Origin: Planosporangium thailandense
Lineage (GTDB): Bacteria; Actinomycetota; Actinomycetes; Mycobacteriales; Micromonosporaceae
DNA length: 64,000 nt
NCBI RefSeq assembly: GCF_011947195.1
Contig: NZ_JAATVY010000010.1
Coordinates: 1-64,000, forward strand
Direction of reading: 5' to 3'
The translations under genes and the position numbers were made by a program. Under the pieces are notes generated by a model that was given only the letters and a program-made list of their open reading frames with translations, was not told the DNA's origin and made no database searches. How positions within the stretch are numbered: the first letter of the stretch is position 1; each line of letters starts with the position of its first letter. Positions 1-64,000 of the stretch are shown here, in pieces.

Positions 1-1
1 T

Positions 2-122
2 CATGACCAGGTAGCCGTCGGGCCCTGAATGTGAGGCATGACCAGGTATCTGCCGGGGCCGTTGTGATCCTTCCCGGCCTGCCGGGGCTGTCTCGTCGAC
101 CGATCGGTCGGCGGGGCAGCCC
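2..122. repeat. Direct repeats and nested inverted repeats ahead of the first gene
   Basis: The 12-base string CATGACCAGGTA occurs at 2-13 and again at 37-48, and the bases after each copy are also similar. Further on, a perfect 14-base palindrome CGACCGATCGGTCG lies at 97-110 and is flanked by the inverted pair GGGCTG (85-90) and CAGCCC (117-122), so a long nested hairpin can form. It could be an operator for the gene starting at 216 or a terminator of a gene lying left of the window. The sequence does not decide between these, and no coding region is supported in 1-215. Confidence 0.35.
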
Positions 123-215
123 GTGCCACCGCCCTCGCGTGCCGGGCTGGCACCGCTGCCCCGGTCGGGCCATTCACATGCTGCCGCGTGAACGCGACGT
201 ACAGGAGGAATTGTC

Positions 216-1031
216 ATGGATCATGACGTTCCAATCGTCACGGTTGCCGTTCCCAATGTGACCGTTGTCGTCCCCACGTACAACGAGCGGGACAACCTGG
301 TAACAACCGTCGCCGCGCTGCGCGCGCTGCCGCTGCCGAACCTGCGCGTGCTCGTGGTCGACGACGACTCGCCGGACGGCACCGGTGAGCTGGCCGGCGA
401 ACTCGCCCGGCAGTCACCGCGGACCGTCGCCGTCCTGCATCGCACCACAAAGGACGGTCTCGGTCGGGCTTACGTCGCCGGCATCACCCGGGCCCTGGAC
501 GAGGGCGCCGACATCGTGATCCAGATGGACGCCGACCAGTCCCACCCCGCTGACGCGATCCCCGGAATGGTGGCGGTTCTCGCCGACACCGACGCGGCGG
601 TCGTACTCGGCTCCCGGTACGTACGCGGCGGGTCCGTCGCGGGCGACTGGGGCTGGCGCCGCAAGGCCCTGTCCGTGTGGGCCAACGGGTACGTCAACGC
701 GATCCTTCGACTGGGGGTCAGGGACGCCACCGCCGGATTCAAGGCCTGGCGCGCGGACGTGCTACGCGCGATCGACGTGTCGTCGATGCGCAGCAACGGC
801 TACGCCTTCCAGGTCGAGATGAACTACCGGACGATCCGGCACGGCATGCGGATCGTCGAGGTCCCGATCCGATTCCGGAAACGGGCCGAAGGCGCCTCGA
901 AGATGAGCCTGGCCGTCCAGTTCGAATCGGCGCTCATGCCGTGGAAGCTCCGGTTCGGCCGCAATCCCGTTCGGCCCCGTCACCGTATCGGGACGAAACG
1001 TCCGGAGAGGACACCCGCGTTGCCGAGGTGA
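216..1031 (+). CDS. Polyprenol-phosphate mannosyltransferase-like glycosyltransferase (GT2)
   Basis: 271 aa family 2 glycosyltransferase resembling DPM1/Ppm1-type polyprenol monophosphomannose synthases, which move a sugar from GDP-mannose (or a similar donor) to a polyprenyl phosphate at the inner membrane face. Visible motifs: VVVPTYNE at about 17-24, the DDDSPDGT nucleotide-binding motif at 49-56, the metal-binding MDADQSHP near 104-111, then GSRYVRGG and the DATAGFKAW block. There is no C-terminal membrane segment, so it is the soluble single-domain form. The ATG at 216 follows a strong AGGAGG about 8 bases upstream. It opens the gene run that contains the ComA homologue, and the membrane glycosyltransferase at 6771-8300 could use its product; that link is inference. 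The donor sugar cannot be read from the sequence. Confidence 0.85.
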   Translation: MDHDVPIVTVAVPNVTVVVPTYNERDNLVTTVAALRALPLPNLRVLVVDDDSPDGTGELAGELARQSPRTVAVLHRTTKDGLGRAYVAGITRALDEGADIVIQMDADQSHPADAIPGMVAVLADTDAAVVLGSRYVRGGSVAGDWGWRRKALSVWANGYVNAILRLGVRDATAGFKAWRADVLRAIDVSSMRSNGYAFQVEMNYRTIRHGMRIVEVPIRFRKRAEGASKMSLAVQFESALMPWKLRFGRNPVRPRHRIGTKRPERTPALPR

Positions 1032-1142
1032 CCGGGCAGCCGGCCGACCATCCACAACGGAGTCAAAGGCCCGGCCGAGTCTCCTCACCCGAACGAGGCA
1101 AAGGCTTCGTCTGTCGCTGAAGTCGCACAGAAAGGCAGACGC

Positions 1143-2657
1143 ATGGCCGTGGCGTCCAGACTGATGGCTTCCCGGGCCCAGGAACGGCCGGCGGAGCCGG
1201 CGTTCATCGTCGGTGCCGACGGTCGGTCGATGTCGTGGCGCGGGCTGGCCACGTACGCCGAGCGGCTGCGGACGCTGGCCGCCGGGCGCCGGCTGCCGCG
1301 CCGGGCCCGGCTCGGTCTGGTGATCGGCGACCCGCTCGCCTTCACGGCCGGGTACCTCGGGGCGTTGGCCGCCGGGTTCACCGTGGTGCCCGTCGATCCC
1401 CGGCTCTCGGCGTCCGAGCGCGACGCCGCCCTCGACCGGTTACGGGTGGACGTGGTCGTCACCGACGCGCCAGCGGAGCGCGGGGCGGCCGGCGTGGAGA
1501 CCTGGCTGGCGGGGCGCGGCGGCCCGGTGCTCGCGTACCCGGCGACGACCGCCGCCTGGCCGAGCGCGAGTGCGGCGATGCGCCCGGCCGTGCTGCTGAC
1601 CAGTTCGGGCACCACGGGGACGCCGAAGGGGATTCCGTTGTCGGAGTGGCAGTTGCTGCACGCGGCTCGCCGGGTGGCCGGGCACCACGGCTTCGGGCCG
1701 GGCCAGCGCGGTTACAGCCCGCTGCCGCTGTTCCACGTGAACGCGCAGGTGATGGGGCTGCTCGCGACTCTGGTCAGCGGCGGGTCGCTGGTGCTGGACC
1801 GGCGCTTCGAACCCGACGTGTACTGGTCGCGGGTGGCCGAGTGGTCGCCGACCTGGTTGAACACCGTCCCGGCGGTGCTGGCCGCCCTGGTGACACAGGC
1901 ACCGCCGCCGGAGGCGCTGGCCGCCCGGCTGCGGTTCGCCCGGTCCGCGTCGGCGCCGCTGCCCGATGCGACGCGGCGCGCCTTCACCGCGCACACGGGC
2001 ATCGGGGTGCTGGAGACGTACGGCATGACGGAGGCGGCCGGGCAGATCACCGCCAATCCCCTCGACGTGACGGCCCGCCGTGCCGGGTCCGTCGGGCTGC
2101 CGGTCGGCATCGGACTGACCGTCGTCGGTCCGGACGGACACCCGGCCCGGCCCGGATCACGCGGGATGATCATGCTGCGCGGGCGGCAGGTGATCGGCCG
2201 GTACCTGGAGCTGGCCGGGCACGGAGCCGAACGCAGCCGCGCGGCCCGCGACGCCGGCGGCTGGCTGCCCACCGGAGACCTGGGGTTCCGCGACGAGGAC
2301 GGCTTCGTCTACCTGGTCGGCCGCGCCGACGACGTGATCAACCGGGGAGGGGAGAAGGTCTACCCGCAGGAGGTCGAGAACGTCCTGCTCGGGCACCCCG
2401 CGGTCGGCGCGGCCGCCGTGGTCGCCGCACCGCACGACCGTCTCGGCCAGGTACCGGTAGCGTTCGTCACGGTCCGCGCGCACCTCGCCGCCCCGGGCCT
2501 GGTCGAGGAGCTGTACCGGCGGTGCGACGACAGGTTGCCCCGGTACAAGCGGCCCGTCCGCATCGCGATCGCCGCCGCGCTACCGACCGGCCCCACCGGA
2601 AAGGTGCTGCGCCGTACGCTCCGCGACGACCTGCTCGCCCTGGACGGCAGTCGGTGA
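1143..2657 (+). CDS. AMP-dependent acyl-CoA synthetase/ligase
   Basis: 504 aa member of the class I adenylate-forming (ANL) superfamily, which activates a carboxylate as acyl-AMP and then usually makes the CoA thioester. The P-loop TSSGTTGTPKG is at about 153-163, the A5-type ETYGMTEAAG motif in the middle, the hinge TGDLGFRDEDG followed by GRADDVINRGGEKV near 375-405, and the catalytic lysine region PTGPTGKVLRR close to the C-terminus. All core motifs are intact, so it should be active. The substrate is not evident; the sequence resembles acyl-CoA synthetases rather than NRPS A domains, and no carrier-protein domain is attached. Its stop overlaps the GTG start of the next gene (GTGA), so the acyl product may feed the neighbouring acyltransferase (inference). 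Confidence 0.88.
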   Translation: MAVASRLMASRAQERPAEPAFIVGADGRSMSWRGLATYAERLRTLAAGRRLPRRARLGLVIGDPLAFTAGYLGALAAGFTVVPVDPRLSASERDAALDRLRVDVVVTDAPAERGAAGVETWLAGRGGPVLAYPATTAAWPSASAAMRPAVLLTSSGTTGTPKGIPLSEWQLLHAARRVAGHHGFGPGQRGYSPLPLFHVNAQVMGLLATLVSGGSLVLDRRFEPDVYWSRVAEWSPTWLNTVPAVLAALVTQAPPPEALAARLRFARSASAPLPDATRRAFTAHTGIGVLETYGMTEAAGQITANPLDVTARRAGSVGLPVGIGLTVVGPDGHPARPGSRGMIMLRGRQVIGRYLELAGHGAERSRAARDAGGWLPTGDLGFRDEDGFVYLVGRADDVINRGGEKVYPQEVENVLLGHPAVGAAAVVAAPHDRLGQVPVAFVTVRAHLAAPGLVEELYRRCDDRLPRYKRPVRIAIAAALPTGPTGKVLRRTLRDDLLALDGSR

Positions 2658-3868
2658 GCGCCCCGACGGGGTCGGACGTGGTCACCGAGCCGGCGTCGCG
2701 ACCGGACGGCCGACCGCCGTCGCCGCGGTGCGCGCCCGCGCCGCCCGCCGCACGCCCGGCGGCGCCCGCCCACCTCGCCCCGGTGGACGTGGTGCGGGTG
2801 CTGACCGTCGCTCTGGTCATCGCCGTGCACACGGTCGCGCAGCAGCCCGGCGGCGTGCGGCTGGCGGGCGGCGCGCTGCTGACCGTGATGCACGTCAGCC
2901 GTGAGGTGTTCTTTCTGCTGACCGCGTTCGTGCTCGGCTACAGCCACCGGGACCGGGCGCCGTCGCGCTGGTGGAAGTTCTGGCGCCGGAGGTACCTGCT
3001 GGTGGGCGTGCCGTACCTCGTGTGGAGCGCGGTGTACTTCCTCGCCGACGGTGAGCCGCTGCGGCCGGCCGGTCGCGCGCTGGCCGGGTTCGCACACGAT
3101 CTGCTCACCGGGGCGGCCCGCTACCACCTGTACTTCCTGCTCGTGTCCATGCAGATGTACCTGGTGTTCCCGGTGCTGCGCCGGGTGCTGGCGGCCACGC
3201 GGCGCCAGCATGGCTGGCTGCTGGCCGGCGCGGCGGTCTACCAGTTCGGCGTGTACGCCGCCGTGCAGCAGGCGTCGGCGCTCGGCCCGCTGCCGGGGTG
3301 GCTGCGCGATCCGGGCCCGTACCTGCCCAGCTACCTGGGGTTCGTGGTCGCCGGCGGGGTGGCGGCCTGGCACGCGGAGGAGTTTCTGCGCGTGACCGGC
3401 GACCGGACGCCGTGGATTCTTGCCGGCTGCGGCGCCGTCGTGGCGGCCGGCGTCGCCGTCTTCTTCGTGCGGGCCTGCTGGCTCGGACAGGCTCCGGTGG
3501 CGGCCAGCGCCGTGTTCCAGCCCGTCGTCGTGGCGGAGAGCGTGGGCATCGCCTGGGCGTTGCTGGCGCTCGGCCTTGCCTGGCAACGGCGGCGCGCCTT
3601 CGGCCGGCGGCTGGTGCGGTCGGCGTCGGACGCCTCGTTCGGGGTCTACCTGGCCCACCCCTTGCTGCTGCAGGGGCTGCTCGCGGCGAGCGCGGCCACC
3701 GGCCTGGCCACCGCGGCGGGGCGGCTACCCGACCCGGTGGTCACGGCGGTAGCGGTGACCGTCGTCGTTCCGTTGACCTACCTCATCTGTTGGTTGGGGG
3801 TCGCAGCGGGGCGGCGCACCCCGCTGAGCCTGGCGCTGACCGGCCGCCCCAGGCGCGGTGTGCCGTGA
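2654..3868 (+). CDS. Acyltransferase 3 family membrane protein
   Basis: 404 aa integral membrane protein of the acyltransferase-3 (OafA/WecH-like) family, which O- or N-acylates sugars, lipids or natural products at the membrane. After a Pro/Ala-rich N-terminus come APVDVVRVLTVALVIAVH, with the early family histidine, and about ten hydrophobic segments including the ...SFGVYLAHPLLLQ block typical of the family near the C-terminus. The start is taken as GTG at 2654, which overlaps the TGA of the ligase gene (GTGA), giving translational coupling. The pairing of an acyl-activating enzyme with an acyltransferase suggests a shared acylation step; the acceptor is unknown. Confidence 0.82.
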   Translation: MSAPTGSDVVTEPASRPDGRPPSPRCAPAPPAARPAAPAHLAPVDVVRVLTVALVIAVHTVAQQPGGVRLAGGALLTVMHVSREVFFLLTAFVLGYSHRDRAPSRWWKFWRRRYLLVGVPYLVWSAVYFLADGEPLRPAGRALAGFAHDLLTGAARYHLYFLLVSMQMYLVFPVLRRVLAATRRQHGWLLAGAAVYQFGVYAAVQQASALGPLPGWLRDPGPYLPSYLGFVVAGGVAAWHAEEFLRVTGDRTPWILAGCGAVVAAGVAVFFVRACWLGQAPVAASAVFQPVVVAESVGIAWALLALGLAWQRRRAFGRRLVRSASDASFGVYLAHPLLLQGLLAASAATGLATAAGRLPDPVVTAVAVTVVVPLTYLICWLGVAAGRRTPLSLALTGRPRRGVP

Positions 3869-3952
3869 GTCCGGGCGGAGCGCGGTACCTGCCAGACCAT
3901 GCGGTCCGACCCGGACCGTCCACAGTCCCCGCATCCGGCGAAGGAGAATGCG

Positions 3953-4726
3953 ATGCGAACGTCAACCGGTACGACGATGGTGATCGACAGCGGCCTGCCC
4001 ACCGGCGCGTTCACCGACCTCATCACCAGCCACGGCCAGTACATCGACCTGGTCAAGTTCGGCTGGGGCACCGCCCTGGTGACGCGTGACCTCGACCGCA
4101 AGGTCGCCGTCCTGCGTGATGCCGCGATCGGGTTCTACTTCGGCGGCACGCTGTTCGAGCACCACCTGTGGACCGGTCAGCTCGACGAGTACCTGCGCCT
4201 GGTCGACCGTACCGGCGCCACCCACATCGAGGTGTCCAACGGCACGATCCCCCTGGACCAGAGCAGCAAGGCCGAGTACGTGCGCAGGATGTCGCAGTAC
4301 CGCCCGGTCCTGTCCGAGGTGGGTTACAAGGACGCCGAGCGCTCGGCGCTGCTCACCCCGGCGGACTGGGTGGAGGCGCTGCGCGAGGACCTCGAGGCCG
4401 GTGCCTACCTGGTCATCACCGAGGCGCGGGAGAGCGGGCGCAGCGGCATCGCCCGGGCCGACGGGCAGTTGCGCCGCGACGTCCTGGACGCGGTGCTCGA
4501 CGGCGTCGACACCGACCGGGTGATGTTCGAGGCGCCGACCAAGGACCTGCAGGTGGGGCTGATCAACGCGGTGGGCCCCGACGTGAACCTCGGCAACGTC
4601 GCCGCGGCCGATGTCGTCGGGGTGGAGACGCTCCGCCGTGGGCTGCGCGGCGACACCCTGCTGCACCTCACCACCGGCGTGAACGCCACCGAACGCGCAC
4701 ACCCGCGCTTCCCGTCCGTCGCCTGA
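3953..4726 (+). CDS. comA: Phosphosulfolactate synthase (ComA family)
   Basis: 257 aa protein of the ComA/HSA32 family. ComA joins sulfite to phosphoenolpyruvate to give (2R)-phospho-3-sulfolactate, the first step of coenzyme M and sulfolactate synthesis in archaea and some bacteria. The match runs over the full length: IDLVKFGWGTALV near the N-terminus, FGGTLFE, HIEVSNGTI, VLSEVGYKD, EDLEAG followed by TEARESG, VMFEAPTKDLQ, and the C-terminal VNLGN and ETLRRGLRGDT blocks, all hallmarks of the TIM-barrel family. The ATG at 3953 was chosen because AAGGAGA lies 6 bases before it. It is followed at short spacing by a VOC protein, an esterase and a histidine phosphatase, none of which is a ComB or ComC homologue. 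Bacterial family members may use another acceptor or donor, so the exact product is uncertain. Confidence 0.85.
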   Translation: MRTSTGTTMVIDSGLPTGAFTDLITSHGQYIDLVKFGWGTALVTRDLDRKVAVLRDAAIGFYFGGTLFEHHLWTGQLDEYLRLVDRTGATHIEVSNGTIPLDQSSKAEYVRRMSQYRPVLSEVGYKDAERSALLTPADWVEALREDLEAGAYLVITEARESGRSGIARADGQLRRDVLDAVLDGVDTDRVMFEAPTKDLQVGLINAVGPDVNLGNVAAADVVGVETLRRGLRGDTLLHLTTGVNATERAHPRFPSVA

Positions 4727-4750
4727 CCCGTACCTGTTCGAGGAGTGACC

Positions 4751-5155
4751 ATGCGATCCACCCACGACGCGTTCCACGTCGCCGTGCCCACCCACAACCT
4801 CGACGAGGCGGTACGGTTCTACGTCTTCGGGCTCGGCGCCAAGCTCGCCCGCCGCTACGACGACCGGGTCACCTTCGACTTCTTCGGCGATCAGCTCGTC
4901 TGCCACCTCGACGAGAGCGCGGTACCCGACGGCGAGCCGGCGGCCTACCCGCGTCACTTCGGGGTCACGTTCGCGCGCGCCGAGGACTTCGACCGGCTGC
5001 TCCGGCTGGTCGAACACCGCAAGCTGTCGGTGCTGTCCGGCCCGGACACCCGGTTCGAGGGCACCGCGGAGCAGCACCGCACCATCTTCCTCGCCGACCC
5101 GTCCAACAACGTGCTGGAGTTCAAGCACTACGAGGACCCCCGGCTCCAGTACTGA
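4751..5155 (+). CDS. VOC (glyoxalase/dioxygenase fold) protein
   Basis: 134 aa single-domain vicinal-oxygen-chelate protein. It starts with DAFHVAVPTHNLDEAVRFY, the usual first beta-alpha unit with a possible His metal ligand, and ends with FLADPSNNVLEFKHYEDP, where DPSNNVLEFK supplies the usual C-terminal Glu ligand. RHFGVTFA lies in the middle. ATG at 4751 was chosen over GTG at 4745 because GAGGAG sits just upstream. It is 24 bases after comA, so probably in the same transcript. VOC proteins may be isomerases, dioxygenases, lyases or binding proteins, and the substrate is not readable here. Confidence 0.8.
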   Translation: MRSTHDAFHVAVPTHNLDEAVRFYVFGLGAKLARRYDDRVTFDFFGDQLVCHLDESAVPDGEPAAYPRHFGVTFARAEDFDRLLRLVEHRKLSVLSGPDTRFEGTAEQHRTIFLADPSNNVLEFKHYEDPRLQY

Positions 5156-5172
5156 CCACGAGCGGCCGCGAG

Positions 5173-6174
5173 ATGACCGGCAACGTCCACGGGAGACAGC
5201 CGTTGCCGACCGCCGGGCGGGGGAACCGGCACCGCCGGCGGTACGGCCGCCGTACCGCCGGTATCCTCGCGCTCGTCTCCGCCGTCCTCCTGGCCCTGTC
5301 CGCCTCCGCGCGCGCCCCGGTCATCCGGGCTCCGGCGGTCGCGCCGCCGAACGCCGTCCCGCTGCCGGCCGGCTGGACCCAGACCACCGTCCCGGTCACG
5401 GCCGGCGACATGGCCCGCAGCTACCTCATGATCCGCCCGCGACGCACCGGCACGACCCGCCTCCCGGTACTGGTCGAGCTGCACGGCTGCTGCGTGACGC
5501 CGCAGTTCGAGGCGCGGCGAAGCCGCTTCATGGACGTGACGGGGCCGGCGATCCTGGTCTATCCCGCCGGGGTGGCGCAGTCCTGGAACGCCGGCTACTG
5601 CTGCCGGCAGGCGCAGGCGAACGACGTCGACGACGTCGCCTTCCTCACCGCCGTCGTCGCCCATGTGCTGGCCACCCAGCCCGACGCCGCCGCCGCGGAG
5701 GTGTACCTCGCCGGCTACAGCAACGGCGGGAAGATGGCGCTACGCATGGCGTGCGCGGCGCCACGGCTGTTCACGGCACTCGCGTCATACGGCGCCGTGA
5801 ACGCCATGCCCTGCCAGGATCCCGCGCCCGTGTCGCTGCTGGAGGCCGCCTCCACCGGCGACCCCGAGCTGACCATCGGGCCGACCGGGACGGCGCACAC
5901 CGTCAACGGGTACACCGAGCCGACCGTCACCGCGCAGGTCGACGAGTACCTGATGGCCGACGAGTGCCCGGACGACGCGGACGTCCGTACCGTGGGCAGG
6001 CTCACCGTCAGCACGTGGACCGGGTGCGGCTCGGGCCGGAGCGTGCAGCTGGCCGTCTACGAGGGCGGTAGTCACGTCTGGCCGCAGGGCGACGACGCCA
6101 CGCCGTCGGCCGCGCAGGTGATCTGGAGCTTCTTCCGCGCCGTCCACGGCGCCGCCGCGAGAGGCACGAAATGA
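5173..6174 (+). CDS. Secreted polyhydroxybutyrate-depolymerase/LpqC-like esterase
   Basis: 333 aa alpha/beta hydrolase of the LpqC / PHB depolymerase (esterase family CE1) group. An Arg-rich start and a hydrophobic segment (about 30-50, GILALVSAVLLALSASA) form a signal peptide or anchor, so it acts outside the membrane. Further on are the oxyanion-side block VLVELHGC, the nucleophile elbow AGYSNGGKMA (GxSxG with N), and a late GGSHVWP that supplies the catalytic histidine. Several cysteine pairs (GCC, YCC) suggest disulfides. It begins 17 bases after the VOC gene. The substrate could be a small ester or a polymer; the sequence does not tell. Confidence 0.82.
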   Translation: MTGNVHGRQPLPTAGRGNRHRRRYGRRTAGILALVSAVLLALSASARAPVIRAPAVAPPNAVPLPAGWTQTTVPVTAGDMARSYLMIRPRRTGTTRLPVLVELHGCCVTPQFEARRSRFMDVTGPAILVYPAGVAQSWNAGYCCRQAQANDVDDVAFLTAVVAHVLATQPDAAAAEVYLAGYSNGGKMALRMACAAPRLFTALASYGAVNAMPCQDPAPVSLLEAASTGDPELTIGPTGTAHTVNGYTEPTVTAQVDEYLMADECPDDADVRTVGRLTVSTWTGCGSGRSVQLAVYEGGSHVWPQGDDATPSAAQVIWSFFRAVHGAAARGTK

Positions 6175-6190
6175 GCGCGAAGGGCGCGAA

Positions 6191-6805
6191 ATGAGTACCC
6201 CACCGCGGCTCGTCGTGGTCAGACACGGGCGCACCGGGTGGAACGCCGAAGGGCGGTTCCAGGGCCAGGCCGACCCGCCGCTGGACCGGGTCGGGCACCG
6301 CCAGGCCGAGGCGGTCGCCGACGCGGTCGCCGCCCTGCGCCCGGGCCTCATCCTGGCCTCCGATCTGCGCCGCGCCCGGCAGACCGCGCAGCCGCTCGGC
6401 GCCCGGTGCGGGCTGCCCGTCATACCCGACGCGCGGCTGCGGGAGGTGGACCTCGGCGGCTGGGCCGGCCTGGACCGGGCCGAGGCCGCGCGCCGCTACC
6501 CCGACGAGTACGACCGGTGGAGCCGGGGCATCGATGTCCGCCGGGGCGGCGGCGAGACCCTCGCGGAAGCGGGTACCCGTGCGGCCGCGGCGCTGCTGGC
6601 CGCGCTCACCGGGACCGCGCCGGGATCCACCGTGGTCGCCGTTTCGCACGGCCTGGTGCTCCGGGCCGCGATCTCCCGCCTCGCCGGCCTCGGCATCGTC
6701 CGGCTGGCGGTCGACGCGCCGCACCTGGCCAACGGGGAGTGGAACTGCGTACCGCTCGTCTCGACGGACGTCACGCCGACCGCAACAGGACGACGCCGTC
6801 GATGA
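6191..6805 (+). CDS. Histidine phosphatase family protein
   Basis: 204 aa phosphoglycerate-mutase-like phosphatase. The catalytic RHG motif is at about 11-13 (VVVRHGRTGWN), the second arginine lies in LASDLRRARQTA, the acid/base region is REVDLGGWAGL, and the second histidine is in VVAVSHGLVLRA. All catalytic positions are present. Related proteins include CobC and acid phosphatases. It is the last plus-strand gene of the run containing comA, so a role in dephosphorylating phosphosulfolactate in place of ComB is conceivable (inference only). Its last 35 bases overlap the convergent gene at 6771-8300. Confidence 0.85.
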   Translation: MSTPPRLVVVRHGRTGWNAEGRFQGQADPPLDRVGHRQAEAVADAVAALRPGLILASDLRRARQTAQPLGARCGLPVIPDARLREVDLGGWAGLDRAEAARRYPDEYDRWSRGIDVRRGGGETLAEAGTRAAAALLAALTGTAPGSTVVAVSHGLVLRAAISRLAGLGIVRLAVDAPHLANGEWNCVPLVSTDVTPTATGRRRR

Positions 6806-8300
6806 CGCGCTCGACCCGGTACCGGTCGGCGAGGATCCGCCGCACCTCGCCGGTACGGTCCACCGTGTCCGGTTCCCGGTACAGCAGCACCAGCGTCGGC
6901 CGGCCAGGTCCGTCCAGGATGGATCGTAGGCGGGGCAGCGCGCCCGGGATCTTCTCGATCGGCCTTCCCCACAGGTACGGATACCTGGTCGTCCGCCGGG
7001 AGAGGAAGTAGATGTCCGCCTCGGAGACGAGTACGTAGATCTGATTGCCGGGCGCCGTCTCGGCGCGCACCGTCGCGGCGATGCGCTCGTCCCGCCGGGC
7101 CGCGGCGTAGTACGGAATCGCCCGCTGTCGCTGCGCGGGCGTGGCCGGCACCAGCACGGCGAACCAGATCAGCTGCGGTAGGAGGGTGCCCGCGACGGCG
7201 ACGGCCCGCCACCCGGTTCGGTGGACCGCGGCTATCGCGACTCCGGCCAGCACCGCCAGCGGCGGGAGCAGTTGGACGTAGTAGTGCGGCCAGTACGAGC
7301 CGCCAAGGTTGATCCCGGCCGCGGCGCTCGCCAGCCAGGCCAGCAGGGTCCGCCGCGTGGGCCGCGACCCGCGCAGCAGCCACAGCCCGGCACCTGCCGC
7401 GACCGCGATCGCCGGCAGATCCAGCCCGACCGGTGCCAGGCCGCCGGTGAAGGAGTGCCAGCGCGCACCGATCCCGGAACCGGGCCGGCCGATCGCCGCC
7501 AACTGGTAGCCCGCGATCGCCGTCCAGTACGTGTGCCAGCCGAGCCGCCAGCCGTGGAGCGCGCACGCCGCGAGCGGCGCCGCGACGGCCGCGAGGAAGA
7601 CCGTCGGCGCCACGACGGGCGCGCGGAAGACCGTCGGCGCCGCGACGGGCGCGCGGAAGATCGCGGTACGGGACCGGCCGGGCCGCCGGGGCACCGCGCC
7701 TGTGACGACCGCGAGGCCGGCGACGATGCCGTCCACGCCGGACGGCTTCATCGTCATGGCGCCGCCCGCCGCCAGCCCGGCCACCACCAGCCAGCCCGCC
7801 GATCCCGACCGGCGCCACAGCAGGGCGGCGGTCACCGCGGCCGTCGCGGGCCCGCTGGCCAGCAACTCACCGTTGAGAGTGAACCCTTCGAGGTGCGGCG
7901 CGACACCGACCACGGCGTAGCCGGCCGCTGCGGCGACGCCCGCTCGATGCCCCACGAGCAGCCAGCCGATCAGCCCGACGAGCACCGTGATCGCGGCTCC
8001 GGCGCACACCGCGGCGAGCCGGATCGTCCGGCCGCCGTCGCCCAGCCAGAGCAGGAACCGGTAGGTGAGCAGCAGACCCTGTGGCCGGTCCAGCCAGACC
8101 CCGCGGTAGGGCCGGTGGCCCTGCGACCACCGCCACGCGGCGTACGCGTACCCGCCCTCGTCCATGCCGATTCCCGTCCAGATGAACGGCGCCCGTAGCG
8201 CGGCGGCGACCAGCGCACAGCTCGTGATCGCCCATGCCGTGCGGCGGTCGGCCGCGGTGCGCAGCCGTGGGAGTCGGGTCGACCCGTCGTCCGGACTCAT
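6771..8300 (-). CDS. Membrane glycosyltransferase, PMT/ArnT-like (GT39/GT83 type)
   Basis: 509 aa polytopic membrane protein with the layout of lipid-linked-sugar transferases: a first membrane segment followed by GIGMDEGGYAYAAWRW, whose acidic residue matches the catalytic Asp/Glu of the first periplasmic loop, then about ten more membrane segments, and a soluble C-terminal part rich in charged residues. It would transfer a sugar from a polyprenyl phosphate outside the membrane. ATG at 8300 is used; a longer reading frame upstream lacks a membrane-protein-like N-terminus. It converges on the histidine phosphatase gene. An in-frame 30-bp repeat lies in the middle of the gene (see 7561-7660). 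Confidence 0.75.
   Translation of the reverse strand: MSPDDGSTRLPRLRTAADRRTAWAITSCALVAAALRAPFIWTGIGMDEGGYAYAAWRWSQGHRPYRGVWLDRPQGLLLTYRFLLWLGDGGRTIRLAAVCAGAAITVLVGLIGWLLVGHRAGVAAAAGYAVVGVAPHLEGFTLNGELLASGPATAAVTAALLWRRSGSAGWLVVAGLAAGGAMTMKPSGVDGIVAGLAVVTGAVPRRPGRSRTAIFRAPVAAPTVFRAPVVAPTVFLAAVAAPLAACALHGWRLGWHTYWTAIAGYQLAAIGRPGSGIGARWHSFTGGLAPVGLDLPAIAVAAGAGLWLLRGSRPTRRTLLAWLASAAAGINLGGSYWPHYYVQLLPPLAVLAGVAIAAVHRTGWRAVAVAGTLLPQLIWFAVLVPATPAQRQRAIPYYAAARRDERIAATVRAETAPGNQIYVLVSEADIYFLSRRTTRYPYLWGRPIEKIPGALPRLRSILDGPGRPTLVLLYREPDTVDRTGEVRRILADRYRVERVIDGVVLLRSA
7561..7660. repeat. 30-bp in-frame tandem repeat inside the membrane glycosyltransferase gene
   Basis: Units 7591-7620 and 7621-7650 differ at two or three bases; a degenerate copy precedes them (7561-7590) and a partial one follows (7651-7660). 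On the coding strand the array reads as repeated RAPVAAPTVF-like decapeptides between two membrane segments. The 30-bp period keeps the frame, which fits slippage or unequal crossing-over that preserves the protein. Confidence 0.85.
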
Positions 8301-8612
8301 CCGCGCCCCGATCTGTACGGCCCGCCGGTGACCCGGCAGCGTGCCGGCAGTCCTGATGGTCGCCGGTGATCCGACGGGAGAGCCGTGGGCCGGGACGCCG
8401 GGAGCGGGGCGGTCAAGGAGTGATGAAGGCGCTGTCAACCAACCGTGGGGATACCCGGGCACCGTTTCCTCATGCGCCCGTGACGACCTGAGCCCGTCAC
8501 GTCTCGCGATCTTGGACACCTGTGCCGGCTATGGGTGGCCCACGTGTCCAGGATCTGCGGGGTTCGGAGGGCGCCGCGTGTACCCCTGACAGGAGCGGGG
8601 AAAATCAGGAAC
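8301..8612. other. Divergent intergenic region
   Basis: Region between the starts of the membrane glycosyltransferase (minus strand) and the GST (plus strand). Open frames here are only upstream extensions of those two genes and show no family features. No clear promoter, operator or RNA was recognised beyond the ribosome-binding AGGA at 8606-8609 before the GST. Confidence 0.4.
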
Positions 8613-9650
8613 ATGGTCGACACGGCAACCGGCAGCTACGCGAACCCGGCCGGCGCGTACACCCGGGACTCGAACTACATCACCACCCGTATCACCGCCG
8701 ACGGGCACGACGGTTACCCGGTGGAGCCCGGACGGTACCGCCTGGTGGTCAGCCGGGCCTGCCCGTGGGCGAACCGGGCCATCATCGTCCGCCGTCTCCT
8801 GGGCCTGGAGGAGGCGCTGTCGCTCGGGGTGTGCGGACCCACCCACGACAAGCGCAGCTGGACGTTCGACCTCGACCCCGGTGGCGTCGACCCCGTACTG
8901 GGCATCGAGCGGATCCAGGACGCCTACTTCGCCCGGTTCCCCGGCTACGACCGGGGCATCACCGTCCCGGCGATCGTCGACGTCCCCACCGGCCAGGTCG
9001 TCACCAACGACTACGCGCAGATCACCCTCGACCTGTCCACCGAGTGGCGGGCCTACCACCGCCCCGGCGCACCCGACCTGTACCCCGAACCGCTGCGCGC
9101 CGAGATCGACGCGGTCAACGAGGTCGTGTACGCCGACGTCAACAACGGCGTGTACAGGTGTGGCTTCGCCGGTACGCAGCAGGCGTACGAGGAGGCCTAC
9201 CACCGGCTGTTCGACCGGCTCGACTGGTTGTCGGCGCGCCTGGCGGGCCAGCGGTACCTCGTCGGCGACACCATCACCGAAGCCGACGTCAGACTGTTCA
9301 CCACGCTCGTGCGCTTCGACGCCGTCTACCACGGCCACTTCAAGTGCAACCGCCAGAAGCTCACCGAGATGCCGGTGCTGTGGGCGTACGCCCGCGACCT
9401 GTTCCAGACCCCCGGCTTCGGCGACACCGTGGATTTCGACCACATCAAGCGCCACTACTACCAGGTACACCGGGACATCAACCCGACCGGCGTCGTCCCC
9501 GTCGGCCCCGACCTCGCCGGGTGGCTGACCCCCCACGGCCGGGAAACGCTCGGTGGACGTCCCTTCGGCGACGGAACGCCGCCGCCTCCGCCGAGGCCGG
9601 ACGAGACCGTACCCGCGGAGCACACCCCGCTCGGCCGGGTACCGAGGTAG
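8613..9650 (+). CDS. Glutathionyl-hydroquinone reductase-like glutathione S-transferase (Xi class)
   Basis: 345 aa protein of the ECM4/YqjG (Xi-class GST, GHR) family, which reduces glutathionyl- or other thiol-hydroquinones. The N-terminal thioredoxin-like domain carries the catalytic SRACPWANRA motif with the CPWA cysteine near residue 51, followed by the all-helical C-terminal domain with NEVVYADVNNGVYRCGFA and the family block ADVRLFTTLVRFD. The C-terminal 40 residues are Pro-rich and probably disordered. Because actinomycetes use mycothiol, the natural thiol may be mycothiol rather than glutathione (inference). ATG at 8613 follows AGGA; the longer frame from 8535 adds residues not found in the family. 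Confidence 0.87.
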   Translation: MVDTATGSYANPAGAYTRDSNYITTRITADGHDGYPVEPGRYRLVVSRACPWANRAIIVRRLLGLEEALSLGVCGPTHDKRSWTFDLDPGGVDPVLGIERIQDAYFARFPGYDRGITVPAIVDVPTGQVVTNDYAQITLDLSTEWRAYHRPGAPDLYPEPLRAEIDAVNEVVYADVNNGVYRCGFAGTQQAYEEAYHRLFDRLDWLSARLAGQRYLVGDTITEADVRLFTTLVRFDAVYHGHFKCNRQKLTEMPVLWAYARDLFQTPGFGDTVDFDHIKRHYYQVHRDINPTGVVPVGPDLAGWLTPHGRETLGGRPFGDGTPPPPPRPDETVPAEHTPLGRVPR

Positions 9651-9671
9651 GACGCGCTCTCCCTCTCCAGG

Positions 9672-10946
9672 TCATTCGCCCAACAGCCGCCTGCCCCAGA
9701 AGTCGTCGCGGGTGCGGACCCCGGGCGGGCACGCGAACAGCCCACTCGACACGTGGCGGACGTACTCGTTGAGCGCGTCGTTGCGGGCCAGCCGGGCCTG
9801 GATCGGCACGAACTGTCTGCGTGGGTCGCGCTGGTAGGCCATGAAGAACAGGCCGGCGTCCAGCCTGCCCAGGCCGTCGGAGCCGTCGACGAAGTTGTAC
9901 CCGCGCCGCAGCAGCCTGGCTCCGCCGTTGGTGTCGGGGTGCGCGAGCCGGACATGCGCGTCCTCGGGCATGACCGGTTCCCCCTCGGCGCCGGTCGCGG
10001 CGAGGTCGACCGGGTCGAACTCGCCACGGCGACCGAGCGGCGCGCCGCTTCCCTTGGCGCGCCCGATGACCGCCTCCTGCTCGGCGAGCGACGTGCGGTC
10101 CCACGTCTCGATCGTCATGCGGATCTTGCGGGTCACCAGGTAGGTGCCGCCGGTCATCCAGTCCGGCCCGTCGCCGGGCTGTACCCACAGGTGCGCGCGC
10201 AGCGCGGCCCCGTCCTCCGCCTTGAGGTTGGCGGTGCCGTCCTTGAACCCGAACAGGTTGCGTGGCGTGGCCTGACTTCGGGACGTCGACGACGTGCGGC
10301 CGAACCCGAGCTGCGACCACCGCAGCGACACCGCGCCGAAGCCGAGCCGCGCCAGGTTGCGAATCGCGTGCACCGCCACCTGCGGGTCGTGCGCACACGC
10401 CTGTACGCACAGGTCGCCGCCGGAGATGGCGGGGTCCAGGGCGTCGCGGGGGAAGGGCGGCAGGTCGGCGAGCGCGGCGGGTCTGCGCTCGGCGATGCCG
10501 AACCGGTCCCGACCGGACGCGTCGCGAAAAAGCGACGGGCCGAAACCGACGGTGAGGGTCAGCCCGGACGGCGGCAGGTCGAGCGCCTCGCCGGTGTCGT
10601 CGGGTGGCGCCTCGGGCGGGCCGGCGACCGCGCCGACCGGTCCGGCGTCCCGGCCGGCGGTCAGTCGGGCCGCGGCGCGCGTCCACTCCCGCAGCAGGTC
10701 GACCAGGTCGGCCCGCCTCTCGGTCGTGACATCGAACGCGACGAAGTGCAGCCGGTCCTGGGCCGGGGTGGTGATGCCCGCCTGGTGCTGGCCGAAGAAC
10801 GCGACGGCGCCGCGGGTGTCGGGCGCGGCCGACCGGTCGTCGATCGCTCCGCGCCCCCACGCACCGGCCACGCCGGCGGCGGTCGCGCCGGCAACCCCGG
10901 CCCCGCCGATGGCCAGCATCCGCCGCCGCGAGATCCCGCTCGTCAT
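9672..10946 (-). CDS. efeB: Deferrochelatase/DyP-type peroxidase EfeB
   Basis: 424 aa Tat-exported heme peroxidase of the DyP family (EfeB/YcdB). The N-terminus has a twin-arginine signal (SRRRMLAIGG, followed by an Ala/Gly-rich stretch). The DyP signature G-x-x-D-G is in FGFKDGTAN, and the heme-ligand histidine region is ACAHDPQ/AVHAIRNLA. EfeB works with EfeO and EfeU in acidic-pH ferrous or heme-iron uptake. It is the last gene of efeU-efeO-efeB, 50 bases after efeO, and is presumably controlled by the IdeR box upstream of efeU. Confidence 0.93.
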   Translation of the reverse strand: MTSGISRRRMLAIGGAGVAGATAAGVAGAWGRGAIDDRSAAPDTRGAVAFFGQHQAGITTPAQDRLHFVAFDVTTERRADLVDLLREWTRAAARLTAGRDAGPVGAVAGPPEAPPDDTGEALDLPPSGLTLTVGFGPSLFRDASGRDRFGIAERRPAALADLPPFPRDALDPAISGGDLCVQACAHDPQVAVHAIRNLARLGFGAVSLRWSQLGFGRTSSTSRSQATPRNLFGFKDGTANLKAEDGAALRAHLWVQPGDGPDWMTGGTYLVTRKIRMTIETWDRTSLAEQEAVIGRAKGSGAPLGRRGEFDPVDLAATGAEGEPVMPEDAHVRLAHPDTNGGARLLRRGYNFVDGSDGLGRLDAGLFFMAYQRDPRRQFVPIQARLARNDALNEYVRHVSSGLFACPPGVRTRDDFWGRRLLGE

Positions 10947-10996
10947 CGCCGCTCCTCTACCCGGTCGCCGTCTCGGTCCGGCTTGCTAGCTGGGTG

Positions 10997-12124
10997 CTAC
11001 TTCTGGGCCGCCACAGCCGCGCCGACCTTGCTGATCGGCTCGGCCAGGCCGTTGATCAGGTCGGACAGCTCCTTGACCTCGGCCGTGGACAGTTCCGGGT
11101 ACGACTTCCAACCGTTGCCGACCCGGTGCCGGTCAAGGGCGGACTGCACCGCCGCGAACCGGGTGTCCAGCTCGGCCACCAGCGCGCCGTTCCGGGCGGC
11201 GAGGCCGGCGCGCAGCGCGTCGACCGCCACCATCGCCCCCTCCAGGTTGGCGGCGAAGTCCCACAGGTCGGTGTGCGAGTACCGGTCCTCCTCGCCGGTG
11301 ATCTTTCCGGTGGCGACCTCGTCGAGCAGTTCCTTCGCGCCGTTGGCCAGCTGCACCGGTGACAGGCTCACCGACTTGGCCCGGGCCGCCAGCTCCGTGA
11401 CGTCGGCGACGAGCTTGTCCGCGACCGGTCCGTCGGCGCTGACGTCGCCGGTCGTCCAGAGGTCCTTTTCGATCCGGTGGTAGCCGGTCCACTCCTGGCC
11501 GGCCTCCAGGTCGTTCTCGCGGGCGTCGATGGCCGGATCCAGGTCGCCGAACGACTCCGCCACCGGTTCGATGCGCTCCCAATGGGTGCGGGCCACCGGG
11601 TACAGCGCCTTGGCCTTCGCCACGTCGCGCGCCTTGACGGCGGCGGCGAACTCGGTCGTCCTGGCCAGCAGGTCGTCGGCTTCACGGGAGACGTATGTCC
11701 GGTACGTGTCCACGGCGGCCTTCAGCTTCGGGTCGGTGGTGAGGGCCCGCGAGGTCCCGGTCACGGTCAGCTTGACCCGGATGCCGTCGCCCTTCTGGCC
11801 AGGCTTGCAGGCGCCCTGGTACTCGCCGGCAGCCAGCTCCACGGGCAGCTTCCGGGTGACGCCGGGCGCGATGTTCTCCACCTCGCCCTTGATGGCGCCG
11901 TCCTTGTCGTACACATAGAACTCGGTGATCTTGTCACCCTTGTTGGTCACCGCGAAGGTGTGCGTGCCGGCCGGCAGTTCGGTCCGGGCCACCTGACAGC
12001 CGGTTTCGGTGGCGGTGACGCCGATCGTGGTGCCGTGCGCGGTGCCGCGACCGTCGCAGGCGGACAGACCCGTGAGGGTGAGGACGCCGAGCGTGATCGA
12101 GGTGGCGTGACGGGGGATGGGCAT
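10997..12124 (-). CDS. efeO: Iron uptake lipoprotein EfeO (cupredoxin plus imelysin/M75 domain)
   Basis: 375 aa extracytoplasmic iron-binding component of the EfeUOB system. A lipoprotein signal ends in LTGLSAC, giving Cys at about 23. Next comes a cupredoxin-like domain (about 35-125; TELPAGTHTFAVTNKG and a CKPG cysteine) and then an alpha-helical M75/imelysin domain with the metal-binding HxxE motif in WTGYHRIEKDLW. This two-domain order is the usual long EfeO. It begins 55 bases downstream of efeU's stop, in the same direction. Confidence 0.93.
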   Translation of the reverse strand: MPIPRHATSITLGVLTLTGLSACDGRGTAHGTTIGVTATETGCQVARTELPAGTHTFAVTNKGDKITEFYVYDKDGAIKGEVENIAPGVTRKLPVELAAGEYQGACKPGQKGDGIRVKLTVTGTSRALTTDPKLKAAVDTYRTYVSREADDLLARTTEFAAAVKARDVAKAKALYPVARTHWERIEPVAESFGDLDPAIDARENDLEAGQEWTGYHRIEKDLWTTGDVSADGPVADKLVADVTELAARAKSVSLSPVQLANGAKELLDEVATGKITGEEDRYSHTDLWDFAANLEGAMVAVDALRAGLAARNGALVAELDTRFAAVQSALDRHRVGNGWKSYPELSTAEVKELSDLINGLAEPISKVGAAVAAQK

Positions 12125-12179
12125 GGTGGACCGGACTCCTCGCGGACGGGTGGGTGGGACGACGGGGGAGGTCGCGGTG

Positions 12180-13040
12180 CTAGCTCGCGGGGGCGCCCTC
12201 GGCCGGCGCCGCCGGCTTCGTGCGTGCCGTGCGGGCGCCGCGCAGGAACAGCAGCAGCACCGGTACCGCGTAGCCGACCCAGGCGCACACCTCGAACCAG
12301 CTCATGGTCGGCGTCAGGTTGAACATGCCGCTGAGCAGGGCCGAGTACCAGGCGCCCGGGTCGATCACGCCGGAGACGTCGAACGCGAGGTTGTCTCCGC
12401 CGGGCAGGACGCCGGCTTCGTGGAAGTCGTGTACGGCGTACTTGAGGATGCCCGCGGCGACCAGGACCAGCAGCAGTCCGGTCCACGTGAAGAACGTGCC
12501 CAGATTGATGCGTACCGCGCTGGCGTACAGGGCCCAGCCGAGCGCCACGGCGGTGGCCAGCCCCAATGCGATGCCGACGAGTGGACCGGCCGACGTGGTC
12601 GCCCCCTGCGCCGCGGCGTAGAACAGCATCGCGGTCTCCAGCCCTTCCCGGACGACGGCCAGGAAAGCCATGCCGACGACGGCCCAGGCGCCCATCGCGA
12701 GCGCGTCGGACAGCTTCGTGCGCAGCTCCCCGGACAGTCGGCGGGAGGTGCGCCGCATCCAGAAGACCATCCAGGTCACGAACACCACCGCGGCGACCGA
12801 CGTGACGGCGTCGAACAGTTCCCGCTTGTCACCGGGCAGCAGATCCTGTGCCACGAACGTGAGCAGCGCGCCGAAGGCCACCGACAGCCCGATCGCCGCG
12901 GCCACCCCGCTCCAGACGTGGGGGAGGCGCTCCGTGCGGCCGGACTTGACCAGAGACGCGATCAGGATGGTCACGACGAGGGTCGCCTCGAGCCCCTCAC
13001 GCAGGCCGATGAGGTAGTTACCGAGGACGGCGTTGGACAC
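12180..13040 (-). CDS. efeU: Ferrous/ferric iron permease EfeU (FTR1 family)
   Basis: 286 aa integral membrane permease with about seven membrane segments. The two REGLE iron-transport motifs are present, one in helix 1 (LREGLEATLVV, about 12-22) and one in the middle (VREGLETAML). These acidic motifs form the iron path in the FTR1/EfeU family. It is first in the efeUOB operon; its start lies 64 bases from a near-consensus IdeR/DtxR box, so repression by iron is expected. Confidence 0.94.
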   Translation of the reverse strand: MSNAVLGNYLIGLREGLEATLVVTILIASLVKSGRTERLPHVWSGVAAAIGLSVAFGALLTFVAQDLLPGDKRELFDAVTSVAAVVFVTWMVFWMRRTSRRLSGELRTKLSDALAMGAWAVVGMAFLAVVREGLETAMLFYAAAQGATTSAGPLVGIALGLATAVALGWALYASAVRINLGTFFTWTGLLLVLVAAGILKYAVHDFHEAGVLPGGDNLAFDVSGVIDPGAWYSALLSGMFNLTPTMSWFEVCAWVGYAVPVLLLFLRGARTARTKPAAPAEGAPAS

Positions 13041-13103
13041 CCGGGCTCCTGACGCTCGGCACCGGCGTCGCCGGTGGTGGGGATTGGACGGTCTCCGTTC
13101 TAG

Positions 13104-13122
13104 TTAGGTAAGGCTTACCTAC
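13104..13122. promoter_or_regulatory. IdeR/DtxR iron box upstream of efeU
   Basis: TTAGGTAAGGCTTACCTAC is an almost perfect 19-base inverted repeat matching the known actinobacterial IdeR/DtxR consensus (TTAGGTTAGGCTAACCTAA). It lies in the efeU-cbtB intergenic space, 64-82 bases before efeU's start codon, where iron-loaded IdeR would block transcription. Confidence 0.9.
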
Positions 13123-13289
13123 ATAAGCGGGAGTGTCAAGGCAGGGCGATCTTCACCACGCCTGCGCCCGGACGCTCACCAACGGCCACTGCATGGTGCG
13201 GGCCGTCGCCACCGCCCGGTTGCTCCGTCGCCGACCTCCCCGTTGCCGCTGTGGCACCCGCGCGGGTTGACGGCGCACCGCACCCGCCC

Positions 13290-13410
13290 GTAGCGTCGGC
13301 AGCAACCGTTGTGACGGCGCGGGAAGCCGGTGAGAATCCGGCGCGGTCGCGCCACTGTGGTCGGTCCGCCCCCTGAGGGGGACCGGGAGCCAGACCCCAC
13401 GCCGTCACTG
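13290..13410 (+). ncRNA. Cobalamin (adenosylcobalamin) riboswitch
   Basis: The conserved B12 aptamer blocks are present in order: GGGAAGCCGGTGAGAATCC at 13321-13339, CGCGCCACTGTGG at about 13348-13360, and the B12-box-like GGGAGCCAGACCCC at 13385-13398. The arms GACGGCG (13313-13319) and CGCCGTC (13400-13406) pair to close the structure. A further hairpin CGGGA/TCCCG (13421-13437) abuts the GAGGAGG ribosome site of cbtB, so control is probably at translation start. Riboswitches of this class switch off B12 and cobalt genes when cobalamin is plentiful, which suits the cbtBA genes downstream. Confidence 0.92.
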
Positions 13411-13451
13411 ACCCACTGAGCGGGACGCGTGATCCCGAGGAGGTCCATCAC

Positions 13452-13670
13452 ATGGCTGACGCCGCGCTGTCTACCCCTACCGCGACACCGACTCCGGCGC
13501 CGATCCCGCTGCGCCACCTACTGCCCTGGGCGGTCTTCGGGCTGTTGCTGGCTGCCCTGGCGATCTACTTCGTCGGTGCCGAACAGGGCGCCACTTCCCT
13601 GATCGGCGGCCACTGGGTGCACGAGTTCACCCACGACGGCCGGCACCTGCTCGGCTTCCCCTGCCACTGA
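13452..13670 (+). CDS. cbtB: Cobalt transporter subunit CbtB
   Basis: 72 aa protein with one membrane segment (about 25-45) and the family's His-rich tail, WVHEFTHDGRHLLGFPCH. CbtB is the small partner of CbtA in B12-regulated cobalt uptake; the histidines and cysteine probably bind Co2+. The start is ATG 13452 after GAGGAGG. It is the first gene behind the cobalamin riboswitch and lies 18 bases before cbtA. Confidence 0.93.
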   Translation: MADAALSTPTATPTPAPIPLRHLLPWAVFGLLLAALAIYFVGAEQGATSLIGGHWVHEFTHDGRHLLGFPCH

Positions 13671-13688
13671 CGGCCGGCGATCGCAACC

Positions 13689-14426
13689 ATGAGCGCACGT
13701 ACATTGCTGGTGCGCGGCATGCTCGTCGGCGTGGCCGCCGGCCTGCTCGCGTACCTGTTCGCCACCGCCTTCGGCGAGTCCCCGGTCAACTCCGCGATCG
13801 CCTTCGAGGCCGCGCACACCCCACCCGGCGACCACGACCCCGAACTGGTCAGCCGCACCGTCCAGTCCACCCTAGGCCTGGCCGCCGCGGTCGTGGTCTA
13901 CGGCGCCGCGCTCGGCGGCATCGTCGCCCTCGTCTTCGCGGTCGTCTACGGCCGGCTCGGCCGGCTGGCCGCCCGCCCCACCGCGCTGCTGGTCGCCGCG
14001 GCCGGGTTCGTCGCCGTCGAGCTGGTGCCGTTCCTGATCTACCCGGCCAACCCGCCCGCCGTCGGAAGCTCGGAGACCATCGGCCGGCGCACCGCCCTGT
14101 ACTTCACGATGATCGGCATCACCGTCGCCGCCGGCATCGGTGCGACGCTGCTCGGCCGTAACCTGACCGCCAGGCTGGGCACCTGGAACGCGGCCCTCAT
14201 CGCGGCCGCGACGTTCGTGGCCGTCGTCGCGGCCGGCGCGGCGTTGCTGCCGGCGGTGGACGAGGTGCCCGCCGACTTCCCCGCCACCGTGCTGTGGCGC
14301 TTCCGGCTCGCCTCGGTCGGCACCCAACTGGTGCTGTGGACGACGATCGGGTTGCTGTTCGGCGCGCTCACCGAACGCGGCGAACGTCGTCGTACCGGCG
14401 CGCTGCGTTCCGCTCCGCCCGGATGA
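13689..14426 (+). CDS. cbtA: Cobalt transporter CbtA
   Basis: 245 aa membrane protein with about six membrane segments, matching CbtA, the main subunit of predicted cobalt transporters. The N-terminal LLVRGMLVGVAAGLLAYLFA, the periplasmic AHTPPGDHDPELVSRTVQS loop and the FLIYPANPPAVG loop are typical of the family. It is co-transcribed with cbtB under the cobalamin riboswitch. Its TGA overlaps the next gene's ATG (ATGA at 14423-14426). Confidence 0.92.
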   Translation: MSARTLLVRGMLVGVAAGLLAYLFATAFGESPVNSAIAFEAAHTPPGDHDPELVSRTVQSTLGLAAAVVVYGAALGGIVALVFAVVYGRLGRLAARPTALLVAAAGFVAVELVPFLIYPANPPAVGSSETIGRRTALYFTMIGITVAAGIGATLLGRNLTARLGTWNAALIAAATFVAVVAAGAALLPAVDEVPADFPATVLWRFRLASVGTQLVLWTTIGLLFGALTERGERRRTGALRSAPPG

Positions 14427-15178
14427 GCGCACTCCTTCCTTCAGCGGACCTTGAGCCCGTGGCCGCCGCGGACATCGTCGCGGCGGTGCGCCGCGCCGGG
14501 CACGACAACCCGCTGCTCGGTATCGACGCCGCCCGCCAGCCGCCAGCCGGCACCCCTGCCGCCGAGCTGTGCGCCAACGCGGGCGATGCGGCGGCGGGGC
14601 TGGTCGACGCGGTAGGGGCCTGGCTCGGCATCAGGGAGCGGCGGGTGGCCGCCTCGCTGGTGGTGCTCGGCTACGCCGCCCGCCTTGTCGGCCCTGCCGT
14701 CGCGGTCCTGCTGCGCGACGGCATCCTGCTCGACGTGCGTCCAGCGCAGGTCAGATACACCTTCGTCCCGGGCGGCGGCTTCCGCCTCAGCCTGCCGCAG
14801 CCCGCCGGCTGGCGAGGCTCCGCACCCGTCCTCCACCGCCGCTGGCAGGAGCATGTCATCGACGAGCACCTGAGGCCCCTCATCGCCTCCGTTCGCGGCG
14901 TCGTCCCGGTCGCCGCCGGACTCCTGTGGGGAAACGTCGCCTCCGGCCTCACCGGCGCCCTGCGCGCTCTCGCCGGCACCGTCCCGGCCGACCTGTGCCA
15001 CCGCACCGGACTGACCCTGCTCCGGCATCCCGCCCTCGCTGGCAGCGGCCGGCTCGCCCTTGACGCCGGCCAGCTCGCCTTCACCCGGCGCAGTTGCTGC
15101 CTGTACTACCGGATCGACGGCGGTGGCACCTGCGGCGACTGCCCGCTCAGCTCGCCGCGCCGCTCGACGACCGCCTGA
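14423..15178 (+). CDS. FhuF-like 2Fe-2S protein
   Basis: 251 aa protein of the FhuF / siderophore-iron reductase family. The C-terminus has the FhuF cluster motif C-C-x10-C-x2-C in RRSCCLYYR ... CGDC, which ligates a 2Fe-2S cluster, and RTGLTLLRHPALAGSGRL precedes it as usual. FhuF reduces ferric siderophores in the cytoplasm. Here the gene overlaps cbtA by ATGA and lies behind a cobalamin riboswitch, not an iron box, so a role in reducing cobalt or a corrinoid is worth considering (inference). The start at 14423 rests on the overlap; the track's longer frame reads back through cbtA. Confidence 0.85.
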   Translation: MSALLPSADLEPVAAADIVAAVRRAGHDNPLLGIDAARQPPAGTPAAELCANAGDAAAGLVDAVGAWLGIRERRVAASLVVLGYAARLVGPAVAVLLRDGILLDVRPAQVRYTFVPGGGFRLSLPQPAGWRGSAPVLHRRWQEHVIDEHLRPLIASVRGVVPVAAGLLWGNVASGLTGALRALAGTVPADLCHRTGLTLLRHPALAGSGRLALDAGQLAFTRRSCCLYYRIDGGGTCGDCPLSSPRRSTTA

Positions 15179-15296
15179 CAGCGACCCGGACGGCAAAGCC
15201 CCACGGACAGCAAACGCGTCGTCGCCGGGCTGTCGCCATATCGGCAGGTACCGGGGGCAGCCAGCCTTGAGTTCATCAACGCTGATGCGCCCTGCA

Positions 15297-15491
15297 TCAC
15301 TCCGGCTCTGGTCGCCGGTTGTACCGCTCCAGCGTGGCTCGATCAGTGGAGCCCTCCTGGAAGATCAGCTCCCAGGGGCCGGTGTTCACGTCCATCTCCT
15401 TGCCGAAACCCACCCACTTGCCAGCCATACGTCGCCCCGTGGGCTCGGCGAGCAGCTGCCAGTCGGTCCGCCCAAACCGGCAGTGCGTCAC
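15297..15491 (-). CDS. Small hypothetical protein
   Basis: 64 aa from GTG 15491 (a TTG at 15518 would add nine residues). It has a compact, protein-like composition: a tryptophan-rich beta-type pattern (DWQLLAEPTG, KWVGFGKEMDVN, GPWELIFQEG) followed by an amphipathic TDRATLERYNR tail. No family was recognised and no strong ribosome site is visible. It is divergent from the membrane protein at 15568. It may be spurious, but its composition differs from the Arg/Ala-rich shadow frames nearby. Confidence 0.4.
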   Translation of the reverse strand: MTHCRFGRTDWQLLAEPTGRRMAGKWVGFGKEMDVNTGPWELIFQEGSTDRATLERYNRRPEPE

Positions 15492-15567
15492 AGAGCCGTT
15501 GTCGGCCGGCCCGGCCAACCCGGAGGCGCTTCACGCAGACGTTGACCGGGCACCCTACCCTGACGCT

Positions 15568-16332
15568 GTGTTATCGAATGACAGCACAGCGTCCGCCGAG
15601 TACGGGCAGCAGAAGGTCATTCAACGATCGCGACTGTTCGTCGTGCTTCCCGCGGCGGCGCTTGTCGTGCTCGCGGTCGGCCTGGTCTGGGAAATCGTGC
15701 GGACCAATATGGACGGTTCCGTGGTTCACCGGTGGCCATGGGGCTTCTCGTTGTTGCCGATCGACACCGCCGCCACGCTGGTGACGGCGGTAGGCGGACT
15801 GATGCTCGCACGTGCGCAGTACGCGCGGACCCAACGGCCATCGCTCGGCTTCAGCGTAGATGCCAAAGGAGCGAATCCTGAGGACGCTGTCGGGGCCGAG
15901 TGGTGGCAGCTCCACATATTCAACGGCGGCCCGGGCCTGGGGGTGGTCAGCCTGGTCGAGTACCGTGCGCAGTTCCGTGACGGCGGTCGCGGTCACGAGG
16001 GGCGCGGTTCTTGGTGCTCGCTGAGCGACGTCAGGACTGTTCTGCGCGATCACGGCCTCGAAGACCAGCGCGACTACTACCTGGTGTGGCTCGGGAAAGG
16101 CGCTCCTCTCACCCCTGTCCAGCGGGCACGAGACGGATGTCTGCTCGCAACGTTCAACAGGCGCGCCCTCGGTGCGCTGGCGGTGTTCGACATCAGGCTG
16201 CGGGTGCGGGACAGCGTCGGGGACGAGCACGAAAGGGTCCTGCAACTGGTTCACCATCTGCCGAATGCCGTCGCGGAAGCTCTCGGCAAGCAGCGGCAAC
16301 GTACGGGGGACGACGGCTCGCGCCGGTCGTGA
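15568..16332 (+). CDS. Hypothetical membrane-anchored protein
   Basis: 254 aa. Two hydrophobic segments at the N-terminus (about 20-45, LFVVLPAAALVVLAVGLVW, and 60-85) are followed by a soluble domain of about 165 residues with a mixed alpha/beta pattern (WWQLHIFNGGPGLGVVSLVEY, YYLVWLGKGAPL, ALAVFDIRLRVRD). The layout resembles actinobacterial two-helix membrane proteins of unknown function. The start is taken at GTG 15568, just before the first membrane segment; the frame is open further upstream but without protein-like character. No function is assigned. Confidence 0.6.
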   Translation: MLSNDSTASAEYGQQKVIQRSRLFVVLPAAALVVLAVGLVWEIVRTNMDGSVVHRWPWGFSLLPIDTAATLVTAVGGLMLARAQYARTQRPSLGFSVDAKGANPEDAVGAEWWQLHIFNGGPGLGVVSLVEYRAQFRDGGRGHEGRGSWCSLSDVRTVLRDHGLEDQRDYYLVWLGKGAPLTPVQRARDGCLLATFNRRALGALAVFDIRLRVRDSVGDEHERVLQLVHHLPNAVAEALGKQRQRTGDDGSRRS

Positions 16333-16365
16333 TGCGTGGGTCGTCCAGTGGGTGATACTGGCATC

Positions 16366-16704
16366 GTGATCGACGAGGACGAGACCTTCGACCGGCTGGT
16401 AGCGGCCGCGCGCGCCCAGCTGGCCGCGGGAGTTTCCCTCGAGGAGATCATGGCATTCCTGCGCCGCGAGGGCCTGTGGCAGCTCCAGTCCATCAAAGTC
16501 TTGAGGTGGGCCACAGGCGTGGGTCTGGCGGAGGCGAAGCACCTCATCCACACGAGCGCTACGTGGGCCGATCAACGACGGGCCGCCGACGAGTTGCACG
16601 AGGTGTTGACCCAGGCGATCACGGACCTGGTGGATTCCATCGACGCCGACGGCTGCGTCGACTTGACCGATTACCAGACAGGCCCCGACCTGGTGGGCAG
16701 CTAG
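16366..16704 (+). CDS. Small protein with bL12 C-terminal-like motif
   Basis: 112 aa from GTG 16366. The segment SIKVLRWATGVGLAEAKHLIH resembles the C-terminal domain of ribosomal protein bL12 (IKVIREVTGLGLKEAKDLV) in pattern, preceded by a helix (SLEEIMAFLRREGLWQ) and followed by an acidic helical tail. Small stand-alone bL12-like proteins of unknown role occur in actinomycetes. It may fold back on ribosome-associated factors, but that is speculation. Its stop overlaps by four bases the end of the convergent STAS gene. Confidence 0.6.
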   Translation: MIDEDETFDRLVAAARAQLAAGVSLEEIMAFLRREGLWQLQSIKVLRWATGVGLAEAKHLIHTSATWADQRRAADELHEVLTQAITDLVDSIDADGCVDLTDYQTGPDLVGS

Positions 16705-17027
16705 GCGGCGCCGGCCTTGCCCGCGCGGGTGAGCGCGTCGAGAACACCGGTCACCGTCAGTGCCCGGAGCACGTAACCGCGCGGCCGGGTGAGGACGAAC
16801 TCCAGGCCGTGCTGACGTGCCGCGTGGGACGCGACGACCAGCGCGCCGATGCCCACCGAGTCGATGAACGCCAGGCCGCCGACGTCGACGACGATGCGGG
16901 CGGGACGTCCCGCGACGGCACCGGTCAGCGCCGCGCGGAGCTGATCGACCGTGGTCAAGTCAGCGTCACCGACAAGGGTGATCACGAACTCGTCGCCGTT
17001 CGAGCGCGTGGCGCAGGTCAGTTTCAC
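16701..17027 (-). CDS. STAS-domain anti-sigma factor antagonist
   Basis: 108 aa, a single STAS domain as in SpoIIAA/RsbV. The phospho-acceptor motif is present: VDVGGLAFIDSVGIGALVVA, with Ser in DSVGIG. Such proteins, when dephosphorylated, bind anti-sigma kinases and free a sigma factor. It is downstream of the two-component pair (80 bases after the response regulator) in the same direction, so it may belong to the same regulatory unit. No partner kinase (RsbW) is visible here. Confidence 0.88.
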   Translation of the reverse strand: MKLTCATRSNGDEFVITLVGDADLTTVDQLRAALTGAVAGRPARIVVDVGGLAFIDSVGIGALVVASHAARQHGLEFVLTRPRGYVLRALTVTGVLDALTRAGKAGAA

Positions 17028-17107
17028 GGGGCCTATCGTTCCTTACCGTCGGCCTGCTGTGGGCCCGGCTCCCCGCCCTTGAACCGGAAAGAGGGTTCCA
17101 TGAACGG

Positions 17108-17794
17108 TCACGCCGGAGGGTGGGCCAGGTACGTGAGTACCGCGCCGACCCGCCGGTGCATCGTTGGTTCGTCGGTCAGTCCGAGCTTGCTGAAGATCGA
17201 GTTCACGTTCTTCTCGACGGCCGAGACGCTCAGATGAAGGTGTGCGGCGATCGCGGCGTTGGTGCGCCCTGCCGCCATGCCCTCGAGCACGTCCCGTTCC
17301 CGGTCGGTGAGCCGGCTGAGCGGCGAGGTTTCCTGACGCGCGCGGCGGTGCACGAGTCCTTCGACGACAACGGGGTCGATCACGCTGTCTCCGGCTGCGA
17401 CGGCCCGGACCGCGGCCAGTAGCTGGCTGCGGTCGCCGACGCGGTCCTTGAGCAGGTACGCGAAGCCGGTCATGCCGTCCTTGAACAGTTCGAGCGCGTA
17501 GTCGGGGTCGGCGTGGTTGGACAGCACCACGATGCCGAGGTCGGAACGCTTCTCCCGCAGTCGGTGCGCTGCCGCGACGCCCTCGAGCGTGTGCGTCGGC
17601 GGCATCCGGATGTCGGTGATGACGACGTCGGGGTGGTGTTCGTCCACCGCCGTCATGAGCTGCTCGGCATCCTCGACCGAGGCGACGACGAGGACCTGCC
17701 CGTCGAGTTCCAGTAGTTGCCGGGTGCCCTCGCGGACGAGGTAGTGGTCGTCTGCGAGGACCACCCGGAGCGGCGTATCAGGCATTTGCGACAT
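17108..17794 (-). CDS. NarL/FixJ-family response regulator
   Basis: 228 aa. The receiver domain (about 10-130) has the acidic pair DD (LADDHYLVREG), the phospho-acceptor Asp in VVITDIRMPPT, and the conserved Lys in LLKDRV. The C-terminal LuxR-type helix-turn-helix (about 160-220) reads LTDRERDVLEGMAAGRTNAAIA...SVSAVEKNV. ATG 17794 is preferred because GGAGAT precedes it, giving a 17-base overlap with the kinase gene. It would be phosphorylated by that kinase and probably activates nearby targets. Confidence 0.92.
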   Translation of the reverse strand: MSQMPDTPLRVVLADDHYLVREGTRQLLELDGQVLVVASVEDAEQLMTAVDEHHPDVVITDIRMPPTHTLEGVAAAHRLREKRSDLGIVVLSNHADPDYALELFKDGMTGFAYLLKDRVGDRSQLLAAVRAVAAGDSVIDPVVVEGLVHRRARQETSPLSRLTDRERDVLEGMAAGRTNAAIAAHLHLSVSAVEKNVNSIFSKLGLTDEPTMHRRVGAVLTYLAHPPA

Positions 17795-19766
17795 TGGCCA
17801 TCTCCGAGATCGGGAATCGTGCCACGACAGTAGTGCCGACGCCGACGGTGGAGCTGATCTCGAGCCGCCCTCCGATCGCTTCCACGCGGTCACGCAGCCC
17901 TGCCAGGCCCGATCCGGTGGCGGTCACCGCGAAACCGCTGCCGTCGTCGGTGACCGCCACCTGGAGCCCGTCGGCGGCGAGCGGTCGGACGACGACCCGG
18001 GCGCGCCCGGCGCCGGAATGCTTGATCACGTTGGTGGTGGCTTCGCAGACGACGTAGTACGCGGCGGTTTCGACCGCCGGCGGGAATCGCGCGTCCGTCA
18101 ACCGGGGATCCACGTCGACCGAGACGGGGATCGGCAACTGGTCGGCCTGCGCTTCGATCGCTGCGACGAGACCGCGGTCGCTGAGCAGCGGGGGGTGGAT
18201 GCCCCGGACGAGGTTGCGCAGGTCGGCGAGCGACCGCTGCGCCTGTGCGTGCGACTGCGCCGCGATCTGTCCCTCGGTCGTCTCGGCATCGAGCGTCGAA
18301 CGGAGCAGTTCCAGCCGGGCGAGCAGGACGACGAGCTGTTGCTGAATCCCGTCGTGCAGGTCGCGCTCGAGCTGCCGACGCGCGCGGTCCTCGGCCCGTA
18401 CCAACCTTTCGCGGGAGGCTGCCAGCTCGTCGACCCGACGCGCGAGAGCGCTGGCCAGATCGGCGCCTCGCAGGGCGAGCGCGGCATGCCGGGCGAGGAC
18501 CGTCAGCAGGCGGATGTCCTCGTCCGACCACCCTCCCCGCCGTGGTCCGCACTCGATCGCGCCGATCTCTTCCCCGGCTGCCGTGAGCGGCACGACGAGC
18601 CGCGCGTCGCCGGTGCGGGCTGACCCCGCGTGCACCTGAAGGTCGGGCTGGCACCTGATGTCGATCCAGGCGACATCCATGCCGGTCGCGATCGTGTCGG
18701 CGGTACGCGTGGCCAGGGCGCGCGGGTCGCTGCCCTCCAGCGACTCGGCGAGATGGCGCACGAGGGCGTGGCCACGAATCCGGCCCCCGCTCACGAAACG
18801 GTCGACGCGGGCCTCCAGCCAGACGCGCAGCGGGTGACCGGTCACCGCCGCGGCGGCTGCGACCAGTACGGCCGGCAGGGCGCCGTGGTGGCCGGCGGCT
18901 GCCGCGGCCGCGGTGTAGATGGTCAGGACGAGAGCCAGGACGACCCCGTAGGCGAGGGTGCGGGCGGCGTACAGCTCGACCTGCAGCAACCGGTACCGGC
19001 GTACACCGGCGAGCAGGGCGATCGGCAGCACGCCGACGACCGGTACGAACACCACCGCCCACCCACGGCCGAGCGCGTGGGTGCCGACGGGCGTCGCGAC
19101 GAGCATCAGCGCGAGCACCGCCGCGATCGTGAGCGGCCAGAGCAGCTGTTGACGGCGCTCGCCGGTCGCGCCCCGCACGCGTACCACGAGGATCGCGAGC
19201 CCGACGAGTACGAGCAACGGCAGCACACCGGACACGTCCACCGGTCCCGAACCCCAGGGGAGCGGGGCCGGCGCCGGCAGCGCGGTCCGGTGGAAGTGGA
19301 GCGCGAGGTCGGTCTGGCGTGAGGTGACCGCCGCGACGACCGGGACGACGACCACGGCGAGGACACCCACCGTCACCATGCCCCACGAGGTACGGCCCCG
19401 TACCCGTTCGTCGGGGAACACGGCGAGGAGGATCGCGAGAGCGGCGAAGCCCGACCAATAGATCACATTTGCCGCCACGGCGGCTGCCCAGGGCAGCCAT
19501 GCTGCGCTGTCCCCGCTGGTCACGCCGAGGACGCTCGCGATCGCGAACGCGGCGAGGTGGCACGTGCCGACGGCGGTGAGAAGACGCGCGCTCGCGTGCT
19601 CCGGACGCGCTCGCAGCGCGACGAGTCCGGCCAGCCACCACACCACCGCCAACGCGACGGGGAGCAGAACCTGCGGGACCGACGCGGTGAGCGCCGCCCC
19701 GACGCATACCGCGGCGCCGACGGCGCCCGTCGCCGCCAGCACCCCGGCCACCACCCGACTCGTCAT
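17778..19766 (-). CDS. Sensor histidine kinase (HisKA_3/NarX type) with membrane and GAF-like regions
   Basis: 662 aa. The N-terminal half contains about nine or ten membrane segments. A GAF-like region follows (about 390-480, with TGMDVAWIDIRC and EEIGAIECGPRR), then the HisKA_3 dimerisation helix with the phospho-accepting His in ERDLHDGIQQQ, and an ATPase domain (VVCEATTNVIKHSG, VTDDGSGF, GLAGLRDRVEAIGGRL). Start ATG 19766 is right before the first hydrophobic segment; the longer frame upstream is Arg/Pro-rich and unlikely. Its stop overlaps the response-regulator start. A small membrane protein gene is divergent from it. Confidence 0.9.
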   Translation of the reverse strand: MTSRVVAGVLAATGAVGAAVCVGAALTASVPQVLLPVALAVVWWLAGLVALRARPEHASARLLTAVGTCHLAAFAIASVLGVTSGDSAAWLPWAAAVAANVIYWSGFAALAILLAVFPDERVRGRTSWGMVTVGVLAVVVVPVVAAVTSRQTDLALHFHRTALPAPAPLPWGSGPVDVSGVLPLLVLVGLAILVVRVRGATGERRQQLLWPLTIAAVLALMLVATPVGTHALGRGWAVVFVPVVGVLPIALLAGVRRYRLLQVELYAARTLAYGVVLALVLTIYTAAAAAAGHHGALPAVLVAAAAAVTGHPLRVWLEARVDRFVSGGRIRGHALVRHLAESLEGSDPRALATRTADTIATGMDVAWIDIRCQPDLQVHAGSARTGDARLVVPLTAAGEEIGAIECGPRRGGWSDEDIRLLTVLARHAALALRGADLASALARRVDELAASRERLVRAEDRARRQLERDLHDGIQQQLVVLLARLELLRSTLDAETTEGQIAAQSHAQAQRSLADLRNLVRGIHPPLLSDRGLVAAIEAQADQLPIPVSVDVDPRLTDARFPPAVETAAYYVVCEATTNVIKHSGAGRARVVVRPLAADGLQVAVTDDGSGFAVTATGSGLAGLRDRVEAIGGRLEISSTVGVGTTVVARFPISEMANVANA

Positions 19767-19950
19767 CAGCCCATTCTGGGGCCTCGATCCGGTGGTGACA
19801 CGGTGGCTGGCCACCGACCCCTCCTGTGGTGGACCTCCGCTCACCGCTGCGGCACGCCTGCCGGAACACGGTGGTCGGCAGGGCGGCACGCGACGGGTGG
19901 GCGCTCGTAGCGTCCTCGGCATTCATCAGCCACGTCTGTGAGGAGCTGAA

Positions 19951-20361
19951 ATGGCCGTACGTAAGAGCAAGGCCTGGATCGCGTTCGTCGTCATCAACGC
20001 CCTTGTGACATTCTTCGGGCTCAGCTACATCTTCTTCCCGGGCAGGGACGTCGTGAAGGCCGGCTACAAGACCGAAGGCGTGCTCGCGCTGCCGGCGGTG
20101 GTGTGGGGAACCTACGTTGTGCTGTCCGCGCTGGCCATGCTCGTGGTCGCGACCACCGGACTCCGTCGGGGGGAGCGGTGGGCACGACGCGCCGCCCTCT
20201 ACGAGTTCGCGTTTCTGGCAGCAGTCGTCGTGATCGAGCCGGACCCGGTCGTACCCACGATCTTCGCCGCCATTCTCGCGGTAGCGCTCTGGCGGTCCGC
20301 CCGCACGTCGAAGCGTGGGACGGCGCCCGGTGAACTCGCCGCTCCGGCCAAGCCGGCCTGA
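19951..20361 (+). CDS. Small four-helix membrane protein
   Basis: 136 aa with four hydrophobic segments (about 8-28, 45-70, 80-95 and 98-115) and an Ala/Pro/Lys-rich tail. A good AGGAG ribosome site is 9 bases before ATG 19951. The family was not recognised. It is transcribed away from the sensor kinase gene and could be a target of that two-component system (inference). Confidence 0.75.
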   Translation: MAVRKSKAWIAFVVINALVTFFGLSYIFFPGRDVVKAGYKTEGVLALPAVVWGTYVVLSALAMLVVATTGLRRGERWARRAALYEFAFLAAVVVIEPDPVVPTIFAAILAVALWRSARTSKRGTAPGELAAPAKPA

Positions 20362-20538
20362 CGGCGGGTGACCCTGCTGGTTCATCGACGCCGGTCGGCT
20401 GATTACGGGCCAAGACGGGAGGTTCTTCCGTCGGCCAGCGCCAATCCGATGCCGCGCATAGCATCGGTGCGCGGCCGTAGCGCCGTGAAGAATCCATACC
20501 GCTCCGTGCGAAATCCATGCGCTGTGGAAGGCCGGTCC

Positions 20539-21519
20539 ATGCCCCGATTGCAGAGACACCGATACGCGCCGTGCACCGCGCGAAGCGCGCGACTGCGGTA
20601 CCGTGGCCTCGCGCCGCTGGTGGCCCTTCTGACGCTGGCCGCGTGCACTCCACTGCGGATCACCCCTCCGCCGTCGGCGTCTCCTTCCGCGTCACCGAGC
20701 GGGCCACCGGCGCTCACCGGCTGGGTCTACCAGCTCCAGAGCTACCCGGACGGCAAGCTCGACGCGCTGGCGAAGGCGCCACAGCACCTCGCCGTCATCG
20801 ATCTGGCCCGGGACGGCGGGAGCGAGTACTTCACCGCCACGGAGGTGGCCGCGCTGCGCGCGTCGGGCAAGAAGGTGCTGGCGTACTTCCAGATCGGAGC
20901 GGTCGAGGACTCCCGGCCCGAGTACGCGCTCCTGCGCCAGGACGCCAACGACGTGGTGCTCAACCACGTGACCGACTGGCCCGAGGACTACTACGTACGC
21001 TACTGGGACGAGCGCTGGTGGAAGCGGGTCATCGCGCCCCGGGTCGACCAGGCGCTCAAGGCCGGCTTCGACGGCGTGTATCTGGACACCCCGACCGCGT
21101 ACGAGGCGATCGACCTGTCGGGCGTGCGGGAACAGACCCGCGAGGGGCTGGGCCGGGCGATGGTGGAGCTGGTCCGGCGGATCAGCGAGTACGCCAAGCG
21201 CCAGCGCGCCGGCTTCTGGGTCGTGCCGCAGAACTCTCCCGAGCTGCAGAGCTACCCCGGCTACACCGCCGCGATCGATGGCATCGGCGTGCAGGAGCTG
21301 TTCTTCCTCGACACCGACAAGCCGTGCGACCAGGGCTGGTGCGGTGGCAACCTCCAGCAGGTGCGCGCGCTGCAGAAAGCCGGAAAGGTCGTGCTCGCCG
21401 TCGACTACGCCACCCGCGCCGAAAACGTCAGGGCGGCCTGCGACCACTACCGGCGCGAGCGCTTCGCCGGCTACGTCACCGGACGGGACCTGGACCGGGC
21501 CAGCCCGCCGTGCCCGTGA
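20539..21519 (+). CDS. Lipoprotein with GH114-like (endo-polygalactosaminidase-type) TIM barrel
   Basis: 326 aa. A lipobox LTLAAC ends the signal sequence and is followed by a Pro/Ser-rich linker. The rest matches the GH114 / TM1410-type family: WVYQLQSYPDGKLDALAKAPQHLAVIDLA, KKVLAYFQIGAVEDSRPEY, YVRYWDERWWK, AGFDGVYLDTP, and the late VLAVDYAT strand. The conserved acidic residues (ED in GAVEDS and D in YLDT) are in place. Family enzymes cleave alpha-1,4-galactosamine polymers in microbial exopolysaccharides. Start ATG 20539. Confidence 0.82.
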   Translation: MPRLQRHRYAPCTARSARLRYRGLAPLVALLTLAACTPLRITPPPSASPSASPSGPPALTGWVYQLQSYPDGKLDALAKAPQHLAVIDLARDGGSEYFTATEVAALRASGKKVLAYFQIGAVEDSRPEYALLRQDANDVVLNHVTDWPEDYYVRYWDERWWKRVIAPRVDQALKAGFDGVYLDTPTAYEAIDLSGVREQTREGLGRAMVELVRRISEYAKRQRAGFWVVPQNSPELQSYPGYTAAIDGIGVQELFFLDTDKPCDQGWCGGNLQQVRALQKAGKVVLAVDYATRAENVRAACDHYRRERFAGYVTGRDLDRASPPCP

Positions 21520-21573
21520 CCGGCGGGGGAGGCGCGGCGGTCCCGGCCACGACCGGGGCCGCCGCGGCGACCG

Positions 21574-22063
21574 TCAGCGACGCTTCAGCGCGAAGACGCC
21601 CCAGCCGAGGTACGGCCGCTGGTACCGGACGTACGTCAGTGGGGCGCTGTCGAGCTCGGCCCGGAACCGGCCGGCCAGCTCATCGTCGGGGTTGGCGTCC
21701 AGCCAGGTCCGAATGTTGATCCATTGTGCGGCCACGTACCGGTCCCAACTGTCCTCGTCGGCGAGGACCATCTCGACCAGGTCCCAGCCGAGCTTCCCGA
21801 ACAGGGCGACCAGCCCGGGCAGGTCGTGGTAGTCCGCCTTGGCGGAGGCGTGGCAGCCTTCGACGGTCGCCTGGTCGGGCGGGTCCATTCGCCAGAAGGG
21901 CTCGCCGACGAGCAGCAGCCCGCCCGGTCGCAGGCTGCGTTCGAGCAGGTCGAGGCTGCCCGCGACGCCGTTTCCGATCCAGGTGGCGCCGATTCTCGTC
22001 GGTGAACGGGTTGTGAATGTGGTGACCGCTCTCACGGATGGTGAAGGTACGTGGAAGATCCAC
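21574..22063 (-). pseudogene. Broken class I SAM-dependent methyltransferase
   Basis: Two pieces of one methyltransferase family lie in different frames on the minus strand. The 5' piece reads FTIRESGHHIHNPFTDE (about 22051-21997), the usual N-terminus. At about 21993-21996 the sequence jumps directly to IGATWIGNGVAG in another frame, continuing to the normal C-terminus (LRPGGLLLVGEPFW, DSWDRYVAAQWINIR, YLGWGVFALKRR). From my recall of the family, the roughly 85-90 residues between these points, holding the SAM-binding Rossmann motifs, are gone. With the SAM site lost and the frame broken it cannot be an active methyltransferase. The remaining 153-aa frame (21574-22035) might still be read, but it has no SAM motif. 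Confidence 0.8.
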
Positions 22064-22615
22064 TTCTGGGGTTCCTACCGTCAGGAGGACCGCGCGACAA
22101 GAAGGTCGAACGTGACTGACGCGACGAACACCCGCATACCACCACCCCCAAGAATTGAAGATCGGCAACCTAGCATTCCGCCCGGTCGCCGTCGATCGCG
22201 TTTTGCCGTCACCGTCGGATGGCGGCTGTCCGATCCGGGACAGCCTTCGGGTACGCGGCCCGCCCGTCCGCTTGCCGAGTTACCTCACGCGGCGCCGCAC
22301 CGTTCCAGCCAGGCTGGGGCCGCGGCCCTTCCGACGGCAGAGAAGTACCGCAACACCAGCGACTGACGCGCACCGGGCGGGTGCGCATCGGGAGCGGGTG
22401 TGCACGGTCGAGGAGAGCGTCAGCCGAACCGGGCGAACCGAGGGCACCACCGACGGCGTCCGGACCGAGTCCGGCCGTTCCGCTGCAGCTCAGGGCGCAC
22501 ATCCATCAGTGGATGTGCCATTTTGCCCGTGTCTGGGTAACCAGGTCCTGAATGCCTGGAGTGTGGCCGACGCGGACGCCTCTCGGCCGCACAGCCAGAA
22601 CGTACAAGGGGAACC
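22064..22615. other. Intergenic region with two stem-loops before the FNT channel gene
   Basis: No convincing gene. Two perfect hairpins are seen: GGCTGTCC/GGACAGCC at 22224-22245 (8-bp stem, 6-base loop) and GCACATCCA/TGGATGTGC at 22497-22518 (9-bp stem, TCAG loop), the second followed by CATTTTG. The second lies about 100 bases before the FNT start and could be a terminator-like or regulatory element. Open frames here are Arg/Pro-rich shadows. Confidence 0.45.
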
Positions 22616-23512
22616 ATGGCCTTCAAGACACCCGACCAGATCGCGACGGCGGCGGTTAACGCCGGCGTCGCCAAGGCAAACCTCACTCCCGACCGCATGG
22701 TCGCCGGCGCGATCCTCGCCGGCGGCTACATCGCCTTCGCCGGGATGCTCAGCGTCGTCGTCACGGCCGGGCTGAAGGCCGACACCTGGGGCAACCTGCC
22801 GACGCTCATCTTCGGTGCGGTCTTCGCCGCCGGCCTCATCATGGTCGTCATCGCCGGCTCCGAGCTGGTCACCGGCAACATGGCGCTCCTGCCGCTGGCG
22901 CTCACCTCGCGCCGGGCGACTCCCGGGCGGGTCGCGATGAGCCTTGTGCTCGTCACCTTCGGCAATCTGATTGGGGCGCTGCTGGTCGCGTACTTTTTCG
23001 CGGTGAAGACCGGCGTCATCGGATCCGCGCACTCCGCGGCCGGCTCCGCGGGCGCGCTCACCTTCGCCAAGCTGGCCGCGGTCGCCAAGGGCAAGGCGGT
23101 GACCGAGACCGGCCTGCAGATCTTCCTGCGCGCGGTCGGCTGCAACTGGCTGGTCTGTCTCGCCGTCTGGATGGCGTACGCCGCCGAGGACGTCGCGGGC
23201 AAGATCCTGGCGATCTTCTTTCCGATCATGGCGTTCGTCGCGCTCGGGTTCGACCACGTCGTCGCCAACATGTTCTTCCTTCCGGCGGCGATGTTCGCCC
23301 ACGTGCCGGGTATCGGCATCGGTGACGTCGTGCACAACCTGGTCTTCGCCTTCGTGGGCAACGCGGTGGGCGGCGGACTGTTCGTCGCCGGCTTCTACTG
23401 GTTCCTGTACCTGCGCGGCCGGCCGCAGCTAACCACGCCCGAGGGCATCGAGGTCACGCCGGCGTCGGACGTGCGCAGCAAGGCCGGGGCGCACGCCGCC
23501 GGCCCGCGCTGA
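22616..23512 (+). CDS. Formate/nitrite transporter (FNT) family channel
   Basis: 298 aa pentameric channel protein of the FocA/NirC family, with six membrane helices. Family features visible: TPDQIATAAVNAGVAKANLT at the N-terminus, the broken helix GSELVTGNMALLPLAL, FGNLIGALLVAYFF, GCNWLVCLAVWMAYAA, and GFDHVVANMFFLPAAM. It moves formate, nitrite or a related small anion; the sequence does not settle which. AAGGGG sits 6 bases before ATG. The long leader with hairpins suggests its own promoter. Confidence 0.92.
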   Translation: MAFKTPDQIATAAVNAGVAKANLTPDRMVAGAILAGGYIAFAGMLSVVVTAGLKADTWGNLPTLIFGAVFAAGLIMVVIAGSELVTGNMALLPLALTSRRATPGRVAMSLVLVTFGNLIGALLVAYFFAVKTGVIGSAHSAAGSAGALTFAKLAAVAKGKAVTETGLQIFLRAVGCNWLVCLAVWMAYAAEDVAGKILAIFFPIMAFVALGFDHVVANMFFLPAAMFAHVPGIGIGDVVHNLVFAFVGNAVGGGLFVAGFYWFLYLRGRPQLTTPEGIEVTPASDVRSKAGAHAAGPR

Positions 23513-23533
23513 CCCGCCGGCCGGCAGGGCTGA

Positions 23534-24109
23534 TCAACAGGTCACGTCGACGGTGATTTTCGCGCCGGGAGCGTCGGACAGGGGGTGGCTCGTACCCTCG
23601 ATGTGCGCGCTCTTCCCGCCCGGGGCCACGGTCATCGCGGCGTCGCCGAGGTTGTAGTAGTGCCTGCCGCTCAACACCGCCTGGACGGTGCCCTTGCCCG
23701 CGGTGTCGGTGTTGTTGACGACGATGCTGTCGACGGGCGGCCCGGTGTAGGTGCCGTGTGCCCCGGTCGAGTCGATGACGACGCCGGCCGCCGCGCTCCA
23801 CACGTCGCCGACCGACTGGCACGCACCGCCGTGGAAGTCCTTGGTGACCTCGCCGGCCCGGACGTGGATCGTCGCGGAGCCGTCGCAGGTGATCCGGACG
23901 ACTCCGGGCGCGTTGGCGGCCAGCCCGCCCGTGCAGTCCTGTCTGGCCGGGTCGGCGGCGGTCGTGGAGGAGCCCGGGTGCGCCGACGACGGTCCGCCCG
24001 ATCGGGCGGGCTGCGCGGCGGACTGCGGGGAGGCACCGGAGTTGGAGCAGCCGGTCAGTGCGAACGCGCAGGCCAGCGCCGCGGTCGCCGCGAGTCGTGA
24101 CGGGTTCAT
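23534..24109 (-). CDS. Hypothetical lipoprotein
   Basis: 191 aa. A signal peptide ends in the lipobox FALTGC (Cys near residue 20), followed by a low-complexity Ser/Ala/Pro linker to about 60. The mature domain is beta-rich with several cysteines (DCTG, ITCDG, GACQS, DVTC), suggesting disulfides, and was not recognised. Its ATG (24107-24109) overlaps the TGA of the upstream S24/S26-like gene, so the two are translationally coupled. It converges on the FNT gene with only 21 bases between stops. Confidence 0.7.
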   Translation of the reverse strand: MNPSRLAATAALACAFALTGCSNSGASPQSAAQPARSGGPSSAHPGSSTTAADPARQDCTGGLAANAPGVVRITCDGSATIHVRAGEVTKDFHGGACQSVGDVWSAAAGVVIDSTGAHGTYTGPPVDSIVVNNTDTAGKGTVQAVLSGRHYYNLGDAAMTVAPGGKSAHIEGTSHPLSDAPGAKITVDVTC

Positions 24110-24474
24110 GCGCGTGAATGTAGAGCGCCTGCGCAAGGCGTATCAGGGGGACGGTCGCTCGGCAGCAGCACGCCGTACACCTCGCCGCGAGCTGTCCAGC
24201 CGTTGACGAAGCCGTTGTCGCCGGCGATGCGTACCCGTTCCGGCTCCTCGTCGACGACGCGGTGCAGCCAGAAGCGGCCGGTCACCCGGGTCAGCACGAT
24301 CTGGCCGAGCAGTCGCTCGCCGCGACCTACCGGCCGCAGGTCGACCCGCTGCACGACCTTGATGGCAGGCGACATCGAGGTGCCGAGCGCGGTGAACCAG
24401 TCATCGTGGCCGTCGGCGAGTCGGGCGGCCACCCGTGCCATCACCCGTTGGTTCGCCAGTCGCAGTCGGAGCAC
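24106..24474 (-). CDS. S24/S26 (LexA/signal-peptidase-fold)-like protein
   Basis: 122 aa from GTG 24474. It contains GTSMSPAIKVVQRVDL, matching the GxSMxP catalytic-serine motif of S24/S26 peptidases, then GRGERLLGQIVL, RFWLHRVV and VRIAGDNGFVNGWTARGEVYGVLL, matching the beta-strand core and the GDNG-type block. The lysine of the Ser-Lys dyad is not obvious at the usual place, so it may be a non-peptidase relative. There is no membrane segment and no DNA-binding domain. It is coupled by ATGA overlap to the lipoprotein gene and follows a small membrane protein gene by 32 bases. Confidence 0.65.
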   Translation of the reverse strand: MLRLRLANQRVMARVAARLADGHDDWFTALGTSMSPAIKVVQRVDLRPVGRGERLLGQIVLTRVTGRFWLHRVVDEEPERVRIAGDNGFVNGWTARGEVYGVLLPSDRPPDTPCAGALHSRA

Positions 24475-24506
24475 GTGCGCATTCTGCCGCGCGTCTCGGG
24501 GGATCG

Positions 24507-24722
24507 TCAGCCGAACCCCAGGTGGAGGGTCAACCAGGCGAGGAAGACGAGCAGGATGGAGCGCAGGACCCAGGTCAGCGCAGTGGGCCGGGAGTCCTTC
24601 ACCCGAAACCAGGCCCAGATGTGTTCGGAGAGGGTGGCTCCGGGCTGTCTGCTGACCAGTGCCTTGCCTTCGATCAGTGCGAAGGCGGCGATCCAGGCGA
24701 GCCACGCGATCGTGTACCACAT
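24507..24722 (-). CDS. Small membrane protein
   Basis: 71 aa with two hydrophobic segments: MWYTIAWLAWIAAFALIEG at the N-terminus and LTWVLRSILLVFLAWLTLH at the C-terminus, with a loop between containing LSEHIWAWFRV. GGGAGGG lies about 7 bases before the ATG. The pattern is like small membrane proteins found in actinomycetes and their phages; no function is known. It is first in an apparent operon with the S24/S26-like and lipoprotein genes. Confidence 0.65.
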   Translation of the reverse strand: MWYTIAWLAWIAAFALIEGKALVSRQPGATLSEHIWAWFRVKDSRPTALTWVLRSILLVFLAWLTLHLGFG

Positions 24723-24956
24723 GCCGCATCCCTCCCAGCGGCTGCGCGGTCAGCGAATGGAGTACGTCTATCCCAAGTTGAGCAGTTCCATGGCGATTCG
24801 GATACAGACAGTGCGGAAGATGCGCTCAACCTGCGCTAACGGGCATCACCGGGGGTGCGCACAGCGCTGACGGCGTCCCGGCGGCCGAGGTGGCGCACTA
24901 CGACAGGATCTGATGAAGTAGCTGTTGGTAACGAGATCAACGTTTGGGAGAGCTTT

Positions 24957-25487
24957 ATGAGCTTGGACCGACCGGTCGCACCCGACCCGTATCAGCTTCT
25001 GCCGGCCGTCGGGTCGTTCACGGTGACGAGCACGGACGTGACCGACGGCCAGCAGATGGGGCAGATGTTCGCGCATCCCGGCGTGGGCGGCCGTAACGTC
25101 TCGCCGCAGCTGTCCTGGTCCGGGTTCCCGGCCGAGACTCGCAGCTTCACGGTGACCTGCTTCGACCCCGACGCGCCGACGCCGTCGGGCTTCTGGCACT
25201 GGATCCTGGCCAACCTGCCGGTCTCGGTCACCGAACTCGCGCAGGGCGCGGGCGGGCAGGACCCGGCCGGTGGCGCGTTCTCGCTGCGCAACGACTACAG
25301 CGAGACCGGCTACGGCGGCCCGTACCCGCCCGAGGGCGACCGCCCGCACCGGTACTTCTTCGTGGTGCACGCGGTGGACGTCGACGCGCTGGAGCTGACC
25401 CCCGAGTCGTCGGCCGCGTACGCGAGCTTCAACCTCGCGTTCCACACGCTTGCGCGGGCCATCATCACCCCGACGTACAAGGTCTGA
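24957..25487 (+). CDS. YbhB/YbcL (PEBP) family protein
   Basis: 176 aa phosphatidylethanolamine-binding-protein-like protein. Typical features: GRNVSPQLSWSGFP, the DPDAPTPSGFWHW ligand-pocket block, GYGGPYPPEGDRPHRY, and FVVHAVDVDALEL. No signal peptide, so cytoplasmic. Family members bind anionic ligands or act as regulators. The start is ATG 24957 after TGGGAG. A strong hairpin terminator follows the gene (25506-25533). Confidence 0.92.
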   Translation: MSLDRPVAPDPYQLLPAVGSFTVTSTDVTDGQQMGQMFAHPGVGGRNVSPQLSWSGFPAETRSFTVTCFDPDAPTPSGFWHWILANLPVSVTELAQGAGGQDPAGGAFSLRNDYSETGYGGPYPPEGDRPHRYFFVVHAVDVDALELTPESSAAYASFNLAFHTLARAIITPTYKV

Positions 25488-25505
25488 ACCCCGTGCGGAG
25501 CTGAC

Positions 25506-25533
25506 GCGGCGGCCGGGTGAACCCGGCCGCCGC
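25506..25533. terminator. Hairpin terminator after the PEBP gene
   Basis: GCGGCGGCCGGG pairs perfectly with CCCGGCCGCCGC (12-bp stem, TGAA loop), 18 bases after the stop. There is no U tract, as is common in actinomycetes. It lies between two convergent genes (PEBP and the PQQ dehydrogenase), so it may serve both directions. Confidence 0.75.
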
Positions 25534-25610
25534 TGTCGGAGCGGCTAATCGGCGACCGGCGCGGAGAGGTCCTTCGCCATGACGGGGATCTCTGCGTACG
25601 CCGTCGAGCG

Positions 25611-26915
25611 TCAGTGTGGAGTCGTGCTCGGGCCCGTGCTGGCCGGGTGCAGGGTGAGCCGCAGGATCCGATCGTCGTCGGGGGTGACGTGGTTGCGGCC
25701 GTCCCGGTTCGAGGTCGTGATCCAGACGCTGCCGTCGGGCGCTCTGATGGCCGCTCGGAGCCGCCCGTACCGGCCGGTCAGCGCTTCGATGGGGCGGCTT
25801 GCGACGCCGGCGCCGGGCCGCCAGCGGATGCTCGCCGTCCCGATGCCCACGCCCTCGACCTGCCGGCTGCTGAGACCCGTGGTGACCATCTGGTTCAGGC
25901 TCACGAGGTAGATGCGCTGGCCGCGCAGGCAGGTGACGACCGCGACCCGGCCGACGATCACGACGCCGTCCGAGACGCCCACCTCCGGCCGCCACGTCAC
26001 GATCGGGTCGACGTACCCCGGCTCGAGGCCGATCCCTTCCACCTCCGGCCAGCCGTAGTTGCGGCCCGGCAGGATGACGTTCAGCTCGTCCCACACCGCT
26101 TCACCGATCTCGGCGGCGTACATGTGCCCTTCGCCGTCCCAGGCCAGCCCCTCCGGGTTGCGGTGGCCGTACGACCAGACCAGCGAGTGCGGGAACGGGT
26201 TGCCGGGCGGCGGCTTGCCGTCGGTGGTCATCCGCAGAATTTTTCCGCCGAGGTCGTTGAGGTCCTGGGAAAATCCGGCCCGCGACGCGTCGCCGGTGGT
26301 CGCGTAGAGGTACCCGTCCGGGCCGAACATGAGCCGGCCACCATTGTGGACACCGGCGTGGGGGATGCCGGTGAGGATCGGCACGGGCCGCCCGCCCAGC
26401 CGGAGCCGGGCGATCCGGTTGTCGTCCCGCGTGGTGTAGAAGATGAAGACCGTGTTGTCGCGGGCGAATTGCGGCGAGGCGGCGATCCCGAGCAGGCCGC
26501 CCTCGTTGTTGGAGTACGCCTCGGTGATCGTGGCCACCGTGCTGACGGTGAGCTCACCGTTCGGTCTCCGCTGGGGTCCGACCTTGAGAATCCGCAGGTT
26601 CTGGCGTTCGGTCACGAGCGCGCCGCCGTCGGGTACGAAGGTCACACCCCAAGGGACGTCGAGGTGTCGCACCAGGGTCGTGGCCGACACCAGACTGTCG
26701 CCGGGGGAGGACCGGTCGGCCGGGCCCAGCGAGAAGTCGGTGGGGTTGGCGCTTTCCGGCAGCCGCGAGCGCGAACTGCGGGAGGACGACGTCAGGACAG
26801 CCAGCAGGCACAACACCAGCACCAGGACGAATGCGCCAGCCGCCGATCGGGCCAGCGGCCGCGCCCGCTCAGCGCGCACGCACCGAACGCTAGCGTCCCG
26901 ACCCGGCGGGCGCAC
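25611..26915 (-). CDS. PQQ-dependent sugar dehydrogenase (sGDH/Asd family)
   Basis: 434 aa beta-propeller enzyme of the soluble glucose/aldose dehydrogenase family, oxidising sugars outside the cell with PQQ. A hydrophobic segment at about 25-42 is a signal anchor. Then come VPWGVTFVPDGGALVTER, EGGLLGIAASPQF, the PQQ/catalytic His in GIPHAGVHNGGRLMFGPDGYLY, YGHRNPEGLAWD, and GRNYGWPEVEG. The start is uncertain: GTG at 26915 or GTG at 26879, neither with a clear ribosome site. Whether the organism makes PQQ cannot be seen from this window. Confidence 0.88.
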   Translation of the reverse strand: MRPPGRDASVRCVRAERARPLARSAAGAFVLVLVLCLLAVLTSSSRSSRSRLPESANPTDFSLGPADRSSPGDSLVSATTLVRHLDVPWGVTFVPDGGALVTERQNLRILKVGPQRRPNGELTVSTVATITEAYSNNEGGLLGIAASPQFARDNTVFIFYTTRDDNRIARLRLGGRPVPILTGIPHAGVHNGGRLMFGPDGYLYATTGDASRAGFSQDLNDLGGKILRMTTDGKPPPGNPFPHSLVWSYGHRNPEGLAWDGEGHMYAAEIGEAVWDELNVILPGRNYGWPEVEGIGLEPGYVDPIVTWRPEVGVSDGVVIVGRVAVVTCLRGQRIYLVSLNQMVTTGLSSRQVEGVGIGTASIRWRPGAGVASRPIEALTGRYGRLRAAIRAPDGSVWITTSNRDGRNHVTPDDDRILRLTLHPASTGPSTTPH

Positions 26916-26960
26916 CTCGTGCCGGTGTCCACACCGGTGGGACCGGCGAAGAGCGGGCGG

Positions 26961-27593
26961 TCAGCGTTCGCTGGCCAGCCGTACCCCCAGCCCGATGAAC
27001 AGGCCTCCCGTGGCGAGGTCGAGGCGACGGCGGGCCGCGCGGCGTCGACGCAGCCATCCTCCGATCCGTCCGGCGAGCACGCCGACCGCGCCGTCGACGA
27101 GAAACTCGAGCCCGATCAGGATGGCGCCGAGGACTGCGAACTGCATCCCGACCCGGCCCAGGCCCGGGTTGATGAACTGCGGGAGGAAGGCGATCGTGAA
27201 GGTGACCATCTTCGGGTTCAGCAGGTTGGTCAGCAAGCCGCGCAGGTACGCCCGCCGACCCGAGATCTTCTCACCGACCGCGGTGCCCTCGTCCGGAGAG
27301 TCGTTGCGGTGCCGGATCATCCCGACGCCAAGGTAGATCAGGTAAGCCGCGCCGGCGATTCGTACGACCGTGAACGCGATCGGCACGGCGGTGAAGAGCG
27401 CGGCCAGTCCGGCGGCTGCGACCGCGACGTGGATCGCCTCGCTGGTTGCCACCCCGGCCGTCGCGAGCAGGCCGGCGCGCGGCCCACCCCGCATGCCACA
27501 GCCCAGGATGAACAGCATGTCCGGCCCGGGAGCGGCCATCGCGACGAAAGTCGTCACCGTGAACAGCGCCAGCAGGTGTGCGTCGATCGACAT
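26961..27593 (-). CDS. LysE/RhtB family amino-acid exporter
   Basis: 210 aa with six membrane segments. The family motifs GPDMLFILGCGMRGGPRAG near residue 23 and LLTNLLNPKMVTF in the middle are intact. It exports amino acids or related compounds. The start is the ATG at 27593; the gene lies 12 bases downstream of the B3/4-domain gene stop, so the two are probably co-transcribed. Confidence 0.9.
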   Translation of the reverse strand: MSIDAHLLALFTVTTFVAMAAPGPDMLFILGCGMRGGPRAGLLATAGVATSEAIHVAVAAAGLAALFTAVPIAFTVVRIAGAAYLIYLGVGMIRHRNDSPDEGTAVGEKISGRRAYLRGLLTNLLNPKMVTFTIAFLPQFINPGLGRVGMQFAVLGAILIGLEFLVDGAVGVLAGRIGGWLRRRRAARRRLDLATGGLFIGLGVRLASER

Positions 27594-27605
27594 GGTTCGA
27601 CCATG

Positions 27606-28385
27606 TCACACGGCGCCGGCGCTGTCGCTCTCGCCGGTGACCTGACCCGCGCGCCGGTGATGGTGGTCGTCGAGCGTGACCACGCGGCGGTCGGCGTCCA
27701 TCACCGCCAGCGAGACCGTGGCGGCGTGCGGCGCCAGCAGCGCGGCGAGGGCCTCCTGGGCCTGCGCCATCCGGTCATCGGGCACGGCCGCGGCTGACAC
27801 CCGCTCCAACATGAACACCGCCGCCGTGGTGGATCCGGTCACCTTCGTCTGGTCGCAGTCCCGGTGGTTCCAGTGACGGGTCAGGACGCGGTTGCCGTCG
27901 GCGTAGACGACCTCGCCCGCTGCGGGCTCCTCGACGTCGTCGGGCTGGCCGAGCGGGGTGAACCGGTCGCCGGGACGGGCGAAGCGGATGACGACCTCGC
28001 GGTCCTCGCCGTCGAGCCGGTCGAGGTCGAACGCGCCGGCCGGCGTGCCGTAGCTGACCGAGATCAGGTTGTACGCGTCGACGGCCGGGTGTACCCGCGG
28101 CAGCGTCCCGCTCTTGGCCAGGCGTCGGCTGAGCGCGTCGAGGCTGCAGCGCGAGCGGCGCGGATTGGTGCCGAACAGCCGATACGCCTCGTGCCAGGAG
28201 GCGACGGCCGGATCGGCCTCGCCGAGAGGCCGCCACTCGCCCGCGACCAGCCGCTCCTCCAGGTCGCGGAGCGCCGCCGTCACGCCCGGCCAGTCCGTGC
28301 CGATGTGCAGCCCCCGCGTCGTCACGAACCGGACCTGGGCCTGCGGGAACCGTTCGACGATCTCGTCCGTGATGCGGAATCTCAC
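27606..28385 (-). CDS. B3/4 domain-containing protein
   Basis: 259 aa stand-alone B3/B4 domain protein, the editing-type domain of phenylalanyl-tRNA synthetase beta subunits. Typical blocks: EAYRLFGTNPRRSRCSLDAL, HPAVDAYNLISVSYGTPAGAFDLD, and WNHRDCDQTKVT...VFMLE. Such proteins are proposed to hydrolyse or bind mischarged aminoacyl-tRNA or amino-acid derivatives. The start codon is GTG. A very long hairpin lies just upstream (28404-28457). It probably forms an operon with the LysE gene. Confidence 0.85.
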   Translation of the reverse strand: MRFRITDEIVERFPQAQVRFVTTRGLHIGTDWPGVTAALRDLEERLVAGEWRPLGEADPAVASWHEAYRLFGTNPRRSRCSLDALSRRLAKSGTLPRVHPAVDAYNLISVSYGTPAGAFDLDRLDGEDREVVIRFARPGDRFTPLGQPDDVEEPAAGEVVYADGNRVLTRHWNHRDCDQTKVTGSTTAAVFMLERVSAAAVPDDRMAQAQEALAALLAPHAATVSLAVMDADRRVVTLDDHHHRRAGQVTGESDSAGAV

Positions 28386-28403
28386 CGCCGCAACCTACCC
28401 GCT

Positions 28404-28457
28404 CATGATCGTGAAGGGTCCGTGGGGCTACAACCCCGCGGATCCTTCACGATCATG
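28404..28457. terminator. Very long inverted repeat (24-bp arms) between two minus-strand genes
   Basis: Left arm 28404-28427 and right arm 28434-28457 are complementary over 24 positions, with 22 Watson-Crick pairs and two G.U wobbles in RNA, closed by a 6-base loop CTACAA. The outer part is CATGATCGTGAAGG and its complement. The structure starts about 10 bases after the SIS gene's stop and ends 18 bases before the B3/4 gene's start. It has the position of a terminator for the SIS gene, though a regulatory or repeat-element role is also possible. Confidence 0.75.
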
Positions 28458-28466
28458 TTTCCGGAC

Positions 28467-29354
28467 CTACGCGGACGGATCGAGGATGACTGACCGGGTC
28501 AGCGCGCGCGGGTTGTCCGGGTCGAGGCCGCGCGCCTGCGCCAGGGCGACGGCGAGCCGCTGCGCCACCACGAGGTGGGCCAGCGGGTCGAGCTGCGACG
28601 TGACGACCGTGGCGCCGCGCGCCCGTACGTCGTCGACGAGGCCGGCCGGGGGCTCGCCGAACATCCAGACCAGCGAGCGGCTGTCCGCGACCGCGATCGG
28701 CCCGTGGCGGTACTCCATCGCGGGGTACGACTCCGACCACGCCTGCGCGGCCTCGCGGATCTTCAGCGCTGCCTCGTCCGCCAGGCCGACCGTCCAGTCG
28801 GTACCGAGGAAGACGAAGTGGTGGAACTGCGAAGGGTCGACGGGGAGCGGCTGCGCGACCGCCTCCCGGCAGGCGGCGAGCATCGCGTCGGTGTCCTCGC
28901 CGAGCGCGGCCCGGATCAGGGCGAGCAGCGTCGTGGGGAACCGGGTCTGCACGACGCTGGACTCGTCGGCGAAGTCGAGCACCAGTCGCTGATCCACCAG
29001 GCCGTCGAGGCCGACCCCGGTGACGGCGGTGACGCCGACGGTCCGCTCGGCGATGCGCGGACCGCGCAGTGCCTGGAGGATCTCCGTGGTGGTGCCGGAC
29101 CGGGTGATGGCGACGAGCCGGTCGAAGCGGCGGGCCGGTGGAAGCTCGCTCGCGTACGCCGCGTCGGTCGGGCCGGCGCCCGCGGCCGCCCGCAGCCGGG
29201 CGTAGGACGCGGCCATGTACGCGGAGGTGCCGCAGCCGATCGCGAGCACGTGCTCTCCGGTCGCGACCAGCAGTTCGCGGGCCTGATCGGTGAGGTCGAA
29301 GGCGCGGGCCCACACCTCAGGCTGGCTGAGGATCTCCTGCTCGGTCCGGTTCAC
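28467..29354 (-). CDS. SIS-domain sugar isomerase/aminotransferase-like protein
   Basis: 295 aa with two SIS domains, as in AgaS or the isomerase half of GlmS. SIS1 has VLAIGCGTSAYMAASYARL and AITRSGTTTEILQAL, where SGTT binds phosphosugar. SIS2 has FVFLGTDWTVGLADEAALKIREAA and the EYRHGPIAV motif with a catalytic-type His. No glutaminase domain is attached. GTG 29354 is used because it begins the family-like NRTEQEILSQPEVW. It probably acts on an amino-sugar or keto-sugar phosphate. Confidence 0.85.
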   Translation of the reverse strand: MNRTEQEILSQPEVWARAFDLTDQARELLVATGEHVLAIGCGTSAYMAASYARLRAAAGAGPTDAAYASELPPARRFDRLVAITRSGTTTEILQALRGPRIAERTVGVTAVTGVGLDGLVDQRLVLDFADESSVVQTRFPTTLLALIRAALGEDTDAMLAACREAVAQPLPVDPSQFHHFVFLGTDWTVGLADEAALKIREAAQAWSESYPAMEYRHGPIAVADSRSLVWMFGEPPAGLVDDVRARGATVVTSQLDPLAHLVVAQRLAVALAQARGLDPDNPRALTRSVILDPSA

Positions 29355-29614
29355 CGGGCGCCACCACCCGTCCGTCCTCGGCGGAACGCTTCTACTCCGC
29401 GCGAACGGACGGATAACGCGGGGCGCACGACGTGCACGATGTTTCCCTCTCTCGCGGTGGAGAACCGCGATCGGCGACGCGGCCGGCTTCAGGATATCGA
29501 GGACGCTGCCCATGCGGGCCGCCAGCTGAGCACCGCCGCCGGGCCCCGGCCATGGGCTGATCACGCGGGTATCTACTACCAGTTGGAGCGCACCTCGGAT
29601 ACGGAGTACCCGGA

Positions 29615-31072
29615 ATGTTGGAGAGCATCGCCCGGCACATCCTCGGGTTGACCGGCTGGGCCGCGCTCGCGATCGTGTTCACGTTGCCCATGCTGGAGTC
29701 GTCGGCGTTCGTCGGCGTCGTGGTCCCCGGCGAGCTCGGGGTCCTGCTCGGTGGGGTACTCGCCTACGAGCACCGGGTCAGCCTGCCGGCGGTGCTCGCC
29801 GCGGCGGTGTCCGGCGCCATCGTCGGCGACTCGGTCGGGTACTGGGTGGGCCGCCGCTACGGACGGCGGCTGCTGGAGAGCAGGCTGGGGCGCGTCGTCA
29901 AACGCGAGCACCGCGAGCGCGCCGAGCGGTACCTGGCCGAGCGCGGCGGCAAGGCCGTGTTCCTCGGCCGGTTCACCGCCGCGCTGCGGGCGTTGATTCC
30001 CGGCATGGCGGGGATGGCGGGCATGCCGTACGGCACGTTCGTCGTCTACAACGTCGCCGGCGGCGCGGTCTGGGCGAGCGCGATGGTGATGGTCGGTTAC
30101 CTGGGCGGCGCGAGTTGGCGGCGCGCTGAGCGCTGGGCCAGCGGCATCGGTCTGGCCATCCTCGCCCTCGTCGTGATCGGCCTCGCGCTGAAGATGGCGG
30201 GGCGCCTGACCCGCCGGCACGCCGGCCGGCTCCGCGCGGTCGGTGACCGGCTGGCGGCCACCGCGCCGGCGGCCTTCGTGCGGCGCCGGTTCCCGGCGCA
30301 GGTGGCCTGGCTGCGCCGCCGGCTGGACGCGACCACGCCCGACGGGCTTCCGCTGTCCGCGGCCCTCGCCGCGGCGGCGCTGTTGGCGTGGACCTTCGCC
30401 GGTCTCACCGAGGACGTGATCGTCCACGGCGGCGTCACCCGGATCGATCCGCGCGCGCACGCCATCGTGGTCGCGCACCGGACCGGCTGGTTGACATTCA
30501 TCATGGGTAACGTCACCTGGCTCGGCTCCAGTTACCTCCTGGTACAGGTGCTCGTCGTCGCCACCGTGGCGCTGGCGCGCGGACCGCGCCGTCGCGCCGT
30601 CGGATGGCTGTGGGTGGCGTACGGCGGCGCGGTGGCGCTCTACACGCTCGCCAAGCCGCTCGTGCACCGGCCCCGACCGTCCGCCGCCGAGCTGATCGGC
30701 CACGCCACCGGCCTGGCCTTTCCATCCGGGCACGCCACCGCGTCCATCGCCACCTGGGGAATGCTCGCGATCGTGCTCGCGACCGGTCGCCCGCGCGGCG
30801 CCCGGGTCGGGCTGTTCACCGCGGCCGTCGTCATCGTGCTGCTGGTCGGGGCCTCCCGGATCTATCTCGGCGCGCACTGGCCCACCGACGTGCTCGGCGG
30901 CTACGCCCTCGGCGGGACCTGGCTGTCGCTGCTCATCGCGTGCCGGCTGCGCCGTCGCGGCCGCCACCAGCCGACTGTGGGAGACCAGGCGGGGTTGACC
31001 GCCACCGGCACGGTCACCGGGGCCAGATCGCCACGAGGAGAAACACCGCAAGCGCCACCGCGATCAAAATGA
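29615..31072 (+). CDS. DedA-PAP2 fusion membrane protein
   Basis: 485 aa. The N-terminal half is a DedA (SNARE-associated/VTT) domain: FVGVVVPGELGVLLGGVLA, GDSVGYWVGRRYG and FLGRFTAALRALIPGMAGMAGM. The C-terminal half is a PAP2 phosphatase: KPLVHRPRPS, FPSGHATAS and ASRIYLGAHWPTDVLGG contain the three catalytic motifs. Together they suggest lipid (or undecaprenyl) phosphate flipping and dephosphorylation in one polypeptide. Such fusions are known in several bacteria. Confidence 0.9.
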   Translation: MLESIARHILGLTGWAALAIVFTLPMLESSAFVGVVVPGELGVLLGGVLAYEHRVSLPAVLAAAVSGAIVGDSVGYWVGRRYGRRLLESRLGRVVKREHRERAERYLAERGGKAVFLGRFTAALRALIPGMAGMAGMPYGTFVVYNVAGGAVWASAMVMVGYLGGASWRRAERWASGIGLAILALVVIGLALKMAGRLTRRHAGRLRAVGDRLAATAPAAFVRRRFPAQVAWLRRRLDATTPDGLPLSAALAAAALLAWTFAGLTEDVIVHGGVTRIDPRAHAIVVAHRTGWLTFIMGNVTWLGSSYLLVQVLVVATVALARGPRRRAVGWLWVAYGGAVALYTLAKPLVHRPRPSAAELIGHATGLAFPSGHATASIATWGMLAIVLATGRPRGARVGLFTAAVVIVLLVGASRIYLGAHWPTDVLGGYALGGTWLSLLIACRLRRRGRHQPTVGDQAGLTATGTVTGARSPRGETPQAPPRSK

Positions 31073-31127
31073 GGACGGTCCTGACGACGAGGGTCGACCG
31101 GTCCGGCGTCTGTCGTGGATCATTCAC
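31014..31127 (-). CDS. Very small single-span membrane protein
   Basis: 37 aa from GTG 31127. A short polar, Asp/Arg/Pro-containing N-terminus leads to one hydrophobic helix (VLILIAVALAVFLLVAIW) ending in PR. It overlaps the last 59 bases of the DedA-PAP2 gene on the other strand. No strong ribosome site is visible, so it is only a candidate; the clean membrane-helix pattern with a charged flank favours it over chance. Confidence 0.35.
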   Translation of the reverse strand: MNDPRQTPDRSTLVVRTVLILIAVALAVFLLVAIWPR

Positions 31128-31217
31128 CCGTCCAGACAACCAGGTCGCACGGCGGGTTCGAGCAGGGACACCCGGCCGTGTGACGCGACCCGGGGCACCG
31201 GTGACGGTTGCTCGTGA

Positions 31218-31688
31218 TCAGTCCTCCCGGCGAGGGGAGCGCAGCAGGGCCAGCACGCTGCCGGACACCCCGATAATGATGAGTGCGACGGCCACGCTGA
31301 TCGCTCCCTGCGTCTGCCAGTACACGTCCCGTAGGTCGATCAGCAGCGCCGCTTCGTCGACGACCAGCGCGAGCCCGATGCCGAAGAACAGGCCCATCGC
31401 GGCGTGCCAGGACGGTGAGCGTTCGACCAGGCCGGCCGCGGCGACGGCGATCAGCAGCAGGATGCCCCAGACATAGTGGTGGATGTGCACGCCGCCGGCG
31501 TCGACGTTGCCCAGGCCGCGGACGTGGATGTGGATCAACCACGTGAGCAGCCGCAGGCCGGCGAAGGTCAGCGTGAATGCCCACCAGGCCAGCACGAGGC
31601 CGCGGCGCGTGGGATGGACGTCCCGCAGCCGCAGCGGCGGCCGGGTCGGTACCGCGCCGGCCCCGGCGTTCTGCGATCCGGATGCCAT
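31218..31688 (-). CDS. Hypothetical integral membrane protein
   Basis: 156 aa with four hydrophobic segments after a 30-residue polar start. A His-rich loop lies between helices 1 and 2 (WLIHIHVRGLGNVDAGGVHIHHYVWG is split over it), and a conserved-looking FGIGLALVVDEAALLIDL carries acidic residues inside a helix. This resembles uncharacterised actinobacterial membrane proteins; metal binding by the His pairs is possible. It is 34 bases downstream of the HNH-like lipoprotein gene's stop and may be co-transcribed. Confidence 0.65.
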   Translation of the reverse strand: MASGSQNAGAGAVPTRPPLRLRDVHPTRRGLVLAWWAFTLTFAGLRLLTWLIHIHVRGLGNVDAGGVHIHHYVWGILLLIAVAAAGLVERSPSWHAAMGLFFGIGLALVVDEAALLIDLRDVYWQTQGAISVAVALIIIGVSGSVLALLRSPRRED

Positions 31689-31722
31689 CCCAGGTGCCTA
31701 CCACGGTTCGGGCCTCCGGGCA

Positions 31723-32397
31723 TCAGCTCTGGTAGTCCGCCGGAATCGGCGGCAGCCCGAGCCTGGCCACCGCCGTGCTCCAGTCGGTGGCCATCGCGCG
31801 CTCGACCGCGGACGCGGTGACCTTGTGCTGGCAGATGGCGTGGAAGGTGTAGCTCTCCACGACGTCCTTGTCGTTGTGGACCGCCGTGCCGGGGTGGAAG
31901 AGCGTGAACGTGTTCGGCTCGGGCCACAGGTTGCGCACGTCGCTGGCCCCGCCGGCGGCCAGGTCGACCAGGTGGTCCAGTTCGTAGTCCCGGATGCGGG
32001 AGGCCGGAATACCGTAGGCGGCCAGCAGTTTGCGCTTGGCCGGCTCGGTGAGCGACACGGGAGGCCGCACGGTCGAGGTGTAGCCGCCCTTGCGGCACAC
32101 CGTGGTGTCGATGTTCGTGTCCGTGACCGCGGTGTCGATCGCGCCGGGCGTGCAGGCGGGGTCGGGGAGCGGCTCACCGTCCGCCGCCTGCCGGGCGTGG
32201 CACGTGCCGGGGGCGGGCATCCGGCCTTCCAGGCCGGCGCTGGTCCAGCCGTGACCGGTCGCGATGATGATCCCCGGGGTAACGTCCGAGGCTGGCGGCG
32301 GGGCCGCTGTCCCACCGCCGTTCACGGCCGGCGTACACCCACTGAGCAGCACCGTCAGGATCGCCGCCAGCCCCAGGCCAACCCGTTGCCCGCCCAT
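31723..32397 (-). CDS. Lipoprotein with HNH-endonuclease-like domain
   Basis: 224 aa. A signal peptide ends in the lipobox TVLLSGC (Cys 21), followed by a short low-complexity linker. The domain from about 55 contains paired cysteines (TCHA, ACTPG, VCRKGG) and an HNH-type motif: YELDHLVDLAAGGASDVRNLWPEPN, the DH...N..NLWPE pattern seen in HNH proteins. That would put a nuclease-like fold on the outside of the membrane. The start is ATG 32397 with AAGGGAG before it. Catalytic activity is not proven by the motif alone. Confidence 0.75.
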   Translation of the reverse strand: MGGQRVGLGLAAILTVLLSGCTPAVNGGGTAAPPPASDVTPGIIIATGHGWTSAGLEGRMPAPGTCHARQAADGEPLPDPACTPGAIDTAVTDTNIDTTVCRKGGYTSTVRPPVSLTEPAKRKLLAAYGIPASRIRDYELDHLVDLAAGGASDVRNLWPEPNTFTLFHPGTAVHNDKDVVESYTFHAICQHKVTASAVERAMATDWSTAVARLGLPPIPADYQS

Positions 32398-32547
32398 CAC
32401 CGCTCCCTTCCGCTCGTGCCGGTGTCCGGGTGGTACCCGGTGTCGTCCGACTTTCGCCCCACGGCCACATTCTCCAGCCGGCCGCCGGCGCGATTCGGGA
32501 CACAGTTGCGGTACAGCGGGTGAACGACAAGCTAGAGTCCGGCGCTC

Positions 32548-34107
32548 GTGGAGCAGATCATCCTGCGGAGCGGCCCGGGGCTTGACACGGTGAGGAGCAA
32601 GCGGGCCGTGGCGCGCTGGTGGGGCTCGCTCACGACCCGGCAGGCGGTGGGGATCTCGTCGTTCGTGGCCGTGCTGACCTGCCTGACGGGGCTGGGTTAC
32701 CAGCCGCTGTCCTGGGACGAGGCGGTGACCGCGCTGGCCGCCGACCGGGAACCACTCCGGCTGGCGAGCCTGCTCAGCCGCACGGATGCGCCGCTCGGCG
32801 CGTACTACGCGGCGATCCACCTGTGGACGATGCTGCTGGCCGCCGTCGGGCTGACCCCGACGGAGGCGCTGCTGCGGTTACCGACCGCCGTCGCGGCCGT
32901 GGCGGCGGTGACCGTGACCGCCGCGTGCGCGGCGTCCTGGTTCGGGCCGAGGCGCGGACCCCGGGTAGCGGTCATCGCGGGAGTGCTGCTGGCGACCCAC
33001 CCGCTGTTCGTGTTCTACGCCCACGACGCCCGCCCGTACACCATCGCGGTCCTCCTGACCGTCGTCGCCAGCGGGGCGCTGATCTCCGCCCTGAGCCGCC
33101 CGAGCCCGCTCCGCCTGGCCGCCTACGCCCTCGCCGCCGTCCTCGCGATCTACGCCCACATGTTCGCCGGCCTCGTCGTGGCGGCCCACGCGCTCGTGGT
33201 CGTGCGGCACGGCGTTGACCGCCGCCGCTGGCTGGTGACCGGCGCGGCCGTCGCCGCCGCGGTCGCACCCCTGGCCTGGATCGGCTCCCACCAGACCGGT
33301 GAGCTGGGCTGGATCCCGAAGCCCACGCCGGCGGCCGTCGTCAGCGTGCTGGGCAAGCTGGCGGGCGGCGCCGAGGCGGTGCCGCTGGCCGCCCTGGCGG
33401 TGCTCGTCGTCGCGACCCTCCGCGCACGCCGCCGTCCGTGGCCGGCCGGTGTCCGGGGCACGCTCCTGATCGGATGGGCGGTACTGCCACCGGCGCTGCT
33501 GGTGCTCGCCGATTTCGGGTACCCGGTGCTGGTGGCGCGGTACGCGCTGGTAGCCGTGCCGGCCATGGCGGTCGCCGCCGCTGGCGCGGCGGTCTGGCTG
33601 AACAACCGGGCGGCCGCGGCACTGCTGGCCCTCACCGTCGCGAGCGCCGTCGCCACGACGGTCTACCAGCAGGCGCAGCCGTTCAAGTACGAGGACTTCC
33701 GGGCCGCCACCGACGCGATCGAGGACAGCAGCCGGCCGGGCGACGCGATCGTCTTCCTGCCGTCGGCCATGCGGGTCGGTTACGACCAGTACTCCCGGTC
33801 CGGGTTCGACGACGGGCGCGGTCCGGTGGACGTGGCGCTGGCCCCCGGCGACGGTCCGCTCATCGCCGACCTCATCGGCGGCGTCGAGCTTGCGCCCGAT
33901 CGGGTACGGCGCGCCGTGGCCGACCACCAGCGCGTCTTCGTGGTCGGCGACGGTCCGCCGCAGACGATGGCCCGGCACCGGGCGCCCCAGGACAGGGCCA
34001 AGGTGGCCGCGCTGCGCGACGGGTACGTCCTGGCGTGGGCCCGACGCTTCGGCGTCGTCACGGTGAGCCTGTTCACCCGGCCCGGTGCCACCCTCGGCGC
34101 CGGCTAG
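32548..34107 (+). CDS. Membrane glycosyltransferase, PMT/ArnT-like
   Basis: 519 aa with about eleven membrane segments. The first extracytoplasmic loop has LGYQPLSWDEAVTALAA, whose acidic DE is the expected catalytic site. FVFYAHDARPYTIAVLLT is the second conserved loop of this family (HDARPY). A soluble C-terminal domain of about 140 residues follows. It would transfer a sugar from a polyprenyl-phosphate donor. GTG 32548 is used; GTG 32590 is an alternative. It starts about 150 bases from the divergent lipoprotein gene. Confidence 0.82.
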   Translation: MEQIILRSGPGLDTVRSKRAVARWWGSLTTRQAVGISSFVAVLTCLTGLGYQPLSWDEAVTALAADREPLRLASLLSRTDAPLGAYYAAIHLWTMLLAAVGLTPTEALLRLPTAVAAVAAVTVTAACAASWFGPRRGPRVAVIAGVLLATHPLFVFYAHDARPYTIAVLLTVVASGALISALSRPSPLRLAAYALAAVLAIYAHMFAGLVVAAHALVVVRHGVDRRRWLVTGAAVAAAVAPLAWIGSHQTGELGWIPKPTPAAVVSVLGKLAGGAEAVPLAALAVLVVATLRARRRPWPAGVRGTLLIGWAVLPPALLVLADFGYPVLVARYALVAVPAMAVAAAGAAVWLNNRAAAALLALTVASAVATTVYQQAQPFKYEDFRAATDAIEDSSRPGDAIVFLPSAMRVGYDQYSRSGFDDGRGPVDVALAPGDGPLIADLIGGVELAPDRVRRAVADHQRVFVVGDGPPQTMARHRAPQDRAKVAALRDGYVLAWARRFGVVTVSLFTRPGATLGAG

Positions 34108-34254
34108 GTAGGGACCGGCGCGAAGAGCCGCGGCGGTACGTGGTGCGGCGACCCCGAGAAATTCACGTCCAGTTAGGACGCCGGACGGGGCGCCGGTCCG
34201 GCCGGTGGCGTGAGAGCATCGCGGAGGGTCCGACCTCCCGGCCAGGAGTGAGAC

Positions 34255-36021
34255 ATGGCGCTGCCGTCCAGCCCAGATGACCATCACTACCACGGCGAGC
34301 ATCCCCTGCGTACCCTCGCGTACCTGCTGCGCGGCGACCGCGCCCGGCTGGCGCTCGGCACGGTCGCCTTCTTCGTCAAGCACAGCCCGACCTGGCTGCT
34401 GCCGCTGGTGACCGCCAACGTGATCGACATCGTCGTCACGCACCAGCCGATCGTGCGCCTGTGGCTCAACTGCGGGCTGCTGCTCGGCCTGCTGTTGCTG
34501 AACTTCCCGGGCCACCTGCTGTACGTGCGCTGTGTGAGCCGTGCGGTACGCCGGATGAGCACCACCATGCGCTCCGCCCTGTGCCGCCGGCTGCAGGAGT
34601 TGTCGATCGGCTACCACGCGCGGGTCAGCTCCGGAGCGCTGCAGGCGAAGGTGATCCGCGACGTCGAAACCGTCGAGCAGGCGCTGCAGCAGTCCGCCGA
34701 CAACGGGTTGGCCGCGCTGGCCAGCCTGAGCGGCGGGCTCGTCGTCATCGCGGTGCGCGCACCGCTCTTTCTGCCCGCGTTCCTGATCGTGGTGCCCGCC
34801 GCGGCGGTGCTGGTGATGCGGCTGCGCGGCCGGCTGCGCAGCAACAACGAGTCGTTCCGGCGCGAGGTCGAGCAGTTGTCGTCGCGGGTCGTCGAGATGA
34901 CCGCCCTGATCCCGATCACGCGCGCCCACGGGCTGGAGCAGGACGCCATCAGACGCGTGGATACGACGCTGCGCCGGGTGCTCCACGCCGGTCTGCGGCT
35001 GGACCTGCTCAACGGCCGGTTCGGCGCGCTGTCCTGGATCACCCTGAACACGCTCGGGGTCGGGTGCCTCGCCACCGCCGCCTGGATCGCGTACACCGGC
35101 GCGTTCGGTGTCACCGCCGGCGACGTGGTGATGCTCAGCGCGTTCTTCGCGACCCTCACCGGCTCCATGACCGCGCTGATGAGCCTCGCACCGGTCATCA
35201 GCAAGGGGCTGGAGTCGCTGCGCTCGGTCGGCGAGGTGCTGCGGGCGCCGGACATCGAGGACAACGCCGGCAAGGCCGAGGTGACGCGGGTCCGGGGTTG
35301 CTTCGAGTTCCAGGCGGTGGCGTACGGCTATCCCGACGCGGCGCAGACCGCGGTGGAGGAGCTGACCTTCGCGGTGGCGCCCGGCGAGACGGTCGCGCTG
35401 GTGGGCTCCTCCGGGGCCGGCAAGTCGACCGTGCTCAACCTGGTCGTCGGCTTCCTGCGCCCGTCGGCCGGGCGGATCCTGCTCGACGGCGTCGACATGC
35501 AGACCCTGGACCTGCGCTCGTACCGGCGGTTCATCTCGATCGTGCCGCAGGAGTCGATCCTGTTCGACGGCACGGTCCGGGAGAACGTCGCCTACGGGCT
35601 GGACACCGCGTCCGAGCGGGACATCCTGGACGCCCTGCGGCAGGCGCACGCCCTGGAGTTCATCGAGCGGCTGCCCCACGGGCTGGACACGGTCGTCGGC
35701 GAGCGCGGGGCGCGCCTGTCGGGTGGGCAGAAGCAGCGACTGGCCATCGCCCGCGCGCTGATCCGCGACCCGCGCGTGCTGATCCTCGACGAGGCGACCT
35801 CGGCGCTGGACACCCGCTCCGAGACCCTCGTGCAGGACGCGCTGTCCCGGCTGATGCGCGGCCGGACCACGTTCGTCGTCGCGCACCGGCTCTCGACGAT
35901 CCGCGGCGCGGACCGCATCCTCGTCCTCGACAACGGGCGCGTCGTGGAGGCGGGCACGCACGAGGAACTGCTGCGCGCCGGCGGAGCGTACGCCGGACTC
36001 CAGGGCGTACGGGCCAGCTGA
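34255..36021 (+). CDS. ABC transporter, fused permease and ATPase (exporter type)
   Basis: 588 aa half-transporter of the MsbA/LmrA type. Six membrane helices occupy about 30-310, and the ATPase domain follows: Walker A VGSSGAGKST, Q-loop VPQESILFDG, signature LSGGQKQR, Walker B VLILDEATSALD and the H-loop VAHRLST. All ATPase motifs are intact. It would act as a homodimer exporting lipids, drugs or a glycolipid. The N-terminal DDHHYHGEH is His-rich. AGGAG precedes the ATG. The cargo is unknown; the neighbouring glycosyltransferase makes a glycolipid possible (inference). Confidence 0.92.
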   Translation: MALPSSPDDHHYHGEHPLRTLAYLLRGDRARLALGTVAFFVKHSPTWLLPLVTANVIDIVVTHQPIVRLWLNCGLLLGLLLLNFPGHLLYVRCVSRAVRRMSTTMRSALCRRLQELSIGYHARVSSGALQAKVIRDVETVEQALQQSADNGLAALASLSGGLVVIAVRAPLFLPAFLIVVPAAAVLVMRLRGRLRSNNESFRREVEQLSSRVVEMTALIPITRAHGLEQDAIRRVDTTLRRVLHAGLRLDLLNGRFGALSWITLNTLGVGCLATAAWIAYTGAFGVTAGDVVMLSAFFATLTGSMTALMSLAPVISKGLESLRSVGEVLRAPDIEDNAGKAEVTRVRGCFEFQAVAYGYPDAAQTAVEELTFAVAPGETVALVGSSGAGKSTVLNLVVGFLRPSAGRILLDGVDMQTLDLRSYRRFISIVPQESILFDGTVRENVAYGLDTASERDILDALRQAHALEFIERLPHGLDTVVGERGARLSGGQKQRLAIARALIRDPRVLILDEATSALDTRSETLVQDALSRLMRGRTTFVVAHRLSTIRGADRILVLDNGRVVEAGTHEELLRAGGAYAGLQGVRAS

Positions 36022-36108
36022 CCAGGGCTGCGGAGCGCCGTCGCCGCGAATCCTGTGGCCGCGGGTCCGGATGCCGGACACCTGCCGGGCCCTGGCCTGC
36101 ACGAAATA

Positions 36109-36136
36109 TTGCTCTGGTAAATACTTGCTCTATGCA
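36109..36136 (+). promoter_or_regulatory. Candidate promoter in an AT-rich patch before the CLC gene
   Basis: TTGCTC (36109-36114) and TATGCA (36131-36136) are 16 bases apart in an unusually AT-rich stretch for this window, about 70 bases before the CLC start. TTGCTCT also recurs at 36125-36131, a direct repeat with a 16-base period that could be an activator site instead. Confidence 0.35.
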
Positions 36137-36202
36137 TCGTACTGGTACCCGGCAACCGTCGTACCGGCCGACGCCGGCGCAGGTCACCTGGCCGGTGACG
36201 GC

Positions 36203-38050
36203 ATGAGCGCGAAGGTGTCACCCGCCGGCCGGCACCTCGGCGACTTCGCGGTCACCCCGCGCATGCTCCTCATCACCGCCTGGGCGCTGCCGGTCGGCGT
36301 GGTGTCCGCGCTTGCCGCGTGGGGTCTGCTGCACCTGATCGGCCTGGTCACGAACCTGGTGTTCTACCGGCGCGCCGCGACCGGCCTGGTCGCCCCGGGC
36401 CTGGTCCACCACGATCCGCTGCTCGTCCTGACCGCGCCGGTCGCCGGTGGCCTGGTGATCGGAATGATGGCCCGGTTCGGATCGGAGAAGATCCGTGGGC
36501 ACGGCATGCCCGAGGCGATCGAGGCGATCCTCACCGGAGGCAGCAAGGTCTCGCCCCGGGTGGCGCTCCTCAAGCCGGTTTCGGCGGCGATCAGCATCGG
36601 CACCGGCGGACCGTTCGGCGCCGAAGGCCCGATCATCATGACCGGCGGTGCGATCGGATCCATTCTCGCCCAGGCGCTGCGGTTGTCCGCCGACGAGCGC
36701 AAGACGCTGCTGGTCGCCGGTGCGGCCGGCGGGATGGCCGCGACCTTCAACTCACCGCTGGCGGCCGTCCTGCTCGCCGTCGAACTGCTGCTTTTCGAGT
36801 GGCGGCCGCGCAGCTTCGTGCCGGTCGTGGCCTCGGTGTCCACCGCAACCGTCGCGCGGTGGGTGCTGCTGGGCGGCGCCGCCATCTTCCCGGTACCGGT
36901 GACCCAGCCCCATCTGTCCGGCTGGGTGGACGCGTTGTGCGTACTGTCCGGTGTGACCGGAGGCCTGTTGGCCGTGGCCGCCACCGCGCTGGTCTACCTC
37001 GCCGAGGACGCGTTCGCCCGGTTGCCGATCCACTGGATGTGGTGGCCCGCGATCGGCGGCCTGGCGATCGGCCTCGGTGGCCTGGTGGAGCCCCGCGCGC
37101 TGGGCGTCGGGTACGACGTCATCGACGAACTGCTGACCGGCCGTGCCGGGCTGGCACTGATCATCGGCATCCTCGTGGTCAAGACGCTGATGTGGTCGCT
37201 GTCGCTGGGCTCGGGTACCTCCGGCGGCGTCCTCGCGCCCATCTTCATGATCGGCGGTGCGCTCGGGGCGCTGGAGGGCCGGTGGCTGCCCACGGTCGCG
37301 CCTGGCTTCTGGGCCATGGCCGGCCTGGCCGCGGTCGTCGGCGGCGTCATGCGGTCGCCGCTGACCGGGGTGGTGTTCACCCTGGAGCTCACCCACGCCT
37401 GGGCCACCGCACCAGCCCTGCTCGTGGCGTCCACCACCGCGTACGCCCTGTCCGCGGTCATGCTGAAGCGGTCGATGCTGACCGAGAAGATCGCCCGTCG
37501 CGGCCTGCACCTGACGCGGGACTACACCACCGACCCGCTCGAGACGTTCTTCGTCGACGACGTGATGGCGACGAACGTACCGGTTCTCAACGGCCAGGAC
37601 CACGTCGGCGACGTGGTGGCACGCCTGTCCCGTGCCGAGGAGGTCCATCCGCTGTACCCGGTCGCCGGGCCCGACGGTGGCCTCGTCGGCGTCGTGACGC
37701 ACGGCGACCTCACCCGGCCCGCCGTCGCAGGGGAGCGCGCCGGCACGGTCGCCGATCTCATGTGCCCGGTCGGTGTGATGGCGCACCCCGACGACACGCT
37801 GCGCCACGTCGCCTACCTGTTCGCCGAGCACGGCACCACCCACGCTCCGGTGGTCGAGCGCGCCGCGCCACACCGCCCGACCGGCCTGGTATCGCTTCCG
37901 CACCTGCTGCGGGCCCGGTTGCACGACCTCACCGAGGAGCGCCACCGCCAACGGGTGCTGCCCGCCCCGCGCCACCCCGTCAGACGGTCGCGTGCGGGCG
38001 GTCGCGGCCCGGGTCGCCGCCCGTCGGAGCGCACGAACGCGGGCCGTTGA
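36203..38050 (+). CDS. CLC chloride channel/antiporter with CBS pair
   Basis: 615 aa. The membrane part carries the CLC selectivity motifs: a GTGGPFGAEGP block (GxFGxEGP) near 133-143, GSGTSGGVLAPIFMIGG (the second filter-type loop, with P-rather-than-Y variation downstream), and the helix with MRSPLTGVVFTLELT. Two CBS domains follow (about 445-590; VDDVMATNVPVLNGQDHV, VGVVTHGDL, TVADLMCPVGVMAHPDDTL). They usually bind adenosine nucleotides and gate transport. ATG 36203 is used; the upstream frame contains the promoter-like patch. The last 35 residues are Arg-rich. Confidence 0.92.
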   Translation: MSAKVSPAGRHLGDFAVTPRMLLITAWALPVGVVSALAAWGLLHLIGLVTNLVFYRRAATGLVAPGLVHHDPLLVLTAPVAGGLVIGMMARFGSEKIRGHGMPEAIEAILTGGSKVSPRVALLKPVSAAISIGTGGPFGAEGPIIMTGGAIGSILAQALRLSADERKTLLVAGAAGGMAATFNSPLAAVLLAVELLLFEWRPRSFVPVVASVSTATVARWVLLGGAAIFPVPVTQPHLSGWVDALCVLSGVTGGLLAVAATALVYLAEDAFARLPIHWMWWPAIGGLAIGLGGLVEPRALGVGYDVIDELLTGRAGLALIIGILVVKTLMWSLSLGSGTSGGVLAPIFMIGGALGALEGRWLPTVAPGFWAMAGLAAVVGGVMRSPLTGVVFTLELTHAWATAPALLVASTTAYALSAVMLKRSMLTEKIARRGLHLTRDYTTDPLETFFVDDVMATNVPVLNGQDHVGDVVARLSRAEEVHPLYPVAGPDGGLVGVVTHGDLTRPAVAGERAGTVADLMCPVGVMAHPDDTLRHVAYLFAEHGTTHAPVVERAAPHRPTGLVSLPHLLRARLHDLTEERHRQRVLPAPRHPVRRSRAGGRGPGRRPSERTNAGR

Positions 38051-38093
38051 CAGCGGCACGATGAGTGGTGATCGCGTGCGGTACCGTGCCGGG

Positions 38094-38528
38094 GTGGAGC
38101 AACGTATCAGCCTGGTCACCCTCGGGGTCACCGACATCGCGCGGGCCCGGACCTTCTACGAGCGGCTCGGCTGGCGCGGCCAGGAGGTCGAGGAGACGGT
38201 GTTCTTCCAGACCGGGGGCATCGGGTTCGTGCTGTGGGGACGGGACAAGCTCGCCGCCGACGCGGGCGTCGAAGCCGGTGACAGCGGCGGATTCGGCGGC
38301 GTCAGCCTGGCCCACAATGTCCGGTCGCAGAGCGAGGTCGACGAGGTGCTGGCCGCCGCGGCGGACGCCGGAGCGCGGATAACCCGGCCCGTGCGGGTGA
38401 CGTTCTACGGCGGTTACGCCGGCTGTTTCGCCGATCCGGACGGCCACGTCTGGGAGATCGCCTACAACCCCGGCTTCCCGCTCGGCCGGGACGGTTCGAT
38501 CACGATTCCCGACTTCGGCGCGGCCTAG
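38094..38528 (+). CDS. VOC (glyoxalase) family protein
   Basis: 144 aa. It begins VEQRISLVTLGVTDIARARTFY, the usual first unit, and ends GYAGCFADPDGHVWEIAYNPGFPL with the DPDGHxWE metal-ligand block. GTG 38094 fits the family N-terminus; ATG 38061 would add 11 residues. No ribosome site favours either. Related proteins are annotated as glyoxalases, often without a known substrate. Confidence 0.82.
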   Translation: MEQRISLVTLGVTDIARARTFYERLGWRGQEVEETVFFQTGGIGFVLWGRDKLAADAGVEAGDSGGFGGVSLAHNVRSQSEVDEVLAAAADAGARITRPVRVTFYGGYAGCFADPDGHVWEIAYNPGFPLGRDGSITIPDFGAA

Positions 38529-38555
38529 CGCCACCGGGGGGCGTGACGACAGGGC

Positions 38556-39248
38556 TCACTCCTCGATGGCGCCGCCGACCCGCCGCAGGTGCTGCCGGAA
38601 GGTGTACGACGGGTCGGTGGCGCGCCGCGCCAGATAGTCGTCGAACGCCGTCTGCGCGCGCAGCGTCCGGCCCGCCCGGATCCGGCTGGCCTGCTCGCGC
38701 TCGGTCTGCCAGATCTCGTGCGCCGTCGCGAGCACCCGTTCGGCGTGCCCGGCGGCGACGAACAGCACGCCGTCGTCGTCGCCGAAGACGACATCGTCGC
38801 CGCTGACGAGATGTGGGCCGAACCGCGCGGTGGAGAGGGCGTCGGGTTCCCGCTCGTCGAGCCGTACCGGGCCGGGCGGGTAGCTGCCGTAGCTGAACAC
38901 CGGCAGTCCGATCTCGACCAGTTCCGGGGTGTCCCGGTGCAGCCCCCACACCACCAGCCCGGCCAGCCCCGCCGCCACGGCCTCGAGTACGGCCAGATCT
39001 CCGACGCACGCCTCGTCGGAGCGCCCGCCGTTGTCGATGACCAGCACGTCACCGGGTGCGGCCCGGTGGAACGCCTCGAGGAACACGTCGACGCTGCCGT
39101 AGTGCCGTACGGGAAGCGCACGCCCCGCGATCCGCTGTCCGGAGACGACGGCGCCGATGCCGGGCGGCGCGGCGCGCAGCGGCACGGCGCAGCGCAGACA
39201 GGCGTCGGCCACGAGCGGCGTGGACAGGTCGGTGAAAGCCTTCAGCAC
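38556..39248 (-). CDS. RraA-family protein (HMG/CHA aldolase-like)
   Basis: 230 aa. The core matches the RraA/dimethylmenaquinone methyltransferase-like fold: LSTPLVADACLRC, GDVLVIDNGG, and GLVVWGLHRDTPEL, where the R-D pair corresponds to the catalytic Arg-Asp of 4-hydroxy-4-methyl-2-oxoglutarate aldolases. FGDDDGVLFVAAGHAERVLATA is the usual C-terminal block. A 40-residue extension completes it. The start is GTG 39248 with GGGAGA before it. It could be a pyruvate-type aldolase/decarboxylase in aromatic or keto-acid breakdown; RNase E regulation is unlikely in this context. Confidence 0.82.
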   Translation of the reverse strand: MLKAFTDLSTPLVADACLRCAVPLRAAPPGIGAVVSGQRIAGRALPVRHYGSVDVFLEAFHRAAPGDVLVIDNGGRSDEACVGDLAVLEAVAAGLAGLVVWGLHRDTPELVEIGLPVFSYGSYPPGPVRLDEREPDALSTARFGPHLVSGDDVVFGDDDGVLFVAAGHAERVLATAHEIWQTEREQASRIRAGRTLRAQTAFDDYLARRATDPSYTFRQHLRRVGGAIEE

Positions 39249-39364
39249 GGCATTCTCCCTTCGCGGGGCCGGCGCCGGTGCCGGCGGCGCGCAGGCGCGG
39301 CGGTGCCGTGATCCTACCGACGGCGGCGGCCCGTACCAGGGGTTCGCGCGGGATGACCGGTGGC

Positions 39365-40678
39365 TCAGCCGGTGGGCAGCGCCTGGGTGACCAGGGGCGC
39401 CAACCACTGGCACGGGCCGGGCGGGTCGCCGGAGACGCGGCGTACCTCCTGGGCGTAGCTGGCGTCGTAGTGGCCGCTCCCGTCGCCGTCGAAGTAGGCG
39501 TGCGACTCGTAGGCGACCCTGCCCAACGGGTCGTCGACCCAGGCGCGCGGATGCATCTGACCCCACGCGCCGGGGCCCATCGGCAGGTACCCGCTGATGG
39601 TGACGGTCGTGGTGGCGCCGGTGCGGCGGATCGCGTCGACCGACTGCTGTGCCGCCCGCTCCCAGATCAGCGCGCCCGCGCGCCCGCTCGCCGCCAGGTG
39701 GGTCGGTTCGTTGAGGATGCCGAGCGCGGCGACGGCCGGCGCGTCGGCGACGGCCCGCGCCATCCGCCGCCAGAAGTCGGCCAGGGCGGTGGTGGGTAGC
39801 TGGCGCGAGCCGAGCACCAGGTGACGGACCTGGCCGTACCGGCCGCCGCCCTCGGCGAACTCCCCGTAGCCGTGCAGGTCGACGACCACGTCCAGACCCG
39901 CCTGGTGGGCGTACCCGAGCGCCGCCCGTAACCGGGTGACCTCGTCGGTCGACAGCGGCCCGAACGGCCTCGGCTGCAGACGTTCCCAGGTCACGGCCAG
40001 GCGTACCAGTCGGACCCCGCGGGCGGCGAGATCCGCGTAGGTCGGTGCGGTCTCGTAGCCGTAGTCCAGACCGTACCGTCCGGGGTTGCCCCCGCCGTAT
40101 GCGGAGTTGAAGTCGGCGGCGGCGAAGGACCCCGCCGCGAGGTTGACACCGCGCAGATACCGGCTGGTGCTGGGGTGTCGCTCCAGGACGGCCGCCTGCG
40201 GGCCGGGGACGTTCACCTCGTGCGGGCCGGGGCCCGACCGGTAGATCGCCATCGGATAGTCCGGCGGCCACGAACCGGCTGCCCAGGCCGTCACCGGCAG
40301 GCCGATGCGGTCGGCGGCGGTGTACCAGGTGTCGGCGAGCGCGTTCCACTCCGCGCTGTCCCGGCTGGACGGCCACCCGACCTCGCCGATGAAGCCGGAC
40401 GCGTTGTTGCGCCGCAGCCACCCGGCGAAGTTCGCCAGGCCGGCCACGGCTTTCGCCTGCAGCGCGTCGCTCGTGCACACCACCCGGTCGGGCGGCAGGG
40501 GCACCAGCGCGACGATGACCAGCACGGCCAGCACCGTGAGCGCGATCGCCACGTGCGCGATCGCCACGTGTACGACCGACCCGGCCAGGCGCCGTCCACG
40601 TTCGCCGCGCAGGCCGCGGGGCGCCCGCACGTACCGTCGCACCGCCGGACGGACCCGGCCGGACCACCGTCGTGGCAC
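39365..40678 (-). CDS. Glycoside hydrolase family 5-type enzyme with circularly permuted barrel
   Basis: 437 aa. A membrane segment (about 37-60) anchors or exports it. The catalytic barrel is in unusual order. Residues 80-146 read as the last part of a GH5 barrel: GLANFAGWLRRNNASGFIGEVGW, with the nucleophile Glu 99 in GEVG, then TAWAAGSWPPDYPMAIY, the beta-8 tryptophan block. Then at 175 the normal start of a barrel appears (YLRGVNLAAG), followed by VRLVRLAVTWERLQP, VVVDLHGYGEF, ILNEPTHL with the acid/base Glu 324, and YESHAYFD with His 393. The protein ends about 45 residues later without a second GEFG. All catalytic residues of clan A are therefore present but rearranged. The likely role is cleaving an extracellular beta-glucan. 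Confidence 0.82.
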   Translation of the reverse strand: MPRRWSGRVRPAVRRYVRAPRGLRGERGRRLAGSVVHVAIAHVAIALTVLAVLVIVALVPLPPDRVVCTSDALQAKAVAGLANFAGWLRRNNASGFIGEVGWPSSRDSAEWNALADTWYTAADRIGLPVTAWAAGSWPPDYPMAIYRSGPGPHEVNVPGPQAAVLERHPSTSRYLRGVNLAAGSFAAADFNSAYGGGNPGRYGLDYGYETAPTYADLAARGVRLVRLAVTWERLQPRPFGPLSTDEVTRLRAALGYAHQAGLDVVVDLHGYGEFAEGGGRYGQVRHLVLGSRQLPTTALADFWRRMARAVADAPAVAALGILNEPTHLAASGRAGALIWERAAQQSVDAIRRTGATTTVTISGYLPMGPGAWGQMHPRAWVDDPLGRVAYESHAYFDGDGSGHYDASYAQEVRRVSGDPPGPCQWLAPLVTQALPTG

Positions 40679-40813
40679 GTCGCCGCTACGCCGCCGGTCC
40701 GGTCGTCGGCCGGCCTGTCGTCCCTGCCAATGCCTGCCCCTCCGGTCGCGGCCCGAGAGCGGTGCGGCTACCCGGCGTCGCGTCGGGCAAACGCCGCCGG
40801 CCGGCCGGGAGCG

Positions 40814-41968
40814 TCAGTCGTCGCCGGTGACCTGTGCCGCCGCGCCCGACTCGACCAGGCCGGCGACGTCGGCGACGCCCCACTCACGCAGGACCTCGTA
40901 CGTGTGCTGGCCCGGTACCGGCGGGGGCGTGCCGAGCGCGGTGGGGGTCGCGGAGAACCGCGGCGCCGGCGCGGGCTGCGGCAGCCCGTCGCGTTCCAGG
41001 ATGGAGCCACGGGCTGTGACGTGCGGATGGCGCGCGGCCTCGTGCAGGCTCAGCACCGGCGCCACGCAGGCGTCGGAGTCGGCGAACACCTGGGCCCACT
41101 CGGCCTGGGTCCGGCCGGCGAAGGCGGCCGCGATCCGCGCGCGCAGCGCGGGCCAGCCGCTCCGGTCGTACTGTTTGCGGGGGTCCTCGTCGAGCCCGAG
41201 CGCGGCGAGGAGTTCGGCGTAGAACTTCGGCTCGAGCGCGCCGACCGCCATGTACCGGCCGTCGGCGGTTTCGTACACGGAGTAGAAGGGCGCGCCGCCG
41301 TCCAGCAGGTTGACGCCGCGCTCGTCCGCCCAGGCGCCGGTGGCGAGCAGCGTGTGCGTGCCGGCCAGGAGGTGCGACACGCCGTCGACGATCGCGGCGT
41401 CGACGACCTGGCCGCGTCCGGTGCGGTCGGCCTCCCGCAGCGCGGCGAGCACCCCGATCACGAGGTACGTGCCGCCCCCGCCGAAGTCTCCGAGCAGGTT
41501 CAGCGGGATCTGTGGCGGCCCGCCGGCCGCGCCGATCGCGTGCAGCGCGCCGGTCAGCGCGATGAAGTCGACGTCGTGGCCGGCCCGCTGGGCCAGGGGC
41601 CCGTCCTGGCCCCATCCGGTCATCCGGCCGTACACCAGCCGGGGATTGCGGGCCTGACACGCCTCAGGCCCCAGCCCCAGCCGCTCGGCCACACCCGGGC
41701 GGTACCCCTCGATCAGCACGTCGGCCCGGGCCACCATGGTCAGGACGGCCTCCACCGCCGCCGGGTACTTCAGGTCGAGCAGGACCGACCGCTTGCCCCG
41801 GTTGAGCACGTCGAGGTGCTCGACCCCGGTGAAGAACCCGCTGCCTCCCGGCCGGTCGACCCGTACGACCTCGGCACCCAGGTCAGCCAGCATCATCCCG
41901 GCGAACGGGCCCGGCCCGATCCCGGCGAGCTCCAGCACCCTGACTCCGGACAGTGGACCGCTGTTCAT
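40814..41968 (-). CDS. CaiB/BaiF CoA-transferase family protein (AMACR-like)
   Basis: 384 aa, resembling alpha-methylacyl-CoA racemase. Blocks: LSGVRVLELAGIGPGPFAGMMLADLGAEV, the catalytic His in QRAGHDVDFIALTGAL, the Asp in NLLGDFGGGG, and GGAPFYSVYETADGRYMAVGALE. The H/D pair is characteristic of the racemase branch rather than of CoA transferases. It inverts the 2-methyl centre of branched acyl-CoAs before beta-oxidation. ATG 41968 is used; a TTG at 41983 is possible. It follows the SDR gene by 27 bases, so the two are probably an operon. Confidence 0.9.
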   Translation of the reverse strand: MNSGPLSGVRVLELAGIGPGPFAGMMLADLGAEVVRVDRPGGSGFFTGVEHLDVLNRGKRSVLLDLKYPAAVEAVLTMVARADVLIEGYRPGVAERLGLGPEACQARNPRLVYGRMTGWGQDGPLAQRAGHDVDFIALTGALHAIGAAGGPPQIPLNLLGDFGGGGTYLVIGVLAALREADRTGRGQVVDAAIVDGVSHLLAGTHTLLATGAWADERGVNLLDGGAPFYSVYETADGRYMAVGALEPKFYAELLAALGLDEDPRKQYDRSGWPALRARIAAAFAGRTQAEWAQVFADSDACVAPVLSLHEAARHPHVTARGSILERDGLPQPAPAPRFSATPTALGTPPPVPGQHTYEVLREWGVADVAGLVESGAAAQVTGDD

Positions 41969-41995
41969 CGGGGAATTATCCAATCGCCGATCGGC

Positions 41996-42742
41996 TCACC
42001 GACCGCCGGCCACGTCCAGGATGGTGCCGGTCGTGTACGAGGCCGCCTCGGACAGCAGCCACACGACGGCTTCGGCGACCTCCTCGGGGCGCCCGCCGCG
42101 CCCCAGCGGAAGCTGGCCGGCGAGCCGGGCCACCCGCCCGGGCTCGCCGCCGCTGGCGTGGATCTCGGTGTCGATGAAGCCCGGACGCACCGCGTTCACC
42201 CGGATCCCCTCCGCGGCGACCTCCAGGGCCAGGCCACGGGTGAGGGTGTCGACGGCGCCCTTCGAAGCCGCGTAGTCGATGTACTCGCCCGGCGAGCCGA
42301 TCCGGGCGGCGGCCGAGGAGACGTTGACGATGGCGCCGCCCGCGCCGCCGTACCGGGTGGACATCCGCAGGACGGCCTGCCTCGCGGTCAGAAAGCAGCC
42401 GACGACGTTGGTCTGGAGGACCCGCAGCAGGCGATGCTCGTCCATCTCGTCGAGCCGGCACTGTCGTTCCAGCACTCCGGCGTTGTTCACCAGGGCGGTG
42501 ACGCCGCCGAGCTCGGTGTCCACCGTGGCGAACAGCCGCTCGACGTCCTCGGCGCGGCCGACGTCAGCCGGTACGGCGATCGCGGTGCCACCGTCGTCCG
42601 TGATCGCTTCCACCACCCGCTCCGCGGCGCCCGCGTCGCGGTGGTAGTTCACGCAGACGCGGTAGCCGCGCCGGGCGGCCAGCCGGGCCGTCGCCGCGCC
42701 GATACCCCGACCACCGCCCGTGATGACAACGACCCTGTCCAT
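41996..42742 (-). CDS. Short-chain dehydrogenase/reductase (SDR), classical type
   Basis: 248 aa. The cofactor motif TGGGRGIG is at about 8-15, NNAG in LVNNAGVL, catalytic Ser in VNVSSAAARIG, and Y-x-x-x-K in DYAASKGAV. The C-terminal RPEEVAEAVVWLLS...TTGTILDVAGG is typical of 3-ketoacyl-ACP/CoA reductase-like SDRs. Cofactor preference for NADP is suggested by the Arg/His region (YHRDAGAAE). The substrate is unknown; the adjacent AMACR suggests acyl-CoA metabolism. ATG 42742 is used. Confidence 0.9.
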   Translation of the reverse strand: MDRVVVITGGGRGIGAATARLAARRGYRVCVNYHRDAGAAERVVEAITDDGGTAIAVPADVGRAEDVERLFATVDTELGGVTALVNNAGVLERQCRLDEMDEHRLLRVLQTNVVGCFLTARQAVLRMSTRYGGAGGAIVNVSSAAARIGSPGEYIDYAASKGAVDTLTRGLALEVAAEGIRVNAVRPGFIDTEIHASGGEPGRVARLAGQLPLGRGGRPEEVAEAVVWLLSEAASYTTGTILDVAGGR

Positions 42743-42816
42743 GCACGGTTGTCTACCGGATCTTCGGGAGTTTGGCACCGTATCCGATGTCATACTCCCC
42801 GGGATCGGAGATTCGT

Positions 42817-43617
42817 TCACTTCTTGAGGGCGACGTTACCGAAGACCAGGTCGCACCTGCCGTGACCGCCCACGGCGTGCATCTGCAGGCGTATGCGCAG
42901 CTTTCCGGTCACTTTCTGGGTGAAGGGGTACTGGTCGCCGAATGCGAACTGCTTGCCGAACACTTCATCGTTGTCGATGAGAACCTGACCGTAGAGCTGG
43001 CAGTCGCTGGAGGAGTTCGAAGACATGCCGATGGTCGCGGTCAGGGTCGTATAGTGCGGGTCGATGTTGTATTCGACCCATGTCTCGTGTCCGAAATTGG
43101 CGCAGCGGTTTGCCGCGAGTGGGCCGTCGGCGCACAGGCTGACCGAGTTCTTGTAGGGCTGGTTCCGAATGCTCGCGTCACCCATGACCATCGTGTCTCC
43201 GCTGGAGTTGACGTAGTCAATCGTGGATAGGTATTCGGGGTTGGGGGGCGCGTGCGAAATTTGTGGCCCCAGGCCCGGATCGTCGGTGACCTGGATAGCG
43301 ACGGAGGAGCGCTGGCCCTGCTCCGGTCGCGGTGACGGGGTGCGGGACGGAGTGGCGGGCGGGGCCGGATCCGGTGCGGTCATCGGGGTTTGCGCCGTGC
43401 TGCCCTCGCCGCTGCCTTCGCCGCTCGGAGGTGAAGATGTTTTGTCCGAGTACTCCTTGTACGCCGTTCCGACGACATAGAGCACGAGCGAGATGGCGAA
43501 TATCGCCGCCAGCCCTCTTGTGGTGACCTTGGCCGGCTGGGGAAGCAGGCCTCCGACGAAACCGAGCAGTACGCTCAAGAGGGCGAGCCCGGCGGCAATA
43601 AGGACGCTTTGCGTCAC
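42817..43617 (-). CDS. Membrane-anchored protein with NPCBM-like C-terminal domain
   Basis: 266 aa. Two hydrophobic segments (about 5-22 and 33-50) are followed by a Ser/Gly/Pro linker (about 60-105) and an extracytoplasmic beta-rich domain with DPHYTTLTATIGMSSNSSSDCQLYGQVLIDN, similar to NPCBM/NEW2 domains that bind carbohydrates. Several cysteines suggest disulfides. The start is GTG 43617 after a perfect AAGGAGG. Third codon positions are visibly less G/C-biased than in neighbours, so it may be a recent arrival. It is divergent from the UGA-containing gene at 43859. Confidence 0.75.
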   Translation of the reverse strand: MTQSVLIAAGLALLSVLLGFVGGLLPQPAKVTTRGLAAIFAISLVLYVVGTAYKEYSDKTSSPPSGEGSGEGSTAQTPMTAPDPAPPATPSRTPSPRPEQGQRSSVAIQVTDDPGLGPQISHAPPNPEYLSTIDYVNSSGDTMVMGDASIRNQPYKNSVSLCADGPLAANRCANFGHETWVEYNIDPHYTTLTATIGMSSNSSSDCQLYGQVLIDNDEVFGKQFAFGDQYPFTQKVTGKLRIRLQMHAVGGHGRCDLVFGNVALKK

Positions 43618-43858
43618 TAACTCCTCCTTGGCCCGCTGGGTGAGCACGGTGGCGTCTGGGAGCCGCGTCGGTTGGCCGGCTGCGATGGAGCGAATGTCAG
43701 GGTAGCGGCTCGTGTCGATCTCTGTACATGCCGTTGGGGAGCGCGGGCGGTCGAGGTAGCCGGATCGCAGGCCGAGGCTGGGCAGCGTGCCGCCGGCCGT
43801 CCCGGGAGATCTGTACCGCCCGCCGTTTGAGTCCAGACCACCGGGGCAGCCGGACGGC

Positions 43859-45283
43859 ATGGACCGTATGGACCGTATGGACCATGCAGACCATGGGGCA
43901 TCCGGCGCCGACGGCCCGGCGTGCGCCGCGGACCTGACACACCGCATCCTCGCGCGGGTCCCGGTCGGGATGGGGCCGGAGGCGGTCGTGGTCGACCCGG
44001 TCGGCGGGTGCGCGTTCGTGGCGTGTTCGCGCAGCAACGGGGTCACCGCCGTGGACCTGGAGCGCGCCATGGTGCGGTGGCGGGCGGAGACCGGCCGCGA
44101 GCCCATCCCACTGATCCACGACGCGCCGACCGGGCGGCTGTTCAGCGCCGACGCGCGGTCGGACACCGTGACGGTCCTGCGCGCCGACACCGGTGAGCGG
44201 CTCGCCCAGGTACGGGTGGGGGAGTACCCGTCCGGGCTCGGCTACCACCCGGGGCTGCGGCGGGTGTACTCGGGCGACACCGCCGCCGGCACGGTCAGCG
44301 TGCTCGATGTGGACCGGATGGAGCTGGTCGGCACGGTCCCGGCGGAGCTCGGCGCGGGGAGCATCGCCGTCGACGTGACGCGCGGCCGCGCCTACGTCGC
44401 CAACTTCATGTCGGCGTCGGTCACCGTCTTCGACGCGCAGACGCTGCAGCCACTGGGCCTGCTGCCGGCGGGCAACGGTCCGTGCAAGGTGGTGGTCAAC
44501 CCGGTGGCCGACCACCTGTACGTGGCGAACTCGTTGCAGGGCACCGTCATGCGGATCTCCCTGGCTACCGGGGAGGCCATCGACGAGCTGCCGGTGGAGC
44601 GGGCCCCGGTCGGGCTGTGCGTGTCGCCGGACGGCCGCTGGATCTACGTCTGCAATCGGGGCGCCGGCACGGTGAGTGTGCTCGACGCGGCCAGCGGCCG
44701 GGAGTCGCACCGCATCCAGGTGGAGCAGGCACCCGGGGACTGCGCGGTCGATCCGCGTACCGGCCGGCTGCTCGTGTCGAACGCCGGCGCGGGGACGCTG
44801 ACCATCGTGGACCGGCCGTGGCTGTCGGGACCGGCCCCGGCAGCCACGCACCCCCTGGTCGGCCGGCCGCTGCCCGCGTTCGCACTGCCCGACGCGCACA
44901 CCGGGCAGGTGCGTACGACCCGGGAGTGGGCCGAGAAGAAGTACGTCATCAACTTCTTCGCCAGTTGGTGAGGACCGTGCAACGCGGAGGCGCCGGTCAT
45001 CGAGGGGCTGCGCCTGCGTACCGCCCGGTCCGGGCTGGACATCATCAGCATCAACGTGTGGGAGAGCGTGGACGCGGCGACCGAGGCCCGCAACTTCGCC
45101 GGGATCTGGGGCATCGACGGGCCGGTCCTGCTCGACGAGACCGGCGAGTACGCGGCGGCGCTGGGGATCCGGGGCGTGCCGACGAACGTGCTCGTCGACG
45201 CGCACGGCATCGTACGGGGCGTGGGGCTGACCGCGCCGCAGGAGCTTGACGAGGCGGTGGACGCGCTGCTGGCCGAGGAGTGA
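43859..45283 (+). CDS. Probable selenoprotein: YVTN-type beta-propeller fused to a thioredoxin-like domain, Sec at 371
   Basis: 474 aa if the in-frame UGA at 44969-44971 is read as selenocysteine. Residues 30-340 form a seven-bladed-type propeller with repeated YVAN/VTVFD/GTVSVLD units. A TlpA/ResA-like thioredoxin domain follows: FALPDAHTG, KKYVINFFASW, then UGA, GPC, NAEAPVIEGLR, and the cis-Pro loop GVPTNVLVD. The UGA falls exactly where the first Cys of WCGPC belongs, and the frame stays open and family-like for 104 more codons. There is no signal peptide. The start is ATG 43859, at a 9-base repeat coding MDRMDRMDH; GTG 43787 is possible. The alternative, a nonsense mutation of TGC, cannot be excluded. 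A stop-respecting annotation would wrongly end the gene at 44971. Confidence 0.72.
44969..45002 (+). promoter_or_regulatory. Candidate bacterial SECIS hairpin at the UGA codon
   Basis: Starting at the UGA, the RNA can pair 44969-44971 with 45000-45002, 44973-44977 (GACCG) with 44994-44998 (CGGUC), and 44979-44980 with 44992-44993. U44978 is bulged, G44972/A44999 mismatch, and the loop is 44981-44991. A hairpin beginning at the UGA with a bulged U near the apex is the general form of bacterial SECIS elements bound by SelB. The pairing was drawn by eye and not energy-calculated; in GC-rich coding sequence such hairpins also arise by chance. Confidence 0.35.
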
Positions 45284-45297
45284 GGTGTCCGCGGCGA

Positions 45298-45329
45298 CCC
45301 CGCCCGCGCCGCCGCGCGACCGGGCGGGG
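45298..45329. terminator. Hairpin between convergent genes
   Basis: CCCCGCCCG (45298-45306) pairs perfectly with CGGGCGGGG (45321-45329), with a 14-base loop. It sits 15 bases after the stop at 45283 and 12 bases beyond the DUF4142 stop at 45341, so it can terminate both convergent genes. Confidence 0.65.
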
Positions 45330-45340
45330 CCGGCGACGGT

Positions 45341-45934
45341 TCACGACCGCGCGGCCGTGTGCGGCGGCGCCGAGCAGTTGAGGTTGCTGAGGTTCTTGTG
45401 AGCCAGTTGCAGGTGCTGGCGGAGCACCGGCACCTGGCTGGCGGCGAACTGGCGCACCTGGGCGTTGCTCGCCCGCTTCGCCACGATCGCGTACATGTGC
45501 AGGTCGAGCACGTGCATCGGGTACATGGCCGGCGCGTACGAGCAGTCGAACGGCCCGCCGCGCACGCTCGACCAGATCTTGAGCAGGTTCTGCTCATCGG
45601 CGCCGGGCGCCGACGGTGCGGTGATTCCGAAGGAGCTGTCGAGGTGCTGCAGCGCCTGGGCCTGCTTGGTGTGGTCGGTGACCATCCGCTGGCCGAACGA
45701 CCGCACCGCGGCACTGGCGGCCCGGTTGGCGGCGAGGTGGCCGGCCGCGATCTCGAACTGTGCGTCGCGGCTGGCCTCGGTCAGGAACATCCGCTCATGG
45801 CTGTTCAGCGGGCCGCTCGGCGACGGTCCGCCGGGCGACGGCGTCTGCGCGGGTGCGGCGAGGGCGGCGGCCGGTAACGACGTCACCGCCGCGCACACCG
45901 CGGCCACCATGCCGGTGGCGAGTCGTACTCGCAT
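45341..45934 (-). CDS. Secreted DUF4142 protein
   Basis: 197 aa. A signal peptide (about 1-27, ending LAAPA) is followed by a Pro/Ser-rich spacer and a helical DUF4142 domain: ERMFLTEASRDAQFEIAAGHLAANRAASAAVRSFGQRMVTDHTKQAQ is the typical first half, with the HLQLAHKNL end. Such ferritin-like bundles are found in the periplasm or cell wall; their function is unknown. A GGAGG ribosome site precedes the ATG. Confidence 0.85.
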   Translation of the reverse strand: MRVRLATGMVAAVCAAVTSLPAAALAAPAQTPSPGGPSPSGPLNSHERMFLTEASRDAQFEIAAGHLAANRAASAAVRSFGQRMVTDHTKQAQALQHLDSSFGITAPSAPGADEQNLLKIWSSVRGGPFDCSYAPAMYPMHVLDLHMYAIVAKRASNAQVRQFAASQVPVLRQHLQLAHKNLSNLNCSAPPHTAARS

Positions 45935-46119
45935 GGCAAACCTCCGGTGGATCTGTTGTTCTACCCGAGGTCGGCACTACCCGGTAAACCCGCCGGTGAC
46001 CGTACTCGCGCGATTTGCTTGACGGCTTCGCGTGAGGTGTCCGTCGCGAATGGAGCCGCGTTTGCCGGATCCGGCACGGGGTAGCGCCGTTGGCGGCGAC
46101 GGACGGGGCGATTGAGATC

Positions 46120-47601
46120 ATGAGCGGGGTTCAGACCGGTACCGTACGCACGAACGTCCCCGCCCGCCTCGATCGGCTGCCCTGGTCGAGATGGCACTGG
46201 CTGATCGTGATCGGCCTGGGTACGGTGTGGATCCTCGACGGCCTCGAGGTCACGATCGTCGGCAACCTGTCGGGCCAGCTTGCCAGGCCGGGTAGCGGCC
46301 TGCCCATCACCCAGAGCCAGGTGACCGGGCTGGGCGCCGCGGTGTACGTGCTCGGCGCGTGCGTCGGTGCGCTGTTCTTCGGCTGGCTGACCGACCGGTA
46401 CGGCCGCAAGAAACTATTCATGATCACGCTGGGCGTGTACCTGTTCGCGACGGCGATGACCGCCGCGTCGTTCGCCCCGTGGTGGTTCCTGCTGTTCCGG
46501 CTCCTGACCGGCTTCGGTATCGGCGGGGAGTACGCCGCCATCAACTCCGCCATCGACGAGCTGATCCCGGCGCGCCACCGGGGCCGGATCGACATCGTCA
46601 TCAACGGCACCTTCTGGCTGGGCGCGGCGCTCGGCGCGCTGATCACCATCCCGCTGCTGACGCTGCTGCCCACCGGCATCGGCTGGCGCCTCGCCTTCGC
46701 CCTCGGCGTCGTCCTCGGGGTGGCGATCCTGCTGGTCCGCCGCAACGTGCCGGAGAGCCCGCGCTGGCTGTTCATCCACGGCCGCGGTCGCGAGGCCGAG
46801 GCGCTGGTCGCCGGGATCGAGGCCGAGGTGGAAAGGGACACCGGCGCGCCGCTGGGCGGCGCCGAGCACTACCTGACGATCCGCCAGCGCCGCAGCATCG
46901 GGTTCGCCACCATAGCCAGGACGCTCGTCCGCAGGTATCCGCGGCGCACCGTGCTGGGCCTGGCGCTGTTCGTCGGGCAGGCGTTCCTGTACAACGCGGT
47001 CACCTTCGGGTACGCCCAGATCCTCCAGACGTTCTTCGGCGTGCCGCCGGGGCGCACCGGCTACTTCTACGTCGCCATCGCGGTCGGCAACCTGCTCGGA
47101 CCGCTGCTGCTGGGGCGGTTCTTCGACACCGTCGGCCGCAAGCCGATGATCACCGGCACGTATCTGACCTCGGGGATCCTCCTGCTGGTCACGGCCTACC
47201 TGTTCCACGCGGGCCGGCTCGACGCGGTGACCATGACCGCCTGCTGGTGCGCGGTGCTGTTCGCCGCGTCCGCCGGCGCCAGCTCGGCCTACCTGACCGT
47301 GAGCGAGGTGTTCCCGATGGAGACCCGGGCGCTGGCGATCGCGTTCTTCTACGCCATCGGCACCGCAGCGGGAGGCATCAGTGGGCCGCTGGTCTTCGCC
47401 CGCCTGGTGGGCTCCGGCCGGGTCGACGACGCCGTCGTCGCGTTCGTCATCGGCGCGTCGCTGATGATCGTGGCGGGCATCGTCGAGGCGTTCCTGGGCG
47501 TCCGGGCCGAGCGCAAGGGGCTGGAGAGCATCGCGACGCCGTTGACCGCCGAGGAGGCCGAGCGGCACGGTCCGGGTTCGGCGCGGCCGGCGACGGCCTG
47601 A
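46120..47601 (+). CDS. MFS transporter (sugar/metabolite:H+ symporter type)
   Basis: 493 aa with twelve membrane segments. Motifs: the loop 2-3 signature GWLTDRYGRKKLF, the FGIGGEYAAINSAIDELIPARHRGR block after helix 4-5, PESPRWL between helices 6 and 7, and GRFFDTVGRKPM in loop 8-9. This resembles the sialate/metabolite:H+ symporter branch. The substrate is unknown. ATG 46120 is used; a TTG at 46090 would add ten residues. Confidence 0.9.
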   Translation: MSGVQTGTVRTNVPARLDRLPWSRWHWLIVIGLGTVWILDGLEVTIVGNLSGQLARPGSGLPITQSQVTGLGAAVYVLGACVGALFFGWLTDRYGRKKLFMITLGVYLFATAMTAASFAPWWFLLFRLLTGFGIGGEYAAINSAIDELIPARHRGRIDIVINGTFWLGAALGALITIPLLTLLPTGIGWRLAFALGVVLGVAILLVRRNVPESPRWLFIHGRGREAEALVAGIEAEVERDTGAPLGGAEHYLTIRQRRSIGFATIARTLVRRYPRRTVLGLALFVGQAFLYNAVTFGYAQILQTFFGVPPGRTGYFYVAIAVGNLLGPLLLGRFFDTVGRKPMITGTYLTSGILLLVTAYLFHAGRLDAVTMTACWCAVLFAASAGASSAYLTVSEVFPMETRALAIAFFYAIGTAAGGISGPLVFARLVGSGRVDDAVVAFVIGASLMIVAGIVEAFLGVRAERKGLESIATPLTAEEAERHGPGSARPATA

Positions 47602-47614
47602 CCCGCGAAGCGCC

Positions 47615-48637
47615 TCAAGCGGGGAGGTCCTCCCGGCGGGCGGCCGGCTCACGGCGCTGGAAGAGCGCGATCAGGTACCCGAGCGAGGGGAAGAGGATGA
47701 CGGCGCCGGCCGCGATGACGATCAGGACCGGGTCGAGCACGGTGCTCGGCGCGGCGACCCGCGCGTAGTACGCGTCGGGCGGCAGCATGTACGGGTACTG
47801 CGCGACCGCCCAGCCCCACATCACGGCGGCGACGGCGACGGCGGCGCCGACCCGGACCAGGACGTACCGGCGGACCACGAGCAGCCCCATCGACGCCAGC
47901 CCGGCCACCGCGGACACGATCGCCACCGGCAGGGCCCGGTGGGTGAGCCCGTGGAACAGCCCCGGGGCGTCGAAGTACAGCACCGGGATCCCGGCCAGGA
48001 CGACCACGCCGACAACCGCCCCGGTGATCATGGCCCGGTGCCGGAACACCTCGGCCAGCTCCGGGCGGCCGAGCCGCACGGCGTCGTGGCACAGGTACAT
48101 CGCGGCCAGGTAGGCGCAGGTGCCGATGGCCAGGATGCCACCGAGGAACGAGGTCGGGTTGACCCAACTGGTGACGACGTCGCCGCGGGCCAGCCCGAGC
48201 GGCACCCGGCCGGACGCGATGCCGCCCGCGACGGTGCCCAGGAAGAACGGAGTGAGCACCGACGACAGCGCGAAGACCCCGCCGAACAGCCGCTGCTGCC
48301 ACAGCGCCATGACCGCCTTGCGGAAGGCGAACGCCGCGCCGCGGCCGATGATGCCGATGGCCGCCAGGGTCAGCGGGATGTAGAGCGTGGACATCACGGA
48401 GGCGAACACCGGCGGGAAGGTGGTCCACAGCAGCGTCACCACGAAGATCAGCCAGACGTGGTTGGCCTCCCAGATCGGACCGATCACCTCTTCGATCAGT
48501 TCCCGCTGCGGGAGGCCGCGGCGGGGATTGCCGGCGAGCAGGTCCCAGACCCCGGCACCGAAGTCGGCGCCGGCCATCAGCGCGTAGAGGGTCAGCCCGA
48601 TCCACAGGATGGCCAGTGTGCCCTGGGCGGCGTTCAT
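47615..48637 (-). CDS. cydB: Cytochrome bd oxidase subunit II
   Basis: 340 aa with eight or nine membrane helices. Typical segments: LTLYALMAGADFGAGVWDLL near the N-terminus, EEVIGPIWEANHVWLIFVV, FPPVFASVMSTLYIPL, AFRKAVM, and late PYMLPPDA. CydB pairs with CydA in the quinol oxidase that works at low oxygen and resists cyanide, NO and H2O2. Its ATG overlaps the stop of cydA (ATGA at 48634-48637). Confidence 0.95.
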   Translation of the reverse strand: MNAAQGTLAILWIGLTLYALMAGADFGAGVWDLLAGNPRRGLPQRELIEEVIGPIWEANHVWLIFVVTLLWTTFPPVFASVMSTLYIPLTLAAIGIIGRGAAFAFRKAVMALWQQRLFGGVFALSSVLTPFFLGTVAGGIASGRVPLGLARGDVVTSWVNPTSFLGGILAIGTCAYLAAMYLCHDAVRLGRPELAEVFRHRAMITGAVVGVVVLAGIPVLYFDAPGLFHGLTHRALPVAIVSAVAGLASMGLLVVRRYVLVRVGAAVAVAAVMWGWAVAQYPYMLPPDAYYARVAAPSTVLDPVLIVIAAGAVILFPSLGYLIALFQRREPAARREDLPA

Positions 48638-50034
48638 CGCCGGGCCGCGCCCCGCTCGGACGGCACACCGTGCTCCTGCGGCGCGACGTCGGCGCCGCGG
48701 CGGGCCAGTCGGCGCAGCACGTACACCGACGCGATGGTCAGCACCACGTACACGACACCGACGATGATCAGCCCGCCGTACAGCCCGGGGGCGGGGTTGG
48801 CAGCGTCGCTCGTGCGCAGGTACCCGTAGACCACCCAGGGCTGGCGGCCGACCTCGGTCACCACCCAGCCGGCCTCCAGCGCGACCACCGCGGCGGCACC
48901 CGCGATCGAGGCCAGCCACAGGAACCACCGCACCCTGGGCAGGTCCCGCAGCCGCCACCACGAGATGAGCAGCCACAGCCCGAGCAGCAGCAGCCCGGTC
49001 CCGATCCCGACCATGGTGTCGAAGGCCAGGTGCACGATCGTGACGGGCGGGCGGTCGGCCGGCGGGAACCGGTCCAGGCCGATGACGACCGTGTCCGGGC
49101 TCTCGCCAACCAGGATCGACAGCATGTTGGGGATCGCGACCGCGTACAGCATCTCCCCGTTGTGGTAGACCCCGCCGACGTGCAGCGGCACATGCGAGCC
49201 GGTCCGGTACAGCCCTTCCAGCGCGGCGAGCTTGGCCGGCTGGTAGTGGGCCAGGAACCGGGCGGCCCAGTCGCCGACGACGAGCTGGAACGGGGTGACG
49301 ATCGCCGCGAACGTGAACGGCACCAGGAAGCCCAGCCGGTGGTAGCGGTCGCCGCGACCGCGGACCAGGCCGACCGCGTACACCGACGCGGTGAGGAACC
49401 CGGCCACCATGAACGCCGCCAGGATCATGTGGACGGTCTGCGGCGGCGTGGCCGGGTTGAACATGGCCCGCCACGGGTCGACGTGGGTGATCCGGCCGTT
49501 CACCAGGTCGAACCCGCGCGGCTGGTTCATCCACGCGTTCGCGCAGACCACGAAGAACGCCGAGGCCACGCCGGACACAAAGACGGGTACGGCGGTCAGG
49601 AGGTGCGCCCGCGGCGACAGCCGGTCCCAGCCGTACAGGTAGATACCGACGAAGATCGCCTCGGTGAAGAAGGCGAACCCCTCCAGCGCGAACGGCAGCC
49701 CGAACACGTGCCCCCAGCTACCCATCAGCCGCGGCCACAGCAGCCCCATCTCGAAGCTGAGGATCGTGCCGGAGACCGCCCCGATGGCGAACAGCACGCC
49801 CATCGCCTTCGCCCAGCGGTGGGCCAGCTCGGTGTAGGTGCCGTCGCCGGTGCGGATGCCGCGCCACTCCATGAACGCGGTCAGGCCGGGCAGCCCGACC
49901 CCCAGACAGGCGAGGATGATGTGCCACCCCAACGACAGGGCCATCTGCGACCGGGCGGCGACCACGTCCAGCGGGCTCGCCGGGCCCGACAACCAGAGGC
50001 CGGGCAGCGGCGCGCCGGCCGTTGGCGCCGTCAT
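48634..50034 (-). CDS. cydA: Cytochrome bd oxidase subunit I
   Basis: 466 aa. Heme-binding features are present: MALSLGWHIILACLGVGLP with the proximal His at 38, GTILSFEMGLLWPRLMG with the conserved Glu, FFTEAIFVGIYLYGWDRLSP, and PWVVYGYLRTSDA. The Q-loop region is short, as in the actinobacterial/CIO-like group. A GGGGAGG site lies before ATG 50034. No cydDC genes follow in this window; maturation genes must be elsewhere. Confidence 0.94.
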   Translation of the reverse strand: MTAPTAGAPLPGLWLSGPASPLDVVAARSQMALSLGWHIILACLGVGLPGLTAFMEWRGIRTGDGTYTELAHRWAKAMGVLFAIGAVSGTILSFEMGLLWPRLMGSWGHVFGLPFALEGFAFFTEAIFVGIYLYGWDRLSPRAHLLTAVPVFVSGVASAFFVVCANAWMNQPRGFDLVNGRITHVDPWRAMFNPATPPQTVHMILAAFMVAGFLTASVYAVGLVRGRGDRYHRLGFLVPFTFAAIVTPFQLVVGDWAARFLAHYQPAKLAALEGLYRTGSHVPLHVGGVYHNGEMLYAVAIPNMLSILVGESPDTVVIGLDRFPPADRPPVTIVHLAFDTMVGIGTGLLLLGLWLLISWWRLRDLPRVRWFLWLASIAGAAAVVALEAGWVVTEVGRQPWVVYGYLRTSDAANPAPGLYGGLIIVGVVYVVLTIASVYVLRRLARRGADVAPQEHGVPSERGAARR

Positions 50035-50179
50035 GGGGATTGACCTCCCCCGCGACGGCCGCACCAAACGCCGGGCGGCGCTGACGGCCGCCAAGTGGTT
50101 TTCCGGCCGGTCCACGGGTAAGGGCCGCCGGGGCGGCCGGGAACCGGGTACCCGCCGGCCGCGAAGCGAAGGGACCGTC

Positions 50180-51274
50180 ATGATCGACCACTCCGTCCTC
50201 GATCTGTCGGTCCGTCGCGGTGACGGTCCGCCCCCGGAGCGGGTGCTCGTGGTGTCGGCCGACATCGGGGGCGGGCACGACGCGACCGGGCGGGCGCTGG
50301 TCGAGCAGGTCGAGCAGGCGTGGCCGGCGGCCCGGCTGCGGTGGGTGGACACCCTCGACGTGGTGGGTCCGCGCCTGGGCGAGGTGTGCCGCCGCACGTA
50401 CGTGTTCAACGTCGAGCGCACCCCGTGGCTGTACGACTTCTTCTTCGCGTCGCTGTGGCGGCACCGCTGGTTCGCGAGCGCCTCGAAGCGCCTCGTCGGC
50501 GCGTTCGTCGGCCGCCGGCTCGCGCCGCTGGTCGTCGGGTACCGGCCCGACCTGATCCTGTCGACGTTCCCGCCCGGCACCGCCGGCCTGGCCTGGCTGC
50601 GCCGCAAGGGCCGGCTGTCCGCGCCGATCGGCGCCTGGGTGTCGGACTTCTCGCCACACCCCTTCTGGATCTATCCGGAGATCGACCGGAACTTCGTCGC
50701 CGACCCGCGCGCGGTACCGGTGGCGCTCGCCGCGTCACCCGGTGCGCCGGTCGCCGCGTGCGCCCTGCCGGTGGCGGCGCGGTTCCACCCGGGCGACCGC
50801 GCCGCGGCGCGCGGCGTCACCGGACTGGCGCACGACCGGCTGGTCGTCCTGGTCGCCTGCGGTTCGTACGGGTTCGGCGCCGTCGAGGAAGCCGTGCGGG
50901 CGGTGCTGACGGCCGGCGACGCCGTGCAGGTCGTGGCGGCGTGCGGGCGCAACGAGGAGCTACGGCGGCGGCTGGCCGCGCTGGGCGAGCCGCCCCGACG
51001 GCTGCTGCGGCTCGGCTGGGTCGACACCATGCCGTCGCTGCTGCGCGCCGCCGATCTCGTCGTCACCAACGCCGGCGGCGCCACCGCGCTGGAGGCGGTG
51101 GCGACCCGCCGGGAGGTCGTGATGTACCGGCCGATCGCGGGGCACGGCGCGGCGAACGCGGCGCTGATGACGATGGCCGGCCTGGCCGAGACCTGCGACA
51201 GCCCCGCTCAGCTCGCGGCGCTCGTACGATCGATGCTTCCCGACTCCGACCGGGAGAACAGCCGGCCGCGGTGA
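50180..51274 (+). CDS. MGDG-synthase-like (GT28) glycosyltransferase
   Basis: 364 aa. The N-terminal MGDG_synth domain has VLVVSADIGGGHDATGRALVEQV and TYVFNVERTPWLYDFFF. The C-terminal GT28-type half has VVLVACGSYGFGAV, RLGWVDTMPSLLRAADLVVTNAGGATALEA (donor binding) and HGAANAALM. It would glycosylate diacylglycerol or a related lipid at the membrane. AAGGGA precedes ATG 50180. Its TGA overlaps the start of the following DMT gene (GTGA), so the two are translated together. Confidence 0.85.
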   Translation: MIDHSVLDLSVRRGDGPPPERVLVVSADIGGGHDATGRALVEQVEQAWPAARLRWVDTLDVVGPRLGEVCRRTYVFNVERTPWLYDFFFASLWRHRWFASASKRLVGAFVGRRLAPLVVGYRPDLILSTFPPGTAGLAWLRRKGRLSAPIGAWVSDFSPHPFWIYPEIDRNFVADPRAVPVALAASPGAPVAACALPVAARFHPGDRAAARGVTGLAHDRLVVLVACGSYGFGAVEEAVRAVLTAGDAVQVVAACGRNEELRRRLAALGEPPRRLLRLGWVDTMPSLLRAADLVVTNAGGATALEAVATRREVVMYRPIAGHGAANAALMTMAGLAETCDSPAQLAALVRSMLPDSDRENSRPR

Positions 51275-52212
51275 ACGGCGCCACCCTCACCTTCGTCATC
51301 GGAGTGCCGACCGCGCTCATGTCGGCCGCCAGCTTCGCGGCCTCCGGGTTTCTCCAGCACCGCGCCACGCACGAGGTACCCGCCCGGGCCACCGGTAGCC
51401 CGCGGCTGCTGCTGGATCTGCTCGGCCATCCGCTGTGGCGCTGGTCGATCGGGCTGGCGATCCTGGGCTTCGCGCTCCAGGTGATCGCCCTTCGGTACGC
51501 GCCGCTCATCCTGGTCCAGCCGCTGCTGGTGACCGGGGTGCTCTGGTTCGTGGTGTTCGCGGCGGCCAGCTACCGCGTACGGCCCGACCGGACGCTCGTC
51601 ACCGGCATCCTGCTGTGCCTGTCGGGGCTGTCCGCCTTCCTGGTGCTGGCCCACCCGTCGCGGGCGAGCGGGCGGCGGGGGTTCGGCGGTCTCTGGTCGG
51701 CGCTGCCGCTGGCGCTCGGGCTGGCCGTCACCGTCGCGATCTGTCTGACGCTGGCCGCCACCGTCGCGCGCCGGTGGCGCGCGCTGCCGCTGTCGCTGGC
51801 GACCGGCGTCTGCTACGGGGTCACCGCGAGCCTCGTCCGTAGCCTGCAGAACGACGCGGGCGGCGGTCCGGCCGGCGTGTTCGCGCGCTGGCAGCTGTAC
51901 GCGCTGATCCTGCTCGGTCCGGTGGGTGTCCTGCTCAACCAGAACTCGTACCAGGCCGGCCGGATCGGCGCACCGGCCCTGACCGTCATCACCGTCACCG
52001 ACCCGCTGGTGTCGCTGGCCGCCGGCGTCGTGTGGCTGGGGGAGTCGATCCGTACGGGCGTCTGGTACGTGACCGGCGAGGCGCTCGCCCTGTTCGCGGT
52101 GACCGGCGGGGTGCTGTTGCTGGCCTGGCGCGCCTCGTCCGGCCGGGTTAACCCGTTGGCGGTGCCCGCACCGCCCGACGGGCGAGGTGTCCAACGTCGT
52201 GCCGCCGGGTAG
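51271..52212 (+). CDS. DMT-family transporter (NIPA/EamA-like), copy 1
   Basis: 313 aa with nine or ten membrane segments. Two internally related halves, each containing an LVEP/LVQP-type motif: ALRYAPLILVQPLLVTGVLWFV and LTVITVTDPLVSLAAGVVWLGESIRTG. Start GTG 51271 overlaps the GT28 stop. Similar proteins are annotated as DMT or NIPA-type Mg2+ transporters. The coupling with a glycolipid synthase suggests a lipid or ion role at the membrane (inference). Confidence 0.8.
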   Translation: MNGATLTFVIGVPTALMSAASFAASGFLQHRATHEVPARATGSPRLLLDLLGHPLWRWSIGLAILGFALQVIALRYAPLILVQPLLVTGVLWFVVFAAASYRVRPDRTLVTGILLCLSGLSAFLVLAHPSRASGRRGFGGLWSALPLALGLAVTVAICLTLAATVARRWRALPLSLATGVCYGVTASLVRSLQNDAGGGPAGVFARWQLYALILLGPVGVLLNQNSYQAGRIGAPALTVITVTDPLVSLAAGVVWLGESIRTGVWYVTGEALALFAVTGGVLLLAWRASSGRVNPLAVPAPPDGRGVQRRAAG

Positions 52213-52221
52213 CCGGCACAC

Positions 52222-53130
52222 ATGGTCTACGCCATGGCCGTCTGCGCCGCGGCGCTCATCGGCATCGGTACCGCGATCCAGCAGCGCGCGGCCGCCCGCG
52301 CCCCGTCGGGGACGGAGCTGCACTGGCGGCTGCTGGGGTACCTGGTCCACCAACGGCTGTGGCTGTCCGGCATCGGCGTCGCGGTGTGCGGAAACGTCCT
52401 CGCCGGTATCGCGCTCGGCTTCGGCGGCGTCGCCCTGGTGGAGCCGCTCACGGTCACCGGGCTGCTGTTCGCGCTGCCCGTCGCGGCCGCCTGGAGCCGC
52501 TACCGGATCGGCCGGCGCGAATGGTCGGGCGCGCTGGCCGTGGTCTTCGGGTTGATCGCGTTCCTGCTCGCGGGAGAGCCGAGTCCGGGCCGCCGGCCGG
52601 ACGCGCCCGCGTGGCAGTGGGCGCTCGCCGCGGCGGCGATCGGGACGATCACGGCGAGCCTGGTCCATCTGGCCCGGCGGCTGCGCCCGCAGCACGAGGC
52701 GGCGGTCCTCGGCCTCGGCGCCGGCATGCTCTTCGGCCTGCAGGCCGCACTGACCAGTACCGCCATGCGACGGCTGTTCAACCACGGGCTGCTGGCGCTG
52801 CTGGTGTCCTGGACGCCGTACGCGCTCGTGGCGGTCGCCGTGGTCGGCATGCTACTGGCACAGAGCGCGTACAAGCTCGCCCCGCTGCCGGTGTCCTACC
52901 CGCCGGTCGCGGCCGCCGAGCCGATCGCCGGCATCGCCATCGGGATCGGGGTGCTGGAAGGTTCCCTGCGGATCGCGCCGCTGGCGCTCGCCGTCGAGAT
53001 CCTGGCGTTGGCGGTGATGACCGCCGGCGTCTACATCCTCGCCGCCACCCGCCTGGTCGAGGCGCACCACCGTCCGCACCACGTACCCCGCCCTCATCTC
53101 CGCTCCCACCTACCACCAGCGGGCCGGTGA
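52222..53130 (+). CDS. DMT-family transporter (NIPA/EamA-like), copy 2
   Basis: 302 aa, nine or ten membrane segments, starting 9 bases after copy 1. The halves again carry related motifs (GFGGVALVEPLTVTGLLFALP, PVSYPPVAAAEPIAGIAIGIG). The C-terminus is His/Pro/Arg-rich. Copies 1 and 2 may work as a heterodimer, as paired DMT proteins often do (inference). A third relative is at 61419-62321. Confidence 0.8.
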   Translation: MVYAMAVCAAALIGIGTAIQQRAAARAPSGTELHWRLLGYLVHQRLWLSGIGVAVCGNVLAGIALGFGGVALVEPLTVTGLLFALPVAAAWSRYRIGRREWSGALAVVFGLIAFLLAGEPSPGRRPDAPAWQWALAAAAIGTITASLVHLARRLRPQHEAAVLGLGAGMLFGLQAALTSTAMRRLFNHGLLALLVSWTPYALVAVAVVGMLLAQSAYKLAPLPVSYPPVAAAEPIAGIAIGIGVLEGSLRIAPLALAVEILALAVMTAGVYILAATRLVEAHHRPHHVPRPHLRSHLPPAGR

Positions 53131-53188
53131 CGACCTTCGCCAGCCGGGCCGGTGACGGCGCGGGCCGGACCGTCATGAGAGTCGGCGG

Positions 53189-54622
53189 TCACTCCGGATC
53201 CGGTGCGGCGGTCGGGGCGCGGTCGGCGGTCGCGGCCCGCTCCGCGGCCTGCTTGTCGGGCAGGTAGCTGCGCCGCGCCCGGAGCATGATCAGGCCGTTG
53301 GCGACGAGCGGCAGCAGCATGATCAGAAAAGTGTCGCGCAGGCCGGCGGCCTTGCTGGTCCCGCCCGGTCCGGCCAGCCAGTCGGCGATCAGCCCGAAGC
53401 ACACCGGGGCGACCGCCTCCGCGGCCAGCCGCAGCACCGTACGCGCGCTCTCGGCGCGCCCCCACAGCCACGGCGTGACGATGTCGAGCCGGGCCGCGTC
53501 CAGCGGCGGGTTCGCCGCGCCCAGCATCGCCGCCCCCACCACGAAGAACGGCAGCGCCACCGGCACCGACGTGGTCAGCAGACCGGGCGCGAACAGCACC
53601 GCCGTCAGCGTGTACGTCACGGCCGGCACCGTGACCCTCGCCTTGGGGCGGCCGTGCCTCAGCATGCGGTCGGCGAACCGGCCGCCGAGCACCGCACCGA
53701 CGATCGCACCCGCTCCCACCGCCACGACCAGGGCGGTCATCTGGTGCGTGGAGACGCCGAACCACCCCTCGACGAAGACCACGACGAACGTACGCAGGCC
53801 GGCGAAGAAGAAGTAGCCGATCGACGAGGCGACGATGAGGATCCGGATCGTACGGATGCGCAGGATGTAGGCGAAGGCCCGCCAGATCGACCGCCACCCC
53901 TGCAGCACCGCGCCGGGGCCGCCCTCGCCCGCCAGGGCGAACGGGTTGCCGCGTAGCCGCACGGGCGTCGCGTGCGGGATCTCGGCGGCGCCGGGCGGTA
54001 CCCGGCTCGCCCCGCCGCGGGCGGGCTCGGGCAGCCACCGGTGCACGGCGGCGGCCAGCGCGATGCCCAGCAGTCCCAGCAGCCAGAATCCGTACCGCCA
54101 CCCCAGCGCGACGCCGATGTTCCCGCCGGCGATCAGCCCGATGCCGGCGCCGATCATCTCGCCGGTCAGGATCCAGCCGTACACCTTGGCCCGCTCGCCG
54201 ACCGGGATGAGGTCGCCGATCAGCGAGGCGAGCAGCGGGCCGCCGGCCGCGATGACGGCGCCGAGCGCCAGCCGCGACAGCAGCAGCCACAGGTACGACT
54301 GCGCCGCCCCGCCGACCAGCAGCGCGGCGCTCCACAACACGATCGTGTAGATCAGCAGCCGTACCCGCGCGACCTGGTCGGCCAGCGCGCCCATCGGGAT
54401 GGTGGCGAGCGCCCCGATCCCGGACGACACCGTGGCGAGCAGGCCCAGCCCGGCCTGGCTGATGCGGAACGCCGACTCCAGCTCCCGGGCGAGCGCGCCG
54501 ACCATGCCCGTGTCGGCCGTGCCCAGGGCCAGGACGGCGGCCAGGATCAGGACGACCCGGGTCCGCGCCGGTCCGTTGAAGACCGACTCCGCCCGGCGGC
54601 GCAGGGCTGACAGCAAGCTCAT
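53189..54622 (-). CDS. MFS transporter
   Basis: 477 aa with about twelve membrane segments. Loop 2-3 motif GALADQVARVRLLI is a degenerate form of the MFS signature; GGPLLASLIGDLIPVGERAKVYGWILTGEMIG is the helix 4-5 motif C-like region typical of exporters. ATG 54622 is used; a longer frame upstream continues across the neighbouring divergent gene and is not believable. It lies divergent from the WS/DGAT gene, with about 120 bases between starts. The substrate is unknown. Confidence 0.87.
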   Translation of the reverse strand: MSLLSALRRRAESVFNGPARTRVVLILAAVLALGTADTGMVGALARELESAFRISQAGLGLLATVSSGIGALATIPMGALADQVARVRLLIYTIVLWSAALLVGGAAQSYLWLLLSRLALGAVIAAGGPLLASLIGDLIPVGERAKVYGWILTGEMIGAGIGLIAGGNIGVALGWRYGFWLLGLLGIALAAAVHRWLPEPARGGASRVPPGAAEIPHATPVRLRGNPFALAGEGGPGAVLQGWRSIWRAFAYILRIRTIRILIVASSIGYFFFAGLRTFVVVFVEGWFGVSTHQMTALVVAVGAGAIVGAVLGGRFADRMLRHGRPKARVTVPAVTYTLTAVLFAPGLLTTSVPVALPFFVVGAAMLGAANPPLDAARLDIVTPWLWGRAESARTVLRLAAEAVAPVCFGLIADWLAGPGGTSKAAGLRDTFLIMLLPLVANGLIMLRARRSYLPDKQAAERAATADRAPTAAPDPE

Positions 54623-54743
54623 CCGTGGTGACCCGGTGTGCGCAAACCTGTGCCCGCCGGGTACCCCCGCCTGCCCGGACGTAACGCGCCGGGGTTTGTC
54701 CACGGTTTCGCCCGGGTAGGCCGGCGCAGCCGATGGGAGGGCC

Positions 54744-56108
54744 ATGCACGGCACAGCGGGCTTGACCCGGACGGCGACCCGGTCCGGGCCGCGCACCGGC
54801 ACGGGGTACGGTCGCCGCGCCGGCGCCTGGCCGTTGCGCGCGGCCGACGCGTTCTTCCTGCACGTACAGACCCCGGCGGTGGCACAGCAGATCGGCGTGG
54901 TCCTGGAGTTGGGGCCGCCCGCCGGGCGTGGCCCGCTGTCGGTGGCCGACCTGACCGCGCTGCTGGCGCGGCGGCTCGGCGGGGTGCCCATGCTGCGCCG
55001 CCGGTTCGTCGCGCGTGGCCGGCTACGCCGCCCCGGCTGGATGCTCGAGCCGGAGGTCGACCCGGCGGCGCAGGTCCGTGGGCATCGCCTGCCCGCCGGC
55101 GCGACGGCCGCCGAGGCGGCCGTCGTGATCGACGAGTTCTGGTCGCAGCCGCTGCCGCCCGACCGGCCGCCCTGGCAGATCATGCTCGTCAGCGGCCTGC
55201 CCGCCAGCCGGGTGCTTCTCGCGATCAAACTGCACCACGCCCTGGGCGACGGGCTGTCCGCGATCGGGGCGCTGCGGCGGCTGCTCGACGACCGCCCGCC
55301 CGCACGGCTCGACGCGCGCCCGCGTGCCCGGCTGGACGCGTGCCCGCCCGCGAGGCGCGGCCGGGGCGGGTCGCTGGCGCGCGGGCTCATCCGGCTGGCG
55401 CGAGTCGGCCGGGCGCCGCGGCTGCCGATCAACCGCCCGATCGTCGACGCCCGGCGACGGGTGCTGTTCACCACGCTGGCCAGCGCCGACGTCACCCGCG
55501 TCGCGGCGGCGCTCGGGGTACGCGCCAGCGAGCTGATCCTGGGGCTGGTGGCGGAAGCGCTGCACCGGACAGTCCCGCCCGAAGGCGCGCCCGGTACGGC
55601 ACGCGCGATCGTGCCGGTGTCGGTCCGCCCCCGGCGACAGGGGAGCACCCACGGCAACTGGACCGGAGCCGTGGCGCTGGACCTGCCGATCGGGCGGATG
55701 CCGGTCGCGGCGCGCGTACGGGCCGCCCGCGAAGCGCTCCGCCAGAACGTGGCGGCGGGTGAGCCCGACGCCGCGTCGCTCGTGATGCGTCTCATGGGCG
55801 CGCTGCCCGCGCCGGCGCACCGGCGGCTGGCGCGAACCGTGTACACGAGCCGGTTCTTCAACATCATCGTCTCGCACCTGCCGGGGACGGGCCGGGCGAG
55901 CACGCTCGCCGGTGCGCCGATCCTCGCCGCGTACCCGGTCGTCGCGCTCGCCGACGGCGTGGGTATCGGGGTCGGCGCCATGCGCTGGGCGGACCGGACC
56001 GGGGTCGGTGTCATCGTCGACCGGTCGCTCGCCGGCACCGGCACCGCGTTCGTGGCCGCGTTCAACGCCGCCTTCGACTCCCTCGCCGTCGGCTCGGAGC
56101 TGCGCTGA
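54744..56108 (+). CDS. Wax ester synthase/diacylglycerol acyltransferase (WS/DGAT) family protein
   Basis: 454 aa. The catalytic HHxxxDG motif is in IKLHHALGDGLSAIGAL (about 162-168), and the ND-type region near GSTHGNWTGAVALDLP is recognisable. FNIIVSHLPGTG is a conserved block. The enzyme esterifies fatty alcohols or diacylglycerol with acyl-CoA, making storage lipid. A repetitive Pro/Arg/Ala stretch (ARLDARPRARLDACPPARRGR region, about 185-205) looks like a linker insertion. GGGAGGG precedes the ATG. Confidence 0.85.
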   Translation: MHGTAGLTRTATRSGPRTGTGYGRRAGAWPLRAADAFFLHVQTPAVAQQIGVVLELGPPAGRGPLSVADLTALLARRLGGVPMLRRRFVARGRLRRPGWMLEPEVDPAAQVRGHRLPAGATAAEAAVVIDEFWSQPLPPDRPPWQIMLVSGLPASRVLLAIKLHHALGDGLSAIGALRRLLDDRPPARLDARPRARLDACPPARRGRGGSLARGLIRLARVGRAPRLPINRPIVDARRRVLFTTLASADVTRVAAALGVRASELILGLVAEALHRTVPPEGAPGTARAIVPVSVRPRRQGSTHGNWTGAVALDLPIGRMPVAARVRAAREALRQNVAAGEPDAASLVMRLMGALPAPAHRRLARTVYTSRFFNIIVSHLPGTGRASTLAGAPILAAYPVVALADGVGIGVGAMRWADRTGVGVIVDRSLAGTGTAFVAAFNAAFDSLAVGSELR

Positions 56109-56111
56109 TGG

Positions 56112-56978
56112 TCAACCGGCCCCGCGTATCGTCGCGGCGAGCAGTTGGGTGAGGACGTCGCGCCGACCGGGCTTCGGCGCGCCGGGCAGCGGGTCGTACC
56201 CCGCCCGCTCGATCGCCCGCAGCGCCGCGCGCCCGCCCGCGAGGTAGCCGCTCACCGCCAGCCGGGCCCAGCCGCGCAGCGTCGACACCAGCGGGGCGCC
56301 CGCGTCCAGCCACGCGCGGGCCCGGACGCTCTCGAACGCGATCAGGTCGCGCAGCTGCCGGCTCGCCGTACTCCGGCCGAGGTCGCTCGTCGTCACGCCG
56401 AACCGGTCCAGATCCGCCTTGGGCAGGTAGATCCGGTCCCGCCGGAAGTCCTCGGCGACGTCCTGGAGATGCTCGACGACCTGGAGCGCCGTGCAGATCC
56501 GGTCGGACAGTTCGAGCCGCTCCGGCGTGGCGGCGCCGAACACGTGCAGGACCAGCTCACCGACCGGGTCGGCCGACAGCCGGCAGTAGTCGACGAGCTG
56601 GTCGAAGGTCGGGTACCGGGACACCACCTGGTCGATCCGGTTGGCCTCCACGAGGCGCACGAGCGGGTCGACCGGGAGCCGGCAGGCCGCGATGGTGGGC
56701 GCGAGCGCGGCGAGGACCGGATGCCGGGCCGGCGCCCCGGCGTGCACCGCGCGCAGCTCCGCTTCGAACCGGTCGAGCGCGGCGATGACGTCCGCGCCGG
56801 TGGCCTCCCGGTGCGGCTCGTCGCCGAGGTCGTCGACGTAGCGGGCGTACGCGTACAGGGCGTGCAGGTGCCGGCGGGTGGCCGCCGGCAGGATCCGCAG
56901 CGCGACCGGGAAGTTCTCGCCCGCGCGCGCCTGTTCCGGCGTCCGGCCGCCGGCCTGTCCGGCCGGCCGGGGCGGCAT
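56112..56978 (-). CDS. hpnC: Squalene/phytoene synthase family protein (HpnC-like)
   Basis: 288 aa. Family features: NFPVALRILPAATRRHLHALYAYARYVDDLGDEPH (the start typical of HpnC, with the first DDxxD-like motif YVDDLGD), VSRYPTFDQLVDYCRLSADPVGELVLHVFG, and the second Asp motif LQDVAEDFRRDRIYLP. HpnC hydrolyses presqualene diphosphate to hydroxysqualene in bacterial squalene synthesis. The start may be ATG 56978 or GTG 56987, which overlaps the dxs stop (GTGA). The hpnD/hpnE partners are not in the window. Confidence 0.83.
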   Translation of the reverse strand: MPPRPAGQAGGRTPEQARAGENFPVALRILPAATRRHLHALYAYARYVDDLGDEPHREATGADVIAALDRFEAELRAVHAGAPARHPVLAALAPTIAACRLPVDPLVRLVEANRIDQVVSRYPTFDQLVDYCRLSADPVGELVLHVFGAATPERLELSDRICTALQVVEHLQDVAEDFRRDRIYLPKADLDRFGVTTSDLGRSTASRQLRDLIAFESVRARAWLDAGAPLVSTLRGWARLAVSGYLAGGRAALRAIERAGYDPLPGAPKPGRRDVLTQLLAATIRGAG

Positions 56979-56983
56979 CCTCC

Positions 56984-58810
56984 TCACCCGTTCACCGACC
57001 CGTTGACCGGGGCGCGGGCGGCCAGCGGGCGGCCCGGCCAGGGGTGCGGCTCGGCGCTCTGCGGCCGCGCCAGCGCGTCGAGTACGGCGGCGGCGACGCC
57101 TTCCGGGTCGAGCCGGTACCGGCTGAGCAGCTCGTCGCGGCTGCCGTGCGGCACGAACCGGGTCGGCAGCCCGAGAGCGCGCACCGGCGTGGGCACCTCC
57201 CGGTCGGACAGGAACTGCGCGATCGCCGCGCCGACCCCGCCGCTGCGCACGCCGTCTTCGACCGTCACGACGAGCCGGTGGGCGCGGGCGAGGGTGGCGA
57301 GCGCCGGGTTGATCGGGCGTACCCAGCGCGGGTCGAGCACGGTGCACTCCTCGCCCGCGGCGGCCAGCAGGTCGGCGGCGGCCATCGCGGTGCCGGCCAG
57401 CGCGCCGACTCCGACCAGCAGCGTCCGCGGCCGGCTGGGCAGGCGGAGCAGGTCGAGGCCGCGGACCCGGCGTACCGGCGGGATGTCGGCGGCCACGTCC
57501 GCCTTCGGGAAGCGCACGACGGTCGGGCCGCCGTGCCCGACCGCCTCGCGAAGCTCCTCGCGCAGCGTCGTAGCGTCGCGGGGCGCGGCGATGCGCAGGC
57601 CCGGAACGACCCCGAGGACGGCCAGGTCCCACATCCCGTGGTGGCTCGGGCCGTCGGGCCCGGTGATGCCGCTTCGGTCCAGGACGAACGTGACCGGCAG
57701 CCGGTGCAGCGCCACGTCGAGCAGCACCTGGTCGAAGGCGCGGTTGAGAAACGTCGCGTAGATCGCCACGACCGGATGCTTGCCGCCGAGCGCCAGGCCG
57801 GCGGCGGCGGTGACCGCGTGCTGTTCGGCGATGCCGGTGTCCACCAGCCGCTCGGGGAACGCCTGCCCGAAGGCGGTGAGGCCGGTCGGCGCGGTCATGG
57901 CCGCCGACACCGCGATCAGGTCCTCGCGTTCGCCGCCGAGGGCCAGCAGTTCGCTGCCGAAAAGGTCGGTCCAGGTCCGGCCGGGTGACCGGGCCGGGTG
58001 GCCGGTCTCCGGGTCGATGACCGGCACGGTGTGCATCCGGTCCACCTCGTCGGCTTCGGCGGGTGGATAGCCCAGCCCCTTGCGGGTCACGCAGTGCACC
58101 ACGACGGTGCGGCCGCTGTCACGGGCGCGCGCGAGCGCCGCCTCGAGCGCGGGCAGGTCGTGGCCGTCGACCGGGCCGAGGTACCCGAGGCCGAGCGCGC
58201 CGAACAGGTCACCGAGCGTCCGGTCGCCGCCGCGCAGCCGCGCGAGGTGCGCGGCCACGCCGCCGGCGGTCGGCCCGTACGAGCGGCCGTTGTCGTTGAG
58301 GACGACCACGACACGCCCCGGCGAGACGGCCAGGTTGTTGAGCGCCTCCCAGGTCAGCCCGCCGGTGACCGCGCCGTCGCCGACGACGGCCACCACCGCC
58401 CGGTCGCAGCCGTCGAGGGCGTACGCGCGCGCCAGGCCGTCGGCGTACGACAGCGCCGTCGACGCGTGCGAGTTCTCCGTCAGGTCGTGCGGTGACTCCG
58501 CGCGGCTCGGGTAGCCGGACAGCCCGCCCGCGCGGCGGAGCGTGCCGAACCGGTCCCGGCGCCCGGTGAGGATCTTGTGCGTGTACGCCTGGTGACCGGT
58601 GTCGAAGATGATCCGGTCGTGCGGGGACCGGAACGTCCGGTGGATCGCGATCGTCAGCTCCACCGCGCCGAGGTTCGGGCCGAGGTGCCCGCCGGCGCGG
58701 CAGACCGACTCCACCAGGAACGCCCGGATCTCGGCCGCGAGCGCGGTGAGCTGGTCATGGTCGAGGTCCGCGAGGTCGGCCGGTTCGGCGATCAGGTCGA
58801 GAATCGGCAT
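56984..58810 (-). CDS. dxs: 1-deoxy-D-xylulose-5-phosphate synthase
   Basis: 608 aa, slightly shorter than the typical 620-640. It makes DXP from pyruvate and glyceraldehyde-3-phosphate with thiamine diphosphate. Motifs: AGGHLGPNLGAVELT, FDTGHQAYTHKILTGR, the TPP motif VVGDGAVTGGLTWEALNN, then GIAEQHAVTAAAGLA and DRSGITGPDGPSHHG of the transketolase C-terminal half. ATG 58810 follows GGAGGCG. It precedes the squalene synthase gene and so supplies isoprenoid precursors in the same transcript. The genome probably has another dxs copy for the housekeeping MEP pathway (inference). Confidence 0.93.
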   Translation of the reverse strand: MPILDLIAEPADLADLDHDQLTALAAEIRAFLVESVCRAGGHLGPNLGAVELTIAIHRTFRSPHDRIIFDTGHQAYTHKILTGRRDRFGTLRRAGGLSGYPSRAESPHDLTENSHASTALSYADGLARAYALDGCDRAVVAVVGDGAVTGGLTWEALNNLAVSPGRVVVVLNDNGRSYGPTAGGVAAHLARLRGGDRTLGDLFGALGLGYLGPVDGHDLPALEAALARARDSGRTVVVHCVTRKGLGYPPAEADEVDRMHTVPVIDPETGHPARSPGRTWTDLFGSELLALGGEREDLIAVSAAMTAPTGLTAFGQAFPERLVDTGIAEQHAVTAAAGLALGGKHPVVAIYATFLNRAFDQVLLDVALHRLPVTFVLDRSGITGPDGPSHHGMWDLAVLGVVPGLRIAAPRDATTLREELREAVGHGGPTVVRFPKADVAADIPPVRRVRGLDLLRLPSRPRTLLVGVGALAGTAMAAADLLAAAGEECTVLDPRWVRPINPALATLARAHRLVVTVEDGVRSGGVGAAIAQFLSDREVPTPVRALGLPTRFVPHGSRDELLSRYRLDPEGVAAAVLDALARPQSAEPHPWPGRPLAARAPVNGSVNG

Positions 58811-58988
58811 CGTCGCCTCCGCATCTCCGATCGCCGTCGTCGCGGTATCTGGTGACGGCTCGCTTCGGTCTTCGCCACGCGCCCGGCGCACCCGCATGGC
58901 CGCCGCGCTACCCCGGACCGCGTGGCGTCAAACAGGCCGGTGGCGCGGACGGGTGGTTACGCCGGCAGGAGCGGATAATGACCCGACA

Positions 58989-59777
58989 ATGGATGACCGT
59001 GGGCAACGACGCTGGTTCGGTGTCGCCTGGTCGTCGGCGGACCCCCGCTGGTGCGGATCCCGCGCGGCCATGCGGCCGGCGCGCTGGTGGCCGGACGCGC
59101 TCGCCGCTGCCGGGTTCGCCGGGCTCACCGTCGCGCTTGTGCACGTACCCGCGCTGTTGCGCCTGGACCTCGCGGTACGCGACTGGGTGGACGCGCACCG
59201 GCCGGCGCCGGTCCGCTGGCTGGTTCTCGTCCTGGACCTCCTCGGACAGGGCGGCCCGGTCATGGTCTTCACCCTGCTGGTCGGGTTCGCGCTGGCGTGG
59301 CGGCACCGCAGCGTGCGCCCGATCGGCCCGGCCGGACTCGCCCCGATCCTCACCACCGCGTCGATCGTGCCGCTGAAGATCTACACCGAGCGGGGCAGCC
59401 CGCACTACGGTCCGGTGGCGCTGTTCAGCGGCCCGGGGTACGTCGAGTACCCGTCCGGTCACGTCAACAACGGGATGGTCTATTACGGCACGCTCGCGCT
59501 GCTGCTGGCGCCGTACCTGGCCGCGGGGACGCGGACCGCGCTGCGGTGGGTGCCGCCGGTGCTCGTCGCGATCGGTACGACGTACATTGCCTACCACTGG
59601 CTCACCGACTCCGTTGCCGGCTTCCTGCTGGGGTTCGTGCTGATCCGGTTGAGCCTGCGGATCCCGTGGGGGAGCATCCCGGTGCCGGCGACGCTCGACC
59701 GTCGGCCGGCCCGCCCGCCCCGGCCGGCCGAGGAGGTCCGGCAGACCGGACGGTTTGGCGCCGACGGGCCCGGGTAG
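58989..59777 (+). CDS. PAP2-family phosphatase
   Basis: 262 aa with six membrane segments. The catalytic motifs are KIYTERGSPHYG (K-x6-RP-like), YPSGHVNN (PSGH) and YHWLTDSVAGF (SR-x5-H-x3-D-like, with His and Asp present). It dephosphorylates membrane lipid phosphates such as undecaprenyl diphosphate or phosphatidate. ATG 58989 is used; a good AGGAG lies 15 bases upstream, nearer to an out-of-frame ATG at 58978. It lies 9 bases before the membrane hydrolase gene. Confidence 0.85.
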   Translation: MDDRGQRRWFGVAWSSADPRWCGSRAAMRPARWWPDALAAAGFAGLTVALVHVPALLRLDLAVRDWVDAHRPAPVRWLVLVLDLLGQGGPVMVFTLLVGFALAWRHRSVRPIGPAGLAPILTTASIVPLKIYTERGSPHYGPVALFSGPGYVEYPSGHVNNGMVYYGTLALLLAPYLAAGTRTALRWVPPVLVAIGTTYIAYHWLTDSVAGFLLGFVLIRLSLRIPWGSIPVPATLDRRPARPPRPAEEVRQTGRFGADGPG

Positions 59778-59786
59778 CGCGCAGCG

Positions 59787-61409
59787 GTGCCGCGCCGGCT
59801 GCCGGCGCTCGTCGCGTTGACCGCGGCGCCCGCCGGGGTGGAGGCCCTCGCGCTGCGCGCCGGCGGGTTCGCGCCGGCGCTGGCGCCGCAGGCCAGCGCC
59901 CCGGCGCCGGTCGGCGTCTTCCACGACCTGCGGTGGATCGTCGTCTATCACGACTCCTGGCCGGCCTTCGCCGTGGAGGTGGCCGCCGGCATCGTGGTGC
60001 GCGCCCTGCTCACCACGGCGATCGTGGCCGCCGCGTGGCCGGCGGACCGGCCGTCGCCGTCGCTGCCCGGCCTGCTGCGGGTCAACCTGTTGTTCACCGT
60101 CCTCGCGGTCGTGGCGCTCGCGCCGTGGGCCGCGGTGACCGCGGCGGCGTCGGTGACGTCTTTGTCGTGGCTGCTCGTGGGCGTGGCGCCGCCGCTGGTG
60201 CTCCTCACCCTGGTGCTGCAGTGCGGCGGTGTCACCGGCGGGTGGTGGCGGGGGTTGCCGCCGCTGCCGGCGCTGGCCTGGGGCGTGGCCGGGTTCGCGC
60301 TGTTCACTGTGGACGCGGTGATCGCAGGCGTCACGCCGGGGTGGTGGACCGTGCCGGTGTCAGCCGTGCTCGGCGCGCTGAACGCCGTCCTGTGGTACGG
60401 CCTGGTCGCCGCCGCGGTGGCGGCGCGCCCGCGGTTGGCGCGGGTGCCGGTCGCTCCCGCCGCGATGGTGCTGACGGTCGGCAGCATCGCCGCGATGAGC
60501 GTGTTCGCGCCGCTGGGGTCGGCGGCGGCCGCGCGCCCGCCGCCGCCGTTGACCGCGCACGGTCTGCGCGCACCCGACCAGGCGCTGATGTACGTCGCCG
60601 GCTACGACTCGGTCTACGACGGCCGGCCGCGGCGGGCCGGGCTGCCGCTGGTGCGGTACTCGTACCGGGGCCTGGACGGCAACGGCCGGCCGTTGCCGTA
60701 CGACGCCGCGAGCACCCACCAGTCGCTGGCGCTGAGCGCCCGGCGGGTCGCGGCGCAGGTCGCCGCCGTGCACGCGCGGACCGGCCGGCCGGTGGCGCTG
60801 ATCGCGCAGAGCGAGGGGACCCTGGTGGTCCGCACGTACCTGGAGACCTTCCCGCACCCGGCGGTCGACGCGGCCGTGCAGCTCGACGCGCTGCCGCAAC
60901 CGTCGCGCGGGTACTACCCGCCGCCGGGAGCCGGGTCGGGCTGGGGTGTGGCGACCGGATGGGAGCTACGGGCGATCATCGCCGTCGTACGGGCGACGAG
61001 CGGCGCGCGGCTGAGCCCGGACGAGCCGCTCCTCCGCTCGCTGCTCGACGACGGCCCGCTCTACCGCGACCGGATGCTCTGCCCGGTGCCCGGCGTACGG
61101 ATGATCGCCTTCGTGTCCACCGACAGCGCGGTCGTCGATCCGCCGGCCGGCCCGTCCGGCATCCCCGTCATACGGGTGACCGGCCTGCACGGCACCCTGT
61201 ACGGCCGGGCGGACGTGCAGCGCACCGTGGTGGCCTTCCTCGACGGCGCGACGCCGGGCGGCGCGCGCGTGGGCTACTACCCGCTGGCCCAGCGCGCCGC
61301 GGCGGCCTGGCAGGCGCCGGCCCTGCGGCCGGAGCTCAACCCGGTCTGGCGGTCCGGCCGCCATGCCGGCGGGCCGGGTCGGACCGGTCAGCCCGGCTGT
61401 CGTGGCTGA
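59787..61409 (+). CDS. Membrane protein with C-terminal alpha/beta-hydrolase-like domain
   Basis: 540 aa. The N-terminal half has about seven hydrophobic segments; the C-terminal half from about 265 is soluble and contains GLDGNGRPLPYDAASTHQSLAL and VALIAQSEGTLVVRTYLE, a nucleophile-elbow-like motif (AQSEGT), with late THRVTGLHGTLYG-like His region. The architecture suggests a membrane-linked esterase/lipase acting outside. No exact family was recognised. The C-terminus runs into a 31-bp tandem repeat (61380-61441). Confidence 0.65.
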   Translation: MPRRLPALVALTAAPAGVEALALRAGGFAPALAPQASAPAPVGVFHDLRWIVVYHDSWPAFAVEVAAGIVVRALLTTAIVAAAWPADRPSPSLPGLLRVNLLFTVLAVVALAPWAAVTAAASVTSLSWLLVGVAPPLVLLTLVLQCGGVTGGWWRGLPPLPALAWGVAGFALFTVDAVIAGVTPGWWTVPVSAVLGALNAVLWYGLVAAAVAARPRLARVPVAPAAMVLTVGSIAAMSVFAPLGSAAAARPPPPLTAHGLRAPDQALMYVAGYDSVYDGRPRRAGLPLVRYSYRGLDGNGRPLPYDAASTHQSLALSARRVAAQVAAVHARTGRPVALIAQSEGTLVVRTYLETFPHPAVDAAVQLDALPQPSRGYYPPPGAGSGWGVATGWELRAIIAVVRATSGARLSPDEPLLRSLLDDGPLYRDRMLCPVPGVRMIAFVSTDSAVVDPPAGPSGIPVIRVTGLHGTLYGRADVQRTVVAFLDGATPGGARVGYYPLAQRAAAAWQAPALRPELNPVWRSGRHAGGPGRTGQPGCRG

Positions 61410-61441
61410 GCGGACCGGTCAGCCCGGCTGTCGTGGCTGAG
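61380..61441. repeat. 31-bp perfect tandem duplication across two convergent stop codons
   Basis: Units 61380-61410 and 61411-61441 are identical and each contains the inverted pair TCAGCC/GGCTGA. The stop of the plus-strand hydrolase gene lies in unit 1, and the stop of the minus-strand DMT gene lies in unit 2, so the duplicated unit lies between and across the two gene ends. It may act as a two-way terminator. Confidence 0.9.
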
Positions 61442-62321
61442 CGGACCGGGCGCGGGCCTCGCGGCCGCTGCGGTCGCGCCTTTCCGACCGGCTCCTGCCG
61501 GCGAGCACGATCCCGCTGACCATCGCGAGTACGGCGAAGACCTGCACGCCGACGTGCGGCCAGCCGGTGGAGACCTTCTCGTGGAACGCCGTCACGCCGA
61601 TGGCGACACTGACGAACGGGTCGGTGATGGTGATGGCGGTGAGCGGCACGGCGATGCGGCCGCTCTCGAACGCGTTCTGGTTGAGGGTGATCGCGCAGCC
61701 GCCGACCACGGCCAGCGCGTAGAACTGCCAGGTGGTGAACACCGACAGCGGGTCGGTGGCGACCTTCGCCGACACGGTTTTGAGCAGGGAGGCCCCGGTG
61801 GCGAAGAGCAGGCCGGTGGCGACGCCGAGGAGGGCGCCCCGGGCGGGACCTTGCACCCGCCAGGCGGCGATGAGGCATCCCGCCAGCGCCGGCACGGTCC
61901 ACAGCGCGACGCCCAGCCAGCCGGCCAGCGACGGTTGGGGTACGCCGTCCCGCGGCTGCGCGGCCACCAGGAACGCGACCAGGCCGACGCCGCCGAGCGC
62001 CACCACGCCGAAGTCCCGGGTGTGTACCCGCCGCCGGTTCAGGACGGCCGCCAGCGGAATGGCCAGGAACAGTCCGCTGATCAGGATCGGCTCGACGAGC
62101 GCGAGCGCGCCGAAGTTGAGCGCGAGCGCCTGCAGGCCGGTGCCGCCGGCCTCCGGGACCCACCCCAGCAGCCACCTCGGTCGGTGCGCCAGCCGTACGA
62201 TCAGGCGCGGGTCGAGCGGCCGGGATGTCTTCTCCTGCTTGACCGCGCTCTGCTCCAGGGCGGACGCGATGGCGAAACAGATGGCCGAGCCGAACGCGGC
62301 GGGTACGGCGACGATGTCCAC
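61419..62321 (-). CDS. DMT-family transporter (NIPA/EamA-like), copy 3
   Basis: 300 aa with nine or ten membrane segments, related to the pair at 51271-53130. Matching blocks: ALNFGALALVEPILISGLFLAIP and LTAITITDPFVSVAIGVTAFHEK. Start GTG 62321 lies 7 bases after the stop of the HpnR-like gene and has no obvious ribosome site beyond GAG. The last residues are Arg/Ser-rich. Confidence 0.78.
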   Translation of the reverse strand: MDIVAVPAAFGSAICFAIASALEQSAVKQEKTSRPLDPRLIVRLAHRPRWLLGWVPEAGGTGLQALALNFGALALVEPILISGLFLAIPLAAVLNRRRVHTRDFGVVALGGVGLVAFLVAAQPRDGVPQPSLAGWLGVALWTVPALAGCLIAAWRVQGPARGALLGVATGLLFATGASLLKTVSAKVATDPLSVFTTWQFYALAVVGGCAITLNQNAFESGRIAVPLTAITITDPFVSVAIGVTAFHEKVSTGWPHVGVQVFAVLAMVSGIVLAGRSRSERRDRSGREARARSAQPRQPG

Positions 62322-62328
62322 GACACGC

Positions 62329-62916
62329 TCAGGACCGGCTGGTGACCGGCGGGGGATCGGTCGACGGCCGCGCGCCGCCGTGCCCGGCGGGCCGGGAGTG
62401 GATGTAGAGCTGGCGCCGGTCGCCCGGCGCGATGGCGTGGCGCTGTGGCGCCGGTAGCTCGTACCGGACCGCCCGGTGGTGCTCGGCGTAGAGCCGCTGC
62501 GGGTCGTACACCCGGGAGAATTTCCACAGCATGCGGGCGAAGTTCGTCTGGCCGCGCAGCAGGTGCCCGGCGACCAGGCCGGCGGTCCTGGCCAGCGCCG
62601 CGACACCGAGGTGCTTGCGGTTGATGACCGCCTGGGTACGTACCAGCTCGCGGTAGAACTCGCGCAGTGGAAGCCGGGTGGGAACCACGGCGTGCTGGAT
62701 GTCGAACAGCCGGTAGTCCAGCGTGGTCAGGCGACGGGACAAGCGGGTGAACGCCTCCGCGAGCTCCGGTCCGCTGTGCGTCTGCAGGTCCACGATCCGT
62801 ACGGCGTGGCCGGCGTTGCGTACCGCGGCCGCGACCCGCTCCAGCCCGAGCGGCTCCAACCTCAGGAACAGTTCCGAGTACATCAACCCGCTGGGGTGGA
62901 CCAGCAGAACCCGCAT
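62329..62916 (-). CDS. Truncated HpnR-like B12-binding radical SAM protein, core missing
   Basis: 195 aa. The N-terminus reads MRVLLVHPSGLMYSELFLRL, EPLGLERVAAAVR, NAGHAVRIVDLQ, as in B12-binding domains of HpnR-type hopanoid C-3 methylases. The C-terminus, LFDIQHAVVPTRLPLREFY, TQAVINRKHLG, GHLLRGQTNFARMLWKF, resembles the far end of the same family. The roughly 300 residues between, including most of the B12 domain and the CxxxCxxC radical SAM core, are absent, while the frame is kept. Family members are about 500 aa. It is therefore an in-frame internal deletion product or a remnant; it cannot do radical SAM chemistry. Start ATG 62916. It is 7 bases before the DMT gene start. Confidence 0.65.
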   Translation of the reverse strand: MRVLLVHPSGLMYSELFLRLEPLGLERVAAAVRNAGHAVRIVDLQTHSGPELAEAFTRLSRRLTTLDYRLFDIQHAVVPTRLPLREFYRELVRTQAVINRKHLGVAALARTAGLVAGHLLRGQTNFARMLWKFSRVYDPQRLYAEHHRAVRYELPAPQRHAIAPGDRRQLYIHSRPAGHGGARPSTDPPPVTSRS

Positions 62917-63012
62917 CCGTCGTCTCCTCCCGCGTCGGCGGGCCGCCGGCTACCCGCCGGGCGCGGCTTCACACCGCGCCTGTCCGGTGGCGTGGCGGGT
63001 AGGGGTGCCCCC

Positions 63013-63990
63013 GTGACCGCCGTCGGCCGGTTGGACCGCTACCAGCGCAAGCACACCTGGCTGGGGTTCCCGCTGGCGGTCATCTACAAGTTCTTCGACG
63101 ACCGCGGCCCCTACCTGGCGGCGTTGGTGACCTACTACGGGTTCGTGTCGCTGTTCCCGCTGCTGCTGCTGTTTCTGAGCGCGCTCGGGTTCTTTCTGCA
63201 GTCCCATCCGGACCTGCAGCACCGGCTCGTCCAGTCCGCCCTCAAGGACCTCCCGGTCATCGGGTCGGAACTGCGGAACAACGTGGGCGGCTTCCGGGGC
63301 AGCGGCACGCGGCTGGCCTTCAGCGTGCTCGGCACCCTCTACGGCGCGCTGGGCGCGATGCAGGCCGCGCAGGCGGGGTTCAACCGCATCTACGGCGTAC
63401 CGCGCAACGAGCAGCCCAACCCGCTACTGTCCCGGCTGCGCAGCCTGGGGCTGTTGCTGCTGCTCGGCAGCGCGGTGGTCCTGTCGACGGCGGTCGCGAC
63501 GCTCGTGTCGACCGCAGGCACGGTGATCCGGCTGGGGCCCGGCGTGCGGATCGTCGGCTACCTCCTGTCGTTCGGGATCAACGCCGGGCTGTTCACCACG
63601 GCCATGCAGCTGCTGACGGCGCGGAAGCTGCGGACCCGCCACGTGATCGTCGGCGGGTTGATCGCCGCCGCCGCCTGGCTGGCGTTGCAGACCGTGGGTG
63701 CGAGCTACCTCGCCCGCCGGCTCAGCCACGCCAGCGCGCTCTACGGCGCGTTCGGCCTGGTCCTGGCCGCTCTCGCGTGGATCTACCTGCAGGCGTTCGT
63801 GCTGATGCTGGCGGCCGAGATCAACATGGTGGCCGACCACCGGTTGTGGCCGCGGGCGCTGCTCACCCCGTTCACCGACGACGTCGACCTGACCGAGGCC
63901 GACCGGCGGGTGTACGCGATGTACGTGGCCGCGCAGCGGTTCAAGGGCTTCGAGACGGTGGCCGTGGATCTCTCCCGGCCACCGTCGTAG
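63013..63990 (+). CDS. YihY/BrkB family membrane protein
   Basis: 325 aa with six membrane segments. Family features: FFDDRGPYLAALVTYYGFVSLFPLLLLFLSALGF, NNVGGFRGSGTRLAFSVLGTLYGALGAMQAAQAGFNRIYGVP, ASALYGAFGLVLAALAWIYLQAFVLMLAAEIN. Formerly called ribonuclease BN in error; the function is unknown, possibly transport. GTG 63013 is used, with AGGGG before it. The gene is complete; only ten bases follow it in the window. Confidence 0.87.
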   Translation: MTAVGRLDRYQRKHTWLGFPLAVIYKFFDDRGPYLAALVTYYGFVSLFPLLLLFLSALGFFLQSHPDLQHRLVQSALKDLPVIGSELRNNVGGFRGSGTRLAFSVLGTLYGALGAMQAAQAGFNRIYGVPRNEQPNPLLSRLRSLGLLLLLGSAVVLSTAVATLVSTAGTVIRLGPGVRIVGYLLSFGINAGLFTTAMQLLTARKLRTRHVIVGGLIAAAAWLALQTVGASYLARRLSHASALYGAFGLVLAALAWIYLQAFVLMLAAEINMVADHRLWPRALLTPFTDDVDLTEADRRVYAMYVAAQRFKGFETVAVDLSRPPS

Positions 63991-64000
63991 CCGGGTTGTC

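Follow-up and report, generated by a model that had tools for sequence, protein, structure and literature searches.

A beta-propeller/thioredoxin gene that very likely reads an in-frame UGA as selenocysteine in Planosporangium thailandense and related actinomycetes

Does an in-frame TGA in a Planosporangium thailandense gene end a beta-propeller protein, or is it read as selenocysteine (Sec) in a longer protein that continues into a thioredoxin domain? The codon lies in the 64,000-nucleotide stretch that we analysed (positions 1 to 64,000 of contig NZ_JAATVY010000010.1; hereafter the window). We conclude that the gene very likely (probability roughly 0.93) reads UGA 371 as Sec in a propeller-thioredoxin fusion. 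The Sec machinery, the conservation of the codon and the constraint downstream of it are shown; decoding itself is inferred, with no measurement of selenium.

The reading frame and the protein it encodes

The gene occupies 43859..45283 on the forward strand and encodes 474 residues, with Sec as residue 371. From 43859 the frame runs to ...VINFFASW, meets TGA at 44969-44971, continues with GPC... and stays open until a second TGA at 45281-45283. The first TGA (U371) takes the nucleophile position of the redox motif, and the TGC at 44978..44980 (+) encodes Cys374, the presumed resolving Cys of the resulting UGPC motif. The initial annotation had proposed a single frame at 43859-45283 with TGA replacing the first Cys of WCGPC, and a thioredoxin fold completed past the TGA including the GVPT loop. 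Both claims held, the second by Pfam, profiles and model; its count of 104 codons past the internal TGA was off by one, there being 103 sense codons between the two TGAs. It remains possible that the true start is not 43859 and lies at 43877, the third ATG (MDHADHG...), which is near the aligned start of several homologues.

A plain list of open reading frames ends the propeller frame at the internal TGA (43787-44971), and a gene caller halting there would presumably truncate the gene. The length of the open frame downstream was set aside as weak evidence, as 2906 out of 20000 shuffles of its bases are likewise free of stops. The case rises above chance because thioredoxin homology flanks the TGA on both sides and because 15 further genes have the same layout.

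With the TGA read as a residue, Pfam finds YNCE/Lactonase-type propeller families followed by Redoxin, AhpC-TSA and Thioredoxin matches that span the TGA. The YVTN-type propeller covers residues 29-318 (43943..44812, +) and has 28 strands, which we read as seven blades; it is supported by AlphaFold2 (block mean pLDDT 82-98), by Foldseek (top match 1l0q) and by TIGR02276 repeats above the cut-off. The ResA/TlpA/DsbE-like thioredoxin domain, with the UGPC site and the GVPT loop, covers residues 334-465 (44858..45253, +; PF08534, E=6.7e-19), and sequence profiles place it with DsbE/ResA chains. Since most of this part fell below pLDDT 50 in the whole-length model, it was modelled separately, which gave a mean pLDDT of 77 and a ResA, 4nmu, as the top Foldseek match (TM 0.80); one of five models was confident, and the other four were much poorer. 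Two propeller cysteines, Cys56 and Cys209, are invariant in 12 aligned sequences and, by eye, also present in L074, another of the full-length genes described below.

None of the 16 full-length genes described below has a strongly hydrophobic N-terminal segment (highest 19-residue Kyte-Doolittle mean, 1.16). Hence, unlike ResA, the fusion protein is probably cytosolic, an inference from sequence alone that rests on the lack of any sign of a membrane anchor.

Conservation of the TGA codon and of the sequence beyond it

We scanned the genomes of 84,980 species with six seed peptides; as none of these covers the TGA codon, the scan could not favour Sec over Cys or the reverse. It returned 15 loci, 11 of them full-length (65-72% identity) and four partial (L038-L041), and all 11 full-length loci have TGA at the codon. 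In a Streptomyces sample, 7 of 392 genomes carry the gene at E 1e-60 with one TGA each, and the new Streptomyces carriers (L052, L054 and L056) have it at the homologous codon. Four of 341 genomes in the family of G355 (Microtetraspora malaysiensis) carry the gene at E 1e-40, all four already counted. Among 354 genomes of the family to which the window belongs (E 1e-20) the whole protein occurs only in the window genome, and four others match the propeller alone. A phylum sample (396 genomes, E 1e-40) gave two matches, the window's and one from a different class of the same phylum, which also has TGA at the homologous codon and shares ~45% identity over the part before it. The searches yielded 16 distinct full-length genes (10 Streptomyces, two Microtetraspora, two Actinoallomurus, the window and one from another class), of which 16 have TGA at the homologous codon and none has Cys.

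No full-length Cys form was found among the matches of the collection, Streptomyces, G355-family, own-family and phylum searches at their thresholds, which leave room for Cys forms that match more weakly or are more distant. The thioredoxin domain does have stand-alone Cys relatives, such as L040 (WCAPC). No plasmid record matches over 80% of the protein. Separately, the match of a propeller-only relative, L025 (G035:C33:119045-119704), includes one TGA, possibly a chance read-through of the frame end.

One criterion for a selenoprotein, that a UGA lie in frame where a redox-active Cys would be and that the sequence past it be conserved, is satisfied by all 16 genes; another, Cys homologues at the Sec site, which are usual companions of selenoproteins without being required, is not met. 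The initial annotation had held that a mix of TGA and TGC/TGT among homologues with conserved downstream sequence would support Sec, and that TGC/TGT at 44969 on resequencing, or decay of the downstream part in homologues, would refute it. The mix was not seen, every gene having TGA, and the downstream sequence is conserved; the 15 other genes show TGA at the codon equivalent to 44969; and the downstream part is intact in all 16.

The codons beyond the TGA are under purifying selection. In an alignment of 15 genes (L074 excluded), 12 pairwise comparisons gave dN/dS values of 0.08-0.42 for the part downstream of the TGA. For residues 394-474, differences at the three codon positions are 0.204, 0.201 and 0.434, and dN/dS is 0.08-0.43 (12 pairs). 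These results bear on the rival reading that the TGA is a true stop, with the propeller alone being made and the thioredoxin part a relic left behind by a nonsense mutation. In its favour, the plain list of reading frames ends there, and one carrier genome apparently lacks Sec machinery. Against it, all 16 genes have the TGA at exactly this codon and keep the frame intact past it, and residues 394-474 are constrained as just described. We regard a true stop as virtually ruled out.

Synonymous conservation was measured over 178 amino-acid-invariant columns, with Met, Trp and the TGA column excluded. Synonymous codon identity is above expectation by 0.468 in residues 376-393 (13 columns) versus 0.07 elsewhere (165 columns), and a single codon is kept in 10 of the 13 columns versus 23 of the 165 (Fisher 2.6e-6). 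No draw of 13 random columns in 20000 reaches the value for residues 376-393, and among the 166 contiguous windows of 13 columns this one comes first. Because the limits were chosen after 13 of the genes had been seen, the p-values are optimistic, and the rank over all windows is the fairer measure. We read this peak (44984..45037, +), which spans 13-66 nt after the TGA, as constraint at the RNA level; the gene's strongest synonymous conservation thus sits where a SECIS element belongs.

A SECIS-like hairpin is predicted at 44984..45019 (+), a fitting location for a SECIS, with the stem GCGGAGGCGC / GCGCCnnCGU and with G27 and U29 (numbering starts at the TGA) invariant in the 16 genes. Neither energy nor covariation lends it significance. 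Folding energy was not below that of shuffles in any of the eight sequences folded out of 16 (z -0.84 to +1.47), and we dropped it as SECIS evidence, as it is ordinary for the composition of those eight. Covariation amounted to one compensatory pair, which 37 of 500 shuffles equal. By eye, the apical loop does not meet the published rule (figure legend, PMC13188914) in some sequences. The hairpin is best described as a predicted, atypical SECIS-like element.

Selenocysteine machinery in the window genome and in other carriers

Absence of Sec machinery was a further outcome that the initial annotation said would refute it; we found the machinery present in the window's own genome (7.0 Mb, 98.5% complete). 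The tRNA-Sec scores 73.3 bits and is called SeC with anticodon TCA by ARAGORN, and selB (278 bits), selD (386) and selA (425) all exceed their curated cut-offs. Among 14 control genomes, the cut-offs were passed by tRNA-Sec in five, selB in two, selD in two and selA in one. A second tRNA-Sec match in the window genome (48.2 bits, above the cut-off) was rejected, being tRNA-Ser(TGA) according to ARAGORN; because of this match and the 5 of 14 controls that pass, only tRNA-Sec matches above 73 bits were counted. The selA gene adjoins selB, with the tRNA-Sec ~10 kb away (contig C25).

The same genome encodes three molybdopterin enzymes (L068-L070; contigs C24, C52 and C1 of G000), each with a TGA in frame within QARI-U-HS. 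From this motif we take them to be formate dehydrogenases. One TGA-containing molybdopterin enzyme lies ~4 kb from selD. The three sites were found with a looser motif scan and missed by two stricter ones. In L069 and L070 the UGA is followed by CCCCGGUCUGGGG, a hairpin whose GGU loop falls at nt 22-24 (numbering from the U). The predicted fold of L069 includes this hairpin, and that of L070 is a different one.

In the Streptomyces sample, selA occurs in 67 of 392 genomes, including all seven carriers (hypergeometric 3.3e-6, kinship ignored). Both selA and a tRNA-Sec match of at least 73.4 bits are found in 10 of the 11 named carrier genomes; the twelfth genome in that tRNA-Sec search, the source of L040, is a non-carrier. 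Overall, selA is present in 14 of the 15 carrier genomes tested (the window's own, 10 of the 11 named, and G442, G644 and G727), with the most distant carrier, G1409, outside the machinery counts. G355, the source of L028, has two selA genes; its tRNA-Sec family matches score 77.8 and 63.6 bits, and a third, at 48.4, is near the cut-off.

The exception is Streptomyces mexicanus Marseille-Q0842 (L032/G359), which keeps the TGA gene, with no selA and no tRNA-Sec above the cut-off (best match 45.3 bits). We assume an assembly gap or a recent loss, neither of which is shown; selenium-independent decoding is also possible. The idea that this genome is a natural knock-out, in which the gene should decay, was not borne out, as clear decay is not seen: the gene differs at three otherwise invariant sites (range in the other genes 0 to 10, with the window highest), and its 94 amino-acid differences to L036, against 86 for L030 and 83 for L052, are no clear acceleration.

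A second rival reading holds that the UGA is read as Trp or Cys by a near-cognate or suppressor tRNA, independently of selenium. Read-through of UGA by such tRNAs does occur in general, and it would account for the S. mexicanus carrier without detectable machinery. Against it, the 13 genes whose end codon is listed also end in TGA, so read-through would have to be specific to the internal site; all seven carriers in the Streptomyces sample have selA; and a Cys codon would serve equally, yet is unseen. We consider selenium-independent read-through highly improbable. The initial claim of a selenoprotein with UGA at the nucleophilic Cys is therefore supported by this evidence, with decoding itself remaining an inference.

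Genomic neighbours, possible function and place among known families

Three transporter genes lie 6-10 kb from the selenoprotein gene in the window: two of the DMT family (NF038012) at 51295..52119 (+; a tblastn span with gene ends unrefined) and 52222..53130 (+), and an MFS transporter at 53189..55228 (-; ORF limits) that is homologous to the MFS beside the gene in L027, L029 and L031. A DMT gene occurs in 10 of the 16 loci versus none of 22 control stretches (Fisher 1.7e-5), and an MFS gene in five, plus a short partial match in a sixth (L030), versus none of 22 (Fisher 0.009). The controls total 440 kb from nine carrier genomes including the window's own, and one of them (L064) is window 1-20000. 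The queries were drawn from five of the tested loci, and the counts include self-matches (four of the 10 DMT loci, three of the five MFS loci); the 16 loci are related and represent about five lineages.

In L031 the DMT, MFS and selenoprotein genes lie within 50 bp of one another on one strand. L034 has the same gene order, but its MFS match covers 304 of 485 residues. The MFS gene precedes the selenoprotein gene by ~60 bp in L029 and follows it by ~175 bp in L027. The more distant DMTs show 31-45% identity. No conserved enzyme partner was found among ORFs of at least 80 aa passing a G+C filter: besides the gene itself, only DMT and MFS recur in at least three other lineages (E 1e-8). Ten other scanned neighbours were varied (regulators, kinases, phosphatase, oxidase, ligase).

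Other features of these neighbourhoods may be recorded. The DMT genes form an adjacent pair in two loci, L033 (11217-11972 and 12092-12877) and the window. Window 47618-50607 (-), a segment that lies between the selenoprotein gene and the transporters, encodes cytochrome bd oxidase subunits I and II. Directly downstream of the selenoprotein gene and convergent with it, 45341-45934 (-) encodes a DUF4142 protein that is unmatched in the 11 other loci compared.

In the mechanism we propose, SelB and tRNA-Sec, guided by the RNA element just past the UGA, would insert Sec at residue 371. Sec371 would then attack a disulfide, or some other sulfur or selenium group in oxidised form; Cys374 would resolve the mixed selenosulfide, and the thiol system of the cell would re-reduce the site. 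That the propeller docks or holds the substrate is a guess, as is the substrate itself; the nearby DMT and MFS genes suggest a small molecule. We put forward only tentatively the inferred function: a seleno-disulfide reductase whose propeller holds the substrate and whose role is linked to the transport of small molecules.

A rival on function accepts the selenoprotein and takes the transporters as incidental, the protein being a general cytosolic antioxidant or protein-disulfide reductase. It is favoured by the lack of a DMT match in six of the 16 loci and of any MFS match in 10 of 16, by the merely 31-45% identity of the distant DMTs and by the varied kinds of the ten other neighbours. Against it stand the DMT genes in 10 of 16 loci versus 0 of 22 controls, the tight one-strand DMT-MFS-selenoprotein run in L031 and the MFS genes close by in L029 and L027. 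We give this alternative slightly less than an even chance. With the transport-linked seleno-disulfide reductase kept as our working reading, a bolder version is that the family is Sec-only, a cytosolic propeller-seleno-redoxin in which sulfur replaces selenium in no member, with an atypical, unusually long SECIS region (constraint to ~66 nt past the UGA) and a dedicated seleno-redox step that acts with DMT and MFS for a transported metabolite in actinomycetes; this too we would doubt rather than assert at present.

We compared the protein with known systems. Sec redoxins with a UxxC motif have been described as thioredoxin PF00085, thiol-disulfide isomerase-like cd02966 and 'Redoxin family protein' PF08534 (Table 1, PMC13188914); like the window protein they combine a thioredoxin fold with Sec first in UxxC, and unlike it none is listed with a propeller. 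As the entries of that table consist of domain ids and accessions alone, kinship of the PF08534 entry is not excluded. In both sequence and fold, the C-terminal domain has its closest solved relatives in ResA/TlpA/DsbE (CcmG), which are membrane-anchored, extracytoplasmic and Cys-based. The criterion of a thioredoxin fold with a WxxxC site and a cis-Pro loop (GVPT) is met, but the window protein has no anchor, a propeller in front and Sec, and ResA-like membership was rejected because the N-terminal signal or membrane-anchor criterion is unmet in 16 of 16 genes. YVTN/YncE/lactonase-like propellers (1l0q, 3vgz) are of the same propeller type, without the fused redox domain and the invariant Cys56 and Cys209 of the window protein.

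NHLRC2 likewise joins a thioredoxin-like domain to a beta-propeller (PMC6107167). Its thioredoxin part stands in front of an NHL propeller, and it is not known to contain Sec; membership was rejected, the window protein having the reverse domain order and YVTN instead of NHL repeats. The ResA-like selenoprotein model NF041054 (WAxxUGC_long), judged by its name to have Sec in a ResA-like domain, was rejected at 42.8 bits against a cut-off of 300 and for a Sec motif that differs by name. In NCBIfam release 20 no model except the generic YVTN repeat is above cut-off for this architecture. Table 1 of PMC13188914, which by its count covers 119 families, lists no propeller selenoprotein, and the word 'propeller' does not occur in the main texts of PMC13188914, PMC12013277, PMC5029168 and PMC9312934. 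A propeller-thioredoxin selenoprotein was thus not found in the open-access literature searched; a description elsewhere, or existing NCBI annotation of some members, is possible.

The propeller-thioredoxin protein would add an architecture, in a rare family, to the known selenoproteins. All known selenoproteins are now said to seem to have Cys homologues (deep-Sep, discussion of PMC12013277); a family whose full-length members number 16 with Sec and none with Cys would run counter to this. Among the carriers are several named, culturable strains of Streptomyces, Microtetraspora and Actinoallomurus, which makes the reading testable, and a Sec-only family would offer a natural test of what selenium does beyond sulfur.
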